Of a stretch of DNA of 64,000 nucleotides, positions 1 through 64,000 are shown piece after piece. Origin of the DNA: Rhodobacteraceae bacterium UBA6796. Its GTDB lineage: Bacteria; Pseudomonadota; Alphaproteobacteria; Rhodobacterales; Rhodobacteraceae. Positions within the stretch are counted from its first letter, which is position 1, and every line of letters starts with the position of its first letter. Where the stretch lies: the NCBI GenBank assembly GCA_002452815.1, contig DKFM01000011.1, forward strand, positions 1 to 64,000. The letters are read 5' to 3'. A program made the position numbers and the translations under genes. The notes under the pieces were generated by a model. It had not been told where the DNA came from. It did no database searches and was given only the letters and a program-made list of their open reading frames with translations.

Positions 1-111
1 TATCCCGCTCAGAACACGACGATCATCGACCCGTGGGCGGCCATGGCTCTTCGGAAAGAACGGCTCGAGCCGTGCCATCTGCTCGTCGCTCAGCCAGAAA
101 AGATTGCTCAC
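1..111 (-). CDS. IS5-family transposase, N-terminal fragment cut by the window edge
   Basis: Reading leftwards from a GTG at 111, the frame stays open to base 1 and encodes about 37 residues beginning VSNLFWLSDEQMARLEPFFP and continuing with a KSHGRPRVDDRRVLSG-type stretch. This is the usual N-terminus of IS5-family (DDE) transposases, which excise and insert the element. An AGGAGG sits about 5 bases before the GTG; a second in-frame GTG at 114 is possible but too close to it. The catalytic DDE residues would lie outside the window, so completeness cannot be judged. Family recognition is by N-terminal similarity only. Confidence 0.8.
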   Translation of the reverse strand, partial: MSNLFWLSDEQMARLEPFFPKSHGRPRVDDRRVLSGI

Positions 112-143
112 CACACCCTCCTGTAGTTGGAGAGCGTGAATCA
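1..143 (-). mobile_element. Probable end of an IS5-family insertion sequence
   Basis: The transposase 5' end lies only about 30 bases from the stop codon of the neighbouring gene, so the IS terminus must fall between about 112 and 143. In the leftward direction that gene ends GCGGCG-TGA and is followed at once by TTCACGCTCTCC, which could be the terminal inverted repeat. The other end of the element is outside the window, so the inverted repeat and target duplication cannot be confirmed. The exact boundary is inference. Confidence 0.5.
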
Positions 144-1613
144 CGCCGCCAGTGGCACCGCAAGCCGATTAATGGGTCCTGAGCCTAGGTTTTTCTCGAT
201 CTGGCTGCAGATATTATCCAACCCCCGCCGGTCGCCAGGAGTCTTCATTAAGGTGACCGATTCGAGGCCGGGATAATCAGGCCCGGGTTCCATCCGCGAA
301 TGCTTATTGTCATATTTGTGCATAAACCCATGCCGCGCCAGAAGTTTCTTCAGTTCGGCATTCATCCGTGCCCCATCGCGCGTTGTGCGCTTCAAATCTT
401 CGCGCAGCTCGTTCAGCTCTGGCGAAGGGGCGGTTGCGTCCAAAATCTCTTCGAAAACCGCAAGGCTACGTTTGTCCCAACCGGCATCTGGACCCCTTTC
501 AATACAAAAATCCATGGCCGCACGCATCCGATCCGCGAATTCACCGGAGTAGATTTCAGGCTTGAGCGCGCGCGCCAGTGACGGGCCGATACCCGAGGCC
601 ACTGCTTCGACGCTCCGAGGCTGGCGCAGGTCTTGCAATTCGGCCTGCAGTTCCTGGATCTGCGCCTCTTTCAGCGCCAGTTCTTCTTGCCAGAGCTGCT
701 CGTTTTCCACATCCGACAGGCGGTTGCGATCCACCTCGCGCTGCTGTTTCAGAATTGCATCCTGCAGATCAAGCCAGTCCCAACCACCGGCTGTAGGCAT
801 CTGGCTGCGGATTGTCACCGCCGCCGCCTTGACCCGCTGCACCAAGGCCTGCGCATCCGGGATCGACCAGCCAAGATAGGCGCGCTGCACGAAACCGCCT
901 CCCGGCAAGGCAATACCGATCGTGCCATTATAGACGTTCTCGCCCCCGACCTGATCGCGCAGTCGGAAAGAAAAATCACGCGAGGGTTCACACACCACAT
1001 GTGCCACCCCGGCCAGATCGCGCGCCAGCGCGTTGATGGCCCGCCGTTCCAGCACCCAGCGCCCGGCATCCGTGGCCGAGATGTAGACCGTCGGCAGATA
1101 CTGCGTGGCCTTGCCCGTCACGATCTGCTCGGCCAGCGCCAGGCCCGCGGCGTCATCGGACAGCAGGTGCGGCCCAAGCGCAGGCGTGAACGCACCGTCC
1201 GCAATCACCTGCCCGTCTTCCAGGATCATCCGGATCAGATGCGTGCGCTTGGGCACCTCGAGCCGCGCCAGCGTTTCAACGGCCAGGCATTGCGCCCGCA
1301 CCCGCAAGATATTCCCGCGCCCGGGTAAGGCGCGCAGCACGGCTTCGGTGCGCCACAGCCGCCCCTCCGGGTCGGCATAGTCATTGCGGCAGCCCGTCGC
1401 GAGCCAGTCCGCATCACGCCGCAACGTGCGCAGCTGCAGGGATTCGGCGTCATGGGCCAGCCGGGTATCATCATCGCCCAGATCGGCGGGGGCGTTGCCT
1501 TCGAACAGTTGACACACCTGTTTGGCCCCGCGCAGCCAAGCAATGACCTGGGCCACAAACTGGGGCGTCCCAAAGGATTTTGGAACAAGAAATTCGGTTG
1601 CAAATTGGCTCAT
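141..1613 (-). CDS. Unrecognised 490-residue protein with a central coiled coil
   Basis: I do not recognise the family. The protein starts MSQFATEFLVP (ATG at 1613; a GTG two codons earlier is also possible; no clear ribosome-binding site). Residues 1-270 look globular and contain YLPTVYISATDAG and a FSFRLRDQVGG region. A strongly charged heptad-like stretch around 290-335 (LWQEELALKEAQIQELQAEL) should be a coiled coil. The last 70 residues (LLARHGF, KHSR, LMKTPGDRRG, ICSQIEKNLG) loosely resemble the small HicA/YcfA double-stranded-RNA-binding-like fold, but this is weak. The 3' third has lower GC than the surrounding genes and an IS abuts the stop codon. Accessory DNA of unknown function is the best description. 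Confidence 0.75.
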   Translation of the reverse strand: MSQFATEFLVPKSFGTPQFVAQVIAWLRGAKQVCQLFEGNAPADLGDDDTRLAHDAESLQLRTLRRDADWLATGCRNDYADPEGRLWRTEAVLRALPGRGNILRVRAQCLAVETLARLEVPKRTHLIRMILEDGQVIADGAFTPALGPHLLSDDAAGLALAEQIVTGKATQYLPTVYISATDAGRWVLERRAINALARDLAGVAHVVCEPSRDFSFRLRDQVGGENVYNGTIGIALPGGGFVQRAYLGWSIPDAQALVQRVKAAAVTIRSQMPTAGGWDWLDLQDAILKQQREVDRNRLSDVENEQLWQEELALKEAQIQELQAELQDLRQPRSVEAVASGIGPSLARALKPEIYSGEFADRMRAAMDFCIERGPDAGWDKRSLAVFEEILDATAPSPELNELREDLKRTTRDGARMNAELKKLLARHGFMHKYDNKHSRMEPGPDYPGLESVTLMKTPGDRRGLDNICSQIEKNLGSGPINRLAVPLAA

Positions 1614-1657
1614 GCACACAGGCTACTGCCCGCGTGCGACCCGCGTCAATCGTGCTC

Positions 1658-2755
1658 TTACGCGTTGAACAGGAAGTGCAGGACGTCGCCGTCCTTGACC
1701 TCGTAGGTCTTGCCCTCGACGCGGAACTTGCCCGCCTCTTTTGCGCCCGCCTCGCCCTTGTAGGCGACGTAATCGTCATAGGCGATGGTTTCGGCGCGGA
1801 TGAAACCGCGCTCGAAATCGCCGTGGATGACGCCTGCGGCGGCCGGCGCCAGCGTGCCCTTGCGGATCGTCCAGGCGCGGGCTTCTTTCGGGCCGACGGT
1901 GAAATAGGTCTGCAGACCCAGCAGGGTGTGACCGGCGCGGATCAGACGGTCCAGACCCGCCTCTTCCAGCCCCATCTCGCCCAGGAACATCTCGGCCTCT
2001 TCGTCGTCAAGCTGGCTGATCTCTTCCTCGATCTTGGCCGAGATCACCACCGAGGCCGCGCCCTGCGCCGCGGCCATTTCGGCCACACGCGCCGACTGGC
2101 TGTTGCCCGAAGCGGCGCTTTCCTCTTCGACGTTGCACACGAACAGCACGGGTTTCGCGGTCAGCAGCTGCAACATGTTCCACTGCTTGCGTTCATCCTC
2201 GGCCACCTGAACGGTGCGCGCGGGCTTGCCAGATTCCAGCGCGGCCAGCGCCGCCTTCAGCAGTTTTTCCTGCTCGGCCGCTTCCTTGTCGCCGCCCTTG
2301 AGCTTGCGCGCCAGGTTCGCCAGACGTTTCTCGATGCTTTCCATGTCGGCAATCATCAGCTCGGTCTCGATGGTTTCGGCATCGGCCACCGGATCGACGC
2401 GGCCCTCGACGTGGGTCACATCGCCGTCTTCAAAGCAGCGCAGCACATGGGCGATCGCGTCCACCTCGCGGATATTGGCCAGGAACTGGTTGCCCAGCCC
2501 TTCGCCCTTCGAGGCGCCTTTCACCAGACCGGCGATGTCGACAAAGGTCATCCGCGTCGGGATGATCTGCTTGGAGCCCGCAATCTCGGCCAGCTTGTCC
2601 AGACGCGGATCGGGCACCGCGACCTCACCCACGTTGGGTTCGATCGTGCAGAAGGGGAAGTTGGCGGCCTGCGCGGCGGCGGTCTTGGTCAGCGCGTTGA
2701 ACAGCGTGGACTTGCCCACGTTCGGCAGCCCCACAATCCCCATCTTGAAACCCAT
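1658..2755 (-). CDS. ychF: Ribosome-associated ATPase YchF (OLA1 family)
   Basis: 365 residues, the standard YchF length. The start is [17 protein letters not shown] at 2755, preceded by GGGGAAG; an upstream extension of the frame lacks family similarity. The Walker A/G1 motif GLPNVGKST is at the N-terminus, and the usual GTPase NKxD specificity motif is replaced by NVEE (FVCNVEEE), the hallmark of this ATP-preferring Obg-related group. A coiled-coil segment follows, and the C-terminal third is a TGS domain ([15 protein letters not shown]). YchF binds ribosomes and affects stress responses; its exact role is not settled. It is divergent from trpA with 157 bases between them. Confidence 0.95.
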
Positions 2756-2912
2756 GATCTTCCCCTTTGCATCCCGAACGCGGCGCTTTGGCCGCCTCTT
2801 ACGCGTGCAGGCGTCACATGGCAAGGCAAGCGCCCGGTCCGCCCCCCTTTGCGCCTTGATTTTCCGGCGCCCATACCGCAAACCGCTGGGGATATTTCCG
2901 AAGGAACGCCCC

Positions 2913-3704
2913 ATGACCCGCATCGACGCCAAATTCGCCGCGCTGACCGCCCAAGGCCGCAAGGCCTTCGTCGCCTATATCATGGCGGGCGACCCGGATC
3001 TGGAAACCTCGGCCGCAGTGATGCAGGGCCTGCCGGGCGCGGGGGTGGACATCATCGAACTGGGCATGCCCTTCACCGACCCGATGGCCGATGGCCCGAC
3101 GATCCAGCTGGCCGGCCAACGCGCGCTCGATGGCGGGCAGACGCTGGAAAAGACGCTGCAGATGGTGCGCGACTTCCGCAAGACCGACGACACCACGCCG
3201 ATCGTGATGATGGGCTATTACAACCCGATCTATAACCGCGGCGTCGACCGGTTTCTGGCGGATGCAAGCGCGGCGGGCATCGACGGGCTGATCGTCGTCG
3301 ATCTGCCCCCCGAGGAAGACGCCGAGCTGTGCATCCCCGCGCAGGCGGCCGGGATCAATTTCATCCGCCTGGCCACCCCCACCACCGATGACAAGCGCCT
3401 CCCGAAGGTGCTGCAGAACACCTCGGGCTTTGTCTATTATGTCTCGGTCACCGGGATCACGGGGGCTGCGGCCGCACAGGCGACCGAAGTCGGCCCCGAG
3501 GTCGCGCGGATCAAGGCGCAAACCGACCTGCCGGTGATCGTGGGCTTCGGCATCACCACCCCCGAGGCGGCGCGCACCATCGCGGGCGTGGCCGATGGCT
3601 GCGTCGTGGGCTCGGCCATCGTCAAGCTGATCGGCGAGGGCAAGCCCGTGCCCGAGGTGCTGGAGCATGTCGCGGCGCTGGCCGCCGGTGCGCATTCGGC
3701 CTGA
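2913..3704 (+). CDS. trpA: Tryptophan synthase alpha subunit
   Basis: 263 residues. It cleaves indole-3-glycerol phosphate to indole and glyceraldehyde 3-phosphate, passing indole to the beta subunit TrpB through the alpha2beta2 tunnel. The two catalytic acids sit at the textbook numbering: Glu49 in [10 protein letters not shown] and Asp60 in [10 protein letters not shown]. The phosphate-binding loop GFGITTPE is present near residue 213. The start ATG follows AAGGAACGCCCC. trpB is not adjacent in this window, so trpA is either a single gene or separated from the rest of trp. A strong hairpin terminator follows the stop. Confidence 0.97.
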
Positions 3705-3731
3705 ACGCCGCAGCCCTGCAAATCCGCGCAC

Positions 3732-3757
3732 AGGCCCGCCGAAAACGCGGGCCTTTT
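3732..3757 (+). terminator. Rho-independent terminator after trpA
   Basis: An 8-bp perfect stem AGGCCCGC / GCGGGCCT with a 7-base A-rich loop is followed by TTT, 28 bases after the trpA stop codon. Confidence 0.8.
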
Positions 3758-3853
3758 GCATATCCCCCGTGACAGCGCCGCCGCGCGCCCGTCCCCCCTT
3801 GCCGCCCCGGGCATCGCCCGCTAGGCTTCCCCTATCCAAGCAAAGAGACGAAA

Positions 3854-4534
3854 ATGCTGATCGGCATCCTGCAAACCGGCCAATCCCCCGACATTCTTCG
3901 GGCGGAGGCGGGCGACTACCCCGACATGTTCGAAACCCTTCTGGCCGGGCGCGGCCTGACCTTCCGGCGCTACCACGTCGAAGAGATGGAGTTTCCCGAA
4001 GACGTGCATGAGTGCGAAGGCTGGCTGATTACCGGCTCGCGTCACGGCGCCTACGAGGACCACGCGTTCATCCCGCGGCTCGAGGCGTTCATCCGCACCG
4101 CGATGGCCGCGAAGGTGCCGCTGGTCGGCATTTGTTTCGGTCACCAGATCATCGCGCAGGCGATGGGCGGCAAGGTCGAAAAATTCCCCGGCGGCTGGGC
4201 CGTCGGCGCGCAGGATTACGATTTCGGCGGCGAGAAGATCACCCTGAACGCCTGGCATCAGGATCAGGTGGTCACCCGCCCCGAGGGCGCCGATGTCGCC
4301 GCCTGCAACGATTTTTGCGAGAATGCGGCGCTGGTCTATGGCGACCGTGCCTTCACCGTGCAGGCCCACCCCGAATTCCGCGATGCCTTCGTCGAGGGGC
4401 TGATGGATACGCGCGGCAAGGGCGTCGTGCCCGACCCGCTGATGCAGGCCGCCCGCGCGCGCCTGGGCCAGCCAAACCAGTCGCAGGCCATCGCCGAGCG
4501 GATCGCGGCCTTCTTCCTGCAGCCCAGGGGCTGA
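3854..4534 (+). CDS. Class I glutamine amidotransferase-like protein (GMP-synthase-like, possible gamma-glutamyl amide hydrolase)
   Basis: 226 residues. The class I amidotransferase triad is visible: nucleophile Cys94 in VGICFGHQ, and His172 with Glu174 in AHPEF. There is no synthetase domain, so it is a free-standing hydrolase of the type usually labelled GMP synthase-like. It opens a cluster with a PaiB-like protein, a glutamine-synthetase-like ligase and an FAD amine oxidoreductase; in that setting the likely substrate is a gamma-glutamylated amine or amino acid, the role PuuD plays for gamma-glutamyl-GABA. That substrate is inference. The next gene starts 2 bases after the stop. Confidence 0.85.
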   Translation: MLIGILQTGQSPDILRAEAGDYPDMFETLLAGRGLTFRRYHVEEMEFPEDVHECEGWLITGSRHGAYEDHAFIPRLEAFIRTAMAAKVPLVGICFGHQIIAQAMGGKVEKFPGGWAVGAQDYDFGGEKITLNAWHQDQVVTRPEGADVAACNDFCENAALVYGDRAFTVQAHPEFRDAFVEGLMDTRGKGVVPDPLMQAARARLGQPNQSQAIAERIAAFFLQPRG

Positions 4535-4536
4535 GC

Positions 4537-5196
4537 ATGTATGTCCCGCCCGCCTTTGCCGAACAGGACCGTGCCCGGCTGCAAGACCTGATCGCGGCAT
4601 TCCCGCTGGGTCTTCTGATTACCGCCGGGCCGGGCGGGGCCATGGCCAATGCGCTGCCGTTCCTGCTGGTGCAGGACGGCGACAAGACCCTGCTGCGGGC
4701 CCATCTGGCGCGGGCCAATCCGCAGCTGGCCGAACTGGGCGCGTCGCCGCAGGTGCTGGTGGTGTTCCAGCCGGGTGATGCCTATGTCAGCCCGGATCTC
4801 TATCCCAGCAAGGCCGAACATGGCCGCGTCGTGCCGACCTGGAACTATGCGATGGTGCAGGTGCGCGGCCCCGCGCGGCTGGATGACAGCCTCGACTTCC
4901 TGCGCCCGCAGATCGAGGCACTGACGACCCAGCAAGAAGCCGCGCGCGCCCGCCCCTGGGCGGTGTCCGACGCGCCCGACCGCTTCATCGCGGCCCAGAT
5001 GCGCGGCATCGTCGGCCTCGAGATCGAGGTGCAGCAGATCGAGGGCAAACTGAAGCTTTCGCAAAACCGCAACGAGACCGACCGCGCCGGCGTGCGCAAC
5101 GGCATGATCGCCGAAGGGGAGCCGCTGGCCCGGCTGATGCCTGATCCACAGGCCCGACATTTTCACCTGCCCAACACAACAATTTGGAAAGTTTGA
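4537..5196 (+). CDS. PaiB-like FMN-binding protein
   Basis: 219 residues starting MYVPPAFAEQDRARL at an ATG two bases after the amidotransferase stop. The order of conserved pieces (MYVPPAF, FPLGLLIT, HLARANPQ, VVFQPGDAYVSPDLY, VPTWNYAMVQVRG, KLKLSQNR) is that of the PaiB split-barrel family, known as FMN-binding putative negative regulators of polyamine acetylation and sporulation genes in Bacillus. No DNA-binding helix-turn-helix is evident, so a regulatory label is by family only; a flavin- or haem-related enzymatic role is also possible. Translational coupling on both sides ties it to the amine cluster. Confidence 0.85.
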   Translation: MYVPPAFAEQDRARLQDLIAAFPLGLLITAGPGGAMANALPFLLVQDGDKTLLRAHLARANPQLAELGASPQVLVVFQPGDAYVSPDLYPSKAEHGRVVPTWNYAMVQVRGPARLDDSLDFLRPQIEALTTQQEAARARPWAVSDAPDRFIAAQMRGIVGLEIEVQQIEGKLKLSQNRNETDRAGVRNGMIAEGEPLARLMPDPQARHFHLPNTTIWKV

Positions 5197-5199
5197 ACA

Positions 5200-6567
5200 A
5201 TGTCTTCGCAAATGACCAACTGGACCAGCAAGATCCCGCAAGCCGCGCAAAACTATATCGAGGGCCGCCGCCTGGACGAGGTGGAATGCATCGTGGCCGA
5301 CATCGCGGGCGTCGCCCGCGGCAAGGCGATGCCCGCCTCGAAATTCCAGTTCCAGGACCGCTTCTTCCTGCCGAACTCGATCTTCCTGCAGACCATCACC
5401 GGCGAATGGACCGACAACCCGATGGGCGCCTTCACCGAGCCCGACATGATCCTGACGCCTGATTTCAGCACTGCCACCGCCGCGCCCTGGACCGCCGACA
5501 TCACGCTTCAGGTGATCCATGACGTGAACGACCAGCAGGGCAATCCGGTGCCGACCGCGCCGCGCAACGTGCTCAAACGGATCATGGGCCTGTATGAGGC
5601 CGAAGGCTGGCAGCCGATCGTCGCGCCCGAGATGGAATTCTTCCTCGTCGCCCGCAACCTCGACCCGAACCAGCCGATCATTCCGCCGATGGGCCGCTCG
5701 GGGCGGCGCGCGGCGGGCAAGCAGGCCTATTCGATGTCGGCGGTCGACGAATACGGCAAGGTGATCGACGACATCTATGACTTCGCCGAGGCGCAGGGGC
5801 TGGAAATCGACGGCATTCTGCAGGAAGGCGGCGCCGGTCAGGTCGAAATCAACCTCGCTCATGGCGACCCGGTCGATCTGGCCGATCAGATCTTCTATTT
5901 CAAGCGGCTGATCCGCGAGGCCGCGCTGCGTCACGACTGCTTTGCAACCTTCATGGCCAAACCGATCGAGGGCGAGCCGGGCTCGGCCATGCATATCCAC
6001 CAGTCGGTGGTCGACATGAAGACCGGCCAGAACATCTTCTCGGACCCGGACGGCGGCGAGAGCGAGGCCTTCCTGCATTTCACCGCCGGGATGCAGAACT
6101 ATCTGCCCGCGGTGATCGCGCTGCTGGCGCCCTATGTGAACAGCTACCGCCGCTATGTCCCGGATTTCGCGGCACCGATCAACCTGGAATGGGGCCGCGA
6201 CAACCGCACCACCGGGCTGCGCGTGCCGATCTCGGGGCCTGCGGCGCGGCGGCTGGAAAACCGTCTGGCGGGGATGGACTGCAACCCCTATCTGGGGCTC
6301 GCCGCCTCGATGGCCTGCGGCTATCTGGGGCTGAAGGAAAAGCGGATGCCGCGCCCCGAATGCATCGGCGATGCCTATATGAGCGACACGGACCTGCCCT
6401 ATAACCTGGGCGACGCACTGGATCTGTTCGCCGAATGCGCCCCCGTGCGCGACGTGCTGGGCCCCGAGTTCTGCACCGTCTACGAGGCCGTGAAGCGCAA
6501 CGAATACAAGGAATTCCTGCAGGTCATCAGCCCGTGGGAGCGTGAACATCTGCTGCTGAACGTGTGA
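5200..6567 (+). CDS. Glutamine synthetase family protein, gamma-glutamylpolyamine synthetase-like
   Basis: 455 residues, three bases after the preceding gene. It has the glutamine synthetase beta-grasp and catalytic domains: APEMEFFLVARNLDP (first metal-ligand Glu), EGGAGQVEINLAHGDP, GSAMHIHQSV (substrate/ATP-binding His) and the adenine-proximal NRTTGLRVP segment. It lacks the adenylylation-loop signature of GlnA and resembles PuuA-type enzymes, which ligate glutamate to an amine such as putrescine using ATP. The FAD oxidoreductase immediately downstream is the expected next enzyme. The exact amine cannot be read from the sequence. Confidence 0.9.
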   Translation: MSSQMTNWTSKIPQAAQNYIEGRRLDEVECIVADIAGVARGKAMPASKFQFQDRFFLPNSIFLQTITGEWTDNPMGAFTEPDMILTPDFSTATAAPWTADITLQVIHDVNDQQGNPVPTAPRNVLKRIMGLYEAEGWQPIVAPEMEFFLVARNLDPNQPIIPPMGRSGRRAAGKQAYSMSAVDEYGKVIDDIYDFAEAQGLEIDGILQEGGAGQVEINLAHGDPVDLADQIFYFKRLIREAALRHDCFATFMAKPIEGEPGSAMHIHQSVVDMKTGQNIFSDPDGGESEAFLHFTAGMQNYLPAVIALLAPYVNSYRRYVPDFAAPINLEWGRDNRTTGLRVPISGPAARRLENRLAGMDCNPYLGLAASMACGYLGLKEKRMPRPECIGDAYMSDTDLPYNLGDALDLFAECAPVRDVLGPEFCTVYEAVKRNEYKEFLQVISPWEREHLLLNV

Positions 6568-6572
6568 CGGCC

Positions 6573-7877
6573 ATGAACCTTCTGTTTGCCAATGACCGGC
6601 TGGGGGAATACCCCGCCAGCCTGTATGTCGACACCAGCGACCCGGCCCCCGACCGCCCTGCCCTGCGCGGGGCGGATCAGGCCGATGTCTGCATCATCGG
6701 CGCGGGGTATACCGGGCTGTCGGCGGCGCTGCATCTGGCGCAGGCCGGACGGCGGGTGATCGTGCTGGAAGCGCATCGCGCGGGCTTTGGCGCCTCGGGG
6801 CGCAACGGCGGGCAGATCGGTTCGGGTCAGCGGCTCGAAGTGACCGATCTGGAACAGATGGCGGGCAAGCCCGCCGCCCGCCGCCTGTGGGACATGGCCG
6901 AAGAGGCCAAGGCCCTGACCTACGATCTGGCGGCGCAGGCGGGCGTGCCCACCTTTCGCGGCATCGCACATGCCGCACGCAAACCCGCCGAGGTCGCCCA
7001 TGCGCACCAGATGGCCGCGCATCTGGCACAGCACTATGGCTACGATCAGATCGAGCCGCTGGATGCGGCGGGGTTGCGCGCGCTGATCCCCTCGGACGCC
7101 TATGTCGGCGGCGACATCGACCACGGCGCCGGTCACGTCCACCCGCTCAATCTGGCGTTGGGAATCGCGCGCCTGGCCGAGACCGCAGGCGCGGTGATTT
7201 TCGAACGCAGCCCGGTCACCCGGATCGTGCATGGCACCACCGGGACGAAAAGCCGCATCGAGACCGCCGAGGGCCATGTCATGGCCGATCACGTCATCCT
7301 GGCGGCCAACGGCTATCTGGACCGGCTGGAGCCGAAGATCGCCGCGCGGGTGATGCCGATCAACAATTACATCGTCGCAACCGAACCATTGGGCGCCCGC
7401 GCCCCCGAGGTTCTGACCCGCAACATCGCCGCGCACGATACCAAGTTCGTGGTCAACTACTGGCGCCTGCACGAGGACCGTCTGGTCTTCGGCGGCGGCG
7501 AGACCGTCACCTACCGCTTCCCGCGCGACATTGCCGCCAAGGTGCGCAAACCGATGCTCGCGGTCTATCCCGCGCTGAAGGATGTGAAAATCACCCATGC
7601 CTGGGGTGGCACGCTGGCGATCACGCTCAACCGGATGCCCTGCTTCGCGCGCCCGGCCCCCAATTGCCTGTCGGCCAGCGGGTTCTCGGGCCATGGCGTG
7701 GCGCTGGCCTGCCTTGCGGGCAAGTTGATGGCGCAGGCGGTCACCGCCACCGGCGACGGGTTCGACGCGATGGCCGCGCTGCCGATGCCCGCATTCCCGG
7801 GTGGCGGGCTGTTGCGCTGGCCGATGCTGGTGGCCGGAATGTCGTGGTTTTCCCTGCGCGACCGCATCGGCATCTGA
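6573..7877 (+). CDS. FAD-dependent amine oxidoreductase (DAO / PuuB-OrdL family)
   Basis: 434 residues. The Rossmann dinucleotide motif GAGYTGLSAALHLAQAG lies near residue 45, followed by the FGASGRNGGQ motif typical of PuuB/OrdL-type oxidases; near the C-terminus FSGHGVALACLAGKL contacts FAD. These enzymes oxidise amino groups of gamma-glutamylated amines or related substrates to aldehydes. The ATG at 6573 is chosen; a GTG at 6564 overlapping the upstream stop is possible. Gap to the ligase gene is 5 bases, so the four genes from 3854 look like one operon. Confidence 0.9.
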   Translation: MNLLFANDRLGEYPASLYVDTSDPAPDRPALRGADQADVCIIGAGYTGLSAALHLAQAGRRVIVLEAHRAGFGASGRNGGQIGSGQRLEVTDLEQMAGKPAARRLWDMAEEAKALTYDLAAQAGVPTFRGIAHAARKPAEVAHAHQMAAHLAQHYGYDQIEPLDAAGLRALIPSDAYVGGDIDHGAGHVHPLNLALGIARLAETAGAVIFERSPVTRIVHGTTGTKSRIETAEGHVMADHVILAANGYLDRLEPKIAARVMPINNYIVATEPLGARAPEVLTRNIAAHDTKFVVNYWRLHEDRLVFGGGETVTYRFPRDIAAKVRKPMLAVYPALKDVKITHAWGGTLAITLNRMPCFARPAPNCLSASGFSGHGVALACLAGKLMAQAVTATGDGFDAMAALPMPAFPGGGLLRWPMLVAGMSWFSLRDRIGI

Positions 7878-7935
7878 ACGCCGATACAAAACTTTCATTT
7901 GGCCTTTACAGCCGAAAAGACGTAGAGCTTGCGCG

Positions 7936-9141
7936 ATGACAAAGCAGGATCGCCCCATGCCCCGTGATGGCCAGACCGCCCCGAATTGCTACGACGCCGA
8001 ACCGATCCCCGAGGCGGCCCGCGCAGAAATCGACCGTCTGCTAAGCTCGGGGGATCTGTTCCGCTACACCTCGGAAAATGCGCCGGTCTCGCAGCTGGAA
8101 GCGGAATTCGCCGACTTCATCGGGGCGCGTTATGCGGTGGCGGTGGCATCCTGTTCGGCGGCGCTGTTTTTGTCGCTCAAGGCGCTGGATCTGCCGCGCG
8201 GCGCGCGCGTGCTGGTGCCCGCCTTCACCTTTGCCGCCGTGCCCTCGGCAATCGTGCATGCCGATTGCGAGCCGGTGCTGGTCGAGGTGGCCGATAACTT
8301 CCGCATAGACATGGCCGATTTCGAAGCGAAATTCGATGACAGCATCGCCGCGGTGATGATCAGCCACATGCGCGGCCACACCTCGGACATGGATGCGATC
8401 ATGGCGCTGGCCGATGCGCGCGGCGTGCCGGTGATCGAGGATGCGGCCCATAGCCTGGGCACGTTGTGGAACGGCCGCCAGATCGGCACGATCGGCAAGA
8501 TCGGCTGCTTCAGCTTCCAAAGCTACAAGCTGATCAACGCCGGCGAAGGCGGCATCCTGATTACCGACGACCCGGAACTGGCGGCGCGCGCAGTGATCAT
8601 GTCGGGCGCCTATGAACACAACTGGAAAAAGCACCCCGGCCTGCAGAACAGCTTCCATCACTGGCAAAACAAGCTGCCGCTCTACAACACCCGGATGCAG
8701 AACCTGTCCGCCGCCGTGATCCGCCCGCAGATCGCCGAGGTGCCGCGCCGGGTGGCCGATGGTCGCGCGAACCACGATTACGTGGCCGAAATCCTCAATA
8801 CCTCGCCCTGGCTCGACGTGCCGCCGCCGCTTGCGCCCGAAACCCGGGCCCCTGACAGCCTGCAGTTCAATCTGGTGGGCGAATGGAGCGACGCAGAAGC
8901 GCTGCGCCTGCAGGACGAAGCCAAGGCACGGGGCGTTTCAGTGCAGGTTTTCGGCCTGTCGCAGGACAATGCGCGCGCCTATTGGAACTGGCAGTTCCTC
9001 GGCGAGATCCCGGAATTGCCGAAGACCCGTGCGATGCTGATGCGCGCCTGCGACACCCGCCTGCCCGCCCGGCTGAAGAAACCCGATCTGGATTTCATCG
9101 CACACGCGATCGTCGAGGCGGCAACGGCGGTCAAAGGCTGA
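7936..9141 (+). CDS. DegT/DnrJ/EryC1/StrS-type PLP aminotransferase
   Basis: 401 residues, fold type I. The Schiff-base lysine is Lys198 in the family motif SFQSYKLINAGEGG, and VIEDAAHSLGTLWNG supplies the aspartate that contacts the pyridine nitrogen. Most members aminate nucleotide-linked or small keto sugars, but no sugar genes are nearby; here it follows the amine-oxidation cluster after 58 bases, which suggests either use of an amine-derived aldehyde or an unrelated role. The start at MTKQDRPMP is tentative; an internal ATG seven codons later is possible. A large palindromic repeat follows. Confidence 0.88.
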   Translation: MTKQDRPMPRDGQTAPNCYDAEPIPEAARAEIDRLLSSGDLFRYTSENAPVSQLEAEFADFIGARYAVAVASCSAALFLSLKALDLPRGARVLVPAFTFAAVPSAIVHADCEPVLVEVADNFRIDMADFEAKFDDSIAAVMISHMRGHTSDMDAIMALADARGVPVIEDAAHSLGTLWNGRQIGTIGKIGCFSFQSYKLINAGEGGILITDDPELAARAVIMSGAYEHNWKKHPGLQNSFHHWQNKLPLYNTRMQNLSAAVIRPQIAEVPRRVADGRANHDYVAEILNTSPWLDVPPPLAPETRAPDSLQFNLVGEWSDAEALRLQDEAKARGVSVQVFGLSQDNARAYWNWQFLGEIPELPKTRAMLMRACDTRLPARLKKPDLDFIAHAIVEAATAVKG

Positions 9142-9160
9142 CACCGCGCGCGGGCTGAGT

Positions 9161-9290
9161 GGACCGGAGCCTCCGGCGGGGATATTTAAGCCAGAAAGAA
9201 GGCAGCAGCGGTTTGCCTTCTTTCTGGCCGGAAATATCCCGGGGGTGAATGCGGCGCAGCCGCAGAGGGGGCGGGCCCCCTGCCCGGCCC
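9161..9290. repeat. Palindromic intergenic repeat, copy 1
   Basis: An inverted pair of the window's dispersed module lies here: GGGATATTT-AA-GCCAGAAAGAAGGCA at 9179-9204 faces its complement at 9214-9240 around a 9-base loop, giving a stem of about 24 bp with a small internal mismatch. It is flanked by GGAGCCTCCGGCG on the left and by GGGGGTGAATGCGGCGCAGCCGC plus a G/C-block hairpin on the right. It lies between convergent genes and could act as a two-way terminator. Confidence 0.85.
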
Positions 9291-9305
9291 CACGTAGCGC
9301 GCGCC

Positions 9306-9722
9306 TTACATGACTCGGGGGTAGTCGATTTTCGGGCAGCGGTTCATCACCACGCGCACCCCTTGCGCCCGGGCCGCCGCGGCGGCGCCATCGTGCATCA
9401 CGCCCAGTTGCATCCAGACCGTGCGCAGCGCGGGCAGATGCGCCAGCGCCTGCTCGACGATTTCCGGCACCGCCTCGGAGCGGCGAAAGATATCGACCAT
9501 ATCGACCTTCAGATCGGCGGGAATCGCCACCAGATCGGGATAGACCGTCTCGCCCAGCAGGCTCTGCCCCGCCAGCCCCGGGTTGACCGGAATGATGCGA
9601 TAGCCCTTGGCCTGCATGTATTCGGCCACATGATAGGACGGGCGGTCGTGATTGGCGGAAATGCCCACGACGGCAATCACCTTGGTATCGCTGAGAATTT
9701 CACGGATTTCGGGATCAGTCAT
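9306..9722 (-). CDS. CoA-binding domain protein (YccU family)
   Basis: 138 residues forming a single Rossmann-like CoA_binding domain: VIAVVGISANHDRPSYHV at the start of the nucleotide-binding fold, then GYRIIPVNPG, VDMVDIFRRSEAVPEIV and VMNRCPKIDYPR. Members resemble the CoA-binding part of succinyl-CoA synthetase alpha but lack the catalytic histidine domain; function is unknown. Two consecutive ATGs occur; the second (9722) is chosen because AGGAGG then lies 5 bases upstream. Confidence 0.88.
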   Translation of the reverse strand: MTDPEIREILSDTKVIAVVGISANHDRPSYHVAEYMQAKGYRIIPVNPGLAGQSLLGETVYPDLVAIPADLKVDMVDIFRRSEAVPEIVEQALAHLPALRTVWMQLGVMHDGAAAAARAQGVRVVMNRCPKIDYPRVM

Positions 9723-9919
9723 CATCGCCTCCTGTTTCGCGCCAGCTTGCAGAAAAATGCGCCCGAGCCAAGAGGCCGGGCGCACAGTGGCGGAACGAGG
9801 GACAGTGAACTGAAGCGCGGCGGTTCCAAAGCCGTGCTTCCTGAGTCAGACATAGGAACGTAAAAGCCCGGTTAAAGGGGGCCGGTTCGAAATCCACAGC
9901 CTCTCGCGCGTTTGTGACT

Positions 9920-10702
9920 TCAGCGATTTGTGGCCGCGTACAGGGCCACAGCCGCCGCGTTCGAAACGTTGAGCGAGCCGAACGCCCCGCCGAAGGGAAT
10001 TTTCACCAGCGCGTCACAGGTCTCGCGCGTCTTTTCGCGCAGGCCCGGGCCCTCGGCCCCCAGCACCAGCCCGACAGGCCGCGTGCCCGCCTGCGCCAGA
10101 CCTTCGGCCAGGGTCATCTCGGCCTCGCCCGCCAGACCCAGCAGGACATAGCCCATATCGCGCAGCTTCTGCATCGCGTCGGCCAGGTTGACCACCCGAA
10201 GATAGGGTTGGCGTTCCAGCGCACCGCTGGCGGTTTTCGCCAATGCGCCGGTCTCGGGTGCGGAATGGCGCGCGGGCGCCACGACGGCACGCGCGCCGAA
10301 AACTTCGGCCGAGCGCAGGATCGCGCCGACGTTATGCGGATCCGTCACCCGGTCGAGCAGCACCACCAGCGGCGCGCCTGCGCCGCTCAGGCACACCTCG
10401 TCGAGCGTGCCCCAGTGCAGCGGCTTGACCTCCAGCGCGGCGCCCTGATGGACCGAATCCGGGGCCAGCGTGACATGGGCGTCGAATTTGCGCGGATCGA
10501 CGATCTCGGGGGGCAGACCGCCAGCGGCAATCGCCTCGGCCAGCTTGTCGGCCGCGTTTTTCGTCAGCACCAGCCGCAGTTTTTCGCGCGCCGGGTTCAT
10601 CAGCGCATCGCGCACCGCATGCAGCCCGAACAGCCACACGGTTTCCGCCGCCGCCGCGCGGCGCGCGCGTTCCTTGTCAATCACCCAGGTCGGTTTCTTC
10701 AT
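9920..10702 (-). CDS. rlmB: TrmH/RlmB-family 2'-O-ribose RNA methyltransferase
   Basis: 260 residues, SPOUT (SpoU) class. An N-terminal substrate-binding domain (ETVWLFGLHAVRDALMNP) is followed by the knotted SAM-binding domain with DRVTDPHNVGAILRSA, LGAEGPGL and the C-terminal PFGGAFGSLNVSNAAAVALY motif. The length and motifs match RlmB, which methylates G2251 of 23S rRNA, but related enzymes share them, so the exact target base is inference. It is divergent from the tRNA-like gene at 10826. Confidence 0.9.
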   Translation of the reverse strand: MKKPTWVIDKERARRAAAAETVWLFGLHAVRDALMNPAREKLRLVLTKNAADKLAEAIAAGGLPPEIVDPRKFDAHVTLAPDSVHQGAALEVKPLHWGTLDEVCLSGAGAPLVVLLDRVTDPHNVGAILRSAEVFGARAVVAPARHSAPETGALAKTASGALERQPYLRVVNLADAMQKLRDMGYVLLGLAGEAEMTLAEGLAQAGTRPVGLVLGAEGPGLREKTRETCDALVKIPFGGAFGSLNVSNAAAVALYAATNR

Positions 10703-10825
10703 CGCAGATCCCCTCGCTTGCCCCCCTTCCTGCGCTGCCCGGGCCGGTTTGGCAAGAGCGGCGCAAAAACCGGATTTTTCCGGCTTGACGCCCCCCGCCC
10801 CCTTCGGTATCTCCCCCGCAGCGTC

Positions 10826-10909
10826 GGGTGACGTGCTGCAAGGTGCGGCAGCGGACTGTAACTCCGCCGGGGCGACCCACGCCTGGTTCGATTCCAGGGT
10901 CACCCACCA
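10826..10909 (+). tRNA. tRNA-Tyr(GUA)-like gene with an aberrant D-arm region
   Basis: A perfect 7-bp acceptor stem (GGGTGAC / GTCACCC) carries discriminator A and an encoded CCA end. A perfect 5-bp anticodon stem GCGGA / TCCGC holds loop CTGTAAC, anticodon GTA (Tyr). A 14-base variable region and a perfect T-arm CCTGG-TTCGATT-CCAGG follow. G1-C72, A73 and a long variable arm fit tyrosine tRNA. Odd points: the linker from acceptor to D-stem is 4 bases (GTGC) instead of 2, position 8 is G not U, the D-stem is only 3 bp (TGC/GCA), and there is no separate base 26. It may be a divergent functional tRNA, a non-canonical one, or a pseudo-tRNA. Confidence 0.7.
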
Positions 10910-10934
10910 TTCCCCTCTCAGGACTGGTGTTTTC

Positions 10935-10971
10935 TGCAAGCCGCAAGGCTTGCACCGTTGCGTTGCAACGC
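10935..10971. other. Hairpin with GCAA tetraloop plus adjacent palindrome downstream of the tRNA-like gene
   Basis: TGCAAGCC-GCAA-GGCTTGCA (10935-10954) is a perfect 8-bp stem closed by a GNRA tetraloop, and GCGTTGCAACGC (10960-10971) is a perfect 12-base palindrome. No T-run follows, so this is not a standard terminator. It may be a processing or stability element for the tRNA-like transcript; that is inference. Confidence 0.5.
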
Positions 10972-11039
10972 AGCAAAGCCGCCCTTTTGCCCGCCGGATT
11001 AGCCGCTATACTGGCGCCAAATCGGAAGGGCGTGTGCGT

Positions 11040-12032
11040 ATGGCGGGCAAGAAGAAGCAACAGGTGTTCAATGTCTTCTGCGTCGCCCAGAGCGGGCGGC
11101 TGGAATACGAGGCCATCCTGTTTACCCGCTCGTTTCGCGCGATGAATCCCGAATTCAAGGGCCGCCTGATTGTGGCCGAACCCAGCGGCGCCCGCTGGAC
11201 CGCGCCGACCCGGATTTCCGACCCGGTGCGCGCCCTGCTGGAAGATGCCGGCGCCGAAATCGTGCCCTTCGAGAACAGGCACTTCGGCCAGTCCTACCCC
11301 TACGGCAACAAGATCGAGGCGATGACCGCCCTGCCTGCCGAGCCCTTCGTGTTTTTCGACACGGACACGGTGTTCACCGGGCCGCTGTCGGATGTGACAT
11401 TCGATTTCAAACGGCCTTCGGCTTCGATGCGGCGCGAGGGCACCTGGCCGGAGCCGCCGCTTTATGGGCCGGGTTACACGGCGATCTGGAAGTCGCTTTA
11501 CGATCGGTTCGGGCTCGATTTCGACAGCTCGCTCGATAAATCGCAGTTCGACGAATACTGGCAGCGCTATCTGTATTTCAACGCGGGCTGGTTTTACGGC
11601 GCCGATGCGCAGGCCTTCGGCAAGCGATTCATGCATTACGCCCATTCGATCCGCTGGGACACGCCCGATGAACTGGCCAGCCAGTCGCTTGATCCCTGGC
11701 TCGATCAGGTGGCACTGCCGCTGGTCATCCACAGCTTCGGCGGCGGCCGTCCGGGGCCGGGGCTGGATGGGCTCGATGGGGCGGTCAGTTGCCATTACCG
11801 CGCGCTGCCGCTGCTGTATGCGCGCGAATCGGATGCCGCGGTGGCGATGGTCGAACAGGTCGCCGCCCCCAATGTGGTGAAGAAGGTGCTGAAGGGATAC
11901 GATCCCGCCAAGCGGCTGATCTATCAGGGCAAGGGCGCGAAGCTGCGCGCGATGTTCGATCGCAACGACCTGCCCAGACGTGAACATGTGCTGCGCAACG
12001 CGATCAAGCGCGCGGGGCTGTGGCTGCGCTGA
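11040..12032 (+). CDS. Glycosyltransferase-like protein of unknown specificity
   Basis: 330 residues. The start MAGKKKQQVFNVFCVAQSGR at 11040 follows a GGAAGGG. An N-terminal alpha/beta region (FNVFCVAQSGRLEYEAILF, GRLIVAEPSG) leads to FVFFDTDTVFTGPL near residue 105, a DxD motif of the type used by GT-A glycosyltransferases to bind the nucleotide-sugar metal ion, and later FNAGWFYGADAQAFGKRF. No signal peptide or membrane segment, so a cytoplasmic enzyme. It is transcribed alone, downstream of the tRNA-like gene. The acceptor is unknown and the class call rests mainly on DxD context. Confidence 0.6.
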   Translation: MAGKKKQQVFNVFCVAQSGRLEYEAILFTRSFRAMNPEFKGRLIVAEPSGARWTAPTRISDPVRALLEDAGAEIVPFENRHFGQSYPYGNKIEAMTALPAEPFVFFDTDTVFTGPLSDVTFDFKRPSASMRREGTWPEPPLYGPGYTAIWKSLYDRFGLDFDSSLDKSQFDEYWQRYLYFNAGWFYGADAQAFGKRFMHYAHSIRWDTPDELASQSLDPWLDQVALPLVIHSFGGGRPGPGLDGLDGAVSCHYRALPLLYARESDAAVAMVEQVAAPNVVKKVLKGYDPAKRLIYQGKGAKLRAMFDRNDLPRREHVLRNAIKRAGLWLR

Positions 12033-12061
12033 ACGCGCGGCCGGCGTGCCCATGGTGCCGT

Positions 12062-12092
12062 CGGGTCCTGAGTATTTTGCCAAGAAGAAGCC
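12062..12092. repeat. Degenerate partial copy of the dispersed repeat
   Basis: GGTCCTGAGTATTTTGCCAA followed by GAAGAAGCC resembles the GGGATATTTTTGCCAAGATGAAAGC core found elsewhere in the window. It is a half-element without its inverted partner, located after the glycosyltransferase-like gene. Confidence 0.4.
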
Positions 12093-12186
12093 GAAAGCCC
12101 GGTTTGCATATTAGCGAAGGCGAATGTGTTTGAAGGGCGCCGGGGTGGCAGATAGGGTGCGCGCGATTGCTTTGCGGGAGATGCAC

Positions 12187-13470
12187 ATGTCCGACTATTC
12201 CTTTGAAACGCTGCAAATTCACGCGGGCGCCGAGCCCGATCCCGCGACCGGCGCGCGGCAGGTGCCGATCTATCAGACGACGGCCTATGTCTTCAAAGAC
12301 GCCGATCACGCGGCGCGGCTGTTCAACCTGCAAGAGGTCGGCTACATCTATTCACGCCTGACCAACCCGACGGTGGCGGCGCTGGCCAACCGGGTCGCGG
12401 CGCTGGAAGGTGGCGCGGGGGCGGTGTGCTGCTCGTCCGGCCATGCGGCGCAGATCATGGCGCTGTTCCCGCTGATGGGGCCCGGGCTGAACATCGTCGC
12501 CTCGACCCGGCTTTACGGTGGCACGATCACGCAATTCGGTCAGACCATCAAGCGCTTCGGCTGGGGCTGCACCTTTGTCGATTTCGACGATCTGGCGGCG
12601 GTCGAAGCGGCGATCGACGACAACACCCGCGCGATCTTCTGCGAGTCGATCTCGAACCCGGGCGGCTATGTCACCGATCTGGACGCGATTGCGAAAGTCG
12701 CCGACAAGGCGGGCGTGCCGCTGATCGTCGACAACACGCTGGCCTCGCCCTATCTGTGCCGCCCGATCGAACATGGCGCGACGCTGGTGGTGCATTCGGC
12801 GACGAAATACCTGACCGGCAACGGCACCGTCACCGGCGGCGTGGTGGTGGACAGCGGCAAGTTCGACTGGTCGGCCAGCGACAAGTTCCCGAGCCTGAGC
12901 GCCCCGGAACCCGCCTATCACGGGCTGAAGTTCCACGAAGCCCTGGGCCCGATGGCCTTCACCTTCCATTCCATCGCCGTGGGGCTGCGCGATCTGGGCA
13001 TGACGATGAACCCGCAGGGCGCGCATTACACGCTGATGGGGATCGAGACGCTGAGCCTGCGGATGGACAAGCATGTCGCCAATGCCAAGGCGGTGGCGCA
13101 ATGGCTGGAGGCCGATCCGCGGATCGAATTCGTGACCTATGCCGGGCTGGAAAGCTCGCCCTGGCACGACCGCGCCGCGCGGATCTGCCCGAAGGGCGCG
13201 GGTGCGCTGTTCACCGTGGCCGTGAAGGGCGGCTATGAGGCCTGCGTGAAGCTGGTGAACAACCTGAAACTGTTCAGCCATGTCGCGAACCTTGGCGATG
13301 CGCGCTCGCTCATCATCCATTCGGCCTCGACCACGCACCGCCAGCTGACCGAGGCGCAGCAGATCGCCGCGGGCGCGGCGCCCAATGTGGTGCGCCTGTC
13401 GATCGGGATCGAGGATGCCGCCGACCTGATCGCGGATCTGGACCAGGCGCTGCGTGCCGCCACGGCCTGA
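12187..13470 (+). CDS. metY: O-acetylhomoserine aminocarboxypropyltransferase (sulfhydrylase)
   Basis: 427 residues, PLP fold type I, Cys/Met-metabolism family. The ATG at 12187 is used because GGGAG lies 6 bases upstream; the ATG at 12181 abuts it. The N-terminus FETLQIHAGAEPDPATGARQ and YSRLTNPTVAAL are typical of MetY; the PLP lysine is Lys207 in HSATKYLTGNG. It makes homocysteine from O-acetylhomoserine and sulfide, linking sulfur assimilation (see sat/cysC at 43290) to methionine. Cystathionine lyases share the fold but are shorter, about 380-400 residues. Confidence 0.93.
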   Translation: MSDYSFETLQIHAGAEPDPATGARQVPIYQTTAYVFKDADHAARLFNLQEVGYIYSRLTNPTVAALANRVAALEGGAGAVCCSSGHAAQIMALFPLMGPGLNIVASTRLYGGTITQFGQTIKRFGWGCTFVDFDDLAAVEAAIDDNTRAIFCESISNPGGYVTDLDAIAKVADKAGVPLIVDNTLASPYLCRPIEHGATLVVHSATKYLTGNGTVTGGVVVDSGKFDWSASDKFPSLSAPEPAYHGLKFHEALGPMAFTFHSIAVGLRDLGMTMNPQGAHYTLMGIETLSLRMDKHVANAKAVAQWLEADPRIEFVTYAGLESSPWHDRAARICPKGAGALFTVAVKGGYEACVKLVNNLKLFSHVANLGDARSLIIHSASTTHRQLTEAQQIAAGAAPNVVRLSIGIEDAADLIADLDQALRAATA

Positions 13471-13501
13471 GCCCGGCACACCGACCTGAGAACCGTTGCA
13501 C

Positions 13502-13523
13502 AAGGGGCCTTCGGGCCCCTTTC
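13502..13523 (+). terminator. Terminator after metY
   Basis: A perfect 8-bp stem AAGGGGCC-TTCG-GGCCCCTT with the very stable UUCG loop and a short T-tract, 31 bases after the metY stop. Confidence 0.8.
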
Positions 13524-13678
13524 TGCAAGGCTGTGCCGGCCATGTCTTGCGAAAACCTGCCGCTGCGGCCAACACATTCCGGTGGGCGCCTTTTCATGCG
13601 CGGAAATCTGCTTTACCAAGGTTGACGATCAGACGCGCCGGTTTGCGGCAGGCCGCGCCCCAATCCTAGAGCCCCGGA

Positions 13679-16600
13679 ATGAAACCAAGCTTCGCCCTCA
13701 ATCTTTCGCATGACGGCATCGGTTTGTTGCACCGTGCGGGCAACACCTGGTTCGAGCTTGGTTCTGTTGCGCTGGATGCCCCCGATCTGACCGAGGCGCT
13801 GGCCGCGCTGCACCGCAGGGCGCAGGACCTGGCACCACAGGGGGTCAGCAGCAAGCTGATCATCCCGGCCTCGCAGATCCTTTACACCGAGATCACCGCC
13901 CCCGGGCCGCGCGCCGCGCAACGACGGCGCCAGATCACCGCCGCGCTGGAGGGGATGACACCCTATAGTGTGGCCGATCTGGTCTTTGACTGGTCCGGCC
14001 ATGGCGAGGTGGTGCACGTCGCCGTGGTGGCGCGCGAGACACTGGCCGAGGCAGAGGCTTTTGCCGAGACCCACGGCTTTGGCCCGGTCTCTTTCGTGGC
14101 GATGCCCGCCCCCGGGCAATTCGCGGGCGAGCCCTATTTCGGCATGACCAGCGTGGCGAGCACGCATCTGCCCGAAGGCGCACGGCTCGATCGCGATCAA
14201 GACCCGGTGCGGATCTCGTCTGCGGCAATGCCCCTGGCGGCCGCGGCCCCTGCCGTGGCGGCAGTTGCCCCCGATCTGCCCCCCGCGCCGCCCACCGAAA
14301 CCCCTGCTCCGGCACCTGTTGAACTGCCCCCTGAGGCCCCCGGCGAGGCACCGCCCGAGCAGCCCGAACCGGCCCCCGAACCCGCACCGCAAGAAGTTCC
14401 GCCCGCAGAGCCGGAACCGGCCGAACCCGATCTGCCGGAGCCCGGGCCCGACCTGCCCGAGCCGGACCTGCCCGAACCCGGGCAGCCGGAGCGGCCGCAC
14501 GACTTGCCCGAACCCGAAGCCCCCGATGAGCTGCCGCCCGCCGACGCGCCAGTGGAGTTGCCCGATGAGGCGCCCTTCGAGGATCAGCCCTTCGACGACA
14601 GCCCCGCGGATCTGCCACCGCCGGAGGCGCCTTTCACGCCGATCCCCGAAGCGGGAGACGCGTTTGCAGCGGCGGCACCCGCGACACAGGGCGACGGGAT
14701 CGCCCTTGAAACGCTTGGCGGCGAGTTGAGCGACCCCGAGGCGCTGCTGGATCTGGATATGGCGCTGAACGCGCCTCTGGACCCCGCTTTCGATGCCGCC
14801 CCGGTGCAGGAGGTTCCGCCCCAGGAGGCGGAAGCCCCCGACGCCGAGGCCACCGCAAAGGAAGAAAACGACTGGGCCTGGCTTGAGCCCACGGCACAGA
14901 CGCCCGTGACCAACGCCGATGCGGATGCAGGCCAGCCGGCTTCGCCATCGCCGGACCCGGTGACTGCGGATACCGGGATCGCCGCCTTCCAGTCGCGGCG
15001 CAATCGCGACTTGCTGGCCGTGCCCGATACCGCAGAGACGACCCCGGCAACGGCCCCGCGGCTGGGCGGCGTTGGTCGCATCACCCCCCTTGCCGCGCCC
15101 GAGCGGAAATCTCATCTTGCGGCATCCGGGGCGACAGGGATCACCGCGCCGGGTCTGGCGCTGCCCGACCCGCCCCCCGAGGCCGGGATCGAACAGAAAG
15201 CCAGAAAAATCGGCCGTGCAGCGCGGGCAGGTCTGGACCGCGCGGCCCGAGGCACGGCAGCGCTGAGCGGCAGTGCCAGCAAGGCGCTTGCACGGGGGCT
15301 GGCGGCGCGCAAGACGCGCGCAAACGCGCCGAAAGATGCCATGCCCAAAAGTTTGGGCGCGCGTCTTGGGCTGGGCGCCGATAGTGCAGCGACCGGCACG
15401 CCGCCAACCGCTGTGGCCGCCAGCGCGCTGGACACCGACAAGACAGTGTTCGGCGCGCGGCGCATGCCGAAAGTCGGCGGCAAGCCGCGCTATCTGGGCG
15501 CCAAGCTGACGGGCGGTCTGGTGCTGTTCATCGCAATTGTGGCGCTGTGGTCGAGCTTCCTTGGCGATCAGAACACAGCGGAAAACGATGTGCAGAACGC
15601 TGGCCTGACCGATGCGGCCGATCCGCAGCAGGTGGCCGCGCCGGAAGCCGTTGATCTGGCCGAGACCGCGCCAGAAGCGACGGCGGAACCGGCGCCAGCC
15701 CCTGTGGCAACCGCGGCCAATGAACCGGCGACCGAAACCGCCCTGCCGGCTGTCGATTCGACGCTGGCCGCAGCCTCTGCCGCCAATGCACCGCAGACGA
15801 CCGACACCACGCAACCGACCACTGAAGACGCCGCGCCGCAGGCAACCGACAGTGCGGCCGAGACGGCAATGGCACTGGCCGCGCTGTCGAGCGCCGATCC
15901 GCAGCTGTCCGCAACGGCCCAGACCGGTCTGCCGCCCGCCGAAAGCCTGACCGACACGCAGCCCACCGCCCCCAGTGCACCGCCGCCGTTCGATCAACTG
16001 GCGCGGATCAGTCCCGAGGGCGAAATCCAGCCGACGCCGCAGGGCGTGCTGATGCCCGGCGATTTCATGCTGTTCGCAGGGCGCCCCGAGCGGGTGCCCG
16101 CCGCGCGCCCTGAAGGTGTGATTGCTGCGGCAGCCGCGGCCGCTCCGGCCAGCTCGCCTGCCCCCGCAAGTGCCCCTGCCACCGGAACGGAGCCAGCGGC
16201 GGAGCCTGCGCCCTATGCCGACCCGGCGCTGAAGGGGTTCAAACCCAAGACCCGCCCGGCCGCCATCGCCGCAGCCGCAGCCGCAGCCGCAGCAAATCAG
16301 ACCTCGCCTGCCATCGAAGACGCCACCACACCTGCGGCAAATGATGACGGCGCCGCCCTGACGCCCCAGTTGAGCCCGGCCGAACAGGCCCGGCTGGCCG
16401 CGAAGAAACCGCGCAACCGCCCCGAGGCGATCATTCGCGCCGCCGCCGCGCGGGCCGAGGCAGACAGCGCTGCGGCAGCCGCAGCGCAGGCCGCAGCAGC
16501 CGATCCGTTTGCGGGGGCCACGGCCGCCGCTGTGGCGGTCTCGCGCCGGCCGTCCAGCAAACCCAGCAGCTTCAAGGCCTCGGTCGAGCGTGCCCTGGCC

Positions 16601-16990
16601 GCCGCCATCGCGGCAGAGCCGGTGCCAACCCCGGTGGCCGCCGCCGCCGCGCCAGTGCCCAAAGCCGCCGCCAAGGCCCCCGCTGCCGCCCCGGAAGAAA
16701 TCGACGAACCCGAGCCCACCCATGCCGCACCGAAATTGCCGACATCGGCCTCGGTCGCCAAACAGGCCACGCAGAAGAACGTCATTCAGTTGGGCGAGAT
16801 GAACCTGATCGGGCTTTATGGCGCCTCAAAAAGCCGCCGCGCCCTGATCCGCATGCCGAATGGCAAATTCGTCAAGGTCTCGGTCGGGGACCGTCTGGAT
16901 GGCGGCAAGGTCACTGCGATCGGCGAAAGCCAGCTGACCTATCAGAAAGGCTCTCGCAGCTATACGCTCAAGCTGCTGAAAGGCAGCTGA
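13679..16990 (+). CDS. Large Ala/Pro-rich single-pass membrane protein with PilM/GspL-like and PilP/GspC-like ends
   Basis: 1103 residues. Residues 1-170 form a compact domain (FALNLSHDGIGLLHRAG, LIIPASQILYTEITAP, QITAALEGMTPYSVADLVFD) resembling the actin-like/GspL-PilM fold. Residues about 190-330 are Pro/Glu-rich, with PDLPEP-type repeats. A basic stretch precedes one transmembrane helix at about 609-628 (GLVLFIAIVALWSSFLG), so the N-terminus should be cytoplasmic. Residues 630-1030 are Ala/Pro/Thr-rich linker, and 1034-1103 form a small beta domain (GLYGASKSRRALIRMPNGK, VSVGDRLDGGKV) like the PilP/GspC homology region. The two ends suggest an envelope-spanning scaffold, but no secretion or pilus genes are adjacent. 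Function unknown. Confidence 0.8.
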   Translation: MKPSFALNLSHDGIGLLHRAGNTWFELGSVALDAPDLTEALAALHRRAQDLAPQGVSSKLIIPASQILYTEITAPGPRAAQRRRQITAALEGMTPYSVADLVFDWSGHGEVVHVAVVARETLAEAEAFAETHGFGPVSFVAMPAPGQFAGEPYFGMTSVASTHLPEGARLDRDQDPVRISSAAMPLAAAAPAVAAVAPDLPPAPPTETPAPAPVELPPEAPGEAPPEQPEPAPEPAPQEVPPAEPEPAEPDLPEPGPDLPEPDLPEPGQPERPHDLPEPEAPDELPPADAPVELPDEAPFEDQPFDDSPADLPPPEAPFTPIPEAGDAFAAAAPATQGDGIALETLGGELSDPEALLDLDMALNAPLDPAFDAAPVQEVPPQEAEAPDAEATAKEENDWAWLEPTAQTPVTNADADAGQPASPSPDPVTADTGIAAFQSRRNRDLLAVPDTAETTPATAPRLGGVGRITPLAAPERKSHLAASGATGITAPGLALPDPPPEAGIEQKARKIGRAARAGLDRAARGTAALSGSASKALARGLAARKTRANAPKDAMPKSLGARLGLGADSAATGTPPTAVAASALDTDKTVFGARRMPKVGGKPRYLGAKLTGGLVLFIAIVALWSSFLGDQNTAENDVQNAGLTDAADPQQVAAPEAVDLAETAPEATAEPAPAPVATAANEPATETALPAVDSTLAAASAANAPQTTDTTQPTTEDAAPQATDSAAETAMALAALSSADPQLSATAQTGLPPAESLTDTQPTAPSAPPPFDQLARISPEGEIQPTPQGVLMPGDFMLFAGRPERVPAARPEGVIAAAAAAAPASSPAPASAPATGTEPAAEPAPYADPALKGFKPKTRPAAIAAAAAAAAANQTSPAIEDATTPAANDDGAALTPQLSPAEQARLAAKKPRNRPEAIIRAAAARAEADSAAAAAAQAAAADPFAGATAAAVAVSRRPSSKPSSFKASVERALAAAIAAEPVPTPVAAAAAPVPKAAAKAPAAAPEEIDEPEPTHAAPKLPTSASVAKQATQKNVIQLGEMNLIGLYGASKSRRALIRMPNGKFVKVSVGDRLDGGKVTAIGESQLTYQKGSRSYTLKLLKGS

Positions 16991-17154
16991 GCCACGCCCC
17001 CGACCGCCCCGTTCAACAAAGGTAACATCGCTGCAACGTTGGGTTTTTTGCCTTGCGTGCGGGGGCTCATGCTCTAGGCTGGAGCCGATCATCCCTTTCC
17101 CCTCGCCCACGGTCGCGCCCCTCCCCGGGACGACCGAACCGGAGTCCGCCGCCG

Positions 17155-19047
17155 ATGGAAGGCTTTTTGCTGCAAGCCACACTGTATCTGATCGCCATGG
17201 TCGTGGCCGTTCCGCTGGCAACGCGCGCGGGGCTGGGTTCGGTTCTGGGCTATCTGATCGCGGGCATCCTGATCGGGCCGGTGACCGGGCTGTCGGGCGC
17301 GGAAATGACCGACCTGCAGCATTTCGCGGAATTCGGCGTGGTGATGATGCTGTTCCTGATCGGGCTGGAACTGGAGCCGCGCGCGCTCTGGGCGATGCGC
17401 GACAAGCTGATCGGGCTGGGCGGGTTGCAGGTGGTGCTGACGATGGCGGCAGTGACGCTGGTATCCCTGTCGCTGAAGATGAACCTGCAGACCGCGCTTG
17501 CGCTCGGGATGGTGTTTTCGCTGTCCTCGACCGCGATCGTGCTGCAAACGCTGAACGAGAAACGGCTGATGCAGACGGCAGGCGGGCGTTCGGCGTTTTC
17601 GGTGCTGCTGACGCAGGATATCGCGGTGATCCCGATGCTCGCGCTGATGCCGCTTCTGGCGCTGCCGGGTGCGCGGGCGCTGGCCAAGGCCGAAACGACG
17701 CCCGATCATGCGGTGGCGCATTTCATCAACACCCTTCCCGGCTGGGGGGTTACGCTTCTGACGCTTGCGGCCGTGGCCTTCACCGTGATTGCCGGTCACT
17801 ATCTGGTGCGCCCGCTGTTCCGCTTCGTCCACGCCGCGCGGCTGCGCGAGATCAACACCGCGATGGCGCTGATGATCGTGGTGGGGATCGCCTCGCTGAT
17901 GAACCTGGTGGGGCTGTCGCCTGCGCTTGGCACCTTCCTTGCGGGCGTGGTTCTGGCCGACAGTGAATTCAAGCACGAGCTGGAAAGCGATATCGAGCCC
18001 TTCAAGGGCCTGCTGATGGGGTTGTTCTTCATCACCGTAGGCATTGGCATCAACTTCGCGGTGTTCTTCGAAGCGCCGTTTCAGGTGATGGGTCTGGTCC
18101 TGCTGCTGGTCGGGTTGAAGGCGGGCATCCTGTTCGGACTGGCCCGGCTGTTCCGCATTCGCGGCAAGGATCGCTGGCTGTTCACACTGGGCCTGGCGCA
18201 GGCTGGCGAATTCGGCTTCGTGCTGGTGTCCTTCGCGGTCAGCCAGCGGATTTTCCCCGCCGCCCTGGCCGAAAAGGTGCTGCTGGTCATCGCGCTGTCG
18301 ATGCTGATTACGCCGCTGATGTTCATTCTGCAGGATCTGCTGGCAAAACTGGCGCGCGGCGACGAGGACGCCCCCGATGCCGACGCGATCGAGGAACAGG
18401 AACCGATCATCATCGCCGGCGTGGGCCGTTTCGGACAGGTGGTGAACCGGCTGGTCACGATGTCAGGGTTCAAGACCACGGTTCTGGATGCCGACCTCAA
18501 GACGATCCAACTGATGCGCACCTTCGGTTTCAAGGGCTATTTCGGGGACCCGACGCGCCCCGACCTGCTGGCCGCGGCCGGGATTGCCAAGGCGCAGGTT
18601 CTGGTGGTCTGTCTGGACGACAAGGCCTCGATCACGCGGCTGGTGGCCTATGCGCGCCGGCTGCGCCCCGATCTGCACATCATCGCCCGCGCCCGCGACC
18701 GGATTCATGTGTTTGAACTGTATCGGGCGGGCGCCGATGACATCGTGCGCGAGATGTTCGATTCCTCGCTGCGGGCGGGGCGCTATGTGCTGGAAAACGT
18801 TGGGCTGAACGAATTCGAGGCGGCCGAGCTGGAAAAGCTGTTCTTCAAACTCGACCGCGCTGCGGTGCGCGATCTGGCACGGGTCTGGAAACCCGGCGTG
18901 CCAGTCGAACAGAACCCCGAATATATCGAGCGCATCCGCAACCTGAACGCCGAACTGGAAACCGCGATGATGGCACGGTTCGCCGCACGCGCCGAGAAGC
19001 CGGAAAAACCCTCGGGCAAAGAAAGCGCCCCGATCGCGGACAGCTGA
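17155..19047 (+). CDS. Monovalent cation:proton antiporter-2 family protein (KefB/KefC type)
   Basis: 630 residues. About 12 hydrophobic helices cover residues 1-390 with CPA2 signatures (GYLIAGILIGPVTGLSG, LFLIGLELEPRALW, LSPALGTFLAGVVLADS). The C-terminal cytoplasmic part starts at about 418 with a Rossmann RCK/TrkA-N domain (IIIAGVGRFGQVVNRLV). This is the glutathione-gated potassium efflux architecture, protecting against electrophiles by acidifying the cytoplasm. No KefF/KefG partner gene is adjacent, so gating by glutathione adducts is not shown. The start ATG at 17155 begins the first membrane helix; an upstream frame extension has no transporter similarity. Confidence 0.9.
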   Translation: MEGFLLQATLYLIAMVVAVPLATRAGLGSVLGYLIAGILIGPVTGLSGAEMTDLQHFAEFGVVMMLFLIGLELEPRALWAMRDKLIGLGGLQVVLTMAAVTLVSLSLKMNLQTALALGMVFSLSSTAIVLQTLNEKRLMQTAGGRSAFSVLLTQDIAVIPMLALMPLLALPGARALAKAETTPDHAVAHFINTLPGWGVTLLTLAAVAFTVIAGHYLVRPLFRFVHAARLREINTAMALMIVVGIASLMNLVGLSPALGTFLAGVVLADSEFKHELESDIEPFKGLLMGLFFITVGIGINFAVFFEAPFQVMGLVLLLVGLKAGILFGLARLFRIRGKDRWLFTLGLAQAGEFGFVLVSFAVSQRIFPAALAEKVLLVIALSMLITPLMFILQDLLAKLARGDEDAPDADAIEEQEPIIIAGVGRFGQVVNRLVTMSGFKTTVLDADLKTIQLMRTFGFKGYFGDPTRPDLLAAAGIAKAQVLVVCLDDKASITRLVAYARRLRPDLHIIARARDRIHVFELYRAGADDIVREMFDSSLRAGRYVLENVGLNEFEAAELEKLFFKLDRAAVRDLARVWKPGVPVEQNPEYIERIRNLNAELETAMMARFAARAEKPEKPSGKESAPIADS

Positions 19048-19061
19048 GCCCCGGGACAAAT

Positions 19062-19090
19062 GCAAAACGCGGACCCGAAGGCCCGCGTTT
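19062..19090 (-). terminator. Terminator after carD, between convergent genes
   Basis: An 8-bp stem AAACGCGG / CCGCGTTT encloses ACCCGAAGGC. On the minus strand it is followed by TTTTGCATTTG, so it mainly serves carD; on the plus strand there is no clear T-run for the antiporter gene. Confidence 0.7.
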
Positions 19091-19113
19091 CGGCAAACTG
19101 TTCTGCGAGCCTG

Positions 19114-19623
19114 TCAGGCCGCGCGGCCGACCAGAACGTCGTCAACGCGCTTGGCCGCCCCGGCCTCGTCGGTGCCCGACACGGCGGCGACTTCGCGGGT
19201 CAGCCGCTCCAGCGCCGCTTCGTAAAGCTGACGCTCGGAATAGGACTGCTCGCGCTGATCGTCGCTGCGGTGCAGGTCGCGCACCACCTCGGCAATCGAC
19301 AGCAGGTCGCCCGAATTGATCTTCTGTTCGTATTCCTGGGCCCGGCGCGACCACATCGCGCGCTTGACCTTGGCCTTGCCGCGCAGCGTATCGAGCGCCT
19401 TGCTGACGATATCGGGCGAGCTGAGCCCGCGCATGCCGAAATCGGTGGCCTTGTTGGTGGGCACACGCAGGGTCATCTTGTCCTTTTCGAACGAGATCAC
19501 GAACAGTTCCAGCCGCAGCCCGGCGATTTCCTGTTCTTCGATCGAGATGATCTTGCCGACGCCATGAGCGGGATACACAACGAAATCATCCGGGCGAAAC
19601 TCGGTCTTTTTGGTCTTGGTCAT
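19114..19623 (-). CDS. carD: CarD/CdnL-family RNA polymerase-binding regulator
   Basis: 169 residues. The N-terminal Tudor-like RNA-polymerase-interaction domain is recognisable (FRPDDFVVYPAHGVGKIISIE), followed by the helical DNA-contacting domain (RAMWSRRAQEYEQKINSGD, LSIAEVVRDLHRSD). The family stabilises open promoter complexes, in alphaproteobacteria particularly at rRNA and growth-related promoters. An AAGGAAG precedes the ATG by 7 bases. It is downstream of fdxA on the same strand but separated by a terminator and 339 bases, so it probably has its own promoter. Confidence 0.93.
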   Translation of the reverse strand: MTKTKKTEFRPDDFVVYPAHGVGKIISIEEQEIAGLRLELFVISFEKDKMTLRVPTNKATDFGMRGLSSPDIVSKALDTLRGKAKVKRAMWSRRAQEYEQKINSGDLLSIAEVVRDLHRSDDQREQSYSERQLYEAALERLTREVAAVSGTDEAGAAKRVDDVLVGRAA

Positions 19624-19962
19624 TCAGTTGCTTCCTTGCAGCCGCACTTGCTTGCCCATAGTTCAGAGAGCATAAAACACCCCCGGCCGCCTTGGCGCCG
19701 TTAAGGTGTTGACGATCACTGAAACGCCCTCCGCAACCGAGCAGTGCTGCGCGAGGTTTAGGGTCGAGATCCTTTGTCACAGGAATGTAGCATAAAATCC
19801 GGGCATTTTAAAGCGCGACGCACTGCCACAAGCCCGTGAACGCGGGAAAACAAGGCCTTACGCCAAAATCGGGGGGCTGCAAGAGCAGGTTTTACCACCG
19901 CCTGAAACGACAAATCGCCCGAAGCCGGGCGATTCGCGCAAAATCATGTGGCAGTTTGAGAA
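19624..19962. other. 339-base intergenic region between fdxA and carD
   Basis: No plausible coding frame is seen. The right end holds the fdxA terminator. The rest is less GC-rich than the genes, with ATTTTATGCTACATT and TTTTATGCTCTCTGA on the minus strand that could serve as -10 regions for carD, but no convincing paired -35 element was found. A long carD leader is possible. Confidence 0.5.
19905..19934 (-). terminator. Terminator after fdxA
   Basis: A perfect 9-bp stem AATCGCCCG / CGGGCGATT with a 4-base loop, 28 bases beyond the fdxA stop codon; in the minus direction it is followed by TGTCGTTT. Confidence 0.7.
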
Positions 19963-20301
19963 TCAGTCGCCCGTGCCGGGATTCGGGCTGAAGTATTTCT
20001 CGAGCTTGCCGGTCTCGCCGTCGTATTTCTCGTGGTCGGGCAGCGGATCTTTCTTCTGCGTGATAACCGGCCAGATCTCGGCATATTTGCGGTTCATCTC
20101 GACCCAGGATTCCATGCCCGGTTCGGTATCGGGGCGGATCGCATCGGCGGGGCATTCCGGTTCGCACACGCCGCAGTCGATGCATTCGTCGGGGTGGATC
20201 ACCAGCGTATTCTCGCCCTCGTAGAAACAGTCGACCGGGCAGACTTCGACGCAGTCGGTGTATTTGCAGGCGATGCAGTTATCGGTGACGACATAGGTCA
20301 T
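19963..20301 (-). CDS. fdxA: Seven-iron (3Fe-4S/4Fe-4S) ferredoxin FdxA
   Basis: 112 residues, the exact family length. The N-terminal cluster-binding segment is [17 protein letters not shown] and the second is [12 protein letters not shown]; the spacing of the first motif is that of the 3Fe-4S plus 4Fe-4S FdxA type. The C-terminal extension ([19 protein letters not shown]) is also typical. It is a low-potential electron carrier whose partner is not known. It lies 109 bases downstream of the S4-domain gene on the same strand, an arrangement I associate with Rhodobacterales. Confidence 0.95.
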
Positions 20302-20410
20302 GGACGAACCCCGGACGTTTGGATTTTCGCGATACCTAGCGGGCGGCGGCCCATCAATCAAGAGAAGAGCGCGCACAAAGGCCCGACTGCGGCGATCTGG
20401 CCTGCCCGCG

Positions 20411-20719
20411 TTACGGCTGTTCTGCCGCAGCGCCGGTTGCGCGAACGCCTGTTTCTTCCAGCAGGTGATACAGCAACGCGGCTTCGACCGCCGGACCGCG
20501 GCGCGTGCCGCAGGCCAGCACCCGCAGCACCCGGACCTGGCCGCCAAAGGCCAGCGTCAGCACGTCCCCCGGGCCCACCGCGCGCCCGGGTTTGAGCACC
20601 TTCTGCCCGTTCACCCGCAGCTTGCCGCCCTGCACCAGATCGGCCGCCAGCCCGCGCGTCTTGCAAAAGCGCGCGTGCCAGAGCCATTTGTCGATGCGGA
20701 GCCGCTCCGCCTCGGTCAC
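20411..20719 (-). CDS. S4-domain RNA-binding protein (Hsp15/HslR-like)
   Basis: 102 residues consisting mainly of an S4 domain ([40 protein letters not shown]). Hsp15 in E. coli binds free 50S subunits carrying nascent tRNA and helps recycle them; this protein has the same short form. The start is a GTG at 20719, one base after the stop of the helicase gene, so the two are translationally coupled and likely share an RNA-related task. Confidence 0.85.
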
Positions 20720-20720
20720 A

Positions 20721-23522
20721 TCAGGACTTGCTCTTGAAGCCCATCAGCGCCGCAGCGAAGGGGTTGTCCGGGTCGATCGGCTTGTCCTTCTTGGGCGGGC
20801 GGGCCTCGAACTGGCGCTGGCCTTCGGGTTTGCCGCCCGGCTTGCCGCCCTTGCCCTTCGGCTTGCCGCCGAACTTGTTGTCCTTACGGTCGCCACGCGG
20901 CTTGCCTTCGCCGCCCTCGCGACGCTTGCCGCCTTCGGCACCGTCACGACGCGGGCCACGGTCGGCACGCTCTGCGCCACGATCCCCGCGCGGCGCGCGC
21001 GGACGCGGCGCCCAGGTGAAGGTGTAGAACACTTCCATCTCGGGGGAGGCTGCCTCGGCCTCGGCTTCGGCCGCCGCAATCGGCGAGGCCTCTTCCGGGA
21101 TCGGGTTTTCGGCGCCCTCGACCGGAGCTTGCGGCACGGGTGCGACGCGGGCTTTCTCGCGCTCGCCCTTCTCGGCCTTGTAGCCCAGACCTTCCATCAG
21201 ATCGGCGAATTGCTCCAGCGTCATGCCGGTGATCGACAGCATGTCGGGGTTCGCCTCGAACCCGCCGCGGCTGTCCTGACCGCGCAGGATGTCGGCCAGA
21301 CGTTCCAGCATGTCGATGCGAATCGCACGCGCGCCCGCCTGACGATAGCCCGAACGGGTATAGGCCGAAGCCTCGATCTCGGCCACGTTCGGGATCGTCA
21401 CCAGGCCGGGCGGCGGGCTTTCGGGGAACTCCTGCAACCCGTCCCACAGCGAGGCCAGCACCAGCCGCAGCCGGGTCGGCGCGGGCTTCAGCAAGGCCTG
21501 CTGGAAGATCGTGTATTGACCGAAGCGCACGCCATGCTTGCGCAGCGCGCCGCGGGCTTCCTGATCCAGTTCCTTGACCTCGGCGGCCACGCCTTCGCGC
21601 GGAACGATGCCCATCGCCTCGACCAGACGGAAGGCAAAGCCGCGCGCCAGCCCGGTCAGCGCCTCGTCCCGGCTCATCGCCAGAAGCGGCTCGAACAGGG
21701 TCGCGATCTTGCGGTCGATGAAATGCTGCAGGCGGCGCTTGACCTTCTCGGCCACGTCAGCGCCCGCCTCTTCGTCGACAAATGCCTCGACCGTCGGGCG
21801 CAGCGCCTCGGGGCCTTTGACCAGCTTGCCGACGGCCACCGTGCCCCACATCAGACCGCCCTGCTCGGTGAAGTCCATCTCGGTATCGGGCGCGTTATAG
21901 AACCGGTCCGCCCGCAGGCTGAACTCGGGGCGCAGCGCCTCGTAGGCGGCGCGTGCCAGCATCTTCGCCTCATCGGGCGAGCTGGTCGCATCCTGCTTGA
22001 AACGGAACCCGTCCAGACGGCCGGCGAATTCGCCTTCGACCATCACTTCGCCCTTGTCGTTCACCTCGGCCACGAGGGTCTCCTTCTGCTTGAGCCGCCG
22101 CAGCAGAACACTGGTGCGCCGGTCCACAAATCGTTGGGTCAGCGCGCCATGCAACGCATCTGACAGGCGGTCTTCTACAGCGCGCGTCTCGGCACGCCAA
22201 TGACTTTCGTCGTCAACCCAGCCTTTGCGTTGGGCAACATAGGTCCATGTGCGGATAAACGCCAATCGCTTGGACAGCGCGTCGATATCGCCCTGCACCT
22301 TGTCGATGCGCGCGATCTGCCCCGCCAGCCAGTCCGACGGCACCCCCTTGCCCGATTGCAGAAAGCCGAAAATCCGCGCCAGCAGGGTCGCATGTTCAGT
22401 CTGTGAAATCGAGCGGAAATCGGGAATCCGGCAGACATCCCACAACAGCCGCACGTCCGAGGGGTGCGTCACACGGTCGGTCACCTCGGGGAATTCCGAC
22501 AGGGTTTTCAGCGCGATCAGGTCGTCCGCATCGCGACCGCGGGTCAGCCATTCGTCGCGCGGACTTTCTTCCAGGCTCTGGATCAGCCGCGCCATGGTGC
22601 CGAATTCCAGACGCGGATTGCGCCATTGCAGCCGCTGGATCGGCGCGAAGCGGTGGTTTTCCACCGCGTCGATCACCTCGGGCGGCAGCGGGCTGGCCTC
22701 GCCGGTTACGCCGAAGGTGCCGTCCATCGTGTGCCGCCCCGCCCGCCCGGCGATCTGGCCCAGCTCGTGCGGGAACAGCGGCCGCATCCGGCGCCCGTCG
22801 AATTTGGACGTGGCGGAAAACGCGACATGCTCGATATCGAGGTTCAGCCCCATGCCGATCGCATCGGTGGCGACCAGATAATCGACATCGCCATTTTGAT
22901 ACATCTCGACCTGCGCATTGCGCGTGCGCGGGCTCAGCGCGCCCATCACGACCGCCGATCCGCCCTTCTGACGGCGCAGCAGTTCAGCAATGGCATAGAC
23001 ATTATCAACCGAAAACCCGACGATCGCGCTGCGTGCGGGCATCCGGCTTGTCTTTTTCGAACCTGCCCACTTCAATTCCGAAAACCGCTCGCGCCGGGCG
23101 AACTGCACCTTCGGCACCAGCGCCGCAATCGCGCCCTTCATCGTTTCCGAGCCCAGGAACAGCGTCTCGTGCAGGCCGCGCGCGTGCAGCAGCCGGTCGG
23201 TGAAGACATGGCCGCGCTCGGGGTCGGCGCAGAGCTGGATTTCATCGAGCGCCACGAAATCGGCACCGATTCCCTCGGGCATCGCCTCGGTGGTGCAGAC
23301 CCAGTATTGCGTCCGTTCCGGGACGATGCGCTCCTCGCCCGTCACCAGCGCCACGCAGGACGGGCCGCGCGCCCGCACGATCCGGTCATAGACCTCGCGC
23401 GCCAGCAGACGCAGCGGCAGGCCGATCACCCCTGTGCGATGCGCCAGCATCCGCTCGATCGCGTAATGGGTCTTGCCGGTATTGGTCGGCCCCAGCATGG
23501 CCGTGATCTGCCCTGACATCAT
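20721..23522 (-). CDS. SUV3-like superfamily 2 RNA/DNA helicase
   Basis: 933 residues. Helicase motifs are visible in order: Walker A GPTNTGKTH at the N-terminus, the DExH-variant box LDEIQL, SAT-type motif LGSETMKG, and the C-terminal helicase GRAGRH preceded by FPHELGQI. It matches the SUV3 family, the helicase of the mitochondrial RNA degradosome, which unwinds structured RNA for exonucleases. The last 130 residues are a disordered basic tail of Lys/Gly/Arg, typical of RNA-binding extensions. Two tandem ATGs occur (23522, 23519). The downstream S4 protein is coupled. Confidence 0.9.
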   Translation of the reverse strand: MMSGQITAMLGPTNTGKTHYAIERMLAHRTGVIGLPLRLLAREVYDRIVRARGPSCVALVTGEERIVPERTQYWVCTTEAMPEGIGADFVALDEIQLCADPERGHVFTDRLLHARGLHETLFLGSETMKGAIAALVPKVQFARRERFSELKWAGSKKTSRMPARSAIVGFSVDNVYAIAELLRRQKGGSAVVMGALSPRTRNAQVEMYQNGDVDYLVATDAIGMGLNLDIEHVAFSATSKFDGRRMRPLFPHELGQIAGRAGRHTMDGTFGVTGEASPLPPEVIDAVENHRFAPIQRLQWRNPRLEFGTMARLIQSLEESPRDEWLTRGRDADDLIALKTLSEFPEVTDRVTHPSDVRLLWDVCRIPDFRSISQTEHATLLARIFGFLQSGKGVPSDWLAGQIARIDKVQGDIDALSKRLAFIRTWTYVAQRKGWVDDESHWRAETRAVEDRLSDALHGALTQRFVDRRTSVLLRRLKQKETLVAEVNDKGEVMVEGEFAGRLDGFRFKQDATSSPDEAKMLARAAYEALRPEFSLRADRFYNAPDTEMDFTEQGGLMWGTVAVGKLVKGPEALRPTVEAFVDEEAGADVAEKVKRRLQHFIDRKIATLFEPLLAMSRDEALTGLARGFAFRLVEAMGIVPREGVAAEVKELDQEARGALRKHGVRFGQYTIFQQALLKPAPTRLRLVLASLWDGLQEFPESPPPGLVTIPNVAEIEASAYTRSGYRQAGARAIRIDMLERLADILRGQDSRGGFEANPDMLSITGMTLEQFADLMEGLGYKAEKGEREKARVAPVPQAPVEGAENPIPEEASPIAAAEAEAEAASPEMEVFYTFTWAPRPRAPRGDRGAERADRGPRRDGAEGGKRREGGEGKPRGDRKDNKFGGKPKGKGGKPGGKPEGQRQFEARPPKKDKPIDPDNPFAAALMGFKSKS

Positions 23523-23545
23523 CCTACCCGCTTACCGCGCCGCCG

Positions 23546-24094
23546 TTACAGGGCCACGCCCGCAAGCGCCTTTTCCAGCCTGCCGATCGCGTCTTTCACA
23601 TCCTGCTGATGCGGGTTCAAGGCGAAAGAGGCACGAAAGGCCGCCAAGGCCTTTTCCTCCTGGCCCATTTCCTCCAGAATCATCCCCAGACCGGCCAGCG
23701 CGCCCCAGTGCCGCGGCTCCAGCGCCAGCGTATGCGCGATGTCATCCAGCGCAGGCCCGAAGGCGCCCGCCATGAACCAGGCACTGGCGCGCGCGTTCCA
23801 GCCTTCGGGAAAATCGGGGGCGTGATCGGTCAGCGCGGTCAGATGTTCGATCGCGGCGTCTGTATCGCCCTCATCCAGCGCCGTTTCGCCCCGCTGCAAC
23901 AGCAGATCCATCGCCGCCGAGCCCGAGCGCGACCACGCGCGCTCGATATCCGCCTGCGCGCGCTCCCATCCGGCATAATCGGGATCGGCGAGTTCGTCGA
24001 AATACCGCTCCAGCCCCGCGGTTTCCGCATGCACCGGCGAAACGCCCAAAATCAGGGCGGAAAGTGCCGCTACGATATATTTGTTTATGGTCAT
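23546..24094 (-). CDS. Exported TPR-repeat protein
   Basis: 182 residues. The N-terminus MTINKYIVAALSALILGVSPVHA is a signal peptide with a plausible AHA-type... VHA-E cleavage near residue 23. Three tetratricopeptide-like repeats follow (LDEGDTDAAIEHLTALTDHA, FMAGAFGPALDDIAHTLALEP, GQEEKALAAFRASFALNPHQ). It is likely a periplasmic protein-interaction module; no partner is identifiable. The ATG at 24094 is preferred because CGGGG precedes it; an in-frame ATG at 24106 is possible. It diverges from the SCP2 gene. Confidence 0.8.
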   Translation of the reverse strand: MTINKYIVAALSALILGVSPVHAETAGLERYFDELADPDYAGWERAQADIERAWSRSGSAAMDLLLQRGETALDEGDTDAAIEHLTALTDHAPDFPEGWNARASAWFMAGAFGPALDDIAHTLALEPRHWGALAGLGMILEEMGQEEKALAAFRASFALNPHQQDVKDAIGRLEKALAGVAL

Positions 24095-24170
24095 GGCCCC
24101 GCGCATAACTAAACTGTAACCAAAGCGCCGGAGAAAGCGAGAGCCCCGGCCATCACAATCGGAGGAATTC

Positions 24171-24458
24171 ATGAGCGACATCATCGAGGCGGCCGTGGCC
24201 GCGCTTGCGGCCAAACTGCCCGACGGGTTTTCGTCGACCGCGAAATTCGTCATCAAGGACGAAGGCGCCATCGTGATCGACGCCGACGGCGTGCGCGCGG
24301 GCGATGACGAGGCCGACGTGACGCTGATCGCCGATGTCGACACATTCAAGGGCATCCTGTCGGGCGATGTGAACCCGACCATGGCCTTCATGACCGGCAA
24401 GCTGAAGATCGACGGCTCGATGGGGCTGGCGATGCAACTGGGTTCGGCACTGTCGTGA
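24171..24458 (+). CDS. SCP2 sterol-binding domain protein
   Basis: 95 residues covering one SCP2 domain (AKFVIKDEGAIVIDADGV, DVTLIADVDTFKGILSGD, NPTMAFMTGKLKIDGSMGLA). The fold forms a hydrophobic pocket for lipids or acyl chains; the bacterial role is unknown. GGAGGAATTC gives a strong ribosome-binding site. The stop overlaps the start of the alpha/beta hydrolase gene (TGATG), so the pair is translationally coupled and may act on the same lipid. Confidence 0.9.
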   Translation: MSDIIEAAVAALAAKLPDGFSSTAKFVIKDEGAIVIDADGVRAGDDEADVTLIADVDTFKGILSGDVNPTMAFMTGKLKIDGSMGLAMQLGSALS

Positions 24459-25399
24459 TGCAACCTGCGCCGCTGCATGCCGACATCGCGCGCGGCCCCG
24501 AAGGGGGACGCGCGTTCTGGCTGACGGCGGCGGATGGTGTGCGGCTCCGGCTGGGCGTCTGGCCGGGCCCGGCGGGCGCGAAAGGCACGGTCTTTCTGCT
24601 GCCCGGGCGCACCGAATATATTGAAAAATACGGCCCCGCCGCCGCCGATCTGGCGCAGCGGGGCTATGCCATGCTGGCGGTGGACTGGCGCGGGCAAGGG
24701 CTGGCCGACCGTCTGCTGGACGATCCCGTCAAGGGGCATGTTGTCAACTTCACCGACTATCAGCTTGATATGGCTGCTGTTTGTCAGGCGGCAGAGGTGC
24801 TGGATCTGCCCCGCCCGTGGTTCATCCTGGGCCATTCGATGGGCGGCGCCATCGGCCTGCGGGCGCTGATGGGCGCACACCCGTTCGCGGCCTGCGCCTT
24901 TTCGGCACCGATGTGGGGCATCGGCCTGCCCGCCCTTGTGCACCCCTTCGGCGCACGCATCGCCCGCGCGCTGAACGACACCGCCTTCGCCCTGCGCTAC
25001 GCTCCCGGCACCGGCCCGCAGACCTATGTGTTCCGCGATCCGTTTCTGGACAACAAGCTGACCACAGATCCCGGCATGTGGGCCTTCATGGTCGATCAAC
25101 TGGCGCAGGCCCCCGCGCTGATGCTGTCGGGCCCCTCGCTGCGTTGGGTGACCGAAGGCATTCTGGAATGCGCGGCGCTGGCCGCCCTGCCCGCCCCCGA
25201 TCTGCCCTGCTATACCGCGCTCGGCGGGTTGGAGCGGATCGTCGACATCCCCGCGGTAGAGCGTCAGATCGCACGCTGGCCCAAGGCCCGGCTCGACCGG
25301 ATCGCGAGCGCCCAGCACGAGGTGATGATGGAAACCGCGGCCACCCGCGCGCACTTCTACGACGCCTGCGCGGCCCTGTTCGACGCCAACCGCGGCTAA
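24458..25399 (+). CDS. Alpha/beta hydrolase, monoacylglycerol-lipase-like
   Basis: 313 residues. The nucleophile elbow GHSMGG is near residue 128, the oxyanion region FLLPGRTEYIEKYG precedes it, and the C-terminal SAQHEVMMET supplies the likely catalytic histidine. This is the serine aminopeptidase/monoacylglycerol lipase (lysophospholipase L2-like) family. The ATG shares its A with the TGA of the SCP2 gene. Substrate is not evident; lipid ester hydrolysis is suggested by the SCP2 neighbour. It converges on the Anbu operon with only 6 bases between stops. Confidence 0.88.
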   Translation: MQPAPLHADIARGPEGGRAFWLTAADGVRLRLGVWPGPAGAKGTVFLLPGRTEYIEKYGPAAADLAQRGYAMLAVDWRGQGLADRLLDDPVKGHVVNFTDYQLDMAAVCQAAEVLDLPRPWFILGHSMGGAIGLRALMGAHPFAACAFSAPMWGIGLPALVHPFGARIARALNDTAFALRYAPGTGPQTYVFRDPFLDNKLTTDPGMWAFMVDQLAQAPALMLSGPSLRWVTEGILECAALAALPAPDLPCYTALGGLERIVDIPAVERQIARWPKARLDRIASAQHEVMMETAATRAHFYDACAALFDANRG

Positions 25400-25405
25400 A
25401 CGCGC

Positions 25406-26131
25406 TTACAGCGCGATCCTGGTGAACCCGTCGCGCAACGCTTCGGACCAGGCATGCGACATGCGCGCAAACTGTGCGTCTTCCTTCTCGATCCGGCGCC
25501 GCATCGTCACCTTGCAGTCGTCCTTCTCGATCACGGCCAGATCCAGCGGCATCCCCACCGACAGGTTCGAACGCAGGGTCGAATCCATCGACAGCAGCAC
25601 CGCCTTTTGCGCGTCTTCCAGCGAAGTATCCGGCCGGACCACCCGGTCCAGGATCGGCTTGCCGTATTTATGCTCGCCGATCTGCAGGAAAGGCGTGTCC
25701 TCGGTCGCCTCGATGAAATTGCCTTCGGGATAGATCAGGAACATCCGCATCGCGCCGCCCTTGCGCTGCCCCGCGACGATCATCGAGGCCGAGGTCGAGA
25801 CCTTCGATGCCTCCATCCGCGCGTCGATGTCCTGCCGCACCGAAGCCAGCGTGTCACCGACGATTTCCGCCACCTTCAACATCGTCGGCGCCAGCATGAT
25901 CGAATCCGACGGCGTGGCGTCGGGGTCGTCCACCGCCTCGCGCAGGCGTGCCATGGTGGTTTGAGTCACCGAAAGCGACCCGGCGGTCAGAATTGTCACC
26001 ACCCGCTCGCCCGGTTCTTCGAAGACGAACATCTTGCGATAGATCGCAATATTGTCGACCCCGGCGTTGGTGCGGGTATCGCTCAACAAAACCATGCCTG
26101 CATCCAGCAGCAGGCCCACACAATAGGTCAT
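25406..26131 (-). CDS. Anbu: ancestral proteasome-like beta subunit
   Basis: 241 residues. The start MTYCVGLLLDAGMVLLSDTR is diagnostic of Anbu. Removal of Met exposes Thr1, the Ntn-hydrolase nucleophile; counting from it, Asp17 (LLSD) and Lys32 (IYRK) complete the proteasome-type active site. There is no propeptide, unlike HslV-independent 20S beta subunits. Anbu forms open helical rings in known structures, and its substrates are unknown. It is the last gene of a four-gene operon with a transglutaminase-like protease, an alpha-E protein and a circularly permuted ATP-grasp. Confidence 0.95.
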   Translation of the reverse strand: MTYCVGLLLDAGMVLLSDTRTNAGVDNIAIYRKMFVFEEPGERVVTILTAGSLSVTQTTMARLREAVDDPDATPSDSIMLAPTMLKVAEIVGDTLASVRQDIDARMEASKVSTSASMIVAGQRKGGAMRMFLIYPEGNFIEATEDTPFLQIGEHKYGKPILDRVVRPDTSLEDAQKAVLLSMDSTLRSNLSVGMPLDLAVIEKDDCKVTMRRRIEKEDAQFARMSHAWSEALRDGFTRIAL

Positions 26132-26164
26132 CCGATCCCCCGGGATTCGCGCGTTACGGCGAGA

Positions 26165-26977
26165 TTATTGCTGCACCGACTCGAGGGCAACTGTGACATC
26201 GAGGCTCTCTTCGCCCGTGCCAAGTGCAATGCCCTTGATCGGCGCCGCGTCGCGGGCATCGAAGCCCGATCCCAGCCGGATATAGCGCCCGTCCGGGCAG
26301 CACTGATTGGCCGCGTCAAACCCGATCCAGCCGATCCCCTGCACCCAGATTTCGGCCCAGGCATGGGCGGCCTCGTGCGGCTCGCCATCATCGCGCGCGA
26401 ACAGATAGCCCGAAACATAGCGCGCCGGCAGTTCCACCGCGCGGGCGCAGGCGATCAGCGCATGGGCATGATCCTGGCAGACCCCTTCGCCCAGGGCCAG
26501 CGCCTCGGCGGCGGTGGTATGGGCATGGGTCACGCCGGGCTTGTAGGCGATCGCCTCGGCCACGGCGCGCGACAAGCGATGCGCGCGGTCCAACCCGTCT
26601 TCGGCCCCCAAAACCGCCTCTTGCGCCAGCGTCTCCAGGCCATCGTCGATCCAGGTTGCGGTGGTTTCGCGCAGATAGGCGAAGGGCGAGACAGTTTCGC
26701 GATGCCCACGCAGGACACCCGCCATGTCAGTGGTTTCGACCTGCCCGGTCACGACGACCGTCACCTCGGACACCGGACCGCGCAGCGACCAGCCTTCGAC
26801 ACGGTCTCCGGCACCGTCCCGAAAACTGCCGCCTTTGACGCCGCCGTCGACCGCGACATCCCAGTTGATGATGCGCTGCCCGTCGAACCGCGAGGGGAAC
26901 AGCCGCAGCGACTGCACTGCGGACCGCATCGGCGCGTCATATTGGTAGGTGGTGACGTGATTGACCGTCAGGATCAT
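26165..26977 (-). CDS. Transglutaminase-like cysteine protease of the Anbu operon
   Basis: 270 residues. An N-terminal bacterial transglutaminase beta domain (LTVNHVTTYQYDAPMRSAVQ) precedes the papain-like core with Cys in GEGVCQDHAHA, His in AAHAWAEIWV and Asp in GFDAANQC, the catalytic triad. In bacteria such enzymes are usually peptidases or amidases rather than crosslinkers. Its start overlaps the alpha-E gene by 4 bases and Anbu begins 33 bases after its stop. In this context it is proposed to process isopeptide or peptide products of the ATP-grasp enzyme; that is inference. Confidence 0.93.
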   Translation of the reverse strand: MILTVNHVTTYQYDAPMRSAVQSLRLFPSRFDGQRIINWDVAVDGGVKGGSFRDGAGDRVEGWSLRGPVSEVTVVVTGQVETTDMAGVLRGHRETVSPFAYLRETTATWIDDGLETLAQEAVLGAEDGLDRAHRLSRAVAEAIAYKPGVTHAHTTAAEALALGEGVCQDHAHALIACARAVELPARYVSGYLFARDDGEPHEAAHAWAEIWVQGIGWIGFDAANQCCPDGRYIRLGSGFDARDAAPIKGIALGTGEESLDVTVALESVQQ

Positions 26978-27927
26978 CGCGCTTCTCCGCTCAGATAGGC
27001 GTGCTGCACCATTTCGGTCAATTCGCTGATCTCGCGGATGAACCGGGTCAGGAATTCATGCAGCCCCTCTTCGAAAATGTCCTCGATCCGGGTTTCCGAC
27101 AGCTCGCCCAACACCGCGCGCGCCCGCATCTGTGCCGGACCCGATTTGTGATAATCGCGCGCCAGCTGGTCCAGATGTTCCATCGCGGTTTCCGTGGCGG
27201 TAATCAGCGACCGCGGGCTTTGCCGGTTCAGGATCAGGAAATGTGCGATTTTTGCAGCCGTGATTTCGCCGCCATAGGCCCAATGGAAGGCGCGATGCGC
27301 CGAAAGCGCGCGCAGCAGCGTCTGCCACTGGTAGTTATCAAGCCCGGACCCCACAAAATCCAGCCGCGGCAGCAGGACATAATATTTCACATCCATCAGC
27401 CGCGCGGTGTTGTCGGCGCGCTCCAGCGCGAAGCCAAGGTTGAGGAAGTGATAGCCGTCGTTGCGCAGAAGCGTCGCATCCATCGCCCCGCGCACCATCG
27501 CCGCCTGCCGGTTGACCCATTCGGTCAGCTCGGTCAGCTCCAGTTCTGACCGCGCCTGCCGTTCCAGCTGACGCATTTCCTGAAACGCCATGTTCAGCGC
27601 GTCCCAGACCTGGCTGGTCATCGCCGTGCGCACGATGCGCGCGTTTTCTCGGGCCCGCTCGATGCAGCTGACAACTGAACTGGGGTTGTCACGGTCAAAG
27701 AACAGATAGCTTTCGATGTTGCGCTGCACCGGGTCGCCGTATTTCGCCGCAAAGCCTTCGGCCGTGCCCGAGGCCTGCAGCAGGCTTTCCCATTCGCTGC
27801 GATATCCGTGCCCGGCCGAGGGCATCAACGCGATCCGCGCGCCCACCTCCAGCAGCCGCGCCATGGTTTCCGCACGCTCGATGTAACGCGCAATCCAGAA
27901 AAGGTTTTCCGCCGTCCGGCTTAGCAT
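26974..27927 (-). CDS. Alpha-E domain protein of the Anbu operon
   Basis: 317 residues, almost entirely helical, beginning MLSRTAENLFWIARYIERAE, the standard alpha-E opening; other family pieces are RLLEVGARIALMP, YLFFDRDNPSSV and RADNTARLMDVKYYVLLP. The domain has no assigned biochemical activity but almost always accompanies circularly permuted ATP-grasp and transglutaminase-like proteins. It lies 6 bases after the ATP-grasp stop and overlaps the transglutaminase start by 4 bases, so the three are tightly coupled. Confidence 0.93.
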   Translation of the reverse strand: MLSRTAENLFWIARYIERAETMARLLEVGARIALMPSAGHGYRSEWESLLQASGTAEGFAAKYGDPVQRNIESYLFFDRDNPSSVVSCIERARENARIVRTAMTSQVWDALNMAFQEMRQLERQARSELELTELTEWVNRQAAMVRGAMDATLLRNDGYHFLNLGFALERADNTARLMDVKYYVLLPRLDFVGSGLDNYQWQTLLRALSAHRAFHWAYGGEITAAKIAHFLILNRQSPRSLITATETAMEHLDQLARDYHKSGPAQMRARAVLGELSETRIEDIFEEGLHEFLTRFIREISELTEMVQHAYLSGEAR

Positions 27928-27933
27928 GTCAGT

Positions 27934-29346
27934 TCACTCCGCCAGAACCCAGGTATCCTTGACCCCGCCGCCCTGCGACGAGTTCACCACAAGCGAGCCT
28001 TCGGTCAGCGCCACGCGGGTCAGACCGCCCGGCACCAGCTCGATCTTTTCGCCAACCAGACAATAGGGCCGCAGATCGACGTGACGCGGCGCGATGCCTT
28101 CCTCGACGAAGGTCGGCGTGGTCGACAGCGCCAGCGTCGGCTGGGCGATGTAATTGCCGGGGTCTTCCTCGATCTTCAGACGGAAATGCTCGATCTGGTC
28201 CTTGGTCGCCTTCGGCCCCACCAGCATGCCATACCCGCCCGATCCGTGGACCTCTTTCACCACCAGTTCGGGCAGATGCGAGAGCACATATTTCTTGTCC
28301 TCTTCCTTACCGCACTGCCAGGTCGGCACGTTCTGCAAAAGCGGCTCTTCGCCCAGATAGAAGCGGATCATGTCGGGCACGAAGGTATAGATCGCCTTGT
28401 CATCGGCCACCCCTGCCCCCGGCGCCGAGGTGATCGTGACCCCGCCGGAGCGGTAGACATCCATCAGACCCGGCACCCCCAGCATCGAGTCAGGGCGGAA
28501 GCACAGCGGGTCGAGGAAACTGTCGTCGATGCGCCGATAGATCACGTCGAGCTTCTTGGGCCCTTCGGTCGTGCGCATCCAGACGAAACCGCCCTCGACG
28601 AACAGATCCGCGCCCTCGACCAGTTCGACCCCCATCAGATCGGCCAGGAAGCTGTGTTCGTAATAGGCCGAGTTGAAATGCCCCGGCGTCAGAATCGCGA
28701 TCGTCGGGTCGCGGTCGCATTTCGCGGGCGCGACCGAGGCCAGCGTGCGGCGCAGCGCATCGGCATAGCCGTCGACCGGCTCGATCCGGTTTTCACGAAA
28801 CAGCGCGGGGAACATCCGCATCATGATCTCGCGGTTTTCCAGCATGTAGCTGACGCCCGAGGGCGTGCGGCAGTTGTCTTCCAGAACGAAAAATTCGTCC
28901 GGTCCGGTGCGCACCAGGTCAATGCCGACGATATGGCTATAGATCCCGCGCGGCGGGGTGAAGCCGGTCACCGCGCGCTCAAAGGCTTCGTTCTGATAGA
29001 CCAGACGTGCCGGGATCTTGCCCGCGCGCACGATCTCGCCGCGGCCATATACATCCAGCAGAAAGGCGTTCAGGGCGCGGGCGCGTTGCTTGATGCCACG
29101 CTCCAGCTTGCGCCATTCGAACTGTGTGAAGACGCGCGGGAACATGTCGAACGGGATCAGGCGATCCGGGTCGCCCCCTTCGCCGTAGACCGCAAAGGTG
29201 ATCCCGATGCGGCGGAACAACGCCTCGGCCTCGGCCTGTTTCATCTGCCGCAATTCGGCGGGCATTGCGCGGGTCCAGTTCTCGAGCCGGGCATAGGGCT
29301 CGCGAACTTTGCCGCCATCATACATTTCATTGAAGAAGTTGGTCAT
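27934..29346 (-). CDS. Circularly permuted ATP-grasp ligase of the Anbu operon
   Basis: 470 residues. Family segments are MYDGGKVREPYARLENW, MFPRVFTQFEW, the FFVLEDNCRTPSGVSYMLEN metal/ATP site, VKEVHGSGGYGMLVGP (ATP-grasp glycine loop) and YIAQPTLALSTTPTF. The family is predicted to form amide bonds between carboxylates and amines, as in glutathionylspermidine-synthetase-related enzymes, and has been proposed to make or attach a peptide tag. It is the first gene of the operon; 252 bases upstream separate it from the divergent pepF, leaving room for the promoter. Confidence 0.93.
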   Translation of the reverse strand: MTNFFNEMYDGGKVREPYARLENWTRAMPAELRQMKQAEAEALFRRIGITFAVYGEGGDPDRLIPFDMFPRVFTQFEWRKLERGIKQRARALNAFLLDVYGRGEIVRAGKIPARLVYQNEAFERAVTGFTPPRGIYSHIVGIDLVRTGPDEFFVLEDNCRTPSGVSYMLENREIMMRMFPALFRENRIEPVDGYADALRRTLASVAPAKCDRDPTIAILTPGHFNSAYYEHSFLADLMGVELVEGADLFVEGGFVWMRTTEGPKKLDVIYRRIDDSFLDPLCFRPDSMLGVPGLMDVYRSGGVTITSAPGAGVADDKAIYTFVPDMIRFYLGEEPLLQNVPTWQCGKEEDKKYVLSHLPELVVKEVHGSGGYGMLVGPKATKDQIEHFRLKIEEDPGNYIAQPTLALSTTPTFVEEGIAPRHVDLRPYCLVGEKIELVPGGLTRVALTEGSLVVNSSQGGGVKDTWVLAE

Positions 29347-29598
29347 TCGCCTTGATTCCTCCGGCCTTGGGTCGAGCTTAGGCAGCGCCCGAAAGGAGGA
29401 AAAGTGGCGCCGAAGTGTTAACGCCGTTCAGTCGCAAGAAATTGCCTTGAAAATAGGACAATGCATATATTTTAATCATCCAGCGTCCATTCTGGTGGGT
29501 GGACGCCCCGGTTCCCCGGTGCCCGATGGGGGTGCCGGGCCTTGCACCGCCCCCCTGCCACCCCCTATCTGTTGGGCAACACGCAACACGAGGACGCC

Positions 29599-31416
29599 AT
29601 GACCCTGACCCTGCCGACACCCGTTTTTGATGCCAATGCCAGCGCGGGGGCCTTCGGCGATCTGCCCGACTGGGATCTGAGCGATCTGTATACCGCCCCC
29701 GATGCCCCCGAATTTGCCCGCGACATGGAGTGGCTCGAACGCGCCTGTGCGGAGTTTGCGGCCGATTACGAAGGCAAGCTGGCCGGGCTCGACGCGGCGG
29801 CCATGGCCGAATGCATCCATCGTTATGAGGCGATCGAAACCACCGCCGGGCGGATCATGTCCTATGCGGGCCTGCGCTATTACCAGAACACCACCGATGC
29901 CGGCTGCGCCAAATTCCTGGCCGACGCGCAGGACAAGATCACCAATTTCACCACGCCGCTGGTGTTCTTCAGCCTGGAATTCAACCGCATCGAGGACGCC
30001 ACCTATGCGACCGTCTTCGCCGATCCGGCCGTGGCGCGCTACAAGCCCGTCTTCGACCGGATGCGCGCGATGAAGCCGCACCAACTGTCCGACGAGATGG
30101 AGAAATTCCTGCACGACCAGTCGGTTGTCGGCGCCGCCGCATGGAACCGGCTGTTTGATGAAACCACGGCCGGGCTGGAATTCACCGTGCAGGGCGAGGT
30201 GCTGAGCCTGGAAGCGACCACCACGCTCTTGTCGGATCACGACCGCGCCAAGCGCGAGGCGGCGGCGCGCGAATTGGCGCGGATCTTCGGGGAAAACATC
30301 AAGCTGTTCGCCCGGGTCCACAACACGCTGGCCAAGGAAAAGGAAATCGAGGACCGCTGGCGCAAGATGCCCACGCCGCAATACGGCCGCCATCTGGCCA
30401 ACGATGTCGAACCCGAGGTGGTCGAGGCGCTGCGCAATGCGGTGGTGGCGGCCTACCCGCGGCTTTCGCACCGTTATTATGCGCTGAAGGCTAAATGGCT
30501 GGGGCTCGACAAGCTGCAGGTGTGGGACCGCAACGCCCCCCTGCCTGCCGAATCCCCGCGTCCGATCCAATGGGACGAGGCCCGCGAAACGGTGATGTCG
30601 GCCTATGCCGCCTTCGCGCCGGAAATGGCCGAGATCGCCGCGCCCTTCTTCGACAAGGGCTGGATCGACGCGGGCGTGAAGCCGGGCAAGGCGCCGGGGG
30701 CCTTTGCCCATCCGACCGTGACCACGGTGCATCCCTATATCTTGCTGAACTACCTGGGCAAGCCGCGCGACGTGATGACCCTTGCGCATGAACTGGGCCA
30801 TGGCGTGCATCAGGTGCTGGCCGCGGATCAGGGCGAGCTGCTGGCGTCAACGCCGCTGACGCTGGCCGAAACCGCCTCGGTCTTTGGCGAGATGCTGACC
30901 TTCCGCAAGCTGCTGGAGGGCGCCAAGACCCCGGCCGAGCGCAAGACCCTGCTGGCGGGCAAGGTCGAGGACATGATCAACACCGTTGTGCGCCAGATCG
31001 CGTTCTACGATTTCGAATGCAAGCTGCACGCCGCCCGCGCCCAGGGCGAGCTGACGCCGGACGACATCAACGCGCTGTGGATGTCGGTGCAGGCCGAAAG
31101 CCTGGGGCCGGTGTTCGAGTTCATGCCGGGATACGAAACCTTCTGGTCCTACATCCCGCACTTCGTGCACTCGCCCTTCTACGTCTATGCCTATGCCTTC
31201 GGCGACGGTCTGGTGAACGCGCTTTATGCCGCCTATGCCGACGGCCTGCCGGGGTTCGAAGAGAAGTATTTCGCGATGCTCCGCGCCGGTGGCTCGATGC
31301 ATCACAAGGATCTGCTGGCCCCCTTCGGGCTGGATGCCACCGACCCCGCGTTCTGGGACAAGGGGCTGAGCATGATCGCCGGGCTGATCGACGAGCTGGA
31401 GGCGCTGGAAGACTAA
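29599..31416 (+). CDS. pepF: Oligoendopeptidase F (M3 metallopeptidase)
   Basis: 605 residues. The zinc motif HELGH is at residues 397-401 and the third ligand Glu lies in ETASVFGEML, as in M3 enzymes; the PepF/M3 N-terminal helical lobe begins DWDLSDLYTAPDAPEFARD. It degrades peptides of roughly 7-17 residues in the cytoplasm. The ATG at 29599 follows ACGAGGA by 4 bases; upstream sequence in frame is low-complexity. It is divergent from the Anbu operon, a second peptide-processing function side by side, though no functional link is shown. Confidence 0.93.
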   Translation: MTLTLPTPVFDANASAGAFGDLPDWDLSDLYTAPDAPEFARDMEWLERACAEFAADYEGKLAGLDAAAMAECIHRYEAIETTAGRIMSYAGLRYYQNTTDAGCAKFLADAQDKITNFTTPLVFFSLEFNRIEDATYATVFADPAVARYKPVFDRMRAMKPHQLSDEMEKFLHDQSVVGAAAWNRLFDETTAGLEFTVQGEVLSLEATTTLLSDHDRAKREAAARELARIFGENIKLFARVHNTLAKEKEIEDRWRKMPTPQYGRHLANDVEPEVVEALRNAVVAAYPRLSHRYYALKAKWLGLDKLQVWDRNAPLPAESPRPIQWDEARETVMSAYAAFAPEMAEIAAPFFDKGWIDAGVKPGKAPGAFAHPTVTTVHPYILLNYLGKPRDVMTLAHELGHGVHQVLAADQGELLASTPLTLAETASVFGEMLTFRKLLEGAKTPAERKTLLAGKVEDMINTVVRQIAFYDFECKLHAARAQGELTPDDINALWMSVQAESLGPVFEFMPGYETFWSYIPHFVHSPFYVYAYAFGDGLVNALYAAYADGLPGFEEKYFAMLRAGGSMHHKDLLAPFGLDATDPAFWDKGLSMIAGLIDELEALED

Positions 31417-31465
31417 CGCCACGGCAGCGCGCAGCCCGGTTTGCGGGCGGCCAAACCCCTGATAG

Positions 31466-31491
31466 CCTCCCCGCAAACGGGGAGGTTTTTT
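31466..31491 (+). terminator. Terminator-like hairpin containing the dipeptidase ribosome-binding site
   Basis: CCTCCCC (31466-31472), loop GCAAAC, GGGGAGG (31479-31485), then six T (31486-31491), one C, and the ATG at 31493. It has every feature of an intrinsic terminator for pepF, yet the 3' arm is also the Shine-Dalgarno sequence of the next gene, 7 bases from its start. Confidence 0.85.
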
Positions 31492-31492
31492 C

Positions 31493-32662
31493 ATGGCATA
31501 TGGTTGGCTGAAGGGCATTGCGGGGGTGGCCGCTTTGGGGGCTGTGGGGTTTTTCACCTTCGCCCCCGGCGTGGTCGAGAACGGGCAGAACAGCGTGATG
31601 GCGCATGCCCCCTGGCCGGTTTCGGCCGAGGCGGCGGCGCTGCATGCGGGGCTGGTGGTTGGTGACTGGCATTCCGACGCGTTGCTGTGGGACCGCGACC
31701 TGACCGAACGCAGCCCGCGCGGCCATGTCGACCTGCCGCGCCTGCGGGCGGGCAATGTGGCGGTGCAGGTTTTCACCACCGTCACCAAAAGCCCCAAGGG
31801 CCAGAATTACGATCACAATTCCGCCGATGCCGCCGACAATATCACGCCCCTGGTGATCGCCGAACTGCGCCCGCCGAAGACATGGTTCAACCTGACCGAA
31901 CGCGCGCTGGATCAGGCCGCACGGCTGAACGCCACCGCCGCGCGCGCGCCCGATCAGTTGCGGATGATCCGCAGCAAATCCGATCTGACCGATCTGCTGG
32001 CCGCGCGCGCGGCGGGCGCGCAGACGGTGGGCGGCATTCTGGGGGCCGAGGGCGCGCATGCGCTGTCGGGCGAGATCGTCAATCTCGGGCGGCTTTACGA
32101 TGCCGGGTTCCGGCTCGTCGGATTGACGCATTTCTTCGACAACGAACTGGGCGGCAGCCTGCATGGCGCCGAGGACCGGGGGCTGACCGATTTCGGGCGT
32201 CAGGTGGTGGCCGAACTGGTCGCGCGCGACATGGTGATCGACCTTGCCCATGCGTCCGAGCAAATGGCGCGGGATGTGCTGGCGATCCCGGGCACCCGGC
32301 CGATCGTGTCGCACACCGGCATTCACGGCGTCTGCCCGGTCAAGCGCAACTACCCCGACGATCTGATGCAGGCGATTGTCGCGAAAGGCGGGGTGGTCGG
32401 CATCGGCTACTGGGCCGATGTGACCTGCGATGCGACCCCTGCGGGCGTCGCCGCCAGCATCAAGGCCGCCGTCGCCTTGCTGGGCGAAGATCACGTCTCG
32501 CTCGGCTCGGATTTCGACGGCGCGGTGGAAACCGGGTTCGACAGTTCGGAACTGGCCGCACTGACACAGGCGCTGATGGATGCGGGCCTGTCCGCGCCGG
32601 TGATCGCCAAGGTGATGGGCGGCAACATGATGCGCTATCTGGCCGAAACCCTGCCCGACTGA
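31493..32662 (+). CDS. Membrane dipeptidase (M19, renal dipeptidase family), membrane-anchored
   Basis: 389 residues. The N-terminus MAYGWLKGIAGVAALGAVGF is a signal anchor or signal peptide. The M19 core starts with GDWHSDALLWDRD (His/Asp zinc ligands) and continues with GAEGAHALSG, LTHFFDNELGGS, IDLAHASEQM, SHTGIHGVCP and SLGSDFDGAVETG. These metallo-hydrolases cleave dipeptides, including some with D-residues, at the periplasmic face. The start is supported by GGGGAGG, which is embedded in a terminator hairpin, so expression probably depends on readthrough or on melting of the hairpin. Confidence 0.92.
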   Translation: MAYGWLKGIAGVAALGAVGFFTFAPGVVENGQNSVMAHAPWPVSAEAAALHAGLVVGDWHSDALLWDRDLTERSPRGHVDLPRLRAGNVAVQVFTTVTKSPKGQNYDHNSADAADNITPLVIAELRPPKTWFNLTERALDQAARLNATAARAPDQLRMIRSKSDLTDLLAARAAGAQTVGGILGAEGAHALSGEIVNLGRLYDAGFRLVGLTHFFDNELGGSLHGAEDRGLTDFGRQVVAELVARDMVIDLAHASEQMARDVLAIPGTRPIVSHTGIHGVCPVKRNYPDDLMQAIVAKGGVVGIGYWADVTCDATPAGVAASIKAAVALLGEDHVSLGSDFDGAVETGFDSSELAALTQALMDAGLSAPVIAKVMGGNMMRYLAETLPD

Positions 32663-32671
32663 GCCGCCTGC

Positions 32672-32694
32672 GCCCCCGGCCGCAAACCGGGGGC
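32672..32694. terminator. Hairpin between convergent dipeptidase and Hint-domain genes
   Basis: A perfect 8-bp GC stem GCCCCCGG / CCGGGGGC with a 7-base loop. It sits exactly in the 35-base gap between converging stops and can fold in both transcripts; no T-run on either side, so efficiency is uncertain. Confidence 0.55.
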
Positions 32695-32697
32695 AGC

Positions 32698-33510
32698 TCA
32701 GCCCAGAACGCCCTCGACCTCGAACCGCGTCAGGCGGGGATGGGCCAGCGGCCCGAACCCGGCCAGCGTCGGCATCTGCGGAAACAGCGCCGCGAACAGC
32801 GATAACATGCGCGGGGCAATCATCTCGGCGATCCCCTCGCCGGGGTGATAGCTCTCGATCTCCAGCCCCGCGACGCGCAGCGACCCATGACGGGCCAGCA
32901 CCACATGGAACATCGGCACCGGGGCAACAGGGGTCAGCTCGATCACGCCAACCCCGTCGACGAAGGCCCGCGCGGGCACATAGGCCGCCTCCAGGCCCAA
33001 CTGCGCGCGCAGCCGCGTGTCACGCAGGCAAATCCGCGCGCGCGGCCCCAGCATCAGATCGGGCATCGGACGGCCCAGCCCCAGGGACTCGGCGGTGATC
33101 CGCGTCAGGGTCACTTGGTCATCGGGGTGCGGGGTGGTCGCGCGCGGATAGGCCATCATCGAACCAACCCAGGTCACGGTCTCGCTGCGCCCTTCGGCAG
33201 TCAGCACCCGCGTGCCGGGCTGCAGGTCTTCGACCGCGACGGGGCCGAACTCGGTCTGAATCAGCGATCCACGCGCCAAGGCGGAAAATGCCTCTTCGAA
33301 CAGCGGCGTTGCAGGGGCCAGCCGGGTCGAAGTTTCGATATCCCCCTGCGGGGTGAGCCAGGCGGCCTCGTAGCGACGCGTCAGAGGCATGGCGCGCAGA
33401 GGCCGCCCGTCAACAGGAACCGTGGCACGCCCAAGGCGCGCCGCAACATTTACTGCCGGGTCCAGGTCGGACGGGATGCGCCCGACCGTGGAACGGTGAG
33501 GATACGACAT
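32698..33510 (-). CDS. Hint (hedgehog/intein) domain protein lacking the catalytic cysteine
   Basis: 270 residues. Residues about 77-215 match the Hint_2 domain common in Rhodobacteraceae: GSLIQTEFGPVAVEDLQPGT and RVLTAEGRSETVTWVG, then DLMLGPRARICLRD and VIELTPVAPVPMFHVVLARH. In active members the domain opens with Cys-Phe-x-x-Gly-Thr; here the equivalent is ALARGS, so the nucleophile is Ala77 and self-splicing or cleavage is not expected. No signal peptide or calcium-binding repeats are seen, although many relatives carry RTX repeats. A degenerate or structural role is likely. Confidence 0.85.
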   Translation of the reverse strand: MSYPHRSTVGRIPSDLDPAVNVAARLGRATVPVDGRPLRAMPLTRRYEAAWLTPQGDIETSTRLAPATPLFEEAFSALARGSLIQTEFGPVAVEDLQPGTRVLTAEGRSETVTWVGSMMAYPRATTPHPDDQVTLTRITAESLGLGRPMPDLMLGPRARICLRDTRLRAQLGLEAAYVPARAFVDGVGVIELTPVAPVPMFHVVLARHGSLRVAGLEIESYHPGEGIAEMIAPRMLSLFAALFPQMPTLAGFGPLAHPRLTRFEVEGVLG

Positions 33511-33839
33511 GCGATCAGCCTTTCGGTCTGGTCACATCTGCCACGGCCCCCACCGGGTGCAGAGAGACAAGCCCAAGATGGCGTCTTTGCGCGGTTCCGT
33601 CAAACTTTTCAAAAGATTGGCCCCGGGGCGCGCGTCAATCTGCGGGCCGGCCGGGCGACTGTTTCGGCGGCAAAGCGCGGTGCCACACAGCCGCCGCAAT
33701 TGCCAAAATCCTGCCACGGTCTGACACGAATCATCGTGCTTTGCGCCCCCTGTGCCACGCGCAGGATGGCACCCGCGCACAAGCCAACCGGCCGGGAGTG
33801 GCAGCCCCCGGCCGGTGTGTCATCGTCTAGGGGAAAGTC
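33511..33839. other. 329-base intergenic region upstream of the Hint gene
   Basis: No supported gene. It contains a 10-bp perfect hairpin ACCGGCCGGG / CCCGGCCGGT (33787-33816) that could end transcription of the small gene at 33840, without a T-run. The side next to 33510 should carry the Hint gene promoter, but no clear -35/-10 pair is visible. Confidence 0.5.
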
Positions 33840-34013
33840 TCAGGACGCGCGCACGGCGCGGGCCGCCAGCGCACGCGGGATCATCCGCTCTTCCCGGCGC
33901 GCAATCGTTTCGGCACGACGCGCCCCCCGGGCCCAAGGCATCCGGGTCTCGCATTTGGCAGCCTCGGTCAGAGCCGATTTCATCCAGCGGGCGGTGGTGT
34001 TGGTCGCGGTCAT
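33840..34013 (-). CDS. Small basic protein of unknown function
   Basis: 57 residues starting MTATNTTARWMKSALTEAAK, Arg/Ala-rich (RMPWARGARRAETIARR, RALAARAVRAS) and strongly basic. An AGGAG lies 8 bases upstream of the ATG at 34013. No cysteine motif, signal peptide or membrane segment. I recall similar short basic proteins in related genomes but no function. The good ribosome-binding site and the flanking hairpin support a real gene. Confidence 0.6.
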   Translation of the reverse strand: MTATNTTARWMKSALTEAAKCETRMPWARGARRAETIARREERMIPRALAARAVRAS

Positions 34014-34253
34014 GGTCTGCTCCTGCTCTGCAGCTGTTAAGATCGGGTCTTGCGCCCGGATGAGGCAGGTATGACGGCCCATTGCGGCAAGGATTTGGCA
34101 GGAACGGAAAAATCTTGTGCACAAACCGCCCAGAATTATGGCGCAGGGATTGTTTCAAATTACGCACAAATCAACGGAATATCGCGGATTGACCGCATGG
34201 CCTGCCCTGATCGTGGCACAAACAAGGCAGAGCGCCCCTTGATCGCGCCACAA

Positions 34254-35015
34254 TCAGAGCCGGATCGCCGAAATCAACCGCCCGTAATCGGCTTCACCCA
34301 GATGAGTCGTGCGACGATAGGAATAGAACCGCTCGGGATCGGAATAGGTGCAGTGCCGCGTCCACTCCGCCACGCCGACCCCGGCTTCACGCAGCCGGTG
34401 CACACCGAACCCCGGCAGGTCGAACATCGGCTTGCCCTGCGGCCCACCGGAAAAGAACCGACCATAGTCCGGGTCTTCGGTCAGGAAGGTTTCCATGAAA
34501 TCGTGGCCGACCTCATAGGCACGCTGCGAAATGCACGGCCCGACCACGGCGACAATATCGCCGCGCGTGGCGCCCAGGGATTCCATGGCCTCGATCGTGG
34601 CCTCCAGCACGCCCTCCAGCGCGCCGCGCCAGCCCGCATGCGCAGCGCCCACAACGCCCGCGCGCCGGTCAGCCAGCAGCACCGGCTGGCAATCGGCGGT
34701 CAGCACGCTCAAAACCAGCCCGGGCGTCGCGGTGACCAGCGCATCGGCCTGCACCGGCGCATAGCTTGGCCCCGAAATCACGGCGACATCGGCCGAATGC
34801 ACCTGATGCACACCGATCAGCGCGGCAGGCGCCACCCCCATCGCCCCGGCAACCCGGTCACGATTGATGTTGACCGCCTGCGTCTGGTCGCTGGAACCGT
34901 GACCGCAGTTCAGACCGGCAAACACCCCCGAGGAGGCACCGCCCTTGCGGGTGAAAAACCCGTGGGAAACGCCGTCGAGTGCAGGCGAGGTCAGGATTTC
35001 AAGCTGTGCAGACAT
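34254..35015 (-). CDS. pgeF: Peptidoglycan editing factor PgeF / YfiH (laccase-domain protein)
   Basis: 253 residues. Family motifs are HGFFTRKGGASSGVFAGLNC, TADCQPVLLADRRAGVVGAA, HAGWRGALEGVLE and VGPCISQRAYEVG, giving the Cys/His metal site. PgeF removes wrongly incorporated L-Ser-type muropeptide precursors in E. coli; older annotation is multicopper polyphenol oxidase. The gene begins 3 bases after the stop of the midA-like gene in a run with lgt, so all three are probably one transcript. Confidence 0.93.
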   Translation of the reverse strand: MSAQLEILTSPALDGVSHGFFTRKGGASSGVFAGLNCGHGSSDQTQAVNINRDRVAGAMGVAPAALIGVHQVHSADVAVISGPSYAPVQADALVTATPGLVLSVLTADCQPVLLADRRAGVVGAAHAGWRGALEGVLEATIEAMESLGATRGDIVAVVGPCISQRAYEVGHDFMETFLTEDPDYGRFFSGGPQGKPMFDLPGFGVHRLREAGVGVAEWTRHCTYSDPERFYSYRRTTHLGEADYGRLISAIRL

Positions 35016-35018
35016 TCA

Positions 35019-36101
35019 TCACGCGCGGACCGCATCGAAACCCGGCGGCAGCGGGGCAAGAGGGGGATAGACAGCGAGGCTCTGGAACAGGTGACCCATT
35101 TCCTCGGGGTGGGTCAAGCGCCGATGCGCCGCGATATGCGCCTCAAGCGCGGAACCGGCAAGGTTTCGCGCCAGCGCCTGCGCCCGTCCGGTGATGCCCA
35201 GCCGTTCCAGCAGAACGCCCTGCGGGGTCATCGCGCTGCACGCCGCACCTGCGGCCTGCGCGGCCTGGGCCAGCGGTTCGAACGCGACATGGGCGGTCAG
35301 ATCGGCCTCGCCCGGGTTGGCAAAGGGGCTTTCGGGCCGATGTGCGCGCAGGGCCTGAAACGTGTCGCCCAGACTGCGCCAGTGGCCATAGTCGATAAAA
35401 ATCGCAACCCCGCCGCGCGTAGCGATCCGCGCGGCCACCTGGCCGACGAAGGCCGGCGCGCCGGGGCAGATCTCGACAATATCTCCATCGCGCGTATCGC
35501 CCAGCCGGTGCGCCAGCGCAGCCAGGGGCACGGGCGGCGCCAGCCCCGGCACCAGCGCGCCCTGCGCATCAAGGCCCACCTGCCGCTCGGCCCAGGCGTC
35601 GCCGCGCCGCTCGAATTGCCGGATCGGCAGCGCATCCAGAAATTCATTGGCCAGCAGGAACACCGGCCCCTCGGGCAGCGTTTCCAGACTGTCGTGCCAC
35701 TGCACCCGATGCCCGGCCAGCCGCGCGCGCTGAACCTCGCGCAGCGTGGGCGAGGCCTCGATCAGATGCACCTGTGCCGCCTCGGTCATGCCCGGCACCG
35801 CACGGATCGCGCGCAGAACATCGGCCATCAGCGTGCCGCGCCCCGGCCCCGGCTCGACCAGCAGAAACGGCGCGGGGCGCCCCTGATCGAGCCAGACCTG
35901 CGCCAGCGCCAGCCCCAGCATCTCGCCGAACATCTGGCTGATTTCCGGGGCGGTGATGAAATCGCCCGCCTGCCCGAACGGATCGCGGGTGGCATAGTAG
36001 CCATGAGCAGGATGCAGCAGGCATTCGGCCATGTAATGATCAAGCCGCAACGGACCTTCGGCCGCGATCCGGCGTTCCAGAATCCGGGCCAGCGCCGTCA
36101 T
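35019..36101 (-). CDS. SAM-dependent methyltransferase, MidA/NDUFAF7 family
   Basis: 360 residues. The SAM-binding motif [19 protein letters not shown] and the family segments [35 protein letters not shown] and [16 protein letters not shown] are all present. The mitochondrial relative NDUFAF7 dimethylates an arginine of complex I subunit NDUFS2 during assembly; a bacterial protein arginine methylation role is inferred from that. The start ATG at 36101 overlaps the lgt stop by 4 bases (ATGA). Confidence 0.9.
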
Positions 36102-36982
36102 GCATTGCCCCGCCGCATGGCCCGCGCGATGAACCACAGCCCCAGCGCGATCATCGGCAGCGACAGGATCTGCCCCATGGTCAGCCCGCCCTGCCCGATC
36201 TGAAGTGCATAGCCCAGCGGGTTGGTATCGCTGGCGAATTGCGCATCCGGCTGGCGCACCAGTTCAACCAGAGAGCGCGCCAGACCATAACCCGTCAGGA
36301 ACACCCCGAGCAGCAGACCGGGCCGCCGCAACGCCCCGGCCGCGGTCAGCCCCCAGAGGATCGCGCCAAGCAGCAGACCTTCGAGCCCGGCCTCGTAAAG
36401 CTGCGAGGGGTGACGCGCGCAAAAGCCGTCGACCTGCCCGGCGATGCCGTTGCAAACCTGCGCCTGGGGCAGCGGAAAGATCACGCCCCAGGGCAGATCG
36501 GTCGGACGCCCCCACAGCTCGGGCTTGATGAAATTCGCCACCCGCCCCAGCAACAACCCGATCGGCGCCACCAGCGCGAAGGCATCGGCGATGCGCAATG
36601 CGGGCAGCCGATGGCGGCGGCAGAACCACAGCCCCGCAACCACCACGCCCACGAAGCCGCCGTGAAAGGCCATGCCGCCTTCCCAGACCTTCAGGATCTC
36701 CAGCGGATGCGCCAGATACCAGTCCGGCTGATAGAACAGCACGAAGCCGAGGCGCCCACCCAGCACGACCCCCAGAATCACTGCCGTCAGCAGTTCTTCG
36801 ACCAGATCCGGCGGCATCGGGGCCACACCGCCCCACAGCGCCGGGCGCTTCATCAGCGTCACCATGATCCGCCAGCCCGCCAGCAGACCGCCGATATAGG
36901 CCAGCGCATACCAGCGGATCGGCAGGTCCACGCCGGGAATGACAATGGCGTTCGGGTCGATCTCGGGGAAGGGAATGGCCAT
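36098..36982 (-). CDS. lgt: Prolipoprotein diacylglyceryl transferase
   Basis: 294 residues with seven hydrophobic helices. It transfers diacylglycerol from phosphatidylglycerol to the lipobox cysteine of prolipoproteins in the inner membrane. The Lgt signature [17 protein letters not shown] is intact with the essential Arg and Asn, and [11 protein letters not shown] carries the catalytic-region His. The start [17 protein letters not shown] at 36982 follows GAGGA. First gene of the lgt-midA-pgeF run, divergent from ubiK. Confidence 0.95.
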
Positions 36983-37096
36983 GACGCTCCTCGTTTGGCG
37001 CGCAACACACCCCGGGGCCGCGATGAAGTCAACCTTGAGTCTTGCGCCCCGCGCCCTCATATAAGGCAAAACCCCGTGACCAGACCGGAGCCCCCG

Positions 37097-37345
37097 ATGC
37101 AAGCGCCCAACAAACTGTTCGACGAAATGTCCAAGCTGATGACCAATGCCATGGGCGTGGCCCAAGGCGCCAAGACCGAGGCCGAGACCGCGATGAAATC
37201 CTGGATGGACCGCTGGCTGGCCGATCGCGATTTCGTCACCCGCGAGGAATTCGATGCCGTGCGCGCGATGGCCCAGAAGGCCCGCGAAGAGAACGAGGCC
37301 CTGAAGGCGCGTCTCGATGCACTGGAAGGCAAGAAAGACGCCTGA
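37097..37345 (+). CDS. ubiK: UbiK-family accessory factor (membrane-fusogenic, BMFP domain)
   Basis: 82 residues. An N-terminal amphipathic helix ([19 protein letters not shown]) is followed by the conserved [20 protein letters not shown] segment and a C-terminal coiled coil ending [12 protein letters not shown]. UbiK binds UbiJ and lipids and assists aerobic ubiquinone synthesis in proteobacteria. A CCGGAG lies upstream of the ATG. A strong hairpin terminator follows. Confidence 0.85.
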
Positions 37346-37362
37346 TTTCACGTCGGTGAACG

Positions 37363-37429
37363 ATCCCCGCCGGAGGCTGCCGACCATCAGGCCGGAGCCT
37401 CCGGCGGGGATATTTTTGCCAGGGTGAAA
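37363..37429 (+). repeat. Palindromic repeat copy that also forms the ubiK terminator
   Basis: A perfect 16-bp stem pairs 37363-37378 (ATCCCCGCCGGAGGCT) with 37396-37411; the 3' arm runs into ATATTTTTGCCAGGGTGAAAG, the core of the dispersed repeat, whose T5 acts as the terminator tail. GGAGCCTCCGGCGGGGATATTT is nearly identical to copy 1 at 9165. Confidence 0.85.
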
Positions 37430-37434
37430 GCCGC

Positions 37435-37860
37435 TCAGCGCTGCGCTGCAAGGGCGCGGGCCAGAACCTCGGCCACCCGCGCGCTGAGCGGCAGGGCCCC
37501 CGACAGGATATCGTCCTGCGCCACCCAGGCCGCCTCCAGCGCATCATCGCCCGCCTGCGGCGCGCCCGCCTGCCAGTGGCAGGCCACCGCGACCAGATGA
37601 TAGTGGAAGGCAATCGCCCCGGTTTCATCCCGGCTGATCGCATCGGTGCAGGCCAGAACCGGGCCTGCGGTGGCGGTGATACCGGTTTCCTCGGCCAGTT
37701 CGCGCAGCGCCGCCGCCTCGACCGGCTCGCCCCAGTCGACCTTGCCGCCGGGAAAGCCCCAGAGACCCGCATCGGGCGGATTGGCCCGGCGCACCAGCAG
37801 CGCCTGATCGCCGCGCACCACCACGGCCAGCACGGCAAGGCGCGGGACCGGCAGGCTCAT
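37435..37860 (-). CDS. NUDIX hydrolase
   Basis: 141 residues. The Nudix box reads GGKVDWGE...[13 protein letters not shown], fitting GX5EX7REUXEEXGU exactly. The [20 protein letters not shown] start is typical of ADP-ribose pyrophosphatase/MutT-like members that hydrolyse nucleoside diphosphates linked to another moiety. Substrate is not determined by sequence. Its ATG overlaps the stop of the upstream small membrane protein gene by 4 bases. Confidence 0.9.
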
Positions 37861-38150
37861 TGCAGCGCCACCGTCCGGGCCAGCGTGCCATCGGGGCGAT
37901 AGAGCAGCACCTCGCCGCCCTCGGTGACCACGACGGTATAATCGCGCGCGAAGGTAATCGCCTGCACCCGCGCGCCTGCGGGCAGGGTGATCGCGGCGGG
38001 CAGATCGGGCAGCGCGGCCTTGCCCGGCAAGCGGATGACAAGCAGCGCAATGATCGCTACAAGGCCCGCAATCATCGTGGCCGTCAGCGCCGTGACCAGA
38101 ATTTTCAAAAACCGGATCTCGGGCAACGGGGTCGGATCGGAAGGCATCAT
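37857..38150 (-). CDS. Small single-pass membrane protein (DUF6476-like)
   Basis: 97 residues. One transmembrane helix at about 15-40 (LVTALTATMIAGLVAIIALL) separates a short cytoplasmic N-terminus from a periplasmic beta-rich domain (ITLPAGARVQAITFARDY, VVVTEGGEVLLYRPDG). Function unknown. Possible starts at 38159, 38150 and 38147 all overlap or abut the start of the divergent pseudouridine synthase gene. Coupled to the NUDIX gene by ATGA overlap. Confidence 0.75.
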   Translation of the reverse strand: MMPSDPTPLPEIRFLKILVTALTATMIAGLVAIIALLVIRLPGKAALPDLPAAITLPAGARVQAITFARDYTVVVTEGGEVLLYRPDGTLARTVALQ

Positions 38151-39210
38151 GTCGGACATGGAAGAACGCATCCTGCGGCTGGTGATCGAGGCCGGCGAAG
38201 ACGGGCAGCCCCCCTTTGACCGCCTTGATAAGGCCTTGGCCGCGATTGTGCCAGAGCAGGCGGCGCTGTCGCGTTCGCGGCTGGCCCGGCTGATCGCCGA
38301 GGGCGCCGTGACGCGCGATGGCGTGGCGGTCACCGATCAGAAGGCGAAGGTCGCGGCGGGTGAGACGTATCAGATCACGCTGGAGCCGCCGCGCAGTGTC
38401 GAAACCCTGCCGCAGGACATTCCGCTGAGCGTGCTGTGGGAAGACGACGATCTGATCGTGATCGACAAGCCCGCGGGTCTGGTCGTGCATCCCGCCCCCG
38501 GGTCCGAGGATGGCACGCTGGTCAATGCGCTGCTGCACCACTTCGGCGGCAAGCTGTCGGGGGTGGGCGGCGAGGCGCGGCCCGGCATCGTGCACCGGAT
38601 CGACAAGGACACGTCGGGCCTGCTGGTGGTGGCGAAATCCGATCGCGCCCATCACGGGCTGGCGCATCAGTTCGAAAAGCACACGGTCCACCGGCACTAT
38701 CTGGCGGTGGTGCATGGTGTGCCCGATGCCGCCGACCCGCGGCTGCGCGGCACCAAGGGCGTCAGCTTCGAGGCCGGCAATATCCTGAAGATCACCTCGC
38801 AGCTTGCGCGGCACAAGACCGACCGGCAGCGGCAGGCCGTGCTGTTCCACGGCGGGCGCCATGCCGTCACCCGTGCCCGCGTGGTCGAGGACTTCGCGGG
38901 CGTCGCGACCCTGGTCGATTGCTGGCTGGAAACCGGGCGCACCCATCAGATCCGTGTGCATATGGCGCATGCGGGCCATGGGCTGATCGGCGATCAGACC
39001 TATGGCGGGCGGCGCAAACTGCCCGCCAAGCTGATCGGCACGGCGGCGCAGGAGGCGGCACAGACGTTCCCGCGGCAGGCGCTGCACGCGGCGACGCTGG
39101 GCTTCACCCACCCCGTGACCGGCGAAGAGCTGTCCTTCACCTCGCCCCTGCCCGCCGACATCGAGGCGCTGCTGGCGGCACTGCGCGCGGGGGCTGGCGG
39201 CGGGAACTGA
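38149..39210 (+). CDS. RluA-family (RluD-like) 23S rRNA pseudouridine synthase
   Basis: 353 residues. An N-terminal S4 domain (RLDKALAAIVPEQAALSRSR) precedes the catalytic domain with the signature GIVHRIDKDTSGLLVVAK, whose Asp is the nucleophile; GRTHQIRVHMAH is the second conserved motif. S4 plus catalytic domain and length fit RluD (positions 1911/1915/1917 in helix 69) or RluC; exact sites are inference. GGAAGG lies 4 bases before the ATG at 38149. Confidence 0.92.
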   Translation: MSDMEERILRLVIEAGEDGQPPFDRLDKALAAIVPEQAALSRSRLARLIAEGAVTRDGVAVTDQKAKVAAGETYQITLEPPRSVETLPQDIPLSVLWEDDDLIVIDKPAGLVVHPAPGSEDGTLVNALLHHFGGKLSGVGGEARPGIVHRIDKDTSGLLVVAKSDRAHHGLAHQFEKHTVHRHYLAVVHGVPDAADPRLRGTKGVSFEAGNILKITSQLARHKTDRQRQAVLFHGGRHAVTRARVVEDFAGVATLVDCWLETGRTHQIRVHMAHAGHGLIGDQTYGGRRKLPAKLIGTAAQEAAQTFPRQALHAATLGFTHPVTGEELSFTSPLPADIEALLAALRAGAGGGN

Positions 39211-39330
39211 ACATATCGGTTCAATTTTGCGTCATCTTCGCTTGCCCCCGGACGGGAACCGCTTCATGCTTCGTTGAGTTCCTTGTGATATCCGGCCGCC
39301 ACTTCGGGTATCAATTGGTCAACGCCCGGG

Positions 39331-39359
39331 CTTGAACCCGACGGGGTGCATCCCCATGT
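39331..39359 (+). promoter_or_regulatory. Heat-shock (RpoH/sigma-32-type) promoter of rpoH
   Basis: CTTGAA at 39331-39336, 15 bases, then CCCCATGT at 39352-39359. This is nearly the consensus CTTGAA-N13-17-CCCCATnT. It sits 33 bases upstream of the rpoH start codon, so rpoH is probably positively autoregulated on heat shock. Confidence 0.75.
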
Positions 39360-39391
39360 GTCGGGGTCTCGATCAGGGAGAAAGGTCGTAG

Positions 39392-40300
39392 ATGACGAGT
39401 TATGCCAACCTGCCCGCCCCCAGCCCCGAACAGGGGCTGAACCGCTATCTGCAGGAAATCCGCAAATTCCCTCTGCTGGAACCCGAAGAAGAATACATGC
39501 TGGCCAAGGCGTGGGTCGAAAACCAGGATGCGAACGCCGCGCATCGCATGGTCACCTCGCACCTGCGTCTGGCCGCGAAGATCGCCATGGGCTATCGCGG
39601 CTATGGCCTGCCGCAGGCCGAAGTGATTTCAGAGGCGAACGTGGGCCTGATGCAGGCGGTCAAACGCTTCGACCCCGAAAAGGGCTTCCGCCTGGCCACC
39701 TATGCGATGTGGTGGATCCGCGCCGCGATCCAGGAATATATCCTGCGCTCGTGGTCGCTGGTGAAACTGGGCACGACCTCGGCGCAGAAGAAGCTGTTCT
39801 TCAACCTGCGCAAGGCGAAATCCAAGATCGGCGCCTATGAGGACGGCGATCTGCGCCCCGAACATGTGGCGAAGATCGCGCAGGATCTGAACGTGACCGA
39901 GGACGAGGTGATCTCGATGAACCGGCGGCTGTCCGGCTCGGACGCGTCGCTCAATGCGCAGGTCGGCGCCGCCGAGGGCGATGGCACGACGCAATGGCAG
40001 GACTGGCTGGAAGACGAAGACGCCGATCAGGCCGAAGCCTATGCCGAGGCCGACGAGCTGGCGGCGCGCCGCGCGATGCTGGTCGCCGCGATGGATGTGC
40101 TGAACGAACGCGAGAAGGACATCCTGATGCAACGCCGCCTGCGCGACGAGCCCGTCACCCTGGAGGAGCTGAGCGCGCAATACGATGTGTCGCGCGAACG
40201 CATCCGCCAGATCGAGGTGCGCGCGTTCGAGAAATTGCAGGGCCGGATGCGCATGCTGGCCCGTGACAAGGGCATGCTCGTGCCCTCCGCCGAGACCTGA
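39392..40300 (+). CDS. rpoH: RNA polymerase sigma factor RpoH (sigma-32)
   Basis: 302 residues. Sigma-70 region 2 (LISEANVGLMQAVKRFDP-like segment, ATYAMWWIRAAIQEYILRS) and region 4 helix-turn-helix (LEELSAQYDVSRERIRQIEV) are present; the RpoH-specific box QKKLFFNLR is at 132-140. It directs transcription of chaperone and protease genes under heat or misfolding stress. GGGAGAAAGG gives a good ribosome-binding site. Rhodobacteria often carry two rpoH paralogues; only one is in this window. Confidence 0.96.
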   Translation: MTSYANLPAPSPEQGLNRYLQEIRKFPLLEPEEEYMLAKAWVENQDANAAHRMVTSHLRLAAKIAMGYRGYGLPQAEVISEANVGLMQAVKRFDPEKGFRLATYAMWWIRAAIQEYILRSWSLVKLGTTSAQKKLFFNLRKAKSKIGAYEDGDLRPEHVAKIAQDLNVTEDEVISMNRRLSGSDASLNAQVGAAEGDGTTQWQDWLEDEDADQAEAYAEADELAARRAMLVAAMDVLNEREKDILMQRRLRDEPVTLEELSAQYDVSRERIRQIEVRAFEKLQGRMRMLARDKGMLVPSAET

Positions 40301-40326
40301 GCCCCTGCACCGCCCGCGTTCCCTGC

Positions 40327-40351
40327 GCGCCGCGCCCCGGGGGCGCGGCGC
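40327..40351 (+). terminator. Very GC-rich hairpin after rpoH
   Basis: GCGCCGCGCCCC and its exact complement GGGGCGCGGCGC are separated by one G, a perfect 12-bp inverted repeat 27 bases after the rpoH stop. There is no T-run, so it may act as a transcript-stabilising end or a rho-independent-like block. Confidence 0.55.
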
Positions 40352-40437
40352 TGTCATGCGCCATCGCCCGGCTGGACGTTCCCCGCGCCCAAAGATAGCC
40401 TGCCCTGCACAGCCAAGGGTCTGTCAGGGAGGCACGC

Positions 40438-41412
40438 ATGGAACCGATGAACTGGGGCATTCTGGGGGCTTCGCATTTCGCCCTGCACCACATGGCGCCA
40501 GCTATTCATGCGGCCCGCGGCGCCCGGCTTTCCGCGCTGGCCAGCAGCAACCCTGACAAGGCCGCGCCGTTTCGCGCCTTCGCCCCCGATCTGCGTCTGC
40601 ATGACAGCTACGAGGCACTGCTGGCCGATCCCGGCATCGAGGCGGTCTATATTCCGCTGCCCAACACGCTGCATATTGAATGGTCGCTCAAGGCACTGTC
40701 TGCGGGCAAGCATGTGCTGTGCGAAAAGCCGATCGCGATGGGGGCCGAGCAGATCGACCCGCTGATCGCCGCCCGCGATGCCAGCGGAAAATTCGCGACC
40801 GAAGCCTTCATGATCGTGCATCATCCGCAGTGGCAGCAGGTCCGCGACTGGCTGGATGCCGGGGTGATCGGGCGATTGGCCCATGTCGACACGGTGTTTT
40901 CCTACAACAACCCCGACCCCGGCAATATTCGCAACCAGGCGGCGATGGGCGGCGGCTCGATCCCCGACATCGGGGTCTATGCCTATTCCTCGGTGCGTTT
41001 CGCCGCGCGGGCCGAGCCGGGCACCCTGCACAGCACGATCCGGCGCGAGCATGGCGTCGACACCTTCGCGCAGGTCACGGGCGAGATGACCGGGCCGGAA
41101 GGCGGCTTCACCTATTCGGCCATAACCTCGACCCGGCTCGCGCCGCGCCAGGAAGTCACCTTCCAGGGCGATCAGGGGCTGATCCGCGTGCATGTGCCCT
41201 TCAACGCGGGCGTCTTCGGCGAAGCGCGGCTGAGCCTGCAGCGTTCAGGCCAGCCCGACGCCGAGATCCGCTATCCCGGCGTCAACCAATATGTGCTGCA
41301 GGTGGAAGCCTTCGTGCGCCACATCCGCGACGCGGCGCCCTACCCCTGGACGCTCGAAGACGCGCGCGCGGGACAGGCGATGATCGACAAGGTCCGGGCA
41401 TCGGAACAATGA
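40438..41412 (+). CDS. Gfo/Idh/MocA-family NAD(P)-dependent oxidoreductase
   Basis: 324 residues. The N-terminal Rossmann fold begins MNWGILGASHFALHHMAPAI, followed by VYIPLPNTLHIEW and the invariant EKP motif in VLCEKPIAMGAEQ, where the Lys contacts substrate/cofactor. The C-terminal alpha/beta domain contains GGGSIPDIGVYAYSSVRF with the catalytic Asp-x-x-x-Tyr/His type arrangement. Members oxidise or reduce sugars, inositols and related polyols. No transporter or sugar operon is adjacent. GGGAGG lies upstream of the ATG. Confidence 0.9.
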   Translation: MEPMNWGILGASHFALHHMAPAIHAARGARLSALASSNPDKAAPFRAFAPDLRLHDSYEALLADPGIEAVYIPLPNTLHIEWSLKALSAGKHVLCEKPIAMGAEQIDPLIAARDASGKFATEAFMIVHHPQWQQVRDWLDAGVIGRLAHVDTVFSYNNPDPGNIRNQAAMGGGSIPDIGVYAYSSVRFAARAEPGTLHSTIRREHGVDTFAQVTGEMTGPEGGFTYSAITSTRLAPRQEVTFQGDQGLIRVHVPFNAGVFGEARLSLQRSGQPDAEIRYPGVNQYVLQVEAFVRHIRDAAPYPWTLEDARAGQAMIDKVRASEQ

Positions 41413-41444
41413 CCCCGCCCCGGGGGCGCCCGCCTCTGCGCGGA

Positions 41445-41945
41445 TCAGGCGAGTTTCGCCAGCCGGTCTTCGAGCACGTCGAAGGGCACGCCCGGCTCGT
41501 CCTTGGCACAGCGGATCACCAGGCTGGTCTTGACCGAGGCCACATTTTCGGCGGCGGTCAATTGGCCGGTCAGGAAGCTCTGGAAGGTGCTCAGGTCAGG
41601 CGCCGCGCACTTCAGCACGAAGTCGATCTCGCCGTTGAGCATGTGGCACTCGCGCACCAGCGGCCAGGCGCGGCAGCGATTCTCGAACGCCGACAGGTCC
41701 GACTCGGCCTGGCTGTGCAGCCGCACCATGGCGAAAACCTGCACTTCGAAGCCCAGTTCGCGCGGGTTCACATCGGCATGATAGCCCCGGATGAAGCCCG
41801 CTTCTTCCAATGTGCGCACGCGGCGCAGGCAGGGCGGCGCCGAGATCCCGACCCGCTTGGCCAGCTCGACGTTGGTCATCCGACCGTCAGCCTGCAGTTC
41901 GGCCAGAATTTTCCGGTCGATCTCGTCAAGCTTTGTCGTGGCCAT
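41445..41945 (-). CDS. Lrp/AsnC-family transcriptional regulator
   Basis: 166 residues. N-terminal winged helix-turn-helix (LDEIDRKILAELQADGRMTN, VELAKRVGISAPPCLRRVR) and C-terminal RAM effector-binding domain (VQVFAMVRLHSQAES, CHMLNGEIDFVLKC). Such proteins sense amino acids and often control a neighbouring gene. It is divergent from trxB with 180 bases between; whether it regulates trxB or itself is unknown. Confidence 0.93.
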   Translation of the reverse strand: MATTKLDEIDRKILAELQADGRMTNVELAKRVGISAPPCLRRVRTLEEAGFIRGYHADVNPRELGFEVQVFAMVRLHSQAESDLSAFENRCRAWPLVRECHMLNGEIDFVLKCAAPDLSTFQSFLTGQLTAAENVASVKTSLVIRCAKDEPGVPFDVLEDRLAKLA

Positions 41946-41947
41946 GA

Positions 41948-43069
<1,122 letters not shown>

Positions 43070-43097
43070 GACCAGCCAGAGCCACGATCATGGAATC

Positions 43098-43130
43098 TCC
43101 GCCCGGGAATTCTCTCCGGGCGGAAATTTT
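43098..43130 (+). terminator. Terminator after trxB
   Basis: A perfect 9-bp stem TCCGCCCGG / CCGGGCGGA with a 9-base loop followed by AATTTT, 28 bases past the trxB stop. Confidence 0.85.
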
Positions 43131-43289
43131 GGACCAAGCCGGGCCAAACTGATGGCAAATCCCCCTTATTTCGCTCCAGTGTCCCTGATCCGCTTGAAAT
43201 TTTCCCCAATCAGGGCCTAATCCACCCCGCGTGCAGCGGGTCTTTTGGCCCGGCGGCGTTTTACTCATATCCCAAAGTCAGGTTCCAAG

Positions 43290-44996
43290 ATGTCCCTTCC
43301 CAACCTCGCCCCGATCCCGGAACTTTACGTTTCCCACGAATCCGCGCTCAAGCTGAAGGCGGAGGCGGGCAACCTGCCCAGCTGGGATCTGACCGCGCGC
43401 CAGATCTGCGACCTGGAACTGCTGATGAACGGCGGCTTCTATCCCCTGAAGGGCTTCCTGACCGAGGCCGATTATGACGGCGTGGTCGAGAACATGCGCC
43501 TGGCCGACGGCAGCCTCTGGCCGATGCCGATCACCCTGGACGTGACCGAGAAATTCGCAGAAGGCATCGAACCCGGCCAGGATATCGCGCTGCGCGATCA
43601 GGAAGGCGTCATTCTGGCGATCCTGTCGGTCACCGACAAATGGGAACCGAACAAATCGCGCGAGGCCGAGAAGGTCTTCGGTGCCGACGATCTGGCGCAT
43701 CCGGCGGTGAACTACCTGCACCACACCGCGGGCAAGATCTATCTGGGCGGGCCGATCACCGGCATCCAGCAGCCCGTGCATTACGATTTCAAGGCGCGCC
43801 GTGACACGCCCAACGAATTGCGCGCCTATTTCCGCAAGCTCGGCTGGCGCAAGATCGTCGCCTTCCAGACCCGCAACCCGCTGCACCGCGCGCATCAGGA
43901 ACTGACCTTCCGCGCCGCCCGTGAAGCGCAGGCCAACCTGATGATCCACCCGGTCGTGGGCATGACCAAACCGGGCGATGTCGATCACTTCACCCGCGTG
44001 CGCTGCTACGAGGCGGTGCTGGACAAATACCCGCAATCGACCACCACGATGAGCCTGCTGAACCTGGCGATGCGTATGGCCGGCCCGCGCGAGGCGGTCT
44101 GGCACGGGCTGATCCGCCGCAACCACGGCTGCACCCATTTCATCGTCGGGCGCGACCATGCGGGCCCGGGCAAGAACTCGGCCGGCCAGGATTTCTATGG
44201 CCCCTATGACGCGCAGGACCTCTTCAAGGCGCATGAAGAAGAGATCGGCGTAACCATGGTCGACTTCAAGCACATGGTCTATGTGCAGGAAAAAGCGCAA
44301 TATTATCCCGCGAACGAGGTTCCCGAGGGCTGCACCGTGCTGGATATCTCGGGCACCGAACTGCGCCGCCGCCTGCGCGAGGGGCTGGAAATCCCGGAAT
44401 GGTTCAGCTTCCCCGAGGTGGTGACCGAACTGCGCCGCACCTCGCCGCCGCGCGCCCAGCAGGGCTTCACCGTGTTCTTCACGGGCCTGTCGGGGTCGGG
44501 TAAGTCGACCATCGCCAACGCGCTGATGGTCAAGCTGATGGAGATGGGCGGGCGCCCGGTGACGCTCTTGGATGGCGATGTGGTGCGCAAGCACCTGTCG
44601 TCGGAACTCGGGTTCTCGAAAGAACACCGCGACATCAACATCAAGCGCATCGGCTATGTCGCCTCGGAAATCACCAAGAACGGCGGCATTGCGATCTGCG
44701 CCCCGATCGCGCCCTACACCGCCACGCGGCGCGCCGTGCGCGAGATGATCGAGGCCTATGGCGCCTTCGTCGAGGTGCATGTGGCCACCGCGCTGGAGGA
44801 ATGCGAGGCGCGCGACCGCAAGGGCCTGTATAAACTGGCACGCGAAGGCAAGATCAAGGAATTCACCGGGATTTCCGACCCCTACGAAGCGCCGACCGCA
44901 GCTGAACTGGTGGTGGACACCAAGGATGTGGATGTCGACCACTGTGCCCATCAGGTGATCCTGAAGCTGGAGTCGCTGGGCCTGATCCGCGCCTGA
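43290..44996 (+). CDS. Fused ATP sulfurylase / APS kinase
   Basis: 568 residues. Residues 1-385 are a homo-oligomeric ATP sulfurylase: [13 protein letters not shown] (ATP site, QXRNPXHXXH) and [13 protein letters not shown]. Residues 390-568 are APS kinase with Walker [27 protein letters not shown] and CAPIAPY. Together they convert sulfate and ATP to APS and then PAPS for sulfate assimilation or sulfation. This is the single-chain sat-cysC type, not the heterodimeric CysDN type. The start [19 protein letters not shown] at 43290 is chosen over an upstream ATG at 43245. No cysH or sulfate transporter nearby. Confidence 0.95.
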
Positions 44997-45016
44997 TCGT
45001 CGTCGGCAGAAAAGCG

Positions 45017-45050
45017 AACGCCCCGGTCCCTGTGCGACCGGGGCGTTTTC
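45017..45050 (+). terminator. Terminator after the ATP sulfurylase/APS kinase gene
   Basis: A perfect 12-bp stem AACGCCCCGGTC / GACCGGGGCGTT with a 7-base loop and TTTT at the end, 20 bases after the stop. Confidence 0.9.
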
Positions 45051-45079
45051 ATATCTGCGGCGGCGATCGTTCGGGCGCC

Positions 45080-45140
45080 GAGGGGGCCCTGCCCCCGCGG
45101 CTGCGCCGCCCCCCCGGGATATTTGGCCCAGAAAGAAAGC
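45080..45140. repeat. Dispersed repeat, half-element
   Basis: The order is the same as in the other copies: a G-block/C-block hairpin (GAGGGGGCCCTGCCCCC), a small GCGGCTGCGCCGC palindrome, CCCCCCGGGATATTT and GGCCCAGAAAGAAAG. Only one half of the inverted pair is present. Confidence 0.75.
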
Positions 45141-45156
45141 GCCGCCCTCAGCAGTG

Positions 45157-45180
45157 AAAAAAGGGGGGCATATGCCCCCC
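45157..45180 (-). terminator. Terminator of the hsp20-DUF1150 operon
   Basis: GGGGGGCATATGCCCCCC (45163-45180) is a perfect palindrome; in the minus direction it is followed by TTTTTT (complement of 45157-45162), 31 bases after the DUF1150 stop. Confidence 0.85.
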
Positions 45181-45210
45181 TCTCTGACGGTTCACGGCAA
45201 ATCGCGCGGA

Positions 45211-45438
45211 TCAGTGCACGCTGAACGCCGTCGCATCATGTTCGCGCGCCAAGGCAAAGGCCATCCAGCGATCCTTGACCAGCGCCAGACGTTCGCCGTT
45301 GGCATCGTGCAGCGCGTAAAGCTGCGTCAGACCTGCGGCCTGCGCCTGCACATCTGCGGGCAGGTCGGCGACCGCGACCGGGCGGACATAGACGATACGC
45401 TCGCCCACCGGCTCGTCGAAGTTGTATTTCACATCCAT
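45211..45438 (-). CDS. DUF1150 family protein
   Basis: 75 residues starting MDVKYNFDEPVGERIVYVRP, then VAVADLPADVQAQAAGLTQL, YALHDANGERLALVKDR and FALAREHDATAFSVH, the characteristic DUF1150 pattern. Function unknown. It follows the hsp20 gene by 10 bases and shares its promoter and terminator, so it should be heat-induced. Co-occurrence with IbpA-type genes is a regular feature of alphaproteobacteria and suggests a co-chaperone or sHsp-modulating role (inference). Confidence 0.88.
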   Translation of the reverse strand: MDVKYNFDEPVGERIVYVRPVAVADLPADVQAQAAGLTQLYALHDANGERLALVKDRWMAFALAREHDATAFSVH

Positions 45439-45448
45439 GTCAGCCCCC

Positions 45449-45862
45449 TCATTTGCGTTGGATTGGAATGCTCTGCACTACCGGGTCGGGCAGTGCGCGG
45501 TTCAGATCGACATGCAAAAGCCCGTTTTCAAGGCTCGCCCCGGCGACCTCGACCCCGTCGGCCAGCACGAAGCTGCGCTGGAAGGCGCGCGCGGCAATTC
45601 CCCGGTGCAGGAAGATCCGCTCTCCGGCATCGTCGGCCTGACGACCGCGGATCACCAGCGCGCGATCCTCCATGGTGATCGCCAGATCGCCCTCGGCAAA
45701 GCCTGCGACGGCCAGCGTGATCCGGAACGCGTCCGGGCCGCATTGTTCGATATTGTAAGGCGGGTAGGCATCGCCCCCCGTCTTGGCGGTCCGCTCGACC
45801 AGCCGTTCCAGCTGATCGAAGCCCAGCAGATAGGGATGCGCACCAAAGCTCAGTTTCGTCAT
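45449..45862 (-). CDS. Hsp20/IbpA-type small heat-shock protein
   Basis: 137 residues. The alpha-crystallin domain runs from YPPYNIEQCGPDAFRITLAV to SLENGLLHVDLNRALPDP, with the conserved A-x-x-x-n-GvL motif as SLENGLLHVDL; the C-terminal IPIQRK provides the IXI/V motif that docks neighbouring subunits. It holds unfolding proteins in a refoldable state. First gene of the operon; a heat-shock-type promoter lies about 70 bases upstream. Confidence 0.94.
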   Translation of the reverse strand: MTKLSFGAHPYLLGFDQLERLVERTAKTGGDAYPPYNIEQCGPDAFRITLAVAGFAEGDLAITMEDRALVIRGRQADDAGERIFLHRGIAARAFQRSFVLADGVEVAGASLENGLLHVDLNRALPDPVVQSIPIQRK

Positions 45863-45929
45863 CAGGCAAGCCCTTCATCAAGCGACGTTGCAGTGCCGGG
45901 CCCCGCGATGCGGCTGCCCGTCTGGCTCA

Positions 45930-45958
45930 ATATGGGCAGCCAGCCGCGCCCCTGCAAG
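45930..45958 (-). promoter_or_regulatory. Heat-shock (RpoH-type) promoter of the hsp20 operon
   Basis: Reading leftwards: CCCTTGCA with CTTGCA at 45958-45953, 15 bases, then GCCCATAT at 45937-45930. The element spacing equals that of the rpoH promoter (CTTGAA-N15-CCCCATGT). The predicted leader to the ATG at 45862 is about 60 bases. Confidence 0.65.
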
Positions 45959-46086
45959 GGGCGGCCGCGCAGGCGGGGCTGTGGAATTTCCCCCACAAGG
46001 GCGCGAAATTGTTATATTAAACCTGACGCCTTCCCGACTCAGCGCGTGGCGCATCGGGGGCCTGACCCAGTGATCGGATGCCGGAT

Positions 46087-46305
46087 ATGAACGCCCATAT
46101 CGAGATGAACCCCGAAGAGGTGCTCCGCGTGAAGCTTGGGGTGCTGCGCCGTGAGCACCGCGACCTGGACGAGGCGATCCACGCCCTGGCCGAACGCGGC
46201 ATGTCCGACCAGCTGCGGCTGGTGCGGTTGAAAAAGCAGAAACTGGCGCTGAAAGACCAGATCGCGCGGATCGAAGACCAGCTGACCCCCGATATCATCG
46301 CCTGA
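46087..46305 (+). CDS. DUF465 / YdcH family small protein
   Basis: 72 residues (an ATG three codons earlier at 46078 would give 75), predicted as one helical hairpin: [20 protein letters not shown] and [20 protein letters not shown]. The family is short, highly charged and of unknown function. An AT-rich GTTATATTAA at 46012-46020 is a plausible -10 region upstream. Start choice is uncertain as neither ATG has a clear ribosome-binding site. Confidence 0.85.
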
Positions 46306-46361
46306 ACTCTTGCCGTTGGCAGCCCGCTGCCTATAGTGCGCGCTCCAACGGAGGGACGATC

Positions 46362-46847
46362 ATGGGCGTCAAAGTCGGAATCATCATGGGCAGCCAGTCG
46401 GACTGGCCCACCCTGCGCGAAGCCGCCAGCATTCTGGACGAGCTGGGCGTGGCTTATGAAACCAAGATCGTCTCGGCGCATCGCACGCCCGATCGGCTTT
46501 GGGCCTATGGCAAGGCGGCGGTCGAGCGCGGGCTGCAGGTCATCATCGCGGGCGCCGGGGGTGCGGCGCATCTGCCGGGTATGATGGCGTCGAAGACCCG
46601 CGTGCCGGTGGTCGGCGTGCCGGTGCAGACCCGCGCCCTGTCGGGCGTCGACAGCCTGTATTCCATCGTGCAGATGCCCAAGGGCTACCCTGTCGCGACC
46701 ATGGCGATCGGCGCTGCGGGCGCGGCCAATGCCGGGCTGATGGCGGCGGGCATCCTGGCGCTGAACGATCCGGCCCTTGCCACGCGGCTTGATGCCTGGC
46801 GCGAGGCGCTTTCTGCCTCTATCCCCGATGAGCCCAGCGATGAGTAA
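46362..46847 (+). CDS. purE: N5-carboxyaminoimidazole ribonucleotide mutase
   Basis: 161 residues. Class I PurE motifs: [13 protein letters not shown] (phosphate/ribose binding), [10 protein letters not shown] with the catalytic His, and [16 protein letters not shown]. It converts N5-CAIR to CAIR in purine synthesis, using the product of PurK. GGAGG precedes the ATG. The stop overlaps the purK start by 8 bases. Confidence 0.97.
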
Positions 46848-47904
46848 GATGCTGACCCCGGGCGCGACCATCGGCATTCTGGGCGGCGGGCAACTGGGGC
46901 GGATGCTCTCGGTCGCGGCCAGCCGTCTGGGCTTCACCACCCATATCTTCGAACCCGGCGCCAACCCGCCTGCGGGTCATGTCGCGCATCGGGTGACCAC
47001 GGCGGGCTATGACGATGCCGTGGCGCTGGCGGAATTTGCAGCCTCCGTCGATGTGGTGACCTATGAATTCGAGAACATCCCGACAGAGGCGCTCGACCTG
47101 ATCGAGGCGACGCGGGTGATCCGCCCGGGCCGCCGGGTGCTGGCGATCAGTCAGGACCGGATCATCGAGAAAACCTTCCTGAACGATCTGGGTCTGGCGA
47201 CGGCGCCCTGGGCCGAGGTGACCGATGCCGCCAGTCTGGACGCGGCGATTGCCAGGATAGGCACGCCCGCGATCCTCAAGACCACACGGCTGGGCTATGA
47301 CGGCAAGGGACAGGCGCGCATCATGACGCCCGCCGATGCCCCCGCAGCCCTGGCCGCGATGGAGGGCGCGCCCGCCGTTCTGGAAGGCTTCGTGACCTTC
47401 AGCGCCGAGATTTCGGTGATCGCCGCGCGTGGGGCCGATGGTGCGGTGTCGTGCTTCGATCCCGGGGAAAACGTGCATAAATCGGGCATTCTGCACACGA
47501 CCACCGTTCCTGCGCGCATCAGTGAAGGCCTGCGCACCGATGCGGTGCTGATCGCGGCGCGTATCCTCAATGCGCTCGATTATGTCGGCGTGATGGGGGT
47601 GGAGCTGTTCGTGACGCAGCAGGGCCTGCTGGTCAATGAAATCGCGCCCCGGGTGCATAATTCCGGGCATTGGACGCAGGCGGGCTGCGCGGTGGATCAG
47701 TTCGAACAGCACATCCGCGCCGTGGCGGGCTGGCCGTTGGGCGATGGCGCACGCTATGCCGATGTCGAGATGCTGAACCTGATCGGTGACGATGTGGCGC
47801 GCGTGCCCGAGTTCGCCCGCCAGCCGCGCACCCAGATCCATCTGTATGGCAAGGCCGAGGCCAAACCCGGCCGCAAGATGGGCCACATCAACCGCGTGCT
47901 CTGA
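46840..47904 (+). CDS. purK: N5-carboxyaminoimidazole ribonucleotide synthetase
   Basis: 354 residues, ATP-grasp. N-terminal [34 protein letters not shown], the ATP-binding lysine region [14 protein letters not shown] and the C-terminal [15 protein letters not shown] are all conserved. It carboxylates AIR with bicarbonate and ATP. The ATG at 46840 lies inside purE; a second ATG three codons later is possible. purE and purK act in sequence, so overlap implies coupled expression. Confidence 0.96.
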
Positions 47905-47925
47905 GCGCCGGGGCCCTCCCCCGGA

Positions 47926-48018
47926 CCCCGCGGTATTTCAGGCAAGATGAAGGGGCTTTCATCTTGCTCCAAATACCGCGGGGGGAATGGGCCGCAGACC
48001 CAGAGGGGCAGCGCCCCT
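47926..48018. repeat. Palindromic intergenic repeat after purK
   Basis: A 13-bp stem CCCCGCGGTATTT / AAATACCGCGGGG (47926-47938 and 47971-47983) encloses GGCAAGATGAA / TTTCATCTTGC, the inverted core of the dispersed repeat; on the right follow GGGCCGCAGACCC and a G/C-block hairpin (GGGGCAGCGCCCC) reaching the stop codon of the EamA gene. It separates convergent genes. Confidence 0.85.
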
Positions 48019-48853
48019 AGCCCTTGCGCAGGGACACCGCGATACCGCCCAGCACCATGATGGCCGCAGCCCAGAATCGCAGCCCGGGCACTTCGGCCAG
48101 CAGGGCAGCGCCGCCAAGTGCCGCCAGCAGCGGCACCGACAGCTGCGAGACCGCGGCCAGGCTGGCGGGCAGTTGCGGCACCACCCGATACCACAGCGCA
48201 TAGCCCAGACCCGAGGTCACCGCCCCCGAAGCAAGCGCGGGCCAGATCCCCCAGTTCGGCGCAATGCTATCCCCCGACAGCAGCAGCCAGACTCCGGCCA
48301 GTGGGGTTGCCAGTGCGAAGTTCAGCGCCGTTGCGGCCAGCGGGTCGCCCGCGCGCCGCCCGTTGAGCGAATAAAGCCCCCAGCCGACCCCGCCCAGGGC
48401 CATCAGCGCGACCCCGGCCGGATCGACCCGTGCCCCGCCCCCCGGCGCCATCAGCACCACCAGCCCCGCAAAGGCCAGCCCCGCCCCGATCCAGCGCCAG
48501 CGCGTCATCCGCTCGCGCGCGATCAGGGCGCCGGTGAACATGGTGATCTGCACCGCACCGAACAACACCAGCGCGCCGATGCCCGCATCGACCAGCCCCG
48601 ACGCGATGGAAAACCCGAAGACATACAGAAACAGCGTCGCCATGCCGACGCCCGCCACCCGCAGATTGGCCCGTAGCGCCGCCGTGCCGCGCAGGCCCAG
48701 CACCAGCCCCAGCAACACCATGGCCCCCGATCCCAGCCGCAGCACCGCCACGAAGGCCGGGTCCAGCCCGGCCACGCCCACCGCCATCCGGTTCAGCACC
48801 GAATTCGAGGCAAAGGCCAACATCACCAGACAGGTCAGCAGGAACAGGCGCAT
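48017..48853 (-). CDS. EamA-family (DMT superfamily) transporter
   Basis: 278 residues with ten predicted hydrophobic helices in two EamA repeats (MLAFASNSVLNRMAVGVAG ... and VALMALGGVGWGLYSLNGRR ...). Members export or import metabolites such as amino acids; substrate cannot be deduced. The start at MRLFLLTCLVMLAFASNSVL is preferred because it begins the first helix; an upstream in-frame ATG at 48910 lies inside the prs terminator region. Confidence 0.85.
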   Translation of the reverse strand: MRLFLLTCLVMLAFASNSVLNRMAVGVAGLDPAFVAVLRLGSGAMVLLGLVLGLRGTAALRANLRVAGVGMATLFLYVFGFSIASGLVDAGIGALVLFGAVQITMFTGALIARERMTRWRWIGAGLAFAGLVVLMAPGGGARVDPAGVALMALGGVGWGLYSLNGRRAGDPLAATALNFALATPLAGVWLLLSGDSIAPNWGIWPALASGAVTSGLGYALWYRVVPQLPASLAAVSQLSVPLLAALGGAALLAEVPGLRFWAAAIMVLGGIAVSLRKG

Positions 48854-48911
48854 GGCCACCACCCTGCCCCGGCGCGCCGCGCGCGGCAATGTCCCTTCGG
48901 CAGCGGGCATG

Positions 48912-48943
48912 AAAAAGGCCCGGGCGATGATGCACCCGGGCCC
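48912..48943 (-). terminator. Terminator after prs
   Basis: An 8-bp stem GGCCCGGG / CCCGGGCC with a 10-base loop; leftwards it ends in TTTTT, 23 bases beyond the prs stop. Confidence 0.85.
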
Positions 48944-48965
48944 GATGTTGTCGCGGCAACGGCAC

Positions 48966-49985
48966 TCAGCTGGCCGAATACATGCCCTCGTAGATCGGCA
49001 CCAGCGTGTCGGTCTCGAACAGCGAACTGACCGAAGTGCCCGACCAGGTGTTCAGGATCGCCTGCGCGAACATCGGCGCGGTCGGCACGATGCGGATGTT
49101 CTCGCAGTTTTTTACTGCCTCGGTGGGCTCGATCGAATCGGTGATGACCAGCGACTTCATCACCGATTTCGACACCCGCTCGACCGCCGGGCCGGACAGG
49201 ACGCCGTGGGTGATATAGGCATGCACTTCGGTCGCGCCATTCTCGACCAGCACTTCGGCCGCCTTGCACAGCGTGCCCGCAGTGTCGCAGATGTCATCCA
49301 CGATGATGCATTTCTTGCCCGAGACATCGCCGATCACGGTCATGCCGGCAACTTCGCCCGCCTTCTCGCGGCGCTTGTCCACGATCGACAGCGGCGCGCC
49401 GATGCGCTTGGCCAGTTCGCGCGCGCGCGCCACGCCGCCCACGTCGGGCGAGATCACCATCACGTCGTTCAGCTGGCCCTTGAAGTGGTGCAGGATGTCC
49501 AGCGCGAAGACCGGGCTGGCATAGAGGTTGTCCACCGGAATATCGAAGAAGCCCTGGATCTGCGCGGCATGCAGATCGAGCGTCAGGATGCGGTCAACGC
49601 CCGCCTCGGTCAGCAGGTTCGCCACCAGCTTGGCCGAGATCGGCGTGCGGGCCTTGGCGCGGCGGTCCTGGCGGGCATAGCCGAAATAGGGGATGACGGC
49701 GGTGATGCGATCGGCCGAGCTGCGCTTGAGCGCATCGGTCATGATCAGCAGTTCCATCAGGTTGTCATTGGCCGGGTTCGAGGTCGACTGGATGATATAC
49801 ATGTCCTCGCCGCGGACATTCTCATAGACCTCGACGAAGATTTCCTGATCGTTGAACCGTTCGACCCGGGCATCCACCAGATTGACCGACATGCCGCGGT
49901 GCATCGACATGCGCCGTGCAATGGCATTCGCCAAAGGTTTGTTGGCATTGCCGGAAATCAGTTTGGGTTCGGTCATGGCGGGCAT
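48966..49985 (-). CDS. prs: Ribose-phosphate pyrophosphokinase
   Basis: 339 residues. The N-terminal [18 protein letters not shown], the catalytic flexible loop [19 protein letters not shown], and the PRPP-binding loop [20 protein letters not shown] are diagnostic. It makes PRPP from ribose 5-phosphate and ATP for purine, pyrimidine, His and Trp synthesis, which fits purE/purK close by. The start MPAMTEPK at 49985 or MTEPK at 49976; neither has a strong ribosome-binding site. Confidence 0.96.
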
Positions 49986-50102
49986 CGGAGGGGCACCTTT
50001 GAGCTACGGCCGGGGCAGATCCGGCGGATTCGCGAAGATTGCGCCTGCCTTAACACCCGGCTAGCTTGCCCGCAAACATGACGCGCGTGTGAAAGGTGCC
50101 CG

Positions 50103-50702
50103 ATGGCCCAGATTGACTATTTTTTCTCTATCTTCAGCCCCTGGACCTACCTTGCGGGCACCCGGTTTGAAGAAATTGCCGCAAAACATGGCGCTGCGGT
50201 GACCTACAAGCCGCTGGATCTGCTGGCGCTGTTCGACCGCACCGGCGGCACCCGCCCGGCCGCCCGCCATCCCAGCCGCATGGCGTACCGCATGCAAGAG
50301 CTGCAACGCTGGTCCGCCAAACTGGGCAAGCCGATGAATTTCACCCCCGCAGGTTATCCGCCGAACCCGGCGCCGGCCTCTTATGCCGTGATCGCCGCGC
50401 AACAGGCGGGCGGCGGCGATCTGGGCGGGCTCGTGCAGGCGCTGGCCCGTGCGGTCTGGGCCGAGGACCGGAACATTGCCGAGGACGACGTGATCCGCGC
50501 CGCGCTCGTCGCCAACGGGTTTGACGGGGATCTGGTCACCACCGGGCTGTTTGCCGGGGCGATGGCCTATGAGAAGAACCTCGAAGAGGCGGTCGAGCGA
50601 GGTGTCTTCGGCTCGCCCTTCTATATCGTGGCCGAGACCGACCAGCGGTTCTGGGGCCAGGACCGGCTCGATTTCCTCGACGCTCATCTGGCAGGGCTGT
50701 GA
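50103..50702 (+). CDS. DsbA-superfamily 2-hydroxychromene-2-carboxylate isomerase-like protein
   Basis: 199 residues. The kappa-class GST/HCCA isomerase start IDYFFSIFSPWTYLAG places Ser in SIFSPWTYL as the glutathione-activating residue, and GVFGSPFYIVAETDQRFWGQ-type C-terminal motif (FGSPFYIV, FWGQDRLDFL) is intact. Related enzymes use glutathione to isomerise aromatic catabolic intermediates, but no naphthalene-type genes occur here, so the true substrate is unknown. Its stop overlaps the start of the hydrolase gene. Confidence 0.88.
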   Translation: MAQIDYFFSIFSPWTYLAGTRFEEIAAKHGAAVTYKPLDLLALFDRTGGTRPAARHPSRMAYRMQELQRWSAKLGKPMNFTPAGYPPNPAPASYAVIAAQQAGGGDLGGLVQALARAVWAEDRNIAEDDVIRAALVANGFDGDLVTTGLFAGAMAYEKNLEEAVERGVFGSPFYIVAETDQRFWGQDRLDFLDAHLAGL

Positions 50703-51514
50703 TGCACACCGATATCCGCCAAAGCCACGAGATCTTCTGGCAAACCATCGGCACGGGCCCGCGCCCGGCCCTGGCCGTGCACTGCACGCTGGGTGCAAGC
50801 CAGCTCTGGGTGCCGGTGCTGGCACCGCTGGGCGAACAGATCAGCGCCATCGCCTTCGATCAGCCGAACCACGGCCAATCCGCCCCTTGGGACGCCAGCG
50901 GCGCGGCCCCCGGCGCCTTTCAGACGCTGGTGACGCAGATCGCGGCGGGCTTCATCGACCGCCCCGTCGATCTGATCGGCCACAGCTTCGGCGCCTCGGT
51001 CGCGCTGCGCATCGCGGTGGCCGCCCCCGAGGCGATCCGCTCGCTCACGCTGATCGAGCCGGTGCTGTTTGCCGCCGTCGAAGGCAGCGAGAAATGGCGC
51101 GAGTTGCGCGCCCATCAGGATCATTTCGAAGCCGAGATCGCCGCAGGCAACCTGGAGGCCGCCGCGCGCGGCTTCATGGGCGCCTGGGGCGCGGGCGTGC
51201 CCTGGGAGGCCCTGCCCGAGCATCAGCGCGCGCGGTTCATCACGCAGATGCCGATGGTCGGCAATATCAGCGCGGCCAATTTCGAAGACCCGGGCCGGAT
51301 CTGCCGCCCCGACGGGGTCGAAGCCATCGACGCGCCGGTTATGCTGATTCACGGTGACAAAAGCCCGGCCATCGTGCCCGAAGTCTGCGAGGCCATCGCC
51401 GCGCGCCTGTCCGATGTCGGCACCGCCTGTATCCCGGGCGGCGGACACATGCTGCCCGTGACCCACGCCCAGCAGGTCACCGACCTGATCGGCCTTAATC
51501 TGGAGCGCAGCTAG
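50702..51514 (+). CDS. Alpha/beta hydrolase
   Basis: 270 residues. Nucleophile elbow LIGHSFGASVALR, oxyanion region VHCTLGASQLW, acid in VMLIHGDKSPAIVPEV and base His in IPGGGHMLPVTH. The ATG shares its first base with the TGA of the isomerase gene, so the two are translationally coupled, perhaps acting on the same small molecule. Substrate unknown. Confidence 0.88.
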   Translation: MHTDIRQSHEIFWQTIGTGPRPALAVHCTLGASQLWVPVLAPLGEQISAIAFDQPNHGQSAPWDASGAAPGAFQTLVTQIAAGFIDRPVDLIGHSFGASVALRIAVAAPEAIRSLTLIEPVLFAAVEGSEKWRELRAHQDHFEAEIAAGNLEAAARGFMGAWGAGVPWEALPEHQRARFITQMPMVGNISAANFEDPGRICRPDGVEAIDAPVMLIHGDKSPAIVPEVCEAIAARLSDVGTACIPGGGHMLPVTHAQQVTDLIGLNLERS

Positions 51515-51530
51515 GACATACCCGGAGCAA

Positions 51531-51592
51531 GGGGGCGCTGCCCCCTCGGGCTTGCGCCCTCACCCCCGGGATATTTGCGCCAAGGTGAAAGA
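51531..51592. repeat. Dispersed repeat, half-element
   Basis: GGGGGCGCTGCCCCCTCGGG, GCTTGCGCCC, TCACCCCCGGGATATTTGCG and CCAAGGTGAAAG in order. It matches the left half of the palindrome at 55786-55912 almost base for base. Confidence 0.85.
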
Positions 51593-51674
51593 CCACAGGG
51601 GAAACAGGCGAAGGTCGTCTTGGTCTGATGCCACGAGGTGCCGGCACGAGCCGGGGGCAGCGCCTCCTGCCGTG

Positions 51675-52724
51675 TTACCCCAGAAGCGCGAGGAACGCGT
51701 CGATCTCGGCCTCGGTCGTGGCCCAGCTGGTGACCATCCGGGCGGCGAGCGGTTCGGCCATGTCGCCCTCGAGCGATTGATCGAAGGGCCAGAGGTAATA
51801 GGCCGCCCCCGCCCCTTGAGCCCGGCGATGGGCGGCACGCGGGAAGGCCGCGAAGACCTCGTTGGCATGGGTCGGATGGACCAGCCGCGCCCCGGGCAGC
51901 GCCGTGATCCGGGTCGACAGCAGTGCCGCCATCGCATTGGCATGCCGCGCCAGATCCAGCCACAGATCGCCTTCCAGATAGGCCTGCATCTGGGCGGCCA
52001 GGAAGCGGTGTTTCGAGAACAGATGCCCCGCCCGCTTGCGGCGCAATTCGAATTCCCAGGCGCGTTTCGGATCGAAGATCACCACCGCCTCGACGCCCAT
52101 ACAGCCGTTCTTGGTGCCGCCGAAGGACAGCACGTCGACACCCGCGCGCCAGGTCATCTCGGCCGGAGTGCAGCCCGCCGCGACCAGCGCGTTGGCGAAA
52201 CGCGCGCCATCCATATGCACCGGCAGGCCGAAGTCACGCGCGACCTGCGTCAGGGCCGCCACTTCGGCGGCGGAATAGACCGTGCCCGCCTCGGTCGCGT
52301 TGGTGATCGACACCATGCCACGCTGCACATTATGCACACCGCCGCGCCCGGTGTGGGCGATGGTGTGGTGCAGCGCCTCGGGCGTCATCCGGGCATGCGC
52401 CCCGTCGACCAGCACCAGCTTGGAACCGCCGGTGAAAAATTCCGGCGCGCCGCATTCATCCTCTTCGATATGGGCGTTGCGGTGGCAGAAGATCGCGCCC
52501 CAGGGATCGGTCAGCACCGCGCAGGACAGCGCATTCGCCGCCGTGCCGGTCGCCACCAGATAGACCGCGGCCTCGGGCGCCTCGAAGATCTCGCGGATCT
52601 GCGCCGTCACCGCCGCGCTGAGCGGGTCGGCCCCATAGGACGCCATATGGCCCGCATTTGCCGCGGCCAGCGCCGCCATGATCTGCGGCGCGACGCCCGC
52701 GGTATTGTCCGATGCGAAATTCAC
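51675..52724 (-). CDS. Threonine aldolase / beta-eliminating lyase family PLP enzyme
   Basis: 349 residues. NFASDNTAGVAPQIMAAL at the N-terminus, VHMDGARFANALVAAG (pyridine-binding Asp) and the PLP lysine in VLSFGGTKNGCMGVEAVV identify the low-specificity L-threonine aldolase group, which cleaves threonine or allo-threonine to glycine and acetaldehyde. The start is a GTG at 52724 overlapping the YcgN stop (GTGA). Annotation as aldolase is by family; related lyases cannot be excluded. Confidence 0.9.
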   Translation of the reverse strand: MNFASDNTAGVAPQIMAALAAANAGHMASYGADPLSAAVTAQIREIFEAPEAAVYLVATGTAANALSCAVLTDPWGAIFCHRNAHIEEDECGAPEFFTGGSKLVLVDGAHARMTPEALHHTIAHTGRGGVHNVQRGMVSITNATEAGTVYSAAEVAALTQVARDFGLPVHMDGARFANALVAAGCTPAEMTWRAGVDVLSFGGTKNGCMGVEAVVIFDPKRAWEFELRRKRAGHLFSKHRFLAAQMQAYLEGDLWLDLARHANAMAALLSTRITALPGARLVHPTHANEVFAAFPRAAHRRAQGAGAAYYLWPFDQSLEGDMAEPLAARMVTSWATTEAEIDAFLALLG

Positions 52725-53170
52725 GACAGATCCTCGATGATGTAGTTGTCCCAGTCTTCCTCGGGCACCTCGAACTCGGGCACCGTCCAGCCGCGCACCG
52801 AATTGCCGCTGCTGTGCACCGTCTCCCGGTCGCCCGAGATCAGGTAGTGCCACGGCTCCAGCGGCTGGCCATCGAAGCGCAACCGATAGGCGCAGGTCGC
52901 CGGCATCCAATAGGCGATGTCGGCGATGTTCTTGGGTGTCAGGCGCACGCATTCGGGCACGAACTGGTGCCGGATCTCGTATTGTGCGCAGCGGCAGGTC
53001 TCGCCATCCAGCAGGCGGCAGGCGACACGGGTGAATTCGACCTCGCCGGTGTCTTCATATTCCAGCTTGTTCAGGCAGCATTTGCCGCAGCCGTCGCACA
53101 GCGCCTCCCATTCGGCGGGCGTCAGGCTGGTCAGCGGCAGGGTCCAGAACTGGGGGCGGAGTTTGCTCAT
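52721..53170 (-). CDS. YcgN-family cysteine-cluster protein (UPF0260)
   Basis: 149 residues. A CxxCxxCC-type cluster (CDGCGKCC) and further cysteines in CRCAQY, CVRL and CAYRL form the metal- or Fe-S-binding pattern of the YkgJ/YcgN family; the C-terminal WTVPEFEVPEEDWDNYIIED is typical. Function unknown. The ATG at 53170 (MSKLRPQFW) is preferred over one at 53188. Stop overlaps the aldolase start. Confidence 0.9.
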   Translation of the reverse strand: MSKLRPQFWTLPLTSLTPAEWEALCDGCGKCCLNKLEYEDTGEVEFTRVACRLLDGETCRCAQYEIRHQFVPECVRLTPKNIADIAYWMPATCAYRLRFDGQPLEPWHYLISGDRETVHSSGNSVRGWTVPEFEVPEEDWDNYIIEDLS

Positions 53171-53210
53171 CGGGGAACCCTGACGCAAAGCGGAAGAAAG
53201 GAAAAGGGGC

Positions 53211-54131
53211 TCAGGCGGTCAAGATTTCGCGCGCCCTGGCGCAATCTGCGGCCATCTGATCCATCAGCGCAGGCAGACCGTCGAATTTGATCTCGGGGCG
53301 CAGATAGTCGACGAAGGCCACCGACAGGTGCTGGCCGTAAAGATCTCCGGCGAAATCGAAGATATAGGTTTCGAGGTTCGGGGTATTTTCACCAAACATC
53401 GGACGCACCCCGAGGCTTGCCGCCCCGATGTAATTGCCCGCCTGCGGCCCGGTCAGCACATCGACCTTGACGGCATAGACCCCGAGCCGGGGCAGATGCA
53501 GCCCCGCCACGCCCATATTCGCCGTGGGATAGCCCAGTTCGCGGCCGCGCTTTTCGCCGTGCACCACCTCGCCCTCGATCCGGTGCAGGTGGCCCAGCAT
53601 CGCCGCCGCATCGCCCGGGCGGCCTTCGGCCAGCGCGGTGCGGATCGCGGTCGAGGAGACCTCGAGCCCGTCGACGTGCAGCAAGGGCGCAATGGTCACA
53701 TCGAACCCGTAGCGCTGGCCGAAGCCGATCAATTCGGCAACGCCTGCGGTGCGACCCTTGCCGAACCGGAAATCCCCGCCCACCGCGACATGGGTCACGC
53801 CCAGCCCTTCGGCCAGCACGTCACGGGCGAAGGCGTCTGCCTCCATCCCCGCCAGTTCGGCGCCGAACGGCAATTCGTAAAGGTGGGAAACGCCCAGCTT
53901 TTGCAGGCGATGCGCCCGGGCCTCGGCATTCATCAAACGAAACGGCGGGGCCTTGGGCGCGAAATATTCGCGCGGGTGCGGCTCGAAAGTGATGATCCCC
54001 AGCGGACCGCGACCGCGCGCCAGATCAATCACCGACTGGTGGCCCAGATGCACGCCATCGAAATTGCCCATCGCAACCGATGCGCCGCGCGCCGTATCGG
54101 GCAAGCCCTTCCAGTCGGTGAATTTCTGCAT
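53211..54131 (-). CDS. ribF: Bifunctional riboflavin kinase / FAD synthetase
   Basis: 306 residues. N-terminal FMN adenylyltransferase (VAMGNFDGVHLGHQSVIDLA with the GxFDGxHxGH nucleotidyltransferase signature; VGGDFRFGKGRTAG) and C-terminal flavokinase (GRELGYPTANMGV, GVYAVKVD). Makes FMN then FAD from riboflavin. It is followed at 35 bases upstream by the MaoC gene on the same strand. Confidence 0.96.
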   Translation of the reverse strand: MQKFTDWKGLPDTARGASVAMGNFDGVHLGHQSVIDLARGRGPLGIITFEPHPREYFAPKAPPFRLMNAEARAHRLQKLGVSHLYELPFGAELAGMEADAFARDVLAEGLGVTHVAVGGDFRFGKGRTAGVAELIGFGQRYGFDVTIAPLLHVDGLEVSSTAIRTALAEGRPGDAAAMLGHLHRIEGEVVHGEKRGRELGYPTANMGVAGLHLPRLGVYAVKVDVLTGPQAGNYIGAASLGVRPMFGENTPNLETYIFDFAGDLYGQHLSVAFVDYLRPEIKFDGLPALMDQMAADCARAREILTA

Positions 54132-54165
54132 CGTCCCCGCCTTGCCGACGAGGCCGCCGGTCAGT

Positions 54166-54609
54166 TCAGTTTTTCGACGGCGCGAGAACCAGTGCCTCGC
54201 CCTTGATCACCACCGTATCGCCCACCATGCAGGTGGTTTCAAGGGTGACACGGCGGCGGGCGTGATCGATCGCAGTAACCTTGACCTCGGCCTTGACGGT
54301 TTCACCCGGGCGCACGGGAGCCAGGAATTTCAGCGACTGGCCCAGATAGATCGTGCCGTGCCCCGGCAGTTGCTCGCCGATCACCGCCGAAATCAGGCCC
54401 GCCGACAGCATGCCATGGGCGATCCGGCCCTTGAACATCGTCGCCTTTGCGTAATCGTCGTTCAGGTGCACCGGGTTGTGATCGGTCGAGACTTCGGCGA
54501 ACATCTCGATATCGCGGTCGGTGATTTCCTTGCTCAGCGAGCGCGTCATGCCGATTTCCAGATCTTCGAGGAAAATCGTCTTGGTGGCAGTGGTTTCGGG
54601 CGTCGTCAT
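54166..54609 (-). CDS. MaoC-like (R)-specific enoyl-CoA hydratase family protein
   Basis: 147 residues, single hot-dog fold. The hydratase motif is FAEVSTDHNPVHLNDDYA with the catalytic Asp/His pair, followed by GRIAHGMLSAGLISAVIGEQ. This is the PhaJ-type that hydrates trans-2-enoyl-CoA to (R)-3-hydroxyacyl-CoA, supplying polyhydroxyalkanoate monomers; the physiological link is inferred. An AT-rich segment with inverted repeats lies upstream. Confidence 0.9.
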   Translation of the reverse strand: MTTPETTATKTIFLEDLEIGMTRSLSKEITDRDIEMFAEVSTDHNPVHLNDDYAKATMFKGRIAHGMLSAGLISAVIGEQLPGHGTIYLGQSLKFLAPVRPGETVKAEVKVTAIDHARRRVTLETTCMVGDTVVIKGEALVLAPSKN

Positions 54610-54680
54610 GATCCGGACCTCAGAGTTATGTTGCACTGCGGCATAACAGGCCCGGGGCGCCAAGGCAAGGGTGCGCGCAA

Positions 54681-54708
54681 CTTATTTGCATATTGCCGCA
54701 AAAATAAG
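54681..54708. promoter_or_regulatory. AT-rich inverted repeat upstream of the MaoC gene, possible operator
   Basis: CTTATT (54681-54686) and AATAAG (54703-54708) flank TTGCATATTGCCGCAA, itself holding the palindrome TTGCCGCAA. It stands out as AT-rich in a 65 percent GC region and lies 70-100 bases upstream of the MaoC start, in the 157-base gap before the HAD gene. Confidence 0.45.
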
Positions 54709-54766
54709 CAACAATATTGCGACACACCCCCGCCCACTTGGGAAGTTGCCTTGGGATCAGGCAGGC

Positions 54767-55645
54767 TCAGCGCAGCGTGCCGATGGTGAACAGCGGGTCG
54801 CGCTGACGCGCGGCAAGCCAGGCCGCCAGCAGTTCGGGGTCGGGGTTCTCGACATCCGGGCCGAACTGATCCGCCGCCAGCCCGCCCGAAACGAACAGTA
54901 CGTCGATACCCTCGCCCGCCGCGCCCGACACATCGGTATTGATCCCGTCGCCGATCGCCAGAATCCGGCTGTCATCCACACCGCCGATCGCGCTGAGCTT
55001 GCGGCGCGCCAGATCGTAAATCGGCGGATGCGGCTTGCCGAAATACATCGCCGTGCCGCCCATTTCCTCGTAAAGCGCCGCCAGCGCCCCGGCGCAGTAG
55101 ATCCGCGTTTCGCCCATGTCGACGACAATATCGGGATTTGCGCAGAGCATCGGCAGGCCACGGGTCTTGGCCAGCAAAAACCGCGCACGGTAATCTTCGG
55201 GCACCTCGGTCATCTCGTCGAAGGGGCCGGTGCAGACGATGCCCTCGGCCTCGTCGAAAGGCACCCGTTCGACATCGGCCCGGCCCTGCCATTCCGGCGG
55301 AATTTCGGTGAAGAACCCGTCGTCCTTGGCGGGCCCCAGATGCCAGACCTTGCGCCCCACCGCGCCTGCAAGCATCGCATCCTGTGCCGCGTCACCCGAA
55401 CTCACCACCAAATCCCAGGCATCGCGCGGCACGCCCAGACGGTCCAGCGTGGCGATCACGAACCGGGCCGGGCGCGGCGCATTGGTCAGCAGCACCACCT
55501 TGCCACCGCGCGCCCGGAACCCCTGCAAGGCCGCCACGGCTGCCGGAAACGGCGTGACGCCATTGTGCAGGCAGCCCCACAGATCGCAGAACAACGCATC
55601 ATAGGGGGCCGAAATTTCGGCGAGCGAGGGGACAATCTGGGTCAT
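54767..55645 (-). CDS. HAD-superfamily class IIA hydrolase (NagD-like, TIGR01459 type)
   Basis: 292 residues. HAD motif I as FCDLWGCLHNG (DxWGxxH, the TIGR01459 variant), motif II VLLTNAPRPA, motif III Lys in YFGKPHPPIYDL and motif IV ILAIGDGINTDVSGAAG. The class IIA cap lies between motifs II and III. Likely a cytoplasmic phosphatase of unknown substrate. The ATG at 55645 is chosen; in-frame sequence upstream is not family-like. Confidence 0.9.
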   Translation of the reverse strand: MTQIVPSLAEISAPYDALFCDLWGCLHNGVTPFPAAVAALQGFRARGGKVVLLTNAPRPARFVIATLDRLGVPRDAWDLVVSSGDAAQDAMLAGAVGRKVWHLGPAKDDGFFTEIPPEWQGRADVERVPFDEAEGIVCTGPFDEMTEVPEDYRARFLLAKTRGLPMLCANPDIVVDMGETRIYCAGALAALYEEMGGTAMYFGKPHPPIYDLARRKLSAIGGVDDSRILAIGDGINTDVSGAAGEGIDVLFVSGGLAADQFGPDVENPDPELLAAWLAARQRDPLFTIGTLR

Positions 55646-55785
55646 CTGGGGCCTTTCCACGGCAATTGCGGCGGGATGCACAGGGCCTGCCCCGCGCAGT
55701 CTTGCCGGGGTATATGGCATGTGCGTAACGCTTTGGCAAAGGTCACAGTTCCAGATCGGTGGCACGGCGTGACCTTGCAACAGAT

Positions 55786-55912
55786 GGGGGCGCTGCCCCC
55801 TCTTGGCTGCGCCAATTCACCCCCGGGATATTTTTGCCAAGATGAAAGCGCTCTTTCACTTTGGCTCAAATATCCCGGGGGTGAGGCCGCAGGCCGAGGG
55901 GGCAGCGCCCCC
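55786..55912. repeat. Complete 127-base palindromic repeat
   Basis: Outer arms GGGGGCGCTGCCCCCTC (55786-55802) and its exact complement (55896-55912); inner arms CACCCCCGGGATATTT (55818-55833) and complement (55868-55883); centre TTGCCAAGATGAAAG / CTTTCACTTTGGCT around a CGCT-type loop. It is the fullest copy in the window, and the other copies are halves or shortened versions. Confidence 0.9.
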
Positions 55913-55933
55913 TTGTGCGCCGAAAGGCACAAC

Positions 55934-55958
55934 AAAGGGCGGGGGTTACCCCCCGCCC
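55934..55958 (-). terminator. Terminator after ppaC
   Basis: A 9-bp GC stem GGGCGGGGG / CCCCCGCCC with a 4-base loop, 23 bases after the ppaC stop; leftwards followed by TTTGTTG. Confidence 0.65.
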
Positions 55959-55981
55959 CTGATCCGCAAGGACGCGAAGGA

Positions 55982-56902
55982 TCAGACCTTCAGCGCCGGG
56001 ATGATCTGTTTTTTCCGGCTCATGATGCCCGGCAGAACGACGGTGTCGCCGGTGACGGTGCAGCCGAACGAGGCTTCGGCGATCTTCTTGACCAGATCGT
56101 TCGGGACCAGCAGCGTGGCCTCTTCGTTCAGGATGTCGATGATGAACAGCAGCACCTGATCGGCGCCGTCTTCCTTGGCCACGCCAGGCATCGAGCCCAT
56201 CAGGCTGTCCTTGCGGTCCAGCAGCAGCTTGGGCGCGGTGGTTTCCAGAACCGAAACGCGAAGCTCGGCGCCGTCGACGGTGTATTCTTTGGAATCCATC
56301 CGCAGCAGCTCGGCATCCGAGAAGGACGAGACATCGGATTTCGCCTCGAACATCGCGGTGGCCAGCTCGGTCATGTTCACGCCCAGATCAGCGGCCAGCG
56401 CCTCGCAGACGGCGCGGTCATGCGCGGTCGTGGTGGGCGAGCGGAATTCCAGCGTGTCGGACAGGATGCACGAGAGCATCGCGCCCTTGATCCCGCGCGG
56501 CGCGGTCTTGGCGGCATCGCCCATCAGGTCGTACATGATGGTCGCGGTGCAGGCCAGCGGACGCACGGTGATGTCGATCGGACCCTTGGTTTCCAGCCCG
56601 CCGACCAGCTTGTGGTGGTCGATGATCGCGGTGATGTCCGCCTTGGCGATGCCCGCGGGCAGCTCGGCCGGGTTGTTGGTGTCGACGATGACGACTTTCT
56701 CGCCCTCGGCCACATCCGCGATGATCTCAGGCTTGGGCAGGTCCCAGTGCTTCAGAACGAAGGCCGCTTCGGTGTTGGGTTCGCCCAGCAGCACCGGCAC
56801 GGCGGGCGTGCCCAGAACTTCGGTCATGTACCAGGCCCAGACGATGGGCGAGCCGGTCGAGTCGGTATCGGGGGCCTTGTGGCCGAAAACCTTGGTGGTC
56901 AT
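55982..56902 (-). CDS. ppaC: Manganese-dependent (family II) inorganic pyrophosphatase
   Basis: 306 residues, DHH phosphoesterase family. Metal-ligand motifs GHKAPDTDS, VIVDTNN and IIDHHKLVG are in the N-terminal DHH domain; the C-terminal DHHA2 domain ends in SRKKQIIP, which binds the substrate phosphate. It hydrolyses pyrophosphate with Mn or Co and is unrelated to the family I Ppa. Starting at MTTKVFGHKAPD, with upstream in-frame sequence discarded. A monocistronic gene by spacing. Confidence 0.95.
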   Translation of the reverse strand: MTTKVFGHKAPDTDSTGSPIVWAWYMTEVLGTPAVPVLLGEPNTEAAFVLKHWDLPKPEIIADVAEGEKVVIVDTNNPAELPAGIAKADITAIIDHHKLVGGLETKGPIDITVRPLACTATIMYDLMGDAAKTAPRGIKGAMLSCILSDTLEFRSPTTTAHDRAVCEALAADLGVNMTELATAMFEAKSDVSSFSDAELLRMDSKEYTVDGAELRVSVLETTAPKLLLDRKDSLMGSMPGVAKEDGADQVLLFIIDILNEEATLLVPNDLVKKIAEASFGCTVTGDTVVLPGIMSRKKQIIPALKV

Positions 56903-57020
56903 GGGATTCCTCGCGTGGTCGGTTTCGCGCGGGTTATACGGTGCGCGCCGGGTCTTGTCATCCCGCGCGATGCCGGGGAACCGCGTTTTCGCGGGAAAAA
57001 TGCCGCACTGCAGCGGTGCG

Positions 57021-58004
57021 TCAGCGCGGCAACGGGGTGATGGTGAAGCCCCTGGCCTCGAGCAGCGCCAGAAGCCCGGTCTCGCCGGACAGATGCAAGG
57101 CCCCCGCCGCCAGGACCACGGGCCCCTCTGCCAGCGCATCCTCGATCACCGGCAGCCAGGCACGGTTGCGCGCGGTCATCAGAATCTCTTCGGACAGGGC
57201 CATCTGTGTTTCGACCTCGGCTGCGCTCATGCCGCCCTCGAGCGCCTGCTCCCGGCTGAATTCCCAGATCAGCCGGGGCTCGCCGCGAAAATACAGATCC
57301 GCCATCGTCACCGCCATATCCTCGGCATCGCGCGCGCCGATCACCGCCGCGCGCAGCATGTCCGGGATCGCCTCGGACGGGATCTGTTCGAACAGCCGAA
57401 ACACGGTGTCATAGGGTTCCAGCGCACGGATCGGCACCCCGGCGGCGTGAGCCTCGGCCATCACCTGCTTATCAAGCCCCCCGCGCCCCTGCGCCACGTC
57501 CTGCATCGCGCAGGGCGGCATCGCCAGCGTCACCGCGACAAAGGCGGGCTGCATCTTGGCCACCAGAAACCCCGGCATTCCGCGCGCCGTGGCGGCCGCC
57601 ATCAGATCCTGCCAGTCCTGTTCAGGCAGGATTTCCGGCAGCGTCGGGCCGGTGGAAAACATCAAGGTCGGATCGGATTTCATGGCGACCTGAAGCGCGG
57701 CCTCTTCATCGGGGCCGGCCTCGACCAGCAGGGTCCGGGCAGTCAGAAGATCGGGCCGGATCGCCTGCAGCGTCGCATCGTGGCGCGGATCGGGCAGATG
57801 ATAGGTGCCGACCAGGGTCAGATGCTGATCGCCGCGATCCGCCGCAAACAGAAGGCCGCGCGCATGCGGCGCCCTGTCGGCCGCGACAGTCAGCGCGTCC
57901 TGACGGGCCTGCGGCAACGCGTCGAAAAGGTTGTGCCCGCTGCAACCCGCCTGCGCGGCGAAGGGGAGCGTAAATGCGATCAGGGCGGCAAAAATCAGCT
58001 TCAT
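57021..58004 (-). CDS. TraB/GumN-family exported protein
   Basis: 327 residues. Signal peptide MKLIFAALIAFTLPFAAQAG with a likely AQA-G cleavage, making it periplasmic or lipoprotein-like (the next residue is Cys, but no lipobox spacing). The family core has LLVEAGPDEEAALQVAMK, PGFLVAKMQPAFVAVTL and GPVVLAAGALHLSGETGLLAL with the conserved GxxH motif. TraB/GumN proteins are predicted metal-dependent proteases; bacterial roles are unknown. Confidence 0.88.
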   Translation of the reverse strand: MKLIFAALIAFTLPFAAQAGCSGHNLFDALPQARQDALTVAADRAPHARGLLFAADRGDQHLTLVGTYHLPDPRHDATLQAIRPDLLTARTLLVEAGPDEEAALQVAMKSDPTLMFSTGPTLPEILPEQDWQDLMAAATARGMPGFLVAKMQPAFVAVTLAMPPCAMQDVAQGRGGLDKQVMAEAHAAGVPIRALEPYDTVFRLFEQIPSEAIPDMLRAAVIGARDAEDMAVTMADLYFRGEPRLIWEFSREQALEGGMSAAEVETQMALSEEILMTARNRAWLPVIEDALAEGPVVLAAGALHLSGETGLLALLEARGFTITPLPR

Positions 58005-58101
58005 AAAAGGCTCCGGTCTGGTGGCGCCAGCTTGCCACGCGCGGACGGGACGGCCAAGCCGATGCGGTCCCGGTGTGGAAAAATTTCACGACTGCGGGTG
58101 T

Positions 58102-58130
58102 TGACAGCCGGGGGGGCGCGTGACTAACTC
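58102..58130 (+). promoter_or_regulatory. Sigma-70-type promoter of groESL
   Basis: TTGACA at 58102-58107, 17-base spacer, CTAACT at 58125-58130. The expected transcription start, about 7 bases later, falls at the first bases of the CIRCE operator, the normal arrangement for HrcA repression. Confidence 0.75.
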
Positions 58131-58138
58131 CGGCATCG

Positions 58139-58165
58139 TTAGCACTCAGCCGATGCGAGTGCTAA
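58139..58165 (+). promoter_or_regulatory. CIRCE operator (HrcA-binding site) of groESL
   Basis: TTAGCACTC, nine bases (AGCCGATGC), GAGTGCTAA: a perfect match to the CIRCE consensus. HrcA bound here represses transcription; heat and GroEL depletion relieve it. hrcA itself is not in the window. Confidence 0.97.
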
Positions 58166-58199
58166 GACCCATAACCTGGAACCTTAGGGAGTGACCCAG

Positions 58200-58487
58200 A
58201 TGGCATTCAAACCGCTTCATGACCGCGTGCTGGTCAAGCGCGTGCAAAGCGAAGAAAAAACCAAGGGCGGCCTGATCATCCCCGACAGCGCCAAGGAAAA
58301 ACCCGCCGAGGGCGAAGTGATCGCCGTGGGCGAAGGCGCGCGCAAGGATTCGGGCGAGCTGATCGCACCCTCGGTCAAGGTCGGCGACCGCATCCTGTTC
58401 GGCAAATGGTCGGGCACCGAAGTGACGCTCGACGGCGAAGAACTGCTGATCATGAAAGAGGGCGACATCATGGGGATCATCGGCTGA
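58200..58487 (+). CDS. groES: Co-chaperonin GroES
   Basis: 95 residues, exact family length, starting [20 protein letters not shown]. The mobile loop [16 protein letters not shown], which docks onto GroEL, and the [15 protein letters not shown] roof segment are intact. An upstream GTG is rejected because AGGGAG lies 8 bases before the ATG at 58200. Cotranscribed with groEL. Confidence 0.97.
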
Positions 58488-58498
58488 TCTGCCGATAA

Positions 58499-60181
<1,683 letters not shown>

Positions 60182-60206
60182 TCATCCGCTCCCGTCAGGG
60201 ACAGGA

Positions 60207-60237
60207 AAGGGCGCCGCTTGCGGCGCCCTTTTTCTTT
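60207..60237 (+). terminator. Terminator of the groESL operon
   Basis: A perfect 10-bp stem AAGGGCGCCG-CTTG-CGGCGCCCTT followed by TTTCTTT, 25 bases after groEL. Confidence 0.92.
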
Positions 60238-60285
60238 GCCGCGAGATCAGGCAGGCTGGGGACATTGAGCGGCGAGGTTTGTGAG

Positions 60286-60807
60286 ATGCGATTGCGCGAA
60301 GAGGGCCCGGGCGGGGCGCTGACCTTCACAGACGGGCCCGCGGGCGCGCTCGCACGGGCGCTCTGGATCGTCCCAGGGGGGATATTGGCCATCGGGGCGG
60401 CACTAGGGGCGGCGTGGCTTGCCCAGGCGCAGCCCGGCCCGATCTGGGCGGTGCTTTTCGGGATCGCGTGGCTGGCGGTGGCCGGCATCGTCGCGATCAT
60501 GCTGATCGCAAGAGGGCGGCGGGACTTCAAGCGGCTGATCCTCGCGCCCCATAGCCGCCGCGCCGAACTGATGACGCGGCCGATGGGCAAGGCGGCGCGG
60601 CTTGTCTCCTGCCCACTGGCCGATCTGCCGCCGCCGCGGGTCTACATGCTGCCCTCGGCGCCCGACACCTCAGAAACGGCGGCCCTAGAGATCAACCTCG
60701 GGGCGGGGGAGTATATCGCGATCGCGGATTTCGCGGATGAGGCGGCGGCGCAGGCGATGGCGGCGCGGGTGCGGGCGATGATTGCCGCGGCGCGACAGGC
60801 GGGCTGA
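60286..60807 (+). CDS. Hypothetical membrane protein with two transmembrane helices
   Basis: 173 residues. Two hydrophobic segments (ALWIVPGGILAIGAALGAAW, AVLFGIAWLAVAGIVAIML) occupy residues about 25-75; the rest is a cytoplasmic alpha/beta region ending in a helical Ala-rich tail. I do not recognise the family. The ATG at 60286 (MRLREEGPGG) is tentative. It starts after the groESL terminator, so it needs its own promoter. Confidence 0.65.
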   Translation: MRLREEGPGGALTFTDGPAGALARALWIVPGGILAIGAALGAAWLAQAQPGPIWAVLFGIAWLAVAGIVAIMLIARGRRDFKRLILAPHSRRAELMTRPMGKAARLVSCPLADLPPPRVYMLPSAPDTSETAALEINLGAGEYIAIADFADEAAAQAMAARVRAMIAAARQAG

Positions 60808-60837
60808 GCGCAATTGTCGCGAAAGGTCAAATCAGCA

Positions 60838-60863
60838 CCGAAACGCCGCCCCGCAGGGCGGCG
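60838..60863 (-). terminator. Terminator of aroQ
   Basis: An 8-bp stem CGCCGCCC / GGGCGGCG with loop CGCA, followed leftwards by TTTCGG, 25 bases beyond the aroQ stop. It is bracketed by two related sequences, GCGCAATTGTCGCGAAAGG and GCGCGATTGTCGCAAAAGT, a short imperfect direct repeat. Confidence 0.6.
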
Positions 60864-60887
60864 CGATTGTCGCAAAAGTGAAAGCGA

Positions 60888-61328
60888 TCAGGCCCCCACC
60901 AGCGTCAGCACACGCCGCGTCGCGGCTTCGTAGCCTTCGATCCCCAGACCCGCGATCACGCCCTCGGCGCGGGCCGAGACATAGCTGTGATGGCGAAACG
61001 CCTCGCGCTTGTGGACGTTCGAGATATGCACCTCGATCACCGGGCCTTCGAAGGCGTTGAGCGCATCGAGGATCGCGACCGAGGTATGGGTGAAGGCCGC
61101 GGGGTTGATGACGATGCCGCAGGCGGCGTGGCGCGCCTCGTGGATCCAGTCGATCAACTGGCCCTCGTGGTTGCTTTGCAGCAGGCGGATCTGCACGCCA
61201 CGCGGCCCCGCGATGGCCGCACAGCGCAATTCGACATCGGTCAGGGTTTCATGCCCGTAGATCTCGGGTTCGCGCTGCCCCAGCAGGTTCAGGTTCGGCC
61301 CATTGAGAATATAGATCTGTCGGCTCAT
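60888..61328 (-). CDS. aroQ: Type II 3-dehydroquinate dehydratase
   Basis: 146 residues. Family motifs [17 protein letters not shown] with the catalytic Tyr, [27 protein letters not shown] and [16 protein letters not shown]. Dehydrates 3-dehydroquinate to 3-dehydroshikimate in the shikimate pathway. The start [10 protein letters not shown] at 61328 is used; an upstream in-frame ATG adds a basic stretch that is not part of the family. Confidence 0.95.
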
Positions 61329-61379
61329 CGCCCTGCCCTTCCGTAGCTTGTCTTTCGTGGCTGTCCGCGCCAAGCGGCG

Positions 61380-61730
61380 TCAGACAATTTCCCAGTCGTC
61401 TTCATGCGGCAGTGCGCCGATCGCCAGCCAGTCGGCGCGCACCCGTGCCACGCGGGTATCGCCCCAGGTGCGGAACACGATCACGAAGCCCTCTTCGGTA
61501 ATCATGTCCGCAGAAATATCCATCCGCCCGTTATGCTTCTGGTCGATGTCCCACATCGACAGGCTGACCTTCACCACCGGCGGCAGTTTGAACGGCTCTT
61601 CGAACTCCACGATCTTGCGCAATTCGCGCGGTCCCTCGCCGGTCCACATCACGCCCCCGTCCTGATAGTCGGAAAACAGGATCAAAGAGCCCTGCGTGAT
61701 CCCGAGCGAGTGGCTGTTCATCCGCAGCAT
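61380..61730 (-). CDS. H-type lectin domain protein
   Basis: 116 residues. The H_lectin pattern is clear: ITQGSLILFSDYQDGGVMWT, ELRKIVEFEEPFKLPPVVKV, SLSMWDIDQKHNGRMDISAD, then GFVIVFRTWGDTRVARVRADW. In animals this domain, first known from snail agglutinin, binds N-acetylgalactosamine. There is no signal peptide, so a cytoplasmic location is likely. The start at 61730 is supported by GGGGGAA five bases upstream; 61751 is an alternative. It lies between atpC and aroQ. Confidence 0.85.
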   Translation of the reverse strand: MLRMNSHSLGITQGSLILFSDYQDGGVMWTGEGPRELRKIVEFEEPFKLPPVVKVSLSMWDIDQKHNGRMDISADMITEEGFVIVFRTWGDTRVARVRADWLAIGALPHEDDWEIV

Positions 61731-61782
61731 CGTTCCCCCACCCACGGCCATAGTTTTCCAAGGTTTACGCCCGACCGGAGAA

Positions 61783-61814
61783 ATAAAAAAGCCCCGGGAT
61801 GACCCGGGGCTTTC
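61783..61814 (-). terminator. Terminator of the ATP synthase operon
   Basis: A perfect 11-bp stem AAAGCCCCGGG / CCCGGGGCTTT with a 4-base loop; leftwards it continues with TTTTTTATTTC, 21 bases after atpC. Confidence 0.92.
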
Positions 61815-61835
61815 TTTGCGATGTTTTTGGTGCGC

Positions 61836-62234
61836 TTACAGCGACATATGGGTGCCCAGGGCTTCCATGTCAGCCAGCATCTTGGTGGCAGCGTCGACCA
61901 CCGAAGGATGGGCCGCCTCGACGACGGACCGGGCTTCGGCCATCATCTCGGCATGGATCGCCGCGGTCAGCTCGGCTTTCGGCAGGCCGCGCTCGGCGAG
62001 CACGGTCACGCCCTCGGGCGAGATTTCCGCGAACCCGCCGGTCACCGCATAGTCAGCCGTGCCCTCGGGCCCGACGACCGTCAGGATCCCCGGACGCAGC
62101 GTGGTGATCAGGGCCGCGTGCCCCGGCATCGCGGTCAGGTCGCCATCGGCGCCCGGAATGCGAACCTCGCGCGCCGTCACGGAAGCAAGCTTCCGTTCGG
62201 GCGAGACGAGGTCGAATTGCATCGTATCGGCCAT
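61836..62234 (-). CDS. atpC: ATP synthase F1 epsilon subunit
   Basis: 132 residues. The N-terminal beta-sandwich ([47 protein letters not shown]) and the C-terminal helices are those of AtpC. It sits in the central stalk and inhibits ATP hydrolysis. Last gene of the operon, 12 bases after atpD, followed by a strong terminator. Confidence 0.96.
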
Positions 62235-62246
62235 GGATCAGCCTCC

Positions 62247-63683
<1,437 letters not shown>

Positions 63684-64000
63684 TCAGAGCGCCTCGGCGC
63701 CCGAAATGATTTCGATAAGCTCGTTGGTGATCACGGCCTGACGCGAGCGGTTGAACTCGATCGTCAGCTTGTCGATCATCTCACCCGCGTTGCGCGTGGC
63801 GTTATCCATGGCCGACATCTGGGCGCCGTTGAAGGACGCGTTGTTTTCCAGAAGGGCCGCGAAGATAGCCGTTGCAACACCGCGCGGCAGAAGGTCTGCC
63901 AAAATCGCTTCCTCGCTGGGTTCGTAGTCGTAAACCGCCGACGTGCCGGTGGTTTCCGCCGCTTCGAACTGCGCGGGGATGATTTGTTTCGCGGTCGGGA
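63684..64000 (-). CDS. atpG: ATP synthase F1 gamma subunit, C-terminal part (cut by window edge)
   Basis: About 105 residues to the window edge. The C-terminal hallmark [20 protein letters not shown] followed by [20 protein letters not shown] identifies the rotor shaft subunit; upstream the frame reads through [20 protein letters not shown] without interruption. The N-terminus lies beyond base 64000. Confidence 0.95.

Follow-up and report, generated by a model that had tools for sequence, protein, structure and literature searches.

Anbu is a widespread relative of the proteasome that has been studied structurally in several species. In Rhodobacteraceae bacterium UBA6796, its gene belongs to an operon that also encodes an ATP-grasp ligase, an Alpha-E protein and a transglutaminase-like protein (TG). 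The question raised by this locus is on what the ligase and the hydrolase of such an operon act. The association of the four families has been described in PMC5666114 and PMC6376114, citing Valas & Bourne 2008 and Iyer et al. 2009 (literature statements here and below are as given in the available portions of the papers).

The Anbu operon of UBA6796

The features of the locus are listed in Table 1; "the window" is the whole stretch of 64,000 nucleotides that was analyzed. The genes are separated by 6, -4, and 33 bases, the TG start codon and the Alpha-E stop sharing a 4-base overlap. A sequence-only reading of this DNA had named the four genes and these gaps, as well as Thr1, Asp17, and Lys32 of Anbu. 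The open reading frames, Pfam matches and gaps were confirmed, and the three residues are present (mature numbering, with predicted Met removal).

Table 1. Coordinates of the Anbu operon and of its upstream flank in the window
Feature	Position	Strand	Description
Circularly permuted ATP-grasp ligase	27934..29346	-	470 aa, operon gene 1; Pfam CP_ATPgrasp_2/1 2.4e-164/4.2e-145 (PF14403 2.4e-164); PDB 3n6x 3.8e-188
Alpha-E protein	26974..27927	-	317 aa; PF04168 4.5e-91; adjoins ligase gene
TG, transglutaminase-like cysteine protein	26165..26977	-	270 aa; Bact_transglu_N 2.7e-17 and Transglut_core 4.1e-24; PDB 3isr 4.1e-13
C-terminal Gln end of TG	26168..26182	-	..ESVQQ, CAG CAA codons then TAA
Anbu, proteasome-like Ntn hydrolase	25406..26131	-	241 aa; Pfam Proteasome 2.9e-6
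PepF (M3 peptidase)	29599-31416	+	divergent from operon
Operon-PepF intergenic region	29347..29598	.	no conserved small ORF, no supported NtrC / sigma-54 site

The ligase is a type 2 circularly permuted ATP-grasp protein with intact active-site residues: it keeps the invariants of the standalone class, E156, N158, D315, D316, K317, K364, G370, G371, G373, D424, R426, and N455. The catalytic triad Cys167-His205-Asp221 is present in TG, and a sequence search for a relative of Alpha-E with a solved structure returned none. The identity of Anbu is fixed by solved Anbu chains (5loy, 7.9e-80; 5nyj, 1.8e-75; also 5nyf, 5nyw, and 5lox). Its S1-pocket positions T20, Y30, T48, L52, and T55 differ from the Anbu-2 pattern and resemble that of Anbu-1 (T20-F30-T48-L52-S55; PMC5666114), with three of five identical and two conservative changes. 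None of the four operon proteins matched the PADLOC anti-phage defence models at E 0.001. The flanking genes in the window encode an SCP2 protein, an alpha/beta hydrolase and PepF; the latter does stand back to back with the operon, as had been noticed earlier, but this adjacency recurs in 13 loci, all from close Rhodobacteraceae, and is local synteny. With the same four families and order as the described operons, intact active-site residues and a possibly Anbu-1-like S1 pocket, the locus is an ordinary, intact member of the known Anbu operon, and the window holds nothing that sets it apart.

Conservation and distribution of the operon

The identical four-gene order was found in 61 of 80 named Anbu loci, so the arrangement is more than chance. 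Several of the remaining 19 loci are interrupted by a contig end or have no TG or no ligase/Alpha-E pair. The median gaps are about 4, 4, and 37 bases (BLAST-anchored starts). ATP-grasp and Alpha-E occur in the same 69 of 120 Pseudomonadota genomes and are fused in a paralogous protein; these observations support the view that they behave as one unit. Anbu is accompanied by the ligase in 42 of 43 Anbu genomes, but no Anbu was found in 27 of the 69 that have ligase and Alpha-E, an absence that held on an alignment-based re-search run without a positive control. In seven of the 43 Anbu genomes, some of them drafts, Anbu lies more than 10 kb away or on another contig, and its presence on a tree of 46 ligases requires at least eight gains or losses. 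No extra conserved partner gene was found: outside close Rhodobacteraceae the commonest neighbor families reach 10 loci, and the families scanned are generic or represent local synteny.

The earlier proposal for this operon was that the ligase and Alpha-E make a tag, TG edits it and Anbu degrades the tagged material. This proposal is partly supported. The compact unit and the coupling of ligase with Alpha-E stood, whereas the distribution of Anbu did not support it as a necessary sink, and editing by TG did not hold as a general step, since five of 93 adjacent TGs have a catalytic triad that seems to be broken. That the ligase and Alpha-E tag other proteins for degradation by Anbu, the glutamine tail described below being incidental, is in our view unlikely. 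One operon does hold a ligase and a protease, Anbu is seldom found without the ligase, and epoxomicin reacts with Thr1 of Pa-Anbu (PMC5666114). However, the ligase genomes devoid of Anbu argue against this explanation, which also leaves the glutamine tail unaccounted for, and no conserved encoded peptide tag was seen upstream of the operons. In particular, no separate small Pup-like protein was found upstream of 64 operons, and there is no room for one inside the operon. The only groups of upstream small ORFs with more than two loci (five, four, and three) overlap each other in different frames and were rejected as tags, as they probably represent the 3' end of a neighboring gene. An AAA+ unfoldase partner was found neither beside the operon in the window nor among ten recurrent neighbor representatives elsewhere.

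A glutamine-rich tail on the operon transglutaminase

The presence of a Gln-rich tail on the operon TG, which the sequence-only reading had not pointed out for this locus, is well supported. The last residue is Gln in 65 of 93 operon TGs, and 79 of them have a Gln tail by a wider rule; at least one of TG, Alpha-E, and ATP-grasp bears such a tail in 90 of the 93 operons. These counts follow the stricter adjacency rule (93 adjacent TGs, 83 with Anbu in the locus, window included); the looser rule gave 94 and 84, with 65 Gln-ended TGs either way. Terminal Gln is found in two of 16 lone TGs, in none of 19 second-system TGs (three genomes counted twice) and, among the other operon proteins, in 0 of 114 ATP-grasp, one of 94 Anbu, and 10 of 114 Alpha-E proteins. 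By the wider rule, scored by eye, tails occur in three of the lone TGs and in three of the second-system TGs, two of the latter three being one genome counted twice; the second-system TG of UBA6796 itself satisfies this rule via an internal QSQQ. These paralogs and operon proteins are cleaner controls than neighboring ORFs, which end in Gln in six of 439 cases and have a wider-rule tail in 18, but were called mechanically from families present in at least five loci and may include spurious ORFs.

The last eight TG residues show 28% identity overall and 7% at non-Gln letters, and the Gln codons of the tails comprise 215 CAG and 125 CAA. Since the tails are unlike outside Gln and both codons are used, the Gln content itself seems to be selected. 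The tail rule was framed after the tails had been seen, and the sole independent set is a hold-out, where seven of eight TGs have a Gln tail; this set is small and comes from related species, one of the seven positives (Paracoccus) sharing its tail end with a Paracoccus of the first set. Among the matches listed, all 120 of 120 close TG homologs are Gln-ended, the window's protein included and all being close kin.

In operons whose TG has no tail, one is found on Alpha-E or ATP-grasp in 11 of 14 cases, versus nine of 79 when TG has it (Fisher p 7e-7, kinship ignored). Similarly, a tail is found in 90 of 93 operons with an adjacent TG versus six of 21 otherwise (Fisher p 2e-11, kinship ignored), though the former could show it on three proteins and the latter on two. 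The tails of Alpha-E are mostly without terminal Gln. In phylogeny-controlled tests of the tail the directions hold and none is significant, the independent pairs being too few. The tail may be new: no mention of it was found in the portions of the Anbu literature covered by the search, PMC5666114 and PMC6376114 included.

The tails on other operon proteins were spotted during a search for an HslU-like tail on ATP-grasp. The ATP-grasp candidate itself was rejected; none of these proteins ends in Gln.

Possible roles of the tail

We tentatively suggest, as a possible reading, that the ligase unit acts on a system-borne Gln-rich tail, normally the C-terminus of TG, with TG as its editor and Anbu removing it. 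The substrate of the ligase unit would then be a tethered tail and not, or not only, loose metabolites. Deamidation or trimming of this tail would fall to the TG Cys enzyme and the attachment of an amine or a target to the ligase, while the role of Anbu would be to cleave the tail or the conjugate. We infer both the tail's role as a substrate of the ligase or the Cys enzyme and all later steps. In Anbu-less genomes, Alpha-E has a tail in eight of 14 operons, which makes the ligase unit a better candidate than Anbu for the partner of the tail. Also in favor, a Yersinia ATP-grasp of the Anbu operon releases phosphate from ATP (PMC6376114). Against the proposal, tails persist in four of the five operons with a seemingly broken TG triad (one of these tails is on TG, three are on ATP-grasp), so that the tail is not simply a substrate of that TG. 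Free Gln or Glu did not stimulate the phosphate release in the assays described (PMC6376114), which also counts against the tail as a substrate. A role in peptide synthesis was judged less likely by Fuchs et al. (PMC5666114).

The proposed scheme resembles, in logic only, the Pup-proteasome system (Pup, Dop, PafA), with its C-terminal Gln, ATP-dependent ligase, amidase/protease-like enzyme, and proteasome relative; newly made Pup ends in a Gln, which is deamidated before ligation (PMC7947786). Unlike in that system, the ligase of the locus is an ATP-grasp rather than a PafA-like protein, and the tail is borne by the system's own enzyme. No ligase or deamidase of the PafA/Dop type was found among the operon proteins, whose families are ATP-grasp, Alpha-E, transglutaminase, and proteasome. 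It is doubtful whether a tethered Pup-like tag, a Gln-ended tail on TG (or on Alpha-E or the ligase where TG has none), serves both as the true substrate of ATP-grasp/Alpha-E and as the partner or substrate that has long been missing for Anbu. If it does, interactions within the operon could have been missed earlier because the tail was blocked on a C-terminally FLAG-tagged TG.

The main rival to the tail-substrate proposal is docking: the TG C-terminus would insert into the inter-subunit groove of Anbu and activate it as the HslU C-tails do HslV, making TG the missing activator. Anbu is a relative of HslV, and the HslVU protease is activated by the C-tail of its partner (PMC6376114), although Anbu forms an open ring (PMC5666114). 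A superposed HslU tail fits the groove of YbAnbu, and Anbu alone was inactive on the standard substrates tried (both in the available portions of PMC6376114 and PMC5666114); the C-terminal FLAG tag on TG in the published pull-down would mask a docking tail. The exact terminal Gln on TG also fits docking: 65 of the 83 operons whose locus includes Anbu have it, as against 0 of 10 whose locus does not. Across phylogenetic pairs, the TG tail and the presence of Anbu in the locus change in the same direction in 3.0 of six on average and never in opposite ones, which is not significant. On the other hand, Gln tails, mostly on Alpha-E, occur in 10 of the 14 operons of Anbu-less genomes, and the tail extends for 2 to 30 residues after the last strand (38 of 55 tails with a placeable strand pattern), unlike a fixed docking motif. 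On balance we regard docking as somewhat unlikely. A proteasome-like fold need not mean a protease, as is shown by connectase, a proteasome-like protein that is no protease and differs from Anbu in being monomeric and archaeal (PMC8665760). The seemingly selected Gln-rich tail, encoded in the same operon as Anbu, offers a definite site to mutate, to leave untagged and to examine by mass spectrometry.

Nitrogen metabolism and regulation

Another possibility, which we consider quite unlikely, is a system for scavenging or storing nitrogen, in which small amide compounds or peptides are produced or remodeled by the ligase, TG and Anbu release nitrogen, and the tail is regulatory. In the Burkholderia cenocepacia ntrC mutant, a cluster of ligase, Alpha-E, and two TGs (no Anbu listed) is down 6- to 9-fold (PMC5491218), and nitrogen limitation raises Anbu in P. 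putida (as cited in PMC5666114), whereas no expression change was described under various other conditions in the available portions of PMC5666114. In marine metagenomes, these DUFs and urea genes cluster together (PMC3597751), and one Anbu is located near glnL/ntrC on an Acidithiobacillus plasmid. Among the 120 genomes, Alpha-E is present in 33 of 42 with urease versus 36 of 78 others (strong urease matches only, seven weak rows being taken as absent), a link that ignores genome size and kinship. The control gene isocitrate lyase, for which 19 of 48 rows counted as strong, shows a trend in the same direction (odds 2.3 versus 4.3 for urease).

Upstream of 109 ATP-grasp genes, no enrichment of NtrC or sigma-54 motifs relative to controls was found. 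A first NtrC scan of these regions gave 19 with at least 9/11 consensus matches versus about 7.5 in block shuffles, but was unremarkable against permuted half-sites and coding DNA, ranking 14, 2, and 18 of 20 at spacings 4, 5, and 6; at spacing 5 the hits within genes, 65, outnumbered the 40 in the upstream regions. The best sigma-54 site in the same regions reached at most 7/12. Control by NtrC or sigma-54 was dropped as a sequence-based candidate.

A second system and a fused ligase

The same genome carries a second Alpha-E/ATP-grasp system, on another contig and hence outside the reach of the sequence-only reading, and encodes an Alpha-E-fused ATP-grasp. Seven active-site residues are kept in none of 36 fused ATP-grasps from Pseudomonadota but in every standalone enzyme of that alignment; the fused rows are loosely aligned around K364 and the last motif, and the loss of E156/N158 is the firmest. 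Judged by these residues, the fused class in Pseudomonadota looks like a dead ligase. It may be new: we met no printed description of it in literature searches on other aspects of the system. An apparently dead fused ligase would separate an active core of the family from an accessory system and show which ATP-grasp to assay.

Composition of the operon

Open reading frame calling and family profile matches bore out the four genes, families, and gaps (6, -4, and 33 bases) proposed by the sequence-only reading, and Thr1, Asp17, and Lys32, which it had ascribed to Anbu, are present. Cys167, His205, and Asp221 of the transglutaminase-like cysteine protein (TG) are intact, as are the ATP-grasp active-site residues checked. 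In sequence searches of solved structures, Anbu matches solved Anbu chains, the ATP-grasp matches 3n6x, and TG has a weaker match to 3isr; for Alpha-E, no relative was found at E values of 1 or below. The PADLOC defence models gave no match to any of the four proteins, and close named relatives of Alpha-E are from Paenirhodobacter, Rhodobacter, and kin. The operon is an ordinary member of an already known kind.

All four genes occur in the same order in 61 of 80 named Anbu loci, which are the best 80 among 596 confirmed. Among the neighbour families of the named loci, no further conserved gene was found outside close relatives; adjacency to pepF (13 loci) and an alpha/beta-hydrolase gene beside the operon (16 loci) are confined to close Rhodobacteraceae. 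The ATP-grasps of G083 and G099, two genomes of the same family, cluster in the ATP-grasp tree with those of other families, excluding that of the window. From this grouping, Rhodobacteraceae possibly have two versions of the operon, perhaps by transfer.

Coordinates of the operon and of related loci
Feature	Record	Positions	Strand
ATP-grasp	window	27934-29346	-
Alpha-E	window	26974-27927	-
TG	window	26165-26977	-
Anbu	window	25406-26131	-
PepF	window	29599-31416	+
Second-system genes: 1149-aa TG-DUF2126 amidoligase, 809-aa ATP-grasp-Alpha-E fusion (degenerate), 295-aa TG	own genome, contig C7 (L033)	653-7447	
Lone transglutaminase-like paralogue	own genome, contig C6 (L034)	3945-4766	
Anbu locus of G094	contig C88 (L059)	6035-6775	
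Four-gene operon	Klebsiella pneumoniae plasmid (L216)	1810-5747	
Anbu-like locus	Acidithiobacillus caldus megaplasmid (L218)	1-10684	
Long transglutaminase family gene	L218	8067-10595	

Distribution of the four families

The standalone ATP-grasp ligase and Alpha-E are the core of the system and Anbu is a frequent yet dispensable partner, since Anbu is missing from 27 of the 69 genomes with Alpha-E, is distant from the pair in some genomes, and, as a label on the tree of 46 standalone ATP-grasps, requires at least eight changes. The survey covered 120 Pseudomonadota genomes, including the window's own. CP_ATPgrasp_2 was above the cut-off in exactly the 69 genomes with Alpha-E, and below it in one more; Bact_transglu_N is present in 67 genomes and Anbu in 43, of which 42 have Alpha-E. 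A repeated Anbu search with a 25-row alignment, run without a positive control, gave no match in 29 genomes (the 27 with Alpha-E and two without). Of the 43 genomes with Anbu, 28 have it no more than 10 kb from the standalone pair, 8 have it that close to both the pair and a fused ATP-grasp-Alpha-E protein, and 7, some of them drafts, have it farther away or on a separate contig.

The sole case among the 43 of Anbu without an Alpha-E, ATP-grasp, or Bact_transglu_N match is in G094. Host-like Anbu is also contained in phage records H26 and H27 (Acinetobacter phage MD-2021a; 232 and 306 kb), perhaps mislabelled bacterial contigs.

Fused ATP-grasp-Alpha-E proteins

Fused proteins were found in 36 of the 120 genomes, all 36 of which also possess the standalone pair. 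Seven ATP-grasp residues (E156, N158, D315, D316, K317, D424, and N455), kept in 112/112 or 113/113 of the standalone enzymes having a letter there, are lost in all 36 fused sequences, and K364 is kept in three. The metal ligands of ATP-grasp enzymes (E-x-N) are among these residues, and K364 is the ATP lysine. Judged from these losses, the fused ATP-grasp is apparently a dead ligase. In the Alpha-E domain of the fused proteins, compared with 114 standalone rows, E17, R18, R24, R100, E169, R170, and R239 are each retained by 35 or all 36 sequences, N81 by none, R93 and N112 by 4 each, R176 by 10, and W201 by 1. We infer that the eponymous ER residues of Alpha-E would be structural, and that N81, R93, N112, R176, and W201 would serve the active ligase.

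Glutamine-rich C-termini

Glutamine-rich C-termini came to light during a search for docking tails. Under a rule framed after such tails had been seen (the last residue is Gln; or the last 15 contain QQ, Q.Q.Q, Q..QQ, or a terminal Q.Q; or the last six contain two Gln), a tail is present on 79 of the 93 TGs found next to the pair among 114 operons in which ATP-grasp and Alpha-E are standalone, the window's included (its TG ends in ESVQQ). Exactly terminal Gln occurs in 65 of the 93; with close Rhodobacteraceae removed, the counts are 55 and 42 of 69. The tail is not conserved outside Gln, non-Gln identity over the last eight residues being 7% (55 sequences, 400 random pairs). The lone transglutaminase-like paralogue of the window's genome has no such tail.

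Counting ATP-grasp, Alpha-E, and TG together, 90 of the 93 operons carry a tail (exceptions L052, L074, and L086), against a chance expectation for three proteins of about 12% from a neighbour-ORF control; where TG is not adjacent, 6 of 21 do. In 11 of the 14 operons whose adjacent TG lacks it, Alpha-E or ATP-grasp bears the tail. The TG triad reads as broken in five operons, less surely in L125, where TG is divergent; their tail is on ATP-grasp in L125, L131, and L143, on TG in L160, and absent from L074. In genomes without Anbu the tail persists in 10 of 14 operons, eight times on Alpha-E.

The hold-out comprised 11 previously unused plasmid-collection records out of 26 with an Anbu match. 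TG lies downstream of ATP-grasp in eight, and seven of these TGs satisfy the rule, six with terminal Gln, one record (L224, Paracoccus) being not fully independent, as its tail end is identical to that of L110 in the first set. The failure is L217 (Acinetobacter baumannii), where Alpha-E was not detected. L218, L221, and L222 were not counted, as the standalone pair is missing from the stretch.

Possible role of the tail

In our view, the tail makes most sense as a tethered handle or substrate for a complex that would be built round the ligase unit, because it may be on any of three proteins and persists without Anbu and with a broken TG triad. The Pup system, in which the C-terminal Gln is deamidated and then ligated (excerpts of PMC7947786), offers a precedent. 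The rival explanation, that the tail docks TG to Anbu by inserting into its groove and activating it, as HslU tails do for HslV, keeps its own support: Gln is the very last residue of TG in 65 of 83 operons that have Anbu in the locus and in 0 of 10 that do not. Independent-pair tests of the tail, of low power, agree in direction with the raw counts. In the published work that failed to detect interactions within the operon, TG carried a C-terminal FLAG tag (excerpts of PMC6376114), which would mask the tail under the substrate and docking readings alike.

The tail may be new as a family property of Anbu operons; it is not mentioned in the Anbu literature checked for glutamine terms, a set outside which the founding 2009 analysis falls. 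Nitrogen control is plausible from data on other species (excerpts of PMC5666114, PMC5491218, and PMC3597751), and no sign of it was found in the operon upstream sequences examined here. On the A. caldus megaplasmid, two Anbu-like ORFs lie near glnL/ntrC and an IS256 transposase, together with a long transglutaminase family gene. The K. pneumoniae plasmid, typed as conjugative IncFII, carries a complete operon whose TG ends in QQAQQQ.
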